In this document: one piece after another, positions 1 through 25,553 of the stretch
How the letters are laid out: each line of letters starts with the position of its first letter
How positions within the stretch are numbered: the stretch's first letter is position 1
IMG/VR virus record: IMGVR_UViG_3300042549_002700
Location: 1 to 25,553 of that record
From: a virus
DNA length: 25,553 nucleotides
Strand: one strand, 5' to 3'
Notes under the pieces: model-generated
The model's database searches: none
Told to the model about the DNA's origin: nothing
The model's input: the letters and a program-made list of their open reading frames with translations, nothing else
Made by a program: the position numbers and the translations under genes

Positions 1-115
1 GATGATGCTGGGTAGCCTGGGCACCGCTTGGACGGGCATCATTGCCTATTATTTTGGATCATCTGCTGGGTCACAAGCCAAAACTGATCTGCTCACCAAA
101 ACCACGGGGAAATGA
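1..115 (+). CDS. C-terminal end of a small holin-like membrane protein (partial)
   Basis: Reading from base 2, an open frame runs from the window edge to a TGA at 113-115 and gives about 37 residues: a hydrophobic stretch ([12 protein letters not shown]) followed by [13 protein letters not shown] and a short polar tail. The pattern of an aromatic membrane segment ending in YYFGSSAGS plus a charged tail is familiar from small phage membrane proteins encoded next to endolysins, commonly called holins. The true start lies upstream of the window, so the ATG codons at 2 and 5 should not be taken as the start. The endolysin ATG follows only one base after the stop, so the two form a lysis cassette. 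The holin role is inferred from position and the membrane segment; the reading frame itself is clear. Confidence 0.55.
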
Positions 116-116
116 A

Positions 117-626
117 ATGAAAGAAAATTGGGACGAAGCACTCAAGCACATCCTCCATTGGGAGGGTGGATACGTCAACCATCCAGCCGACCCTGGCGGG
201 ATGACCAATCTGGGAGTGACAAAACTTGTATGGGAAGAATGGTCAGGCAAACCGGCCACTGAGGCCGACATGCGTTCGCTCACCCCTGAGATGGTTTCTC
301 CGCTGTACAAAAAGCGGTATTGGGATGCTATTCGCGGTGATGAGCTTCCTGCTGGTGTTGATCTGTGCGTGGTTGACTGCGCCGTTAATGCTGGTCCTGG
401 CCGCGCTGCAAGGTTTCTCCAGCAAGCGGTAGGGGCTACGGTGGACGGCCAGATCGGCCCTAACACCCTGAAAGCTGTTGCAGCGCATGATCCAAAGGAG
501 ATAATCGAGAAGTTCTGCGATCTGCGTGAAGCTCATTACAAGAGCTTGTCTACCTTTGCCACCTTTGGTAAGGGCTGGATGCGTAGGCTAAACTCCACGG
601 AAGCAGACTGCATCAACATGGCGTGA
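117..626 (+). CDS. Endolysin, glycoside hydrolase family 108 (169 aa)
   Basis: This is a peptidoglycan hydrolase that would cut the glycan strands of the host wall at the end of infection. The N-terminus has the GH108 signature WEGGYVNHPADPGG with the likely catalytic Glu at residue 16, then TNLGVT. The second half (about residues 85-169) looks like the companion PG_binding_3 domain: VVDCAVNAGPGRAARFLQ, VDGQIGPNTLKAV and a closing FGKGWMRRL. The length is normal for the family. I chose the ATG at 117 rather than the in-frame ATG at 42, because it abuts the upstream stop, has a GGGGA ribosome site about six bases before it, and begins where the family begins. No signal peptide is visible, so export through the neighbouring holin is expected. 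Confidence 0.9.
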   Translation: MKENWDEALKHILHWEGGYVNHPADPGGMTNLGVTKLVWEEWSGKPATEADMRSLTPEMVSPLYKKRYWDAIRGDELPAGVDLCVVDCAVNAGPGRAARFLQQAVGATVDGQIGPNTLKAVAAHDPKEIIEKFCDLREAHYKSLSTFATFGKGWMRRLNSTEADCINMA

Positions 627-633
627 GGGCTGT

Positions 634-2637
634 ATGCCGCTTCAAAAACTTGAGTTCAGGCCGGGCGTCAACCGTGAATCGACCACGCTGGCCAACGAGG
701 GCGGCTGGTTTGAATCCGACAAGGTGCGCTTTCGTTCGGGCTTTCCCGAGAAAATCGGCGGCTGGACCAAGGATACAGGCTCGCAATTTAACACGGGGAC
801 AAGCCTTCAGCCCACTACTGGCTCTTTCTGGGGTGTCTGCCGTTCGTTGTGGAACTGGCTTAACTTGGCGGGCTACAACCTGCTGGGTGTTGGCACCAAC
901 CTGAAGTACTATATTCAGAGCACGGGGGGTGGTAACTTTTACGACATCACCCCGATCCGCAGCACAGACACAGTAGCTTCTAACGCTTTTACCACTAACG
1001 GCACCACGACCGTACAGGTCAACGACAACGCGCATGGTGCGCAGGCTGGGGATTTTGTCACCATCTCTGGTGTAGCGGGGCCTATCAACGGCATCCCGGC
1101 GGCTGATCTGAACCGAGAGTTTCAGATTGTCAGCATCGTCAGCAACAACGCCTACACCATCGTCGTTAGTACTACCGCAACATCTTCCGGCACCACTGGT
1201 GCAGCCACGTTCACATATCAGCTTGGCACAGGCTCGGATATCTACACGGTCGGCGTGGGCTGGGGTGCTGGCGGTTGGGGCGGCGCTACCACGGGGTACG
1301 CAAGTACAGGTTGGGGCTCGCCTTCTGCGTCGGGTCTTGGTGTGGGCATCCAGCTTCGTATATGGACCGAGCACAACTTTGGCGAAAACCTGATCATCAA
1401 CCCCCGTGGCGGTTCAATGTTTTTTTGGGCGGTTAACCCCAACCCCACCCTTTTTGATCGGGCGCAATACCTTGGCCCCTCTGCGGTCATCACGCAAAAG
1501 AACTACGCCACAGGCTCGGGCACCACAACGGTGACGGTGGATGCGACATGCCCAACAATAGTCAATCAGGTGCTGGTCTCCGACTCGTCGCGGTTTGTCA
1601 TTGCGTTTGGCTGTAACGACCCGACCGGCGTGTACGCCACGATTGCTCAAGACCCCATGCAAGTTCGCTGGTCAGATCAAGAGTCGTACAGCATATGGAC
1701 CCCGGCCATCACCAACCAAGCGGGCGGTTACCGGCTTAGCTCCGGTTCACAAATTGTCGCCGCGCTGCAAACCCGGCAAGAGATTCTTGTGTGGACCGAC
1801 GCGGCTATCTACTCCATGCAGTTTCTGGGTGCTCCATACGTCTGGGGCTTTCAGATCATGGGCGACAACTTGTCCATCATCAGCCCCAACTCTCCGGTCA
1901 CGGTCAACAACATCACGTACTGGATGGGCACGGACAAGTTCTACATGTATTCAGGCCGCGTGGAGACACTGCCCTGCGCTTTGCGCCAGTACGTGTTTGA
2001 TGACATCAACCTTGAGCAAGGCTACCAAGTCTTTGGCGGTACCAACGAAGGCTACAACGAAATCTGGTGGTACTACTGCTCGGCCAACAGCACGACGGTG
2101 GACAAGTACGTCATTTACAACCACCTTGAGCGCACCTGGGCGTACGGCTCACTTGCACGCACGGCTTGGCTGGACAGCCCGCTCCGAGTCTCGCCTATGG
2201 CTACCGGCTACGGGGGCAACCTTGTGTATCACGAGCAAGGTAACGACGATGGCACAACCAACCCGCCAAGCCCTATCTACTCGTACGTGCGGTCCTCCGA
2301 CTTTGACATTGGTGACGGCCACAACTTCGGTCTGGTCTGGCGCATCATCCCCGACGTTACGTTCGATGGCTCCACGGTCAATGCTCCTGCGGTGAACTTT
2401 ACCGTCCTACCCCGCCAAAACCCTGGTGCCAACTACGGTACTTCAGATAACCCTTCTGTGGCCAGCACGCAAAACTACGCTACGCAACGCACGTACGCGG
2501 TACAGCAGTTTGACCAATATGCATATGTGCGGATTCGCGGGCGTCAGATGGCGTTTCAGATCAGCTCCAGTAACCTTGGGGTGGCCTGGCAGTTGGGCGC
2601 TCCCAGGCTCGATGTGCGTCCTGACGGAAGGCGTTGA
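634..2637 (+). CDS. Large beta-rich virion protein, tail hub/nozzle-like (667 aa)
   Basis: The N-terminus, LEFRPGVNRESTTLANEGGW followed by DKVRFRSGFPEKIGGW, is a recurrent opening of a structural protein in many short-tailed phage genomes. The rest is rich in Thr, Ser, Gly, Asn and aromatics, with repeated short beta-type blocks such as VRWSDQESYSIWTP and EILVWTDAAIYSMQF. These resemble the propeller-like, P22 gp10 / T7 gp12 type of tail hub or nozzle proteins; this is a resemblance in style and context, not a proven match. Residues about 115-195 (GDFVTISGVAGPINGI) look like an inserted Ig-like or decoration module. A GAGGG ribosome site lies between the endolysin stop and the ATG. It could also be a head-tail stabilising protein. 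Confidence 0.65.
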   Translation: MPLQKLEFRPGVNRESTTLANEGGWFESDKVRFRSGFPEKIGGWTKDTGSQFNTGTSLQPTTGSFWGVCRSLWNWLNLAGYNLLGVGTNLKYYIQSTGGGNFYDITPIRSTDTVASNAFTTNGTTTVQVNDNAHGAQAGDFVTISGVAGPINGIPAADLNREFQIVSIVSNNAYTIVVSTTATSSGTTGAATFTYQLGTGSDIYTVGVGWGAGGWGGATTGYASTGWGSPSASGLGVGIQLRIWTEHNFGENLIINPRGGSMFFWAVNPNPTLFDRAQYLGPSAVITQKNYATGSGTTTVTVDATCPTIVNQVLVSDSSRFVIAFGCNDPTGVYATIAQDPMQVRWSDQESYSIWTPAITNQAGGYRLSSGSQIVAALQTRQEILVWTDAAIYSMQFLGAPYVWGFQIMGDNLSIISPNSPVTVNNITYWMGTDKFYMYSGRVETLPCALRQYVFDDINLEQGYQVFGGTNEGYNEIWWYYCSANSTTVDKYVIYNHLERTWAYGSLARTAWLDSPLRVSPMATGYGGNLVYHEQGNDDGTTNPPSPIYSYVRSSDFDIGDGHNFGLVWRIIPDVTFDGSTVNAPAVNFTVLPRQNPGANYGTSDNPSVASTQNYATQRTYAVQQFDQYAYVRIRGRQMAFQISSSNLGVAWQLGAPRLDVRPDGRR

Positions 2638-2640
2638 CTT

Positions 2641-2967
2641 ATGGCTCAAAAAATCTCAGTTGCCCCACGCTTACCTGCGGCACCCGTTGAGTACGACCAG
2701 CGGTTTATAGATCAGCTCACAAACATTTTGCGGTTGTATTTTGCGCAACTTGACAACCCGTCGCCCATGCTTGTTTCATCGCAAGGTGTTGGCACTACGG
2801 ACGTGATTAGCGCGATGTCGTGCGCACAGCCAAACCCAGCCAGCCCCGGGCAAGTGGTCATAAGCCTGCCAACCCAGGCAGACTTCGCAAATTTGCGCTC
2901 TGGTGACATCTACTACGACACTTCTGGTGGCGCTGCCACTAGCTACCCTTTGCGCATAAAGGCATAA
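2641..2967 (+). CDS. Conserved phage protein of unknown function (108 aa)
   Basis: A short soluble protein starting three bases after the tail-hub stop, with a GGAAGG site in front. The first 25 residues are Pro/Ala-rich. They are followed by a likely amphipathic helix (DQRFIDQLTNILRLYFAQLDN) that I recognise as a recurring block in small phage proteins encoded just after this kind of structural gene. The C-terminal half has a DIYYDTSGG segment typical of small beta-type virion proteins. There are no catalytic motifs, membrane segments or signal peptide. Tight coupling to the structural genes suggests a minor virion or assembly component, but the function is unknown. Confidence 0.6.
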   Translation: MAQKISVAPRLPAAPVEYDQRFIDQLTNILRLYFAQLDNPSPMLVSSQGVGTTDVISAMSCAQPNPASPGQVVISLPTQADFANLRSGDIYYDTSGGAATSYPLRIKA

Positions 2968-2997
2968 TATGATCAACCCCTTTCTCGTGAGGCAAAC

Positions 2998-4512
2998 ATG
3001 AGCCTTCAACAGCTTGCCGCCAACCACCTTGCTGCGCAAGGGCGCGGCCCCGATTCACAGCTTGTCCACATGTCTCCCCGCGAAGTCGCTGGGTTGCACG
3101 CGTTGGCCAAAGCTAGTGGGGGCTCACTAACCGTTAATCCCCAAACAGGTCTACCCGAAGCTGGCTTTTTGGACAAGATTCTGCCGATGCTGATCGGCGT
3201 CGGGATCACCGCCGCTACTGGCGGCGCTGCCACTCCGTTGATGGTCGGGTTGGGAATTGGCGGGCTTGAAGCAGCGCGTACTGGCAACTTGGGCAAAGGT
3301 CTCATGGCCGGTCTCGGTGCTTACGGCGGCGCAGGCTTGGCCGGTGGCTTGTTGGGTGCTGGCGCTGCGGGTGCAGCAAATGCTGCGGCCCCCGGGGCAG
3401 AAGTGTTAGACGCCGCGTTGGCAAACTCCGGTGGGGCGGGCGGCGCGGGTATTGCAGGCGTTGCGGGTAATGCGCCGCTGCCGGTAACGGAGCTTTCTCC
3501 TAAAGTGTTGGACGCCGCAATGGCAAACACCGCCAATCAAGTAACGGCGGCAACCGCCCCGGTCACGCCAGGGTTTTCCGCAAGTCTTCCAGCATCCGAC
3601 GTATTGGGCGCTCCAATGACTTCGACGCAGCCGTATGTTTCTGGTATTGGGGAAGCTCCGCCCGCACTTGCTCAAGCGCCTTCAATGCCCACCATTCCAA
3701 CGACAACACCCTTGCCTTCGCCGGAAGCGCCTTCTTTCGGTGATCGCCTATCCCAGATGGGCCGAGGCATTGAGTCGCTTGGCACGGAGCAGGGGCGCAG
3801 TGCGTTCCTGTCGGGCACTGAGGGCGGCAAGAAAGCCGCTATGTACGGCGCAGCCGCAGGGCTGCCGTTGTTGATCTCGCAGCCCAAGCCGCTCAATGTT
3901 CCCACGGGCGGCCCTAACCCGTACCGCTACCGCTTTGAATCAGGGCAGATCGAGAACCCCGAAGCAGGTTACACCGGCCCCGTTTCTGGCCAGCGTCAAT
4001 ACTTTGATCCGCGCTACATAGCGCTTGCTGGCGGCGGCCCGGTCGAGCAGATGTCCAATGCCAACGCAGTGGGGGCCAACACCGGCTACCCGATGGCCAA
4101 CGTGCAACGCAATGCGTACGCAGTTCCGTACCAACAGCCAATGTCTCAGAACGTGGTTACTGGACCTCAAGATACGGGCGTTGATACTTTTACGGGGGAA
4201 CCCCGTATGGCTGGCGGCGGCATCTCCCACCTTGGCGACTACTCCGATGGTGGCCGTCTGCTCAAAGGCCCTGGTGACGGCGTCTCTGATAGCATCCCCG
4301 CCATGATCGGCAACAAGCAGCCCGCACGCCTTGCCGATGGTGAGTTTGTGGTGCCCGCTCGCATTGTCTCTGAGTTGGGCAACGGCTCAACCGATGCCGG
4401 TGCGCGTAAGCTTTACACCATGATGGACCGCATCCAAAGCGCTCGCGGCAAAACCACCGGCAAGAACAAAGTGGCGGCTAACTCCCGCGCTGACAAATAC
4501 CTGCCAGCATGA
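2998..4512 (+). CDS. Ala/Gly-rich probable internal virion protein (504 aa)
   Basis: The N-terminal 45 residues are polar and helical. Residues about 55-140 form a long Gly/Ala-rich hydrophobic zone (LPMLIGVGITAATGG, GLGAYGGAGLAGGLLG) of glycine-zipper type that could insert into a membrane. A short internal duplication follows: VLDAALAN near 3409 and VLDAAMAN near 3505. The middle is Pro/Thr-rich and probably flexible. The C-terminus carries AGGGISHLGDYSDGG, then GPGDGVSDSIPAMI and DGEFVVPARIVSELGNG; this last block is a recurrent tail in phage virion proteins and the best reason to call it conserved. A GAGG site precedes the ATG. A role in DNA ejection or as an internal head protein is inferred from composition and neighbours. 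The stop overlaps the next ATG as ATGA. Confidence 0.6.
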   Translation: MSLQQLAANHLAAQGRGPDSQLVHMSPREVAGLHALAKASGGSLTVNPQTGLPEAGFLDKILPMLIGVGITAATGGAATPLMVGLGIGGLEAARTGNLGKGLMAGLGAYGGAGLAGGLLGAGAAGAANAAAPGAEVLDAALANSGGAGGAGIAGVAGNAPLPVTELSPKVLDAAMANTANQVTAATAPVTPGFSASLPASDVLGAPMTSTQPYVSGIGEAPPALAQAPSMPTIPTTTPLPSPEAPSFGDRLSQMGRGIESLGTEQGRSAFLSGTEGGKKAAMYGAAAGLPLLISQPKPLNVPTGGPNPYRYRFESGQIENPEAGYTGPVSGQRQYFDPRYIALAGGGPVEQMSNANAVGANTGYPMANVQRNAYAVPYQQPMSQNVVTGPQDTGVDTFTGEPRMAGGGISHLGDYSDGGRLLKGPGDGVSDSIPAMIGNKQPARLADGEFVVPARIVSELGNGSTDAGARKLYTMMDRIQSARGKTTGKNKVAANSRADKYLPA

Positions 4513-4958
4513 ACATCCAAGAAGGCAAGCTTGAGTGGTTTGGAGGGAACCAAGACGCCCTGAACATGTATCGGGCGTTTATTTTTCTTGCACACACTTG
4601 GGACGATTTGGTCGACAAAGACAAGGACGTACCGGAAGACGCCATCAACCAAGCCTTTTTAACCGCGCTTGTGTACTTGCCTGCAAACCCTTTTTACCGC
4701 AGCATCCAAAATGATATTTTGCCCATGTGGCTTGTTGTCGTGTCGTCGTTCCAGACGGCCAATGCCTATGAGCGAAGCAAAGATGCGCACGGTATCGAGA
4801 TCGCACACGGGCTGCGCTACGCCGCAGGCAACATCATTGCGTATGCAATACATGTCTGTGTGAGCGCTGAACAAGCTAAGCTACATTTACCAGAGATGTG
4901 GAAAGCTATTTTCCATGAGCGGTTTGATGCTTACCGCGAGGAGCACTTAGATGTTTAA
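4509..4958 (+). CDS. Conserved phage protein with an Asp-rich WDDLVDKDKD motif (149 aa)
   Basis: An apparently all-helical protein. Near residue 35 it has HTWDDLVDKDKDV, followed by PEDAINQAFLTALVYLPANPFY, a block I recognise from small unannotated phage proteins. The DDxxDxDxD arrangement looks able to bind divalent metal and superficially resembles the Asp-rich motif of class I terpenoid enzymes. The protein is too short for such an enzyme, and no second metal motif of that family is visible. A Leu/Val/Trp-rich stretch (LPMWLVVVSSF) is not long enough to be a convincing membrane segment. The start overlaps the upstream stop by four bases (ATGA) with no good ribosome site, so translation is probably coupled. 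The function is unknown. Confidence 0.6.
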   Translation: MNIQEGKLEWFGGNQDALNMYRAFIFLAHTWDDLVDKDKDVPEDAINQAFLTALVYLPANPFYRSIQNDILPMWLVVVSSFQTANAYERSKDAHGIEIAHGLRYAAGNIIAYAIHVCVSAEQAKLHLPEMWKAIFHERFDAYREEHLDV

Positions 4959-7263
4959 TGTTTTTAAATGGCTGTTTAACCCCGATTGGTACATCCTACG
5001 CATGGGTGGGGGTGATAGCGGCGGCGGCGCTCCTGCGCAGCAGACCAACATCTCGGACCTGCCTGAGTGGGCCAAGCCGTATGCGCAGCAGACGCTGGCA
5101 AAGACGCAGGCGCTGACCGACGTTAATAAGTTCCCCACCTACACTGGCGGTGAGCGTATTCAAGGGTTTGATCCGCTGCAACAGCGGGCTTACGAAGGTG
5201 TTGGCCAGATGCAAGTTCCTGGGCAGACCGGGATGGCGTCCAATATTGCAGAATCCGCTGCCATGCGCGGCCTCAATACGCAGTACCAGCCGGGCTATTT
5301 TGGCAATCAGTTCCGCGCTCCGGGGCAGTACCAGCCCGGGCAGTTTGGCATGATGTCGGCAGAAGCGCCTGAGCTGCAACAGTACCAGATGGGCCCTGCC
5401 GAGCGTGTGCAGGGCGGGCAGTACAACGCCCCTATGATGGACACGGCGCAGACCGGATACCGCCCAGATATCCAGGCGTTTCAAATGGGCCCTGCCGAGC
5501 GTGTGCAGGGCGGGCAGTACAACACGCCTGAAATGCAAGCTGCGCAGACTGGGTATCGGCCCGACTTGCAGCAGTACCAGATGGGCCCTGCCGAGCGCGT
5601 AGCTGGTGGTCAGTATGGCGCATACACAATGGACGCCGCCCAAACTGGGTACCGCCCAGACTTGCAACAGTACCAGATGGGGCCAGCACAGCAAGTTGGC
5701 ACGCAAGACTACACGGGCGGCAATGTTGCCAAGTACATGGACCCCTACATGCAGCAGGTGGTCGGTGTTCAGCAGCGTGAAGCGCAGCGCCAGTCGGATA
5801 TTGCTGGTACGCAAGAAGCTGGGCAGGCTGTTAAGCAAGGTGCGTTTGGTGGCTCCCGTGCAGGTCTGCTTGAGGCAGAACGTCAGCGCAATCTGGCTAC
5901 TCAACTGGGCAACATCCAAGCTACTGGTAGCCAAGCCGCGTTCCAAAACGCGCAGCAGCAGTTCAATACGCAGCAGCAAAGAGAGCTGGCTGCGCAGCAG
6001 GCAAATCAAGCTGCGGGTCTTACTGTCGGCGGTCAAAACCTTGCCGCACAACTTGGCATACAGCAACTTGGCGCACAGACGGGCGTCCAAACCGCGCTGG
6101 CTAACCTAAGTTCTGAGCAACAAGCCAATGTTCAAAACCAAGCTGCGCAAATGCAAGCACAAGGTTTGTCCGCAAACCAAGCAATGCAAGCTGCGTTGGC
6201 TAACCAACAAGCGGGGCTCACTACAGGTCAGCAAAACCTTGCCGCTCAATTGGGTGTTCAGCAGCTTGGGACGCAGGCAGGGTTACAAACCGCTTTTGCC
6301 AACCTGAACAATCAGCAGCAAGCAGCGGTACAAAACCAAGCCGCACAACTGCAAACACAGGGCCTCAGTGCAGGTCAGGCTATGCAGGCGGCGCTTGCCA
6401 ATCAGCAGGCAGGGCTCACTGTTGGCCAACAAAACTTGGCCTCGCAACAACAAGCGCAGCAGCTCGGTACACAGACTGGGCTGCAAACATCGCTGGCCAA
6501 TCTCAGCGCAGAACAGCAGGCCAACGTACAGAACCAAGCCGCACAGCTTCAGACCCAGGGTCTTACCGCTGGCCAAGCCATGCAGGCGGCGCTGGCCAAC
6601 CAACAAGCCGGACTCACCACCGGACAGCAAAACTTGGCAGCTCAGCTTGGCATTCAGCAGCTAGGCGCGGGGCAAAACCTGCAAGCACAGCTTGCCAACC
6701 AGCAGGCGTTCCAGCAGGCACAGGCTCAGCGTGAAGCGTCGCGTCAATTTGGTGCGGGACAGGCAATGACTGCCGCGCAGGCACGCGCCCAGTACGGTCT
6801 GGCAGGTCAGCAGCTTGGTGAGCAGTCTCGCCAGTACGGCGCTGGTTACGGGCTACAGGGTTTAGGCACTGCCCTTCAAGGCGCAGGACAATTGGGGCAA
6901 CTTGGACAGCAGCAGTTCGGGCAGCAAAAAGACATCTACGGTCTGCAAAACCAGTTTGGTGCGCAGCAGCAAGCGCTGGAGCAGCAACGCCTGTCACAAC
7001 GGTACCAAGACTTCCTTAATGAGCAGCGCTACCCGTACCAGCAGTTGGAGTTCATGTCGAACATCTTGCGCGGCACGCCGATGGGTACGGTCAATACAAT
7101 GTACGCCCAGCAGCCCAGCGTCGCTTCGCAGCTTGCAGGTCTGGGTGTTGCAGGCGCGGGCGCATACGGGCTGGCCAACCGCAAAAAAGGCGGCGCAATC
7201 AAGGACAAAGAAAAGACACGCGCAGGCTTGAACGAGCTGGCACTGATGAAGATGGGGGCTTGA
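4951..7263 (+). CDS. Gln/Ala-rich repetitive virion protein (770 aa)
   Basis: The N-terminus has a short hydrophobic patch (FNVFKWLFNPDWYIL), then GGG and DLPEWAKPYAQQTL, a common opening of large phage virion proteins. Two separate repeat arrays follow: a 32-residue unit (LQQYQMGPAERVQGGQYN, closed by QTGYRPD) from about residue 142 to 249, and a 66-residue unit (NLAAQLGIQQLG, SSEQQANVQNQAAQ, AMQAALANQQAGL) from about residue 356 to 573. Between them is a KQGAFGGSRAGLLEAERQRNL region. The rest is Gln-rich helix ending in a basic KKGGAIKDKEK tail. The ATG at 4951 is preceded by GAGGAG and overlaps the previous stop by eight bases. The alternative start at 5002 has no comparable site. A fibrous or ejection role is inferred from repeats and context. 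Confidence 0.65.
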   Translation: MFNVFKWLFNPDWYILRMGGGDSGGGAPAQQTNISDLPEWAKPYAQQTLAKTQALTDVNKFPTYTGGERIQGFDPLQQRAYEGVGQMQVPGQTGMASNIAESAAMRGLNTQYQPGYFGNQFRAPGQYQPGQFGMMSAEAPELQQYQMGPAERVQGGQYNAPMMDTAQTGYRPDIQAFQMGPAERVQGGQYNTPEMQAAQTGYRPDLQQYQMGPAERVAGGQYGAYTMDAAQTGYRPDLQQYQMGPAQQVGTQDYTGGNVAKYMDPYMQQVVGVQQREAQRQSDIAGTQEAGQAVKQGAFGGSRAGLLEAERQRNLATQLGNIQATGSQAAFQNAQQQFNTQQQRELAAQQANQAAGLTVGGQNLAAQLGIQQLGAQTGVQTALANLSSEQQANVQNQAAQMQAQGLSANQAMQAALANQQAGLTTGQQNLAAQLGVQQLGTQAGLQTAFANLNNQQQAAVQNQAAQLQTQGLSAGQAMQAALANQQAGLTVGQQNLASQQQAQQLGTQTGLQTSLANLSAEQQANVQNQAAQLQTQGLTAGQAMQAALANQQAGLTTGQQNLAAQLGIQQLGAGQNLQAQLANQQAFQQAQAQREASRQFGAGQAMTAAQARAQYGLAGQQLGEQSRQYGAGYGLQGLGTALQGAGQLGQLGQQQFGQQKDIYGLQNQFGAQQQALEQQRLSQRYQDFLNEQRYPYQQLEFMSNILRGTPMGTVNTMYAQQPSVASQLAGLGVAGAGAYGLANRKKGGAIKDKEKTRAGLNELALMKMGA
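5374..5697 (+). repeat. Tandem 96-bp coding repeat, three full units plus a partial fourth
   Basis: Units start exactly 96 bases apart at 5374, 5470, 5566 and 5662; the fourth covers only about 36 bases. Each encodes a 32-residue unit with QMGPAERV and GGQYN near its start and QTGYRPD at its end. The first two copies share long identical stretches around the GGGCCCTGCCGAGCGTG core. The third has diverged more (AGGQYGAYTM), and the fourth degenerates after QMGPA. Confidence 0.9.
6016..6669 (+). repeat. Tandem 198-bp coding repeat, three full units plus a partial fourth
   Basis: Units start exactly 198 bases apart at 6016, 6214, 6412 and 6610, each opening with GLT[VT]G[GQ]Q followed by NLA. 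Each 66-residue unit contains QTGLQT-type, NQAAQLQTQGL and QAMQAALANQQA segments. The copies are nearly the same in protein but differ at many third codon positions, so they have been kept alike at the protein level over time rather than duplicated recently. The fourth unit keeps about 20 residues before diverging. Confidence 0.9.
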
Positions 7264-7264
7264 G

Positions 7265-8896
7265 ATGATTAACGTCAACCAAATCACCTCGCAGCTTGCA
7301 CGGATGCCTGATCAGGCGTTGCAGCAGTATGCGCAGATGCACAAGAGCGACCCGTACATCATGGCCTTGGCGCTGTCCGAGTCCAACCGCCGCAAGCAGA
7401 TGCGCAGTGGTGCGCAGATGGACGCCCCTGAGCAGCCCAAAGTTGTTGACCAAGAGATACAAGGCATGGCCTCCCCCATGCCCGAGAACGTAGGTATCGG
7501 CCAGCTCCCAGCAGGCGATATGAACTTTGCCGATGGCGGCATCGTTGCGTTTGGCTCTGGCGGTGATGTGCCGAGGTATCAGAGTCAGGGGTTGGTGCAA
7601 GGGTACTCGCACGGTATGGTTGATCCCAGCGGACTTTTTGGCTTGGGGCCAGAAGCTACGGCTTACGACCAAGCTCGCATCGAAGAAATTCTTGCGCGTA
7701 GAAAAGCTGCGGAACGCGCAGCGCGTATTAAGTTTCTTGAAACTGCCGCACCCGAAACTGCAAAAAGAATGAAGCAGGAAGGCGCAGCAACGCCGGATGC
7801 AATTGGTCGTTTGAGTCCTGGCGATATGGCGCTGCGCCAGCAACCTGTCGCTGCACCTCCCCCTGCCGCGCCCAAACCCGATGCTGGAGACCCACGCCAA
7901 CGTACCCTTGCTGGTGGCCCCGAGTTTCTTGGAGGTCCTGGCCCCGGCGCAGCGCCTGCTGCCGGGCTGACTGCGGCTGCACCCAACTTGGACGTTTCCA
8001 AGATAATGTCCACCGCGCTTCAGGGCGCTGCAGCAGCCAAGCACCCGTACGAATCCGAGCTTAAGGGTATTGGGCAGGAGCGCGTTGCAGCCAAAGAAGC
8101 GGAAGTTACTGGACTGGAAGCCATCCAGAAACAGTTCTCCGACATATACAAAGGGCGCAAAGAGCGGCTGGACACCAAGGAAGCCGAGCTGAGCAAACTC
8201 AAAGACCAAGGTATGGGCTTGGCGCTGCTGCAAGCAGGCGCAGCCATGATGACCACGCCGGGCGGGTTTGGTACAGCGCTGGGCAGGGGCGTCAGGGTGG
8301 GCACAGAGCAGTACGCTGCGGGACTTGATAAGCTGCAAGCGGCCAAAGACAAGCTATCCGATGCGCGTGACCGTCTGGAAGAGATTGAAGCACAGCGCGG
8401 CGAGCTGTCTGCTCGGGAGTTGTTCAAGGCCCGCAACGCGGTGAAAGACACCAGCATTGGTGCCCGCGAAGACTTGGTAAAAGCCAACATGCAGATGTAT
8501 GGCCTCAAGCGCGAAGAAGCGCTTAAGCTGGTGGAGCAGCAAGTCAAGGTCGGACTGTCGCAGTTTGAGCAGGGCGAAGCAACCAGGCGGTCGGCCTTTG
8601 AGCAGGGCGAAGCAACCAAGCGCACCCAGATCACGGCAGGCGCACAACTCGGGTTGCTCAGAGCCGTTGCCAACGAGCCCAAGTTGCAGGCTATCTACGG
8701 CAAAGGGCAGGGCCAAAACAAGATCATGGATGAGTTCAATGAGTTTGTGAAGGCCAACCCGAAGTACCTCACAGACGAGAGCGCAGCATTGCAAGCGTTC
8801 TTGCGCACCAAGGGTGTGCTGTCTTCGCTGGGCGCTGCAAGCGCAGCACCGGGCGCAGGCGCGGCACCGGGGCCGGTACTTCCAAGGAAAGACTGA
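7265..8896 (+). CDS. Conserved probable virion/ejection protein with a long coiled coil (543 aa)
   Basis: The start, INVNQITSQLARMPDQALQQY then DPYIMALALSESNRRKQMR, is a block that recurs in the run of late virion genes of short-tailed phages. Near residue 85 it has LPAGDMNFADGGIVAFGSGG, also recurrent. The middle is Pro/Ala-rich and probably disordered. From about residue 260 to 470 the sequence is heavily charged and heptad-like (EAEVTGLEAIQKQ, KERLDTKEAELSKLKD, DARDRLEEIEAQRGEL), which predicts a long coiled coil. It is broken by a small Gly/Ala-rich hydrophobic piece (GMGLALLQAGAAMM). The ATG begins one base after the previous stop, with a GGGGG tract as ribosome site. No enzyme motif is seen. 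Its place just before the giant polyvalent gene suggests they act together in the particle, which is inference. Confidence 0.6.
   Translation: MINVNQITSQLARMPDQALQQYAQMHKSDPYIMALALSESNRRKQMRSGAQMDAPEQPKVVDQEIQGMASPMPENVGIGQLPAGDMNFADGGIVAFGSGGDVPRYQSQGLVQGYSHGMVDPSGLFGLGPEATAYDQARIEEILARRKAAERAARIKFLETAAPETAKRMKQEGAATPDAIGRLSPGDMALRQQPVAAPPPAAPKPDAGDPRQRTLAGGPEFLGGPGPGAAPAAGLTAAAPNLDVSKIMSTALQGAAAAKHPYESELKGIGQERVAAKEAEVTGLEAIQKQFSDIYKGRKERLDTKEAELSKLKDQGMGLALLQAGAAMMTTPGGFGTALGRGVRVGTEQYAAGLDKLQAAKDKLSDARDRLEEIEAQRGELSARELFKARNAVKDTSIGAREDLVKANMQMYGLKREEALKLVEQQVKVGLSQFEQGEATRRSAFEQGEATKRTQITAGAQLGLLRAVANEPKLQAIYGKGQGQNKIMDEFNEFVKANPKYLTDESAALQAFLRTKGVLSSLGAASAAPGAGAAPGPVLPRKD
8564..8618 (+). 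repeat. Short 33-bp tandem duplication
   Basis: An identical 22-base block occurs at 8564-8585 and again at 8597-8618, a period of 33 bases. It encodes FEQGEAT twice in a row (FEQGEATRRSA, then FEQGEATKRTQ) inside the coiled-coil part of the 543-residue protein. The exact nucleotide identity points to a fairly recent slippage or duplication. Confidence 0.85.
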
Positions 8897-8913
8897 CCCT
8901 TATATACTCAAGG

Positions 8914-8950
8914 CACCGTCTGGATTCGGCCCGGACGGTGACTCTTTTCT
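8914..8950 (+). terminator. Hairpin between two late genes, possible terminator or leader structure
   Basis: CACCGTC at 8914-8920 pairs with GACGGTG at 8934-8940. The stem continues inward through a T-G and two G-C pairs, giving about 10 base pairs and a 7-base loop. It is followed by ACTCTTTTCT, a weak T-rich run. It lies in the 75-base gap before the 2842-residue gene, so it could partly terminate transcription or act as a leader structure. Just before it is TTATATACT (about 8899-8907), which resembles a -10 box, but I see no convincing -35. Confidence 0.4.
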
Positions 8951-8971
8951 AAGCCGACACAATTTGCAGCT

Positions 8972-11900
8972 ATGGCACAGTACCTCACGCTCCCCAACGG
9001 AAGTCAGTTTGAAATTCGACAGGGCGAAACGCGAGAGCAAGCGCTGTCCAAAGCTTTGCAGCAGTACCCAGAAGCCTTTGGGTTCGGGCAAGCAGCGCCC
9101 ACAGAAGCGCCCGAGTCTGGGTTTGTGCCAGCACTCAAGTCTGGCATCTCCTCGCTCAAGTCTGACGTAGCGGCGCTGGCCGGTCGTACCGGCATCATGG
9201 ATCAGGCTGCGGCAGAAAAATACATCCAAGAGCAGGCGGACTACCAAAAGCGTACGTTCAAGCCCACCGCCACGTTTGGCGAAGCGCCGGTTACTAAAAC
9301 CCTGGAGCTGCTTGGCGGCTCCTTTCCCTACATGGCCGCGCCCATCGCCGCTGGTGCCCTTGCACCGGCAGGTGCTCTTGCACTGGGGGCAGCAGGCGCA
9401 GCGTCAGCGGCGCAGTTCACGGGCTCCAACCTATCCCGGCAGATGGGCGAGGGCAAGGCGCTCGGTGAGACCGACATTACGTCTGCCGCGCTCGCCGCTG
9501 TGCCGCAGGCCGCGCTCGATGCGCTCAGCCTCAAGATGCTGCCCGGGATTCGCAGTATTTTTGGCCAAGCAGGCAAGGAAATTTCCAAAGACGTTGCCCA
9601 GGCAATTGCCCAGCAGAGCGTCAAAGAAGTTGCCAAGGACTACGCGGTTGCCACCGGCAAGGCAATGGGCACTGAGGGTTTGACCGAGGTCGGGCAGCAG
9701 GCGCTTGAGCGTTTGCAAGCCAGTCTGTCGTTGACCGACGAGAAGGCTCGGGACGAATACCTTGAGAGCCTGATTGGGGGCGCGGTGCTGGGCGGCGTGC
9801 TGTCCCCTGCCGGTCGCTACGTTGAGCGTGGCCGTCAAGCCAAAAAGGAAGAGGCCGACACCCTTGCTGCGGCGATGCAGCAGCGCGAGGCCGACGCCAA
9901 GCAGCGCGAAGAAGCGCTGACCTCTCCCGAGGGGCGGCTTGCGTTTGTTGAGGACTACGAGGCTCGGCAGGCCCGGTTCCAAGAACTCAAAGACATGGAT
10001 AAGCCCGGCAAGGATGCCACGCCGCTGCAGCAGGCCGAGTACACCGAGATCAAGAAGGAAAAGAATAACCTGGGCAGGAGCCTGTACCGCGACAGCGCCG
10101 AGTACAAGAAGGCGGTGCCTATAGCCCAGCAGCTCAGAGAGCAGCGCCGCGTCGATGCAATGACGCCCCAAGAGTATCAAATGGAGCAGCTCGGGCTTGC
10201 CCCAGGACTTGCCGCCCCGCCAGCAGCACCGACACCGCCATCGGCAACGGACGAGCTGTTCAATATGTACACCCAGGGTGCGCCTGCTACTGCTGCGCCC
10301 AAAGTACAGGAAGCACCGCTCTCTCCTGCTGAACAGTATGCGGCGCAGACTGCGGCACTGGTACAGAAAGACATCTACACCAAACCGGAAGTGTCAGACT
10401 ACGTTGAGTACCTGATGCAAAACCCGGAGATGGCGGCACAAGTGGTCGAAGAGCGTATCAAACTACCCTCGTTGACAAAGGCTGAGAATAACGCGCTGCT
10501 GTCCGGTATAAACCTACAACTGAAGGACATTGAAAAGAAGCGTGCGGCAGGTGTGCGCGACGAAATGGCGCAGCGTACAGCAGACATAAAGGCACAAGCA
10601 CCCAAGGTAGAGACGCCTGACACTACTGCGCAAGACCTGGGCGAGTTTTACCAGCAAAAAGTTGAAGAAGGCCAGGGGTACATCGAGCCGACGTTTGAGT
10701 ACCTTGACCCCATCTTTGAGCAAGCCTTCAATCAGCCGCCGGTTGTGGCGGTTAAGCCCGAAGTTACGCCTGTCTCCGACGCACCCAAACTACGCCAGCG
10801 TGTTGAAGATTTGATGCAGCAGGCCGATGCTGCGGATGTGGGCGCAGCAAAGCTTACGAGCAACCCGCAAGCTCAGGCGGAAGCAGAACAGAAGCTTGTT
10901 GCCAGCGTCTCTGAGTTAAATCGCCTTGGCCAGTTTGGTGACGAGTACACCAAAGAGTTTGTTCGCCTGCGCAACCAGCAAAACGAGGCTGCTGCAAAGA
11001 TTGCAGATTTGACGGATAACCTGCGCACAGGTCTGACTTTGCAAGGGCGCGACGCCAAGCTTGCCGCCAACACCATTGAGGGTACGCAAAACAAAATTGC
11101 TGAAGCACGGGCGCAGTTTATTTCTTCGTCGTTGCAAGAAGCTGCGCTGCACCGCCGTGCCGAGGGCAAGCCTGCGTTGACCCAAGATGAAGCGGTCAAA
11201 GCCGCCTCAAAGCTGTTCGACACCATCAACACTTGGACGGATCGGGCAAAGACCGAACCCCAACGCCCGGAGTACGAAGAAGTCATCGTGCAGCCTGCGC
11301 AGATGCGCGGCACCAAGATTGTCAAACCCGCTGTTACTGAGCGCCGTCTTGTGGAGCCGGGACAGCGCGGCATCAGCCCCGCAGAAATACGGCACTTTAA
11401 AGAGCGGCTCAACGCTGTACGGCGCGACTTGTTTACCGTGCCAGAACCCAAAGGCACACGCGTTGAGGGTGAGTTTCTCAAGCGGCAATACCCAGAAACG
11501 GAAGCAGCCAAAGTTGCCGAGGCTAGCGGAGAAACCGCTGAGACGCTGGGTGGAGAGCTGCGTCGCCGTACTGAGTTTGTGCGCAACAAGATGGCAAAGA
11601 TGGGCCCTATGCGCCCAGCCGCCCGCAACGCGCTGAACAAGGCTGCGGATGTTCTTGATTCCGGCAAAGCTACACGCGACGTTCTGGACAAGACTGAGGC
11701 GTTGGTGGACGCCATCAACAACAAGTTGCAGGTAAAGCAAGTCGATGTGCAGGCGCTGGAAGACGCGCTGCAGGCAAGCCAACCCACTGCGGAAGAGCAA
11801 CGCGTTGCTGGCCAGAAGCAGTTGTTTCCTGAAACGCAGGAGGACCTTGGCTACATTCGCATGAGCCCGAAGAACTTTGCCAGCTCTCCGCGCATTAAAC

Positions 11901-14900
11901 CTGTGTGGGCTGCTTTGGCCAAAGCACGGGAGTTGGCAGCGCGTTTGAAAAGCAAGCAGGAAAAAAGCAAACGAATTGGCCAAGCTCGCATGGCGGCTGT
12001 TAAGCGGCTTGAAGAAGACATTGAAAAGCTTACAGAGCGCACGGAATTTTTTTGGAAAGACCAAACCCAATGGTCCAACGCCGAGATTGCACGCTCGTTT
12101 GTAGAGTTTCCTGACATTGCGAACACCCCAGAGGACCGGGCGCTAATCAACCGATACACGCAGCGGCAAAAGCTTACCCCGCAGGAGCAGATGCGAGTTG
12201 ATGAGGTGTTGCGTAATTTCCGGGAAAAAGCGCGTCCTGAGTACGATGCCAAGCTTAAGCAGGCACTGACTTTGTTGGCGGAGCAAGGTACGCTTGACGC
12301 TGCGGATAACAGCCTGACCAAGTTCATGCTGGACGCCAACAAGCAGACCCGGGAAGCTGCCAAAGCATTGCAAGAGCGCATCACTCCGTTGCAGCGCACC
12401 ATTGACGCGCTGCGCGAAGCTATGAAAGGCAGTCCGATTCTGACGCCTGCGCAAAAGCAACTGGCTGCTGCCAGCGACAAGGCTCGTCAACGTAGAGACA
12501 AGTTTGCAGCAACGGCCAAGCAAGCAATGGATGTGGCCCGAGTTGAGATCGAGACCGCGCTGCAAGAGGTGCTGGACCCGGAGATTGAGCGTACAGAGCA
12601 AGCGCTTTCCAAGGCGGAAAAAGACCTGGCTGCCGCAAAGAAAGATTTGGAAAAGTACAAAAGCAACTTTGACAAGATACTGGCGGTGCCGGGACGGCTG
12701 CAAGACCGCACGCAGCTTGCCACATACGAGCTGCTTCGCTACGAAGAAAAGCTGGGCATCATCAACGATCTTGAAAAACGGATTGAGCGCGAGTCTGCAC
12801 AACTGGCCGATCTGTTTGAAGCGCGTTTGGAGTCTTTGAGCGGCGCACAGCTTGCAGCCCAGGCTATGCTGAGCAAAAATGTGCAGTATCACCGCAAGCT
12901 TGCTGTTGATGCGGAGAAGCGGTTGGCCGCGCTCAAAGGCGACAACGTGTTGGACAAACCCGGCGCGTATCCCTTTGCCGCGTCCCAAGCCGAGGCTGAG
13001 CTTAAAGCTGCCAAAGCACAGACTGCCAACGCCGAGGCCATGCAGGCTGCGTTTGAAAAGCAGCTCGCTTCCATGAAGAAGCAGGAGACCCCGCTGTACG
13101 AACGCATGAACAAGCTCAGAGACCTGGGCGGCGTCAAGCGTGTCGAGGGCCGTATTGAGTCCATCAAGACGCCAGAACAGGTTGCAAGAGAAAAAGAGCT
13201 TGACGAAGTTGCGCGTGAACATCAGCGGGCACAAGAGAAAGCGCAGCGCGACGCCATCAAACAAGCGCAGATCGACGAGTCTGAGAACCGGATTGTTGAG
13301 TTGTCGCTGGACGCGGCTCGCTACGACGGCCCGATGGATACGGCGCAACTGGCAGAACTGTTGGCGCAAGAGGGCATCTCTCGCAACCTCAAAGCGCAGT
13401 ACACCCTCAAGCTTGACGCGCTGCAAAAATTGCAGATTGAGGAAGCACGGATTGAGGCGCTCAAAGAAGGCCGTCCTGTACGAGAGCCCAAGCCAGCTAC
13501 GGTACCCACCACCGCCAAGCAAGCGGCAGCAAAAGGGTTCCGCACAGGCTACCGCAAGACGCTTGAAGCGGCATCAGAGGCGCTGGCCTCTGAGCGAGAA
13601 GGCAGAGCGCCCGGAAGGTCGCGGGGATTGTTGGACCCCGATGCGTTTGTGTCATCAGATGATCTTGGCGGGCTTTTTGAGGGCAGAACTGCTGCTCGGT
13701 TTGGGGATGAAGATGTTTCTCCCAGTGCCATGAAAGGCAAAACCGAAAACGTCGATCTGTACTACAACGGCGAAGCTTGGTACAGCTTGGCTGACGATGA
13801 GATTAGCAGTGCGCTGTTTGCAATTTCTCGGAGACTGGAAGGTAAAGAGCCATCTTTAAAAAATCTGCAAGCTGCGGCAGACGAGGTGGCTAAGGAAGAA
13901 CAAGGCTTCGTGCAATCTTCAGAAAGATACCTGCAAGACCCGCGCCGCACAACGGCTGAGCGTAAAAGCACTACAGAAATGTTGCAGTCCGTTCAAAACA
14001 GGCTTAGTGCGCTTAAAAACTTGGATTTCACCAAAGTTAAGACGCAGGAGCAACTGCGTGCAGAAAAGAGCGCAGTACGTGCAGCACCGCTTGCGCCAAG
14101 AAAGACGCTTGCAAAAGCAGCCGCCCCATCAACTTCCGGTGCCGCGCTTGCTCGGCAGTACAAAACTGGCCTTGATGAGAGTGCGGAATTTAACGGCATG
14201 ACGTTTGCGCAGGCTGCTCGTTACGGTGCAAAGAAGACTACTTCGCCAATGGTGCGGCAACTGTTTGAAAGGTTGGCCGTTGTTTTTGAACAAGCCCCCG
14301 CCGATCAGCAAGGAGTTGTATACGCAGCAGATGGGCCGTTGACCATGTCTGACGGCAAGCTGGCGGCAGGCATTTTTGCAAATCGCATTAACACCATTTT
14401 GACTGTAGCGCCTTCCGTACGTGCTGGAGCCAACAAGACTTTGCTGCACGAGCTTGTGCATGCCGCAACGGTACGCGGCTTGATGGTGGACAAAGAACTT
14501 GATGCGCGGGTAACCGATTTGCGCGAACGCGTGCAAGCGTGGCTGGAAACCGCAGATGGGCGAGCATATTTCCGCAAACACTCAATGGAGTTGCAGGCTA
14601 AAAACCGCCAATCCATCTACGGGCTTACCAACAACAAAGAGTTCTTGGCGGAGCTGTTTGCGGATCGCGGTTTTCAAAAGATGTTGTCGGTCATTCCGTC
14701 TGGCAAACCGCGCACAAGCATTCTTACGCGTTTTGTACAAGCTCTGGTCAAGTACTTTGATATGCCCGGCCAAGCTGCACAATCTGCTTTTGCAGAAGCT
14801 GTGGCGCTGACGGAGGAAGTGCTCAACACTACGGTTCAGCAGGTGTACAAGACGCCCAACATTGCTGAACTTGCTGCGGGTGACTCTGATATTTCTCCGC

Positions 14901-17500
14901 TGATATTGCGAGAGCCGAAGTACGCTTCGCCTGAGTGGGCCAGTGCCGGGGAGGACATTGGCAAAGTTGTGGCGCAGCAGCGCACCTGGGGTGACGGAAT
15001 CAAGGCTAACGCTACCGGGCTGGCCTTTGAGACCCAGCTTGTGGATCGCTTTGCTGCGTTTGAGCGGTTGCGCAAGTACATGCCAGAGCAGATGGGCACC
15101 CAGATGATGTACTACCTGCGCATGTACGACCAGCGCATGAACTTTGTCTCGCAGGCTGTCAGCAACGGCGCACTGCGGCTGGCTGAAAAGACACGCCCTG
15201 ACGGCAAGACCGAGTACCTCATCGAGAGCAAAGAGGGGGCCAATATTGCAAACGTGGTGGAAGTGCTGCGCGGCGCACAGCCCTTCATCGGTAACGCCGA
15301 GGCTGTGAACCAAGCCTTTACGACCTACCTTGCCGCGCTGCGTGCCGACCGTGTGGGGCTGGCCAAACTCAACTTTGGCGGCAGTGTTACGCAAGAGATG
15401 CTGGACCGCACTATGCGGATGGTCAACGGCAACGACAAGCTTAAGGATGTGTTTGAGAAGGCACGCCGCGAGTACAACGCCTACAACCGCGACCAGATTG
15501 CAATGGTGGCTGCCACGGGCGCTATCTCCAAAGAGACGGAAGCAGCGCTAACTCGCACCGAGGACTATATCCCGTTCTACCGTGCGCAAAACGGTGTCGT
15601 GGATCTGCTCATTGGCGGTGAAGCGCCCATGCGTATCGGCAGCATTGCCGAGCAGCCGTACCTGCAAGAGCTTGTTGGCGGCGACCAGCCGATCTTGGAC
15701 TTCATGACCAGCTCGGTGCAGAACACAAACATGCTGGTGGATATGGCGCTGCGCAATCTGGCGACCAAGAACGCTGTGTTTGAGCTGGTTAACCTGGGCG
15801 CTGCCAAGATCGTGGCTGGCAAACCGGCTGGCCGGGATGTGGTGCAGTTCAAGGTGGACGGCCAGGACCGCTACGCTGTGATCTCGTCAGAGAAGGTCAC
15901 CATTGGCGGCAAGACGTTTGAGACGGGTGTGCCTGCCGACATCTTGGTCAAGGGCATGGAGGGTATCCCCACGCAGATGCCGTTCCTGTTCCGCGCTATG
16001 GCGATGCCTGCGCAGCTTCTGCGCAAGGCCGTGACGCTCAGCCCCCTGTACATGGCCAAGCAGTTGTTCCGCGACTCACTGGCCGCTCCGATCACCTCCG
16101 GTGCCAACTTTACACCCGTCATGGGGGCGCTGCGTCAGATTGGCAAAGAGTCTGGCAAGGCGCTGGAGACACGCGGCGTTACTGGCGGGCAGTACATGAC
16201 CGGCAGCGCCGACGACATCACCAAGATTTTGCGTGACATATCGGATGGCAAGCCGGGCTGGATGTCGGCACTGAGCAAGGCCGAGGCTATCGGTATGAAG
16301 GCTGACGCTCTGACGCGCCGGGCGCAGTACAACAGCTACATCGAACAGGGCATGTCGGAGATGGAAGCCACGCTCATGGCGCTGGAGTCCATGAACTTCA
16401 ACAAGCGCGGTGCCAGCCCCAGCATCCACGTAGCCAACGCACTGATCCCGTTCTTCAACGCCCAGATACAAGGCTTGAACGTGCTGTACAAGGCGATGAG
16501 CGGCAAGATGCCGTTCAACGACAAGCTCAAGATTCAGCAAAAACTCTTGATGCGTGGCGGCATGATGGCGGCGGCATCGCTGCTCTACGCCGCGCTGATG
16601 GAAGACGACGAGGCGTACCAGAACGCGCCTCCTGACCAGAAATATGCCAACTGGTTTGTGCGCATACCGGGTATTGACCAGCCAATTCGTGTGCCGATTC
16701 CCTTTGAGATCGGCTACATCTTCAAGGCGTTGCCCGAGGCGCTGTATAACAGCATGACCAGTAAGCAAGGTGGCGAGGATGCGGTCAAGGCGTTCAAGCA
16801 AATCTTGCTGCAAACCATCCCCGGTGGTTCTAGCTATGGCATCCCGCAGATCATGAAGCCCGCCATTGAGGCTGGCCTGGGCAAATCGTTCTACACCGGG
16901 CGCGACATTCTGTCTGCACGAGAAAAGGAGCTGCTGCCTGAAGATCAGTTCCGCGCCAACACTGCTGAGATCTCCAAGGTGGTGGGCAAGGCGATGGGCA
17001 TATCCCCCATCGTCATGGAGAACTTGGTGCGCGGTTACACCGGCACGATGGGTTTGGCGTTCCTTCACGCACTGAGCTTGGGCGCTCCCAAGTCGGAGTC
17101 TCCTGAAGCTGCGGTCAAGCGGCTGTCGGACTACCCAATCATTGGCGGTGCGTTCCAGCCCAACGATGCTGGGGGCATAACCAACGCTGTGTACGAGCGC
17201 TTTAACGAAGACATCAAGGTGCGCAACAGCTACAAGAAAATGGTTGAAGAGGGCCGGTCAGCCGAAGCCAAGGAGCTGCTCCAGCGCCGGGGCAACGAGA
17301 TCATGGAGGCCGAGATTGCCGATGTGTTCAAGCAGAACATGAACAAGCTTACCCAGGCCGAGCGAGCGATTGCGGCGTCCAGCCTAACCCCAGAGCAAAA
17401 GCGCAAGCAGCTTGACGAGCTGCGCAAACTCAAGACGGCCATCTCTCAGACGATGCGCGAGACCGCCGACAAGACGGTCAAGCTGTCATCCCCCTTTTGA
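8972..17500 (+). CDS. Giant phage polyvalent protein with zinc metallopeptidase motif and LPD38-like region (2842 aa)
   Basis: One uninterrupted frame, roughly 310 kDa. Residues 1-40 (LPNGSQFEIRQGETREQAL) form a small N-terminal module. About 113-150 is an Ala/Gly-rich hydrophobic stretch that could cross a membrane. About 280-1600 is mostly charged helix and coiled coil. A zincin motif, LLHELVHAATV, places His1826, Glu1827 and His1830 as metal and catalytic residues, with Glu1890 or Glu1894 in KEFLAELFAD as a likely third ligand. About 2190-2710 resembles the large-polyvalent-protein domain LPD38 (EDYIPFYR, LSPLYMAKQLFRDSL, NAQIQGLNVLYKAM, RVPIPFEIGYIFKALP). The C-terminus is helical. Polyvalent proteins of phages are thought to be injected with the DNA and to act on the host early; that role here is inferred. 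The MAQYLTLPNG start is typical, but no clear ribosome site precedes it. Confidence 0.8.
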   Translation: MAQYLTLPNGSQFEIRQGETREQALSKALQQYPEAFGFGQAAPTEAPESGFVPALKSGISSLKSDVAALAGRTGIMDQAAAEKYIQEQADYQKRTFKPTATFGEAPVTKTLELLGGSFPYMAAPIAAGALAPAGALALGAAGAASAAQFTGSNLSRQMGEGKALGETDITSAALAAVPQAALDALSLKMLPGIRSIFGQAGKEISKDVAQAIAQQSVKEVAKDYAVATGKAMGTEGLTEVGQQALERLQASLSLTDEKARDEYLESLIGGAVLGGVLSPAGRYVERGRQAKKEEADTLAAAMQQREADAKQREEALTSPEGRLAFVEDYEARQARFQELKDMDKPGKDATPLQQAEYTEIKKEKNNLGRSLYRDSAEYKKAVPIAQQLREQRRVDAMTPQEYQMEQLGLAPGLAAPPAAPTPPSATDELFNMYTQGAPATAAPKVQEAPLSPAEQYAAQTAALVQKDIYTKPEVSDYVEYLMQNPEMAAQVVEERIKLPSLTKAENNALLSGINLQLKDIEKKRAAGVRDEMAQRTADIKAQAPKVETPDTTAQDLGEFYQQKVEEGQGYIEPTFEYLDPIFEQAFNQPPVVAVKPEVTPVSDAPKLRQRVEDLMQQADAADVGAAKLTSNPQAQAEAEQKLVASVSELNRLGQFGDEYTKEFVRLRNQQNEAAAKIADLTDNLRTGLTLQGRDAKLAANTIEGTQNKIAEARAQFISSSLQEAALHRRAEGKPALTQDEAVKAASKLFDTINTWTDRAKTEPQRPEYEEVIVQPAQMRGTKIVKPAVTERRLVEPGQRGISPAEIRHFKERLNAVRRDLFTVPEPKGTRVEGEFLKRQYPETEAAKVAEASGETAETLGGELRRRTEFVRNKMAKMGPMRPAARNALNKAADVLDSGKATRDVLDKTEALVDAINNKLQVKQVDVQALEDALQASQPTAEEQRVAGQKQLFPETQEDLGYIRMSPKNFASSPRIKPVWAALAKARELAARLKSKQEKSKRIGQARMAAVKRLEEDIEKLTERTEFFWKDQTQWSNAEIARSFVEFPDIANTPEDRALINRYTQRQKLTPQEQMRVDEVLRNFREKARPEYDAKLKQALTLLAEQGTLDAADNSLTKFMLDANKQTREAAKALQERITPLQRTIDALREAMKGSPILTPAQKQLAAASDKARQRRDKFAATAKQAMDVARVEIETALQEVLDPEIERTEQALSKAEKDLAAAKKDLEKYKSNFDKILAVPGRLQDRTQLATYELLRYEEKLGIINDLEKRIERESAQLADLFEARLESLSGAQLAAQAMLSKNVQYHRKLAVDAEKRLAALKGDNVLDKPGAYPFAASQAEAELKAAKAQTANAEAMQAAFEKQLASMKKQETPLYERMNKLRDLGGVKRVEGRIESIKTPEQVAREKELDEVAREHQRAQEKAQRDAIKQAQIDESENRIVELSLDAARYDGPMDTAQLAELLAQEGISRNLKAQYTLKLDALQKLQIEEARIEALKEGRPVREPKPATVPTTAKQAAAKGFRTGYRKTLEAASEALASEREGRAPGRSRGLLDPDAFVSSDDLGGLFEGRTAARFGDEDVSPSAMKGKTENVDLYYNGEAWYSLADDEISSALFAISRRLEGKEPSLKNLQAAADEVAKEEQGFVQSSERYLQDPRRTTAERKSTTEMLQSVQNRLSALKNLDFTKVKTQEQLRAEKSAVRAAPLAPRKTLAKAAAPSTSGAALARQYKTGLDESAEFNGMTFAQAARYGAKKTTSPMVRQLFERLAVVFEQAPADQQGVVYAADGPLTMSDGKLAAGIFANRINTILTVAPSVRAGANKTLLHELVHAATVRGLMVDKELDARVTDLRERVQAWLETADGRAYFRKHSMELQAKNRQSIYGLTNNKEFLAELFADRGFQKMLSVIPSGKPRTSILTRFVQALVKYFDMPGQAAQSAFAEAVALTEEVLNTTVQQVYKTPNIAELAAGDSDISPLILREPKYASPEWASAGEDIGKVVAQQRTWGDGIKANATGLAFETQLVDRFAAFERLRKYMPEQMGTQMMYYLRMYDQRMNFVSQAVSNGALRLAEKTRPDGKTEYLIESKEGANIANVVEVLRGAQPFIGNAEAVNQAFTTYLAALRADRVGLAKLNFGGSVTQEMLDRTMRMVNGNDKLKDVFEKARREYNAYNRDQIAMVAATGAISKETEAALTRTEDYIPFYRAQNGVVDLLIGGEAPMRIGSIAEQPYLQELVGGDQPILDFMTSSVQNTNMLVDMALRNLATKNAVFELVNLGAAKIVAGKPAGRDVVQFKVDGQDRYAVISSEKVTIGGKTFETGVPADILVKGMEGIPTQMPFLFRAMAMPAQLLRKAVTLSPLYMAKQLFRDSLAAPITSGANFTPVMGALRQIGKESGKALETRGVTGGQYMTGSADDITKILRDISDGKPGWMSALSKAEAIGMKADALTRRAQYNSYIEQGMSEMEATLMALESMNFNKRGASPSIHVANALIPFFNAQIQGLNVLYKAMSGKMPFNDKLKIQQKLLMRGGMMAAASLLYAALMEDDEAYQNAPPDQKYANWFVRIPGIDQPIRVPIPFEIGYIFKALPEALYNSMTSKQGGEDAVKAFKQILLQTIPGGSSYGIPQIMKPAIEAGLGKSFYTGRDILSAREKELLPEDQFRANTAEISKVVGKAMGISPIVMENLVRGYTGTMGLAFLHALSLGAPKSESPEAAVKRLSDYPIIGGAFQPNDAGGITNAVYERFNEDIKVRNSYKKMVEEGRSAEAKELLQRRGNEIMEAEIADVFKQNMNKLTQAERAIAASSLTPEQKRKQLDELRKLKTAISQTMRETADKTVKLSSPF

Positions 17501-17692
17501 TGTAGCGCGGTAGAACCACACGCCAATTTTGCCGTCCTTGATGCGGACGCTGGCTTGAGCGTCGAAGACACGGCAGCGCAGGGCTTCCTTGAGCCCTGCT
17601 TGCCGCACTTCTTCTGTGTTCAAGCACGGGATGAAGAACCCGTGCTTGCGGTCAACCGACCGCCACGGGAACAAGCGGCTGTAGGATGGCAT
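17486..17692 (-). CDS. Small conserved-looking phage protein (68 aa)
   Basis: It starts inside the 3' end of the primase gene (41-base overlap) and ends 15 bases inside the convergent giant gene. The core, FFIPCLNTEEVRQAGLKEAL followed by RVFDAQASVRIKDGKIGVWFYR, has the alternation of a small alpha/beta protein. It resembles short unannotated phage proteins that begin with FFVP and end with G-V-x-F-Y-R. No catalytic motif is seen. It would be the last gene of the replication transcript. The ribosome site is weak (AGAAG directly before the ATG), so translation is probably coupled to the primase. Its coding sequence contains two perfect hairpins, which could partly explain its odd composition. 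It is less certain than its neighbours. Confidence 0.55.
   Translation of the reverse strand: MPSYSRLFPWRSVDRKHGFFIPCLNTEEVRQAGLKEALRCRVFDAQASVRIKDGKIGVWFYRATSKGG
17578..17599. repeat. Perfect inverted repeat (8-bp stem, 6-base loop)
   Basis: GCAGGGCT at 17578-17585 is the exact reverse complement of AGCCCTGC at 17592-17599, with loop TCCTTG. It lies inside the 68-residue gene, about 80 bases from the point where the two transcripts converge. On the + strand it is followed by a pyrimidine-rich stretch (TTGCCGCACTTCTTCTG), but there is no clean T tract on either strand. Confidence 0.7.
17621..17648. repeat. Perfect inverted repeat (10-bp stem, 8-base loop)
   Basis: CAAGCACGGG at 17621-17630 is the exact reverse complement of CCCGTGCTTG at 17639-17648, with loop ATGAAGAA. 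This GC-rich stem lies 21 bases from the previous inverted repeat, within the same small gene (encoding KHGFFIPCL). It has no T tract on either side, so it is not a standard intrinsic terminator, but it would fold stably in RNA of either strand. Confidence 0.75.
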
Positions 17693-20609
17693 CTTCTATG
17701 TCGTCTGCGCGTCTGGTGATCTTGACGGTATTGACCCGCATGGGCGGCCCGTCCGTCTTGGCCATCATGTCCTTGCGCTGCATGAAGTTGGTGATGAACA
17801 GCTTGGATATCTGCTCGCGGAAGGTGTTGTAGCTAAAGCTCATGGCCGAGCAGTACGACCGCAGCAATCGCTCTTCGATGTAGAAGTCCACACCGCCACC
17901 ACCGACGCCGTGCTCGACCCGGCCCATAACCTCCGAGCGCGTGGTGTTCTTGCCGACGATAGAGCCGTCGCTAAACACAGCCGACACGCCAGCCTTCTCG
18001 CCAAACTTGACCACCACGAACTTGCCCTGGAACTCCTGAATGTAGGCGTTGAGCACATCCTCGGCGGTGCGCTTGCCACTGGCGATGCTTTGGCGCTGGC
18101 TCTCAAATGTGTCTCTGAGCACGTTGATGATCTCCTGCATGGGAATCTCGGCCAGCCCCGTGTGCTGGCTATTGCACAGGATGCCAGCGGCAACGATGAT
18201 CCCGGCCCCCGCCATCCAAAAGCGCTCATCGTTGGGGGCGTTGAACTCCTTGTACATCTGCGCCACGGTCTGCGGCACGAGCTTCTTGAGGTAGTCCACG
18301 TTGTTCACAAAGTACCGCGCCAGCACATCGCCTGCCAAGCCGTAGTTGCCCTGCAAGGACTTGATGATCTCGATCTCCTGCGCATCCCAGTCCAGCTTCT
18401 CGTCCATCGACATCTCGATCAGGCGGCGCAGCTCGCCCTCAGATGAGTGCTGGCGCACGCTTGTCAGGTAGTCCACCGCTGGCCGGTTCGATGACATCAG
18501 CGCCAGGGCTGCCCAGATCGACAGGTTCAACCGCTCGCGGTTGGTGCCCGACTCCATCCTCTCTTTGCCGCGACCCTCGGACATACTGAAGAGGAAGGCA
18601 GGGAACCACTCAAAGTCGTTGCGGTTGTTGGTGGTGATCTCGTCGGTGACAAGCGGCAAGCTGCGCAGGTGCCCCAGGCGCTGCTGCATGGCCACGGCAG
18701 ATGTGCCAGAGCCTGTGCGGTAGTGGATCGGGTGGCCCCAGACAGAGGCGGCGGTATCGAGCGCCAAGGACTTGCCAGTACCCGACTCAGCCGAGGCGCA
18801 GTGGACGGTGAGACCGAAGAGGCCCGTAAAGCGCATGAGGGGCGATGCCACGCCTGCCAGGAAGATCGTCAGGTGCTTCCACAGCTTGCGGCGCACCATC
18901 ATGTTGATGACCGACTGCCACGCCTCCAGCGTCCCAGCAGGCTTGGTGTTGTTGACGATGTTCTCCAGCCCCGCCATAGGCACAAAGATGGGCTCGGCAC
19001 CGGCCTTGTAGATGGAGCTGTTGAAGACAAAGCTGTCGTCGTCTTGCCAGCCGTACGCCGATGGGATGCGGATAGGGGATTTTTCGGTGCTCATTTTCTC
19101 AACGCTTGCGCGTACGTACTCGTACAGGTTCTTGTCATTGCCCGAGCCGAACGCGGCCAGGATGTTCTGGGTGGCCAGATGCTTGAGCGCATCGTCTCTG
19201 GCGGCCATGCTTTTTTGCGGCAGAAGGACTTCTTGAATCTGGTCTTTGCGCACAGCCAGCAGGTGCACCTCGTGGGTGCCGTTGTTGTTCAGAATGTCCA
19301 CGGGGAACAGGTCGTAGGGCAGTAGCATGTGCTGGCGCTTGATAGTGTTGCCATCACCGTCTTCCTCTTCCTTCTCGATGAACACGCCGCCGTACCGGCC
19401 AAACGCGTAGCCCCGAGGTGGCTCTGGGCGGTAAATCTTCTGCGGTGGTGCATCTTCTACAGGCACCTCAAGCTCGACGGCCTCAGTCACCGCGTTGATC
19501 TCGCGGCCCCAGCCCAGTGGGTTGGTGATCTTGCCCCTGTGCGGGCACTTGGTACACACGCCGGGGTTGGCATCGTTCATGGCCTCGCACGAGTACGGCC
19601 CTTTGATCTCGTGCAGCTTCCTGTACATCCGGTCGTGATCGTACGGGTGCATGTCGCTCAGCCAGATGCCAGCCTTGTCGCCGTCTATGCAGACCTTGGT
19701 CCAGCTCAGCAGCCCACGCCACAGCGGCTCCATGCCGTCCTCGGACGCGTTCTCGATGTAGTGCGCAATCTGACCGCAGCCGGTGCCGTCCTTGGTCTTG
19801 AGCAGGATTTTTTTGAAGCGCGTGATGCTGTTGCCGATGATGGCCTGCGCAGTGGGCGAAAGAGAAGAGACACTGGTTGGTCTCTGCCCCGGCAGGGCAA
19901 GGGAGGTAGTCCTCTGGACTACTACGTCTTTGCCAAAGCCTTCAGCCGTCAAGATAGCATCGAGGTCGTCCACGGCAAAGCGGTTGCCCTTAGAGATGAA
20001 GCGCACCTTGGTGACCTCACGTACGCGCTTGCCGTTCTTGACCCCGGTATTGATCGTGTCGAACACGCGCAAGACCCTGGACGCATCGCCGGTCACAGCG
20101 TTGTCGATCTTCAGCTCGTGCTTGTGGCACAGCTCCTTGAACCGCTTGGCCAGGGGGAACCAGTCCTCCTTGAACAGCATCTCATTGAGCGGCCAGTACG
20201 CGTGTATGCCGCCGCCTGAGTGCACAAGCCAGGGGTCACCCAGGCCAGACAGCCCTGTGTCCTCACAGAACTTTTGCAGTGCAGCCGCCGCAGCCTTGGC
20301 GCTGGGGTACGACTTCGGTTTGATGACGCCATCGGCGTCGGGGATGTCTTTGGTGTGGTTGCAGTCCAGATCAACGGCCAGCACTTGGCTGGCGTGCATG
20401 TTGTCCTTGGTGCGGTCTTTGTTGGTGCCGAACGTGGCCAGCGCGAAATATGTGTCGTAACCCTTCTTGGCCCACTTCTCAACCGTGGGCATGATCTCTT
20501 CCAGCGTCTCCCCGAAAACGTGTTCTTTCTTGTTTGTAAGCTCTGCCGCGCAGTAATACCCATTACCCGGCGACGGCAGAACCTCCGCTAGAAACTCAAG
20601 CGGTGTCAT
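17652..20609 (-). CDS. Primase-helicase: archaeo-eukaryotic-type primase fused to a DUF927-like helicase (985 aa)
   Basis: This would make primers and unwind DNA at the phage fork. The N-terminal primase has motif I, LAVDLDC, with Asp80 and Asp82; motif II, VHSGGGIHAYWPL, with His130 and His136; and motif III, KIDNAVTGDASRVLRVFDT, with Asp170. Residues 278-357 form a primase-associated region with Cys341, Cys352, Cys355 (CTKCPHRGKI) and probably Cys278, likely to bind zinc. The C-terminal ATPase has Walker A SAESGTGKS with Lys613 and Walker B PLVTDEIT with Asp656 and Glu657. The text around them (TAASVWGHP) fits the DUF927 family of helicase-like ATPases. An AGGAG site precedes the ATG. It is the longest gene of the - strand module, and one protein covers both DnaG-like and DnaB-like roles. 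Confidence 0.85.
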   Translation of the reverse strand: MTPLEFLAEVLPSPGNGYYCAAELTNKKEHVFGETLEEIMPTVEKWAKKGYDTYFALATFGTNKDRTKDNMHASQVLAVDLDCNHTKDIPDADGVIKPKSYPSAKAAAAALQKFCEDTGLSGLGDPWLVHSGGGIHAYWPLNEMLFKEDWFPLAKRFKELCHKHELKIDNAVTGDASRVLRVFDTINTGVKNGKRVREVTKVRFISKGNRFAVDDLDAILTAEGFGKDVVVQRTTSLALPGQRPTSVSSLSPTAQAIIGNSITRFKKILLKTKDGTGCGQIAHYIENASEDGMEPLWRGLLSWTKVCIDGDKAGIWLSDMHPYDHDRMYRKLHEIKGPYSCEAMNDANPGVCTKCPHRGKITNPLGWGREINAVTEAVELEVPVEDAPPQKIYRPEPPRGYAFGRYGGVFIEKEEEDGDGNTIKRQHMLLPYDLFPVDILNNNGTHEVHLLAVRKDQIQEVLLPQKSMAARDDALKHLATQNILAAFGSGNDKNLYEYVRASVEKMSTEKSPIRIPSAYGWQDDDSFVFNSSIYKAGAEPIFVPMAGLENIVNNTKPAGTLEAWQSVINMMVRRKLWKHLTIFLAGVASPLMRFTGLFGLTVHCASAESGTGKSLALDTAASVWGHPIHYRTGSGTSAVAMQQRLGHLRSLPLVTDEITTNNRNDFEWFPAFLFSMSEGRGKERMESGTNRERLNLSIWAALALMSSNRPAVDYLTSVRQHSSEGELRRLIEMSMDEKLDWDAQEIEIIKSLQGNYGLAGDVLARYFVNNVDYLKKLVPQTVAQMYKEFNAPNDERFWMAGAGIIVAAGILCNSQHTGLAEIPMQEIINVLRDTFESQRQSIASGKRTAEDVLNAYIQEFQGKFVVVKFGEKAGVSAVFSDGSIVGKNTTRSEVMGRVEHGVGGGGVDFYIEERLLRSYCSAMSFSYNTFREQISKLFITNFMQRKDMMAKTDGPPMRVNTVKITRRADDIEDAILQPLVPVAVG

Positions 20610-20630
20610 AAGGCTCCTTGGCGCTGGGGG

Positions 20631-20760
20631 TTAGTGTGTCAGTTGGGCTTTGAGTTCGGCGTTCTCGTCGATCAGTTGGGCAATGCGCATGCACAGCTCC
20701 TGCACAAGCTCGTCGTTCTTCTCCATGTACGCATGGCGCAGGAGTTCCTCATTGGTCATG
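20631..20760 (-). CDS. Very small acidic phage protein (42 aa, or 50 aa with an upstream start)
   Basis: From the ATG at 20760-20758 the frame reads MTNEELLRHAYMEKNDELVQE, then LCMRIAQLIDENAELKAQL, and ends with TAA at 20631. It is an amphipathic helical protein with a short heptad pattern. The ATG overlaps the TGA of the HTH gene as ATGA, and small phage proteins opening MTNEELL are common, so I prefer this start. An alternative ATG at 20783-20781 adds eight residues (MSRVQLAN) and has a better ribosome site, GGAGAA. The gene sits between the HTH regulator and the primase-helicase in one run of - strand genes. The function is unknown. Confidence 0.55.
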
Positions 20761-21034
20761 TTGGCAAGTTGTACTCGTGACATATTCTTCTCCATGCCTC
20801 ATCGGCTGTGCGTGAGGACTTCATGATTATTAGTAGCAGCTCCACGCGATTTTGATACGCAACGAAAACGTCTTTACCCATGAACCAATTATATACGGTC
20901 TGCCGGGTGACGCCAAGGGCTTGCGCAATCTTGGTCACTGGAAAGTCGAGGTGGACAGCCCATCGCCCAAGCTGATTGCCTGGGGTCTTGGGCGCTGATA
21001 GAACAGCGTCGATTGTTTTTTGAGAGTAGGACAT
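20756..21034 (-). CDS. Helix-turn-helix DNA-binding protein (92 aa)
   Basis: Residues about 31-52 (FPVTKIAQALGVTRQTVYNW) form a clear helix-turn-helix: the IAQALGV turn followed by the recognition helix TRQTVYNWF. The remaining C-terminal part is helical (RVELLLIIMKSS, DEAWRRICHEY) and could make a dimer. It probably regulates transcription of the replication module. A perfect 14-base inverted repeat lies 38 bases before its start codon, which suggests self-regulation. The leader just before the ATG (CCCACCCAATACAACA) has no Shine-Dalgarno sequence, so expression may be low. It could also be a replication-initiation accessory protein, given its place just before the primase. Confidence 0.7.
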   Translation of the reverse strand: MSYSQKTIDAVLSAPKTPGNQLGRWAVHLDFPVTKIAQALGVTRQTVYNWFMGKDVFVAYQNRVELLLIIMKSSRTADEAWRRICHEYNLPT

Positions 21035-21166
21035 TGTTGTATTGGGTGGGGGTACTCGCTGCGTCTGCGGCTATAGCTGGCTATACGGCTGCTTCTTTAT
21101 CCAGCTAAGTGAGCATCCTTGCGGTCTGGCCGACCCGCCGCAGCATCCGCTTTCCCCCCGAACTCC
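21035..21166 (-). other. 132-base non-coding gap with possible promoter/operator
   Basis: This is the longest non-coding stretch on the - strand side. Read on the - strand it begins with a G-rich run just after the upstream stop and then holds overlapping inverted repeats around 21072-21107. TAGCTGG at 21074-21080 can pair with CCAGCTA at 21101-21107, as an alternative to the tight TATAGC/GCTATA pair. I see only a 13-codon open frame with ATG here and do not call it a gene. It most likely carries control signals for the HTH and primase genes. Confidence 0.4.
21072..21085 (-). promoter_or_regulatory. Perfect inverted repeat, candidate operator
   Basis: TATAGC-TG-GCTATA is a perfect palindrome with 6-base arms and a 2-base centre, 38 bases upstream of the HTH start. 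On the - strand its first half, TATAGC, could serve as a -10 box with TTAGCT as a poor -35 at a 17-base spacing. A regulator bound here would then block transcription. The pairing is visible; the regulatory role is inferred. Confidence 0.4.
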
Positions 21167-22141
21167 TTACTCGTCGTCCCAGTCGCTGACGATGTCAGCG
21201 AGCTTGGACTTCTTGGCGGGTACCGCAGTCTCCTTAGAAGGAGCCTTGCGCACTTCTGGCTCGTCGTCCTCGGCTGCCGCTGGCTTGGTCTTGGGAGCCT
21301 TGGCCTTCGGTGCTGGGGCTTCCTCTTCCTCGGCTTCAGGCTCGACCTTGGGCGCGGCCTTGGCCTGCGTCGGCTTGCCGGGGATATCCATCGGCGCTGC
21401 CTTGGGCTTGACGCCATCGGCCTGGGCAACGGTCATAACCACTGCCCGCTTGGCATCGTCGCTCTCAGCCTGCCGGGTAACAACGTCGTACTCGGCGTCC
21501 TCCAGCCAGCGCACGGGCGTGAAGAACAGCTTGGGGCTCTCGGCCTTGGTGTCGAACTTCATGCGGGTGACGATCTGCTCGGGGTTGACCGGAGGCGTCT
21601 GCGCAGCCAGGAACCGTGCATAGGCTTGCAGCGGGCGCTTGTCGCCATCTTCCTTGCCGAAGATTGAGGTCGCGGGCAGCGTAAGCTGCAGCACATCGCC
21701 GTCGGGGTTGTTGGCCAGCACCACAGCCAAGCGCTGTTGGAAGCGGCAGGCGCGGCTGTTGCCGTTGCCAGACCCTGCTTCGTTCTGGGGGCAGCCCATG
21801 CAGGTCTTGTTCTGCGGCTCCTTGAGGGAGGCGTCGGGCTTCTCGCCGTCATTGCTCCAGCAGTCCGGGCCTGCGATCTTGTCTGGGTCGTACGCACCTG
21901 CGTAGAAGATGCGGCTGACTTTGGGCGCTGCCTTGACGACAACCACATCGAGGTGACGGTCATCAATGGATGCGATCTCCTTGCCACCAGAGACAAGGCG
22001 GAACACACCGCCCTTGATGGAGATGCGCTTGGTCGAGGCACCAGCACTGCCGCCCGTCAGGGCTTTGGCAGTTTCAGACAGCTCGTTGTTGCGAGCGAAG
22101 GCGGGGACATTGGATGCGTTAAAAAGCGTGATGTTGCTCAT
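21167..22141 (-). CDS. Probable single-stranded-DNA-binding protein with a four-Cys zinc site (324 aa)
   Basis: The N-terminal 230 residues are a beta-rich domain opening with KRISIKGGVFRLVSGGKEIA, a block typical of large phage proteins annotated as SSB-like. Four cysteines (94, 114, 117, 132; C-x19-C-x2-C-x14-C) probably bind zinc, as in T4 gp32-type SSBs, although the fold is not the same by sequence. Residues about 245-305 are Lys/Ala/Glu/Pro-rich linker. The protein ends in an acidic tip (SDWDDE), the usual SSB tail used to dock partner replication proteins. It follows the 136-residue gene by seven bases and shares its transcript. There is no strong ribosome site before the ATG. The SSB role rests on tail, zinc site and neighbours, and is probable rather than proven. 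Confidence 0.6.
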   Translation of the reverse strand: MSNITLFNASNVPAFARNNELSETAKALTGGSAGASTKRISIKGGVFRLVSGGKEIASIDDRHLDVVVVKAAPKVSRIFYAGAYDPDKIAGPDCWSNDGEKPDASLKEPQNKTCMGCPQNEAGSGNGNSRACRFQQRLAVVLANNPDGDVLQLTLPATSIFGKEDGDKRPLQAYARFLAAQTPPVNPEQIVTRMKFDTKAESPKLFFTPVRWLEDAEYDVVTRQAESDDAKRAVVMTVAQADGVKPKAAPMDIPGKPTQAKAAPKVEPEAEEEEAPAPKAKAPKTKPAAAEDDEPEVRKAPSKETAVPAKKSKLADIVSDWDDE

Positions 22142-22148
22142 GGTTAAC

Positions 22149-22559
22149 TCACTTGGACTTGGTTACACGAATTTCGAACTCGGTGTGCGAGTTCAGACCT
22201 GGGGGTACGACCCCTGGGTTCTCTTCCAGAAAGGTCGCCATGTTCGACTGGGCGATGCGCTTTTCCAGCAGGTCAACGACTTGGTGGTCAAGAATGAACT
22301 TCTTGAACGAGTCCCAGTCCTGCGTGTTGTAGCGCGTCTTGGTCGAGAGGGAGACCGTCCCGTAGGAGGTGTTGACAGACTTCAGGCCGAGCGCCTTCAT
22401 CTTGTCTTTGATGGCAAAGCGCACCTCGTCTTGCTGAGCCTTGAGCTGCTCCACCGCAGTGTCGTACTCTTTGGTCAGCGCGTCGATGCGCGACTTGATC
22501 TTGGTATGTATCTTCACGAGGAGGTCGATTGGGACCACCTCATCTTCAGTTTCCGTCAT
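22149..22559 (-). CDS. Conserved phage protein with N-terminal coiled coil (136 aa)
   Basis: Residues about 14-58 form a coiled coil (KIKSRIDALTKEYDTAVEQL, then KAQQDEVRFAIKDKMKALG). They are followed by a compact domain (SVNTSYGTVSLSTKTRYNTQ, DWDSFKKFILDHQ) and a polar end (HTEFEIRVTKSK). The helical-hairpin-plus-small-domain layout recalls Gam-type and other DNA-end or nuclease-modulating phage proteins, but I cannot show homology. An AGGAGA site lies six bases before the ATG, in a leader (GGAGAAAGCACATG) almost the same as that of the helicase gene. It sits directly before the SSB-like gene, so a role in recombination or replication is a guess from context. Confidence 0.55.
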   Translation of the reverse strand: MTETEDEVVPIDLLVKIHTKIKSRIDALTKEYDTAVEQLKAQQDEVRFAIKDKMKALGLKSVNTSYGTVSLSTKTRYNTQDWDSFKKFILDHQVVDLLEKRIAQSNMATFLEENPGVVPPGLNSHTEFEIRVTKSK

Positions 22560-22593
22560 GTGCTTTCTCCTGTTGTTTTGTCAAGCGTTGGAC

Positions 22594-22621
22594 AGTTTAC
22601 ACGGGTTTTTGGCTTTTGCAA
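22594..22621 (-). promoter_or_regulatory. Possible sigma70-type promoter before the 136-aa/SSB genes
   Basis: On the - strand, TTGCAA (22621-22616) and TAAACT (22599-22594) are 16 bases apart and match the bacterial -35 and -10 consensus partly. The start point would fall about 30 bases before the 136-residue gene. It lies just after the inserted HNH/AP2 gene, where a fresh promoter would be useful. The matches are modest. Confidence 0.3.
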
Positions 22622-22631
22622 GTGCCTCCTT

Positions 22632-23138
22632 TCATGTCTTTGGTGCGTGGGTGTGTAGGCGCTTTTCTGCGGCTTTGCGTGCCGTTACTGCTTGTTGCAC
22701 ACTGCTAAAAAACCCAACAAGGATTACTCTGTTCTCGTGCTGTATGCGCACGCGCCACATGTTTCTGCGGGCGTACCAGCCCACACCTTTGTGCCCACTG
22801 GCGTTGTTTCTGTACACCTGTTTGTTTTGGTTACTTTGTCCGTCTGATACCACGCGTAAGTTGGCAAGACGGTTGTTTGACGGGTTCCTGTCTTTGTGGT
22901 CGATCAGCCCCGCAGGATCAACGCCGTAAGCGTACGCCCAGGCAAGCCTGTGTGCTTTGTAGCTCTTGCCATGCAACCCGATGTACACGTAGCCAGACTT
23001 ATGTAGCCAGCCTGCACGGTCCCCGGCGCGTACAGTGCCCTTACTAATGCGCCACGTAAATAACCCGCTGTTGGGGTCGTAGTCAAGTAGCGTGTGCAGC
23101 GCTGACTGTGTCGGCAGCGATATAATTTTTCGAGTCAT
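22632..23138 (-). CDS. HNH endonuclease with C-terminal AP2 DNA-binding domain, homing-type (168 aa)
   Basis: A free-standing mobile endonuclease of the kind that inserts between phage genes. The N-terminus (LDYDPNSGLFTWR) and the core (YKAHRLAWAYAYG, then LIDHKDRNPSNNRLANLRVV) form an HNH_3-type nuclease, with Asp80-His81, Asn89 and Asn93 as active-site residues. Residues about 112-160 (SGHKGVGWYARRNMWRVRI, then FFSSVQQAVTARKAAEKRL) are an AP2 domain that contacts DNA. It looks intact and full length. It interrupts the otherwise closely packed replication genes, with gaps of about 65-72 bases on each side instead of overlaps, which fits a late insertion. A GAAAGG ribosome site precedes the ATG. 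It probably has no part in phage replication itself. Confidence 0.85.
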   Translation of the reverse strand: MTRKIISLPTQSALHTLLDYDPNSGLFTWRISKGTVRAGDRAGWLHKSGYVYIGLHGKSYKAHRLAWAYAYGVDPAGLIDHKDRNPSNNRLANLRVVSDGQSNQNKQVYRNNASGHKGVGWYARRNMWRVRIQHENRVILVGFFSSVQQAVTARKAAEKRLHTHAPKT

Positions 23139-23163
23139 ACGAAGCGCCTTTCGTGTTGATTAG

Positions 23164-23196
23164 AAGCCCTGTGCGCATTCCCGTGCCACAGGGCTT
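23164..23196 (-). terminator. Strong hairpin between helicase and HNH/AP2 genes
   Basis: AAGCCCTGTG at 23164-23173 pairs perfectly with CACAGGGCTT at 23187-23196. The stem extends inward through GCA/TGC past a one-base bulge and leaves a 6-base loop. It lies eight bases after the helicase stop on the - strand. Only TCTAAT follows on that strand, so U-tract support is weak. It may end, slow or protect the helicase transcript, or mark the homing-gene insertion site. Confidence 0.45.
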
Positions 23197-23203
23197 TGCC
23201 ATT

Positions 23204-24763
23204 CTAGCTTTTGATCTCGGCCTCAAACATGGCAGTGAGCATGTCGTTGTCAGTGACGCGAGCCGTCAGTGCCTTGAACATCTTGCGCTCGATGGGCGAG
23301 CCTTGGATGTGCACCACGGTGACCTTGTCGCTGTTCTGGCCCTTGCGATCAGCCCGAGCGATGCATTGTATGTACTGCTCCACGGACATCAAGGGGCCGT
23401 AGAACACCACGGTGTCAGCAGCAGTCAGGGTAATCCCGTGTGCAGTTGCCTGCGGCTGCATGATAAGCAGCCGGGGGTCGGGCTGCGTTTGAAAGCGCTG
23501 GATGATGTCGGCGCGTTTGGTTGCACTCACACCGCCGTGGATGACCTCGGCCTTCAAACCCTTTTTGGTCAGGTGCGTGTGGATGGCGTCGATGGTTGAG
23601 CGAAACATCGCAAAGACGATGACCTTGCGATTCGTCTCCTCCAAAATCTCCTCCAGCACGCCCAGGCGCGGGGCAGCATCGAACTCAACAACTTCCTTGG
23701 AGTCTGTGTAGGCCGCGCCGCACGAAATCTGCAGCAACTTGCTCACACCAGCAGCGGCGTTGACAGCGGTAATGGTCTCTCCTGCGGCGTGGGCCAGCAT
23801 CTGATCTTTGAGCAAGTTGTAGTACTTGGTCTGCTGCGGCGTGAGCGGCACCTCGCGCACCATCGTCATGACCGGCGGCAGGTCCAGGCACTGCTCCTTG
23901 GTGAACCTGATCGCGGGCTGCAGCGCGTTGAACACATCGTCCTTGGCTGTGGCCTTGGGTGCCCACTTGAACATGGTCACCTTGTACATGACCTGATCGC
24001 GCCACGCTGTTTGGAACTGCGGCACCCCCTGCGGGTTGACCAGCTTGGCCAGCCCGTACGCATCAGCAGGCGACTGCGATGCGGGTGTCCCCGTCATCAT
24101 CCACAGGTACGTGTCGGGCTTGATGATGGACTTGAGCGTCTTCCACCGCTTGGTGGTCATGGTCTTGTATGCGTTGGCCTCATCGACGATGACAAGGTCG
24201 AACCTGCCGTCTGCGTTGATCTCATCTGCGATCAGGTTAAGCCCGTCGTAGTTGCAGATCACAAACTCGTAGTCCGACTGAATCATCTCGATGCGCTTGG
24301 CAGCTTGCGCGTGGTGCGCGACGATGGCCGAGCGATGGATGATTGAGTTGTTAAGGTCGCTCATCCACGCCGCGTGCATGATCGACAGTGGGCACAGGAT
24401 CAAAGCGCGGCGCACAAGGCCCCGGCTCATCAGGTAGTCCGCTGCCCACAGCGCTGACAGTGTTTTGCCCGTGCCGGGATCGTTGAACACAAACGCCTTG
24501 CGGTGGACCGTCAGGAACGAGGCAGTATCGACTTGGTGCGCCATAGGCTTGTAGCGCCCTGGCCAGTTGTAGCGGCGCGTGATGGGCGAGGGCACATCTT
24601 TGACGCCCAGGTTGCGCAGCACCCGCACCTCTTCAAGCCCCCAGTACACCGCGACCTTGTACGTGTCGCCCTCTCGGGCAAGAATCTTGTGCTTGGGGAT
24701 TAAGTTGTATCTCTGCGGGTTGCGCGTTCGAAAGACAAGCGCCTTGTCCTCTACTATCTCCAT
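23204..24763 (-). CDS. SNF2-like superfamily 2 helicase (519 aa)
   Basis: A DNA-dependent ATPase/helicase. Residues about 68-130 hold the Q-like motif KPMAHQ and Walker A NDPGTGKT with Lys100. Motif II is VDEAN (DEAN at 194-197) and motif III is TGTPAS (224-229). The second half has VIVFAMFRSTIDAIHTHL and VIHGGVSATKRADIIQRF. Motif V/VI follows with ATAHGITLTAADTVVFYGP and IQCIARADRKGQ, the QxxxRxxRxGQ hallmark of SNF2-type proteins. I chose the ATG at 24763 because it is preceded by AAGGAGA; the in-frame extension to 24823 adds a low-complexity, Ser/Thr-rich stretch that does not look like protein of this family. It is probably used in phage replication or recombination together with the nearby exonuclease. 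Confidence 0.88.
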   Translation of the reverse strand: MEIVEDKALVFRTRNPQRYNLIPKHKILAREGDTYKVAVYWGLEEVRVLRNLGVKDVPSPITRRYNWPGRYKPMAHQVDTASFLTVHRKAFVFNDPGTGKTLSALWAADYLMSRGLVRRALILCPLSIMHAAWMSDLNNSIIHRSAIVAHHAQAAKRIEMIQSDYEFVICNYDGLNLIADEINADGRFDLVIVDEANAYKTMTTKRWKTLKSIIKPDTYLWMMTGTPASQSPADAYGLAKLVNPQGVPQFQTAWRDQVMYKVTMFKWAPKATAKDDVFNALQPAIRFTKEQCLDLPPVMTMVREVPLTPQQTKYYNLLKDQMLAHAAGETITAVNAAAGVSKLLQISCGAAYTDSKEVVEFDAAPRLGVLEEILEETNRKVIVFAMFRSTIDAIHTHLTKKGLKAEVIHGGVSATKRADIIQRFQTQPDPRLLIMQPQATAHGITLTAADTVVFYGPLMSVEQYIQCIARADRKGQNSDKVTVVHIQGSPIERKMFKALTARVTDNDMLTAMFEAEIKS

Positions 24764-24782
24764 CTGCTTTCTCCTTGTGTTT

Positions 24783-25046
24783 TTAAAACCGCTCGTTGAA
24801 GAACTCGTTGACCGCGTCTTCAAACTCCTTGAGGCTGAACCTGCCGCCTTCGCCGTCGCTGGGCCCGCTGCTGCGCATGATGATTAACTCATCGCCAGAG
24901 CGGCACAGTTGAAAGCTGTCGAGGAACAAGACGCTGGGCGCTTGCCTTCGCGCCTCGTTCCACACAAACACGGCGTTGTTCATGCCGATGAGCTTTTGCT
25001 CTGCGGCAGACAGCTTGGCCCACCAGTCGTCAAACGATCCAATCAC
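24783..25046 (-). CDS. Unknown small protein, GTG start (87 aa)
   Basis: A small acidic protein. Its N-terminal FDDWWAKLSAAEQKLIGMNNA looks helical, the centre SVLFLDSFQL is beta-like, and the tail FSLKEFEDAVNEFFNERF is amphipathic. No known motif is recognised. The start codon is GTG, overlapping the upstream HNH-type gene's TGA as GTGA, and is supported by an AGGAGA site six bases before it. It ends 20 bases before the helicase start, so it belongs to the same run of recombination genes. Confidence 0.6.
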   Translation of the reverse strand: MIGSFDDWWAKLSAAEQKLIGMNNAVFVWNEARRQAPSVLFLDSFQLCRSGDELIIMRSSGPSDGEGGRFSLKEFEDAVNEFFNERF

Positions 25047-25279
25047 TTGTTGTCTCCTTGGTTGGCGCTCTTGCTGCGCAGCCGCAGGTTGCCCGGCGAT
25101 GTCTTGCCGCCCTTGCGAAGCGGCACCTTGTGGTCGATGTCTTTGCCTGCGCGGTCGATGCCCTTCTTGTCGTAGAGCCTGCGAGCTTTCTGCCGCTCCA
25201 GTTGGTCTTCGGTCTCGCCAGTTTTCTTTTGCAGTTTGTAGGCGTGCTTGTAATCACGCTTGCCGTTTACTTGCGTCAT
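25043..25279 (-). CDS. Small HNH-type nuclease-like protein (78 aa)
   Basis: Almost all of the protein is Lys/Arg-rich. It carries the core IDHKVPLRKGGKTSPGNLRL, where Asp-His and the later Asn match HNH nucleases. The usual third catalytic His is replaced by polar residues in SKSANQGDN, and no zinc cysteines are present. It therefore fits a minimal HNN-type HNH protein, perhaps acting on the phage's own DNA or in packaging-like cleavage; activity is uncertain. I prefer the ATG at 25279, with GAGGG before it. A GTG at 25285 overlaps the previous stop as GTGA and would add two residues. Confidence 0.65.
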   Translation of the reverse strand: MTQVNGKRDYKHAYKLQKKTGETEDQLERQKARRLYDKKGIDRAGKDIDHKVPLRKGGKTSPGNLRLRSKSANQGDNK

Positions 25280-25281
25280 GG

Positions 25282-25553
25282 TCACCCTCTCTTTCGGTTA
25301 TGTTCACACGTTGCCACAGGACACCAGCCGCAAAGCGGTGTCGGTTTGGGGTTCCACACCCCGCTTGAATGCGCCTGCTCGATGCGGGCTACACGCTGGC
25401 GGTAGTCCCACCAGTACTCCTCGGTCTCGCCCACCATGAAGCTGGCCTTGGCGATGTCTTCCTTGACCACGAACAGCAGCGCCCCAGAGACGCGCCGGAT
25501 GTGGGGGAAGTGGGCGAACACCATCAGCGCCATGAGCTTGAGCTGCTCGCGGT
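25282..25553 (-). CDS. C-terminal part of a PD-(D/E)XK (Cas4/RecB-like) exonuclease (partial)
   Basis: The frame is open to the window edge and ends with TGA at 25282. The visible 90 residues include LKLMALMVFAHFPHIRRVSG, then ALLFVVKEDIAKASF and a cysteine-bearing end, PLCGWCPVATCEHNRKR. This pattern is what the C-terminal part of phage PD-(D/E)XK-type exonucleases looks like, where the cysteines may hold an iron-sulfur or zinc site. The nuclease core with the active-site Asp, Glu and Lys lies outside the window, so the assignment rests on the tail alone. As the first visible gene of the - strand run, it would work with the HNH-type protein and helicase in recombination. Confidence 0.6.
   Translation of the reverse strand, partial: REQLKLMALMVFAHFPHIRRVSGALLFVVKEDIAKASFMVGETEEYWWDYRQRVARIEQAHSSGVWNPKPTPLCGWCPVATCEHNRKRG

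Follow-up and report, generated by a model that had tools for sequence, protein, structure and literature searches.

The window analysed here is a whole virus record of 25,553 bases, and the giant gene that it carries encodes, as judged by comparison with relatives, a chassis: a constant C-terminal block (C-block) and a looser but conserved N-terminus enclose a middle that is exchanged between phages. We consider it rather likely that a short-tailed phage uses this protein as its large ejection protein, in the position that gp16 occupies in T7, and that the protein has grown into a polyvalent chassis whose effector slot is exchangeable. The features on which this reading is built are listed in Table 1.

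Table 1. Position of the giant gene, its parts and its neighbours in the window
Feature	Coordinates	Strand	Remarks
Virion structural protein phrog_3287	634..2637	+	E 1.3e-51
504-aa neighbour, candidate ejection partner	2998..4512	+	0 Cys; no PHROG
770-aa neighbour, candidate ejection partner	4951..7263	+	0 Cys; 4 weak phage matches
543-aa neighbour, candidate ejection partner	7265..8896	+	0 Cys; relative near the giant in most loci
Giant ORF, probable ejected virion protein	8972..17500	+	ATG start, 2842 aa, zero cysteines, no internal stop
N-terminal block, residues about 1-385	8972..10126	+	Conserved but faster-changing; weakly hydrophobic at 125-143; one cluster links all 60 full ORFs
Exchanged region, residues about 491-1981	10441..14914	+	Partly heptad-periodic cargo plus slot module; no blastn match to close relative G001
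Zincin metallopeptidase module (predicted), residues about 1722-1956	14135..14839	+	Invariant ligands, structure matches, N4 profile match
HELVH motif, residues 1826-1830	14447..14461	+	Third ligand Glu1890 at 14639-14641
Constant C-terminal block, residues about 1980-2842 (870 residues)	14909..17497	+	Mostly helical in model; common to relatives throughout
LPD38 (PF18857), within C-block	16607..17143 (residues 2546-2724)	+	Pfam E 1e-31, 110.9 bits vs curated cut-off 27
Primase/helicase (DUF927), late operon ends here	17652..20609	-	Convergent homologue in 66/66 loci with enough downstream sequence (from the best 80 of at least 444 relatives)

An earlier sequence-only reading of this DNA had described a single 8.5-kb frame that closes the late genes. 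Both points stand, since the frame is open throughout and is the last late gene of the plus strand, with the primase/helicase gene convergent with it. The LPD38-like region named in the same reading scores far above the curated cut-off and, in a Pfam scan of the window protein and 16 relatives, was the sole family to do so, the cargo receiving no family name. The sole PHROGs match of the giant (residues 2162-2825) is to phrog_9854, a family without a function. Sequence searches of the PDB with P0001, with the alignments A2 and A3 described below and with two relatives gave nothing credible; the casein kinase II rows that formed the majority in one of these searches were dismissed at E 0.13 or worse. 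A megablast search of bases 1-25000 against the cultured-phage collection gave no match, and a scan for contigs of named hosts gave 549 pattern matches with no relative among them. Two further structural claims were scaled down. Where a coiled coil of over 1000 residues had been proposed, heptad periodicity rose above the 95% level of shuffles in four windows of 150 residues each within the middle (451-750 and 1051-1350), or about 600 residues, and also in one such window of the C-block (2101-2250). The proposed membrane stretch is found but is weak, because a single 19-residue hydropathy window (residues 125-143) barely exceeds 1.6, at 1.62. With LPD38 and a predicted zincin in a very large late protein, the giant is, by its sequence features, a phage-type polyvalent protein, a class that was described in 2017 and that, according to the available part of that paper, includes zincins of the HExxH and HExxxH forms as well as transferases (PMC5512222).

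To place the giant among its relatives, IMG/VR was scanned with the giant protein, which gave 11 loci, and with the C-block alignment, which gave at least 444 relatives; the best 80 of these were kept, and loci L001, L013, L016 and L027, which lie on the same contigs as others, were removed before counting. From this set of 80, 60 full ORFs were compared (the window and 59 others). The C-block of the window is 97% identical to that of L003, 89% identical to that of L004 and 39-40% identical to those of the most distant among the relatives listed, and it is matched by 86-98% of the other full ORFs. It is without a known fold: a Foldseek search of the PDB with the model of zincin and C-block returned 66 matches at E 10 and zero at 0.001. 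Of the 59 other full ORFs, 35 directly match the N-terminal block of the window at E 1e-5, and 51 do so at 0.01; a search of the cultured-phage collection with the N-terminal 400 residues gave no match at E 0.01. The middle of the window protein is matched by 38-63% of the others up to residue 1500 and by 8-24% over residues 1501-1800, and the middle of L003 (about 600-2200) by 2-8% of the full ORFs. Clustering by cargo coverage divided the 60 full ORFs into six groups, sized 30, 15, 11, 2, 1 and 1, with the window in the largest. Therefore, the cargo of the window belongs to a frequent type; the unusual point is how much closely related phages can differ in it.

This difference is seen most directly in contig G001 (68,326 bases, of which 1592 are repeated at its two ends with 99.8% identity). 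The aligned parts of G001 are 87-100% identical to the window per 500-bp window, and 97-100% identical from position 20001 to the end. Nevertheless, the stretch of ~4.5 kb at 10441-14914 returned no blastn alignment, and G001 has 5.7 kb of different sequence there. Blastn left other gaps at bases 1-632 (with the lysozyme gene), 3366-3881 and 7601-7863, and the gap within the giant gene is the longest. Neither the exchange of the middle nor the absence of cysteine (see below) had been mentioned in the sequence-only reading.

The slot at the downstream end of the exchanged region, before the C-block, holds a metallopeptidase-like module in the window. In alignment A2, which comprises 39 of 49 zincin rows, H1826, E1827 and E1890 are invariant (39/39), and the second histidine ligand is residue 1830 in HExxH members and residue 1831 in HExxGH members. 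Glu1890 and Glu1894, which the sequence-only reading had named beside the motif, fit as candidates for the third ligand; the former is retained in every aligned relative, and position 1894 varies (E, D, H, T). The HExxH and HExxGH forms match each other at E 1.1e-12. An HExxH motif by itself is weak evidence, and T7 gp16 also has one (HERLH, 559). The AlphaFold2 model of residues 1701-2842 has a mean pLDDT of 67 and a pTM of 0.47, with the zincin part mostly at 70-90 and locally at 51-62. The seven top-scoring structural rows for this model all come from the catalytic domain of one zincin protease, anthrax lethal factor (Z 8.0, rmsd 6.1, 165 aligned, model residues 11-253), a Z at the tool's middling level, with Foldseek alone weak at E 0.96; PPEP-1 also matched the zincin model (Z 5.7). 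A structural row for N4 vRNAP (9pnr, Z 6.7) was set aside, as its chain, 2375-2599, leaves out the HELVH at 2228 if the numbering of the entry is taken at face value.

Profile comparison by hhalign of the window zincin with that of N4 vRNAP, which carries the identical HELVH at 2228, gave E 1.1e-11, compared with 0.11 to 0.95 for one reversed and four shuffled controls. Further, tblastn with the window zincin found 10 records, including cr55_1, cr1_1, cr4_1 and cr272_1, which we take to be crAss-like phages, and its matches also included an 'internal virion protein C' of a Klebsiella phage (E 4e-3). Up to E 10, the MPTase-PolyVal profile (PF18818) matched 0 of 8 records. Overall, the model resembles a zincin fold; the module is a predicted protease, and a shared fold by itself shows no function.

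We surveyed the same slot in the relatives. Among the best 80 of at least 444 relatives, 71 ORFs were readable upstream of the C-block (5 of 76 were excluded for too little upstream sequence, and 11 of those retained are truncated at their 5' ends). Because near-copies were retained (L034/L036/L037, L077/L078/L087, L020/L073 and L040/L076), the 71 ORFs are not 71 independent events. An HExxH zincin was present in 25 ORFs, an HExxGH zincin in 24 and neither motif in 22, where absence refers to readable sequence, 4 of these 22 being cut at the 5' end. The 49 motifs are all those of either form in 205,796 aa, compared with 0.49 HExxH and 0.03 HExxGH expected by composition, and every one lies 71-181 residues upstream of the C-block reference point, 48 of them at 135-181. 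The expectation that HELVH would be conserved among homologues thus holds for the ligands wherever the module is present but not for the family as a whole: with 22 of 71 ORFs carrying another module instead, the peptidase is a swappable module and not a defining feature.

One other module is shared by 20 of the 22 motif-less ORFs and has conserved GTWHG, GTY and N-Y-V-D stretches. In alignment A3 (19 of the 20 rows), His113, Tyr141 and Asp489, numbered by alignment column, are invariant (19/19); an H-Y-D triad is described, in the part of the paper available, for the transferases of polyvalent proteins (PMC5512222). ART-PolyVal (PF18760) was the most-matched family (16 of 19 members, best E 0.0015), below its curated cut-off; L017, for example, scored 14.9 bits against a cut-off of 31.2. 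Searches of single records with PF18760 gave weak matches in 4 of 5 and none of the 5 over the cut-off, and the same profile rings below the cut-off in 2 of 14 control genomes. One of the weak matches was to L015, which belongs to the two motif-less ORFs outside the shared module. The structural model of the module is weak (pLDDT 64.5), being poor in the first half of the catalytic part, and its matches are mostly helical. A row for the cyanophage A4 pre-ejectosome also matches this model (Z 5.3), which we note as a lead only. Taken together, the conserved residues and profile matches indicate that the alternative module is likely an ADP-ribosyltransferase of the H-Y-D clade.

Next we followed slot content on a C-block tree of 66 rows, built by a short search with L036, L037, L087, L076 and L080 left out. 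Slot type, coded as four states, requires at least 19 changes on this tree, compared with a minimum possible of 3 and a shuffled mean of 32.4. Consistent with this turnover, 31 pairs (near-copies counted) have C-blocks that are at least 90% identical yet carry different slot modules, as in L024/L028 (98.1%), L014/L015 (96.4%), L034/L055 (93.1%) and L073/L079 (92.6%). Because a zincin can be present or absent at 93-98% C-block identity, a zincin protease is not generally needed.

These pairs bear on an alternative in which the zincin cleaves the giant itself, or neighbouring proteins, either inside the head or following entry, and so releases the cargo. The location of the zincin between cargo and C-block would fit such a release cut, and Iyer et al. 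proposed autoproteolysis for the zincins of polyvalent proteins and describe the processing of P1 DdrB, as far as the available part of their text goes (PMC5512222). However, the relatives that have neither motif in readable sequence (22 of 71) include some at 93-98% C-block identity with zincin bearers, and the zincin-bearing vRNAP of N4 is, in the same source, packaged unprocessed. We regard self-processing as unlikely, although it keeps some probability for the members that carry a zincin. An injected effector is favoured over processing because near-identical C-blocks differ in having the zincin at all, and a slot for host-directed effectors would be expected to show this kind of exchange, in which one protein-modifying enzyme takes the place of another. 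As a counterpoint to an effector role, Iyer et al. report, in the part of their paper available, that the zincin region of N4 vRNAP is required for encapsidation (PMC5512222), so a structural role of the zincin is possible.

We then considered whether the giant leaves the virion with the DNA. In Pelagibacter phage Lederberg (EXVC029P), the C-block has a match in gp8 (E 7.2e-26 over 758 columns); Bacillus phage Palmer and E. coli phage PTXU04 also carry C-block relatives. The gene order in Lederberg is tail tubular A, tail tubular B, acetyltransferase, internal virion protein (phrog_418), a 589-aa protein, gp8 and tail fibre, which gives gp8 the position of gp16 in T7; in the window, the partner genes carry no assignment, and no tail fibre gene follows the giant. 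Sequence similarity to T7 gp16 itself was not found, either by hhalign (E 0.29) or when the Pelagibacter relative was used in blastp (E 0.034). Among the 42 loci with enough upstream sequence, 32 have a relative of the 543-aa neighbour that ends no more than 1.5 kb from the giant, 9 have a match further upstream, and one, L089, has none; this neighbour has no match at E 0.01 in the cultured-phage collection. For the 770-aa neighbour, one weak match bears the annotation 'internal virion protein D' (E 9e-3), and the other three bear different ones. In BFVD, the window model matches a protein of Ralstonia phage Alix (E 5.5e-16), and Alix is presumably close to the JC1 group. The LPD38 protein of JC1, gp69 (4515 aa, LPD38 at 4195-4401), is reported in the accessible part of its description to be present in CsCl-purified virions, with 51 unique peptides (PMC9144972).

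On the strength of its late position, the Lederberg synteny, the JC1 proteome and the near-absence of cysteine, the giant is probably packed in the head and ejected with the DNA. The sequence-only reading of a polyvalent, ejected protein is thereby upheld in part and indirectly, through LPD38, the zincin, late position, synteny and the JC1 proteome, and the two roles that it had set side by side, early host-control factor and ejected internal protein, could both hold. That the giant is instead a late scaffold or assembly factor that stays in the cell seems to us very improbable. Late position by itself is no proof of packaging, and the scaffold gp9 of T7 is also free of cysteine (0 of 290); on the other hand, the LPD38 giant of JC1 was found in virions (PMC9144972, in the part available), and a scaffold role leaves the exchanged enzyme modules unexplained.

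A different alternative arises from the likeness to N4. The order of N-terminal part, cargo, HELVH zincin and large helical C-terminus is the same in N4 vRNAP, as described in the available part of a preprint (PMC12633501), the zincins are homologous and share the HELVH letters, and neither protein has a cysteine. The giant could be a relative of N4 vRNAP, its middle being a diverged polymerase or another nucleic-acid enzyme that starts phage expression. Against this, the Pfam scan of the window protein and 16 relatives yielded no polymerase, and the match of the C-block to the C2 domain of N4 was no better than shuffles (0.069 compared with 0.088-0.74); of the two other runs of this comparison, one gave E 0.092 and one 1.4e-8. 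We judge kinship with vRNAP of this kind distinctly improbable, and an ejection protein with an effector slot is the reading that we carry forward.

The relatives of the giant share a further property. Counted from the first Met, the 60 full ORFs have 11 cysteines in 178,769 residues, and 49 of the 60 have none; the 42 adjacent upstream ORFs have 0 in 25,784 aa, and four C-block relatives in cultured phages have 0. As a control, ejection proteins of T7, P22, phiKMV, SP6 and N4 were assigned by annotation, paper or position: 15 such proteins have 1 cysteine in 12,608 residues, compared with 62 in 10,126 for 22 further virion proteins from these phages (Fisher ~5e-21, a guide only, as the test treats residues as independent). 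Because T7, phiKMV and SP6 are one family, the independent cases are fewer than the proteins. The vRNAP of N4 has 0 cysteines in 3500 residues, and seven N4-like C-terminal parts have 0 in 9,502. In a second set (epsilon15, LUZ24, phiEco32 and P-SSP7), candidates picked by position or annotation have 6 cysteines in 9,301 residues, compared with 71 in 9,797 for the others, five of the six being in four epsilon15 candidates. T7 gp9 and phiEco32 gp23 (0 of 350) were placed on neither side. Cysteine-free proteins also occur among those counted as non-ejected, namely P22 gp26, phiKMV gp33, the N4 coat protein and LUZ24 gp60, and lambda gpH has none, as is true of four smaller lambda head or tail proteins. 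No prior report of cysteine-poor ejection proteins was found in the open literature searched, and neither PMC12633501 nor PMC8954989 uses the word 'cysteine' in its main text.

We propose that the giant would be packed in the phage head and would pass through the tail with the DNA, largely unfolded, with the C-block and N-terminus serving packaging and passage. In the infected cell, the zincin, or the transferase in relatives, would act on host proteins, and the slot enzyme would be exchanged under host pressure. If this is true, polyvalent proteins gain a readable layout (delivery parts, an effector site and effectors that replace one another), and the zincins of this family would have host targets instead of being processing proteases that every member needs. 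More tentatively, and with the balance slightly against it, we suggest that environmental podoviruses may use the large ejection protein as a carrier with an exchangeable bay, in which metallopeptidase and ADP-ribosyltransferase replace each other over very short evolutionary time scales, and that cysteine may as a rule be purged from proteins that go through a podovirus ejection channel, so that large cysteine-free late proteins would represent the injected proteome. Such a cysteine signature, if true, would allow injected phage proteins to be predicted cheaply from genomes, where their recognition otherwise requires ejection biochemistry.

Comparison with known systems places the giant between several of them. 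Like the polyvalent proteins of Iyer et al. (PMC5512222, in the part available), it is very large, has LPD38 and a zincin, and is encoded late beside virion genes; H-Y-D transferases are also common to both, here as the probable slot module of relatives. Unlike polyvalent proteins that combine several disparate enzymes, the window protein has one recognised enzyme, and relatives have another in the same slot; exchange of a slot between near-identical phages was not found described in the available part of that paper. JC1 gp69, a 'DarB-like' protein of the Bcep22-like phages, resembles the giant in its C-terminal LPD38, in the opposite-strand genes that come next and in a virion association that was established by mass spectrometry; however, gp69 has an N-terminal LT-like domain, methylase- and helicase-type regions and LPD3, none of which was seen in the window protein (PMC9144972, in the part available). 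The likeness to JC1 gp69 is drawn from its published description. N4 vRNAP (gp50) has the homologous zincin with the same HELVH, a large helical C-terminus after it and no cysteine, and it is ejected, but it has an RNA polymerase in its middle (PMC12633501, preprint, in the part available), and the window protein has no polymerase by Pfam. Similarly, gp16 of T7 and gp16 of P22 (PMC8954989, in the part available) are like the giant in gene position, by way of the Pelagibacter phage relative, and in having no cysteine; they differ in size (1318 and 609 aa compared with 2842), and no lytic transglycosylase was found in the window protein. By analogy, the giant also recalls the polymorphic toxins (PMC3482391, in the part available), which join a constant delivery part to exchangeable effector modules; unlike in those toxins, the exchanged part is in the middle rather than at the C-terminus, and delivery would be by the virion. 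Overall, as far as the sources and searches covered here go, what appears to be new is the pattern of a conserved chassis and an exchanged slot in close relatives, its bearing on the function of the zincin, and the cysteine signature.

Two genes upstream of the giant gene, which encode candidate ejection partners of its product, also differ between the window and G001, the contig of a close relative. They diverge over window positions 3366-3881 and 5482-6640, and their products measure 504 versus 436 aa and 770 versus 672 aa, respectively, in the window and G001; further, G001 contains repeats (∼75% identity) in the region of the counterparts. These differences, together with the repeats, indicate that the partner genes are mosaic, like the giant gene. 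Similarly, blastn found no counterpart of window 1-632 in G001, a contig that is nearly identical elsewhere, which argues that the predicted lysis gene has been exchanged between the two phages too. Toward the other end of the window, the cysteine-rich ORF is probably a spurious reading.

Features of the lysis gene, the early genes and the window end
Feature	Position	Strand	Remark
GH108 lysozyme	42-626		with peptidoglycan-binding domain
Mu Gam-like protein	22149-22559	-	early gene; under Pfam cut-off
HNH endonuclease	22632-23138	-	early gene
SNF2-type helicase	23204-24763	-	early gene
ORF	24982-25368	+	128 aa, 19 cysteines

Cysteine is almost absent from the ejection proteins of several podoviruses (L098-L102 and L114, N4 gp50) and from the window candidates (2998-17500), whereas most other virion proteins are not cysteine-poor. 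No published account of this scarcity in podovirus ejection proteins was found in the literature searched.

In L017, a relative of the giant with another module in place of the zincin, residues 370-507 of the model (m7e6755090d02) weakly resemble, with Z 5.3, one chain of the cyanophage A4 pre-ejectosome structure (9k3a), suggesting a possible link between this module and a solved ejection protein. At E 4e-3, the window zincin also matches positions 34082-34414 of the record of Klebsiella phage KPPK108.1, annotated as "internal virion protein C", which may be a further ejection protein with a zincin. The N4 virion RNA polymerase carries at residue 2228, within a homologous zincin, an HELVH identical to that of the window, and offers a laboratory model for the function of this zincin.
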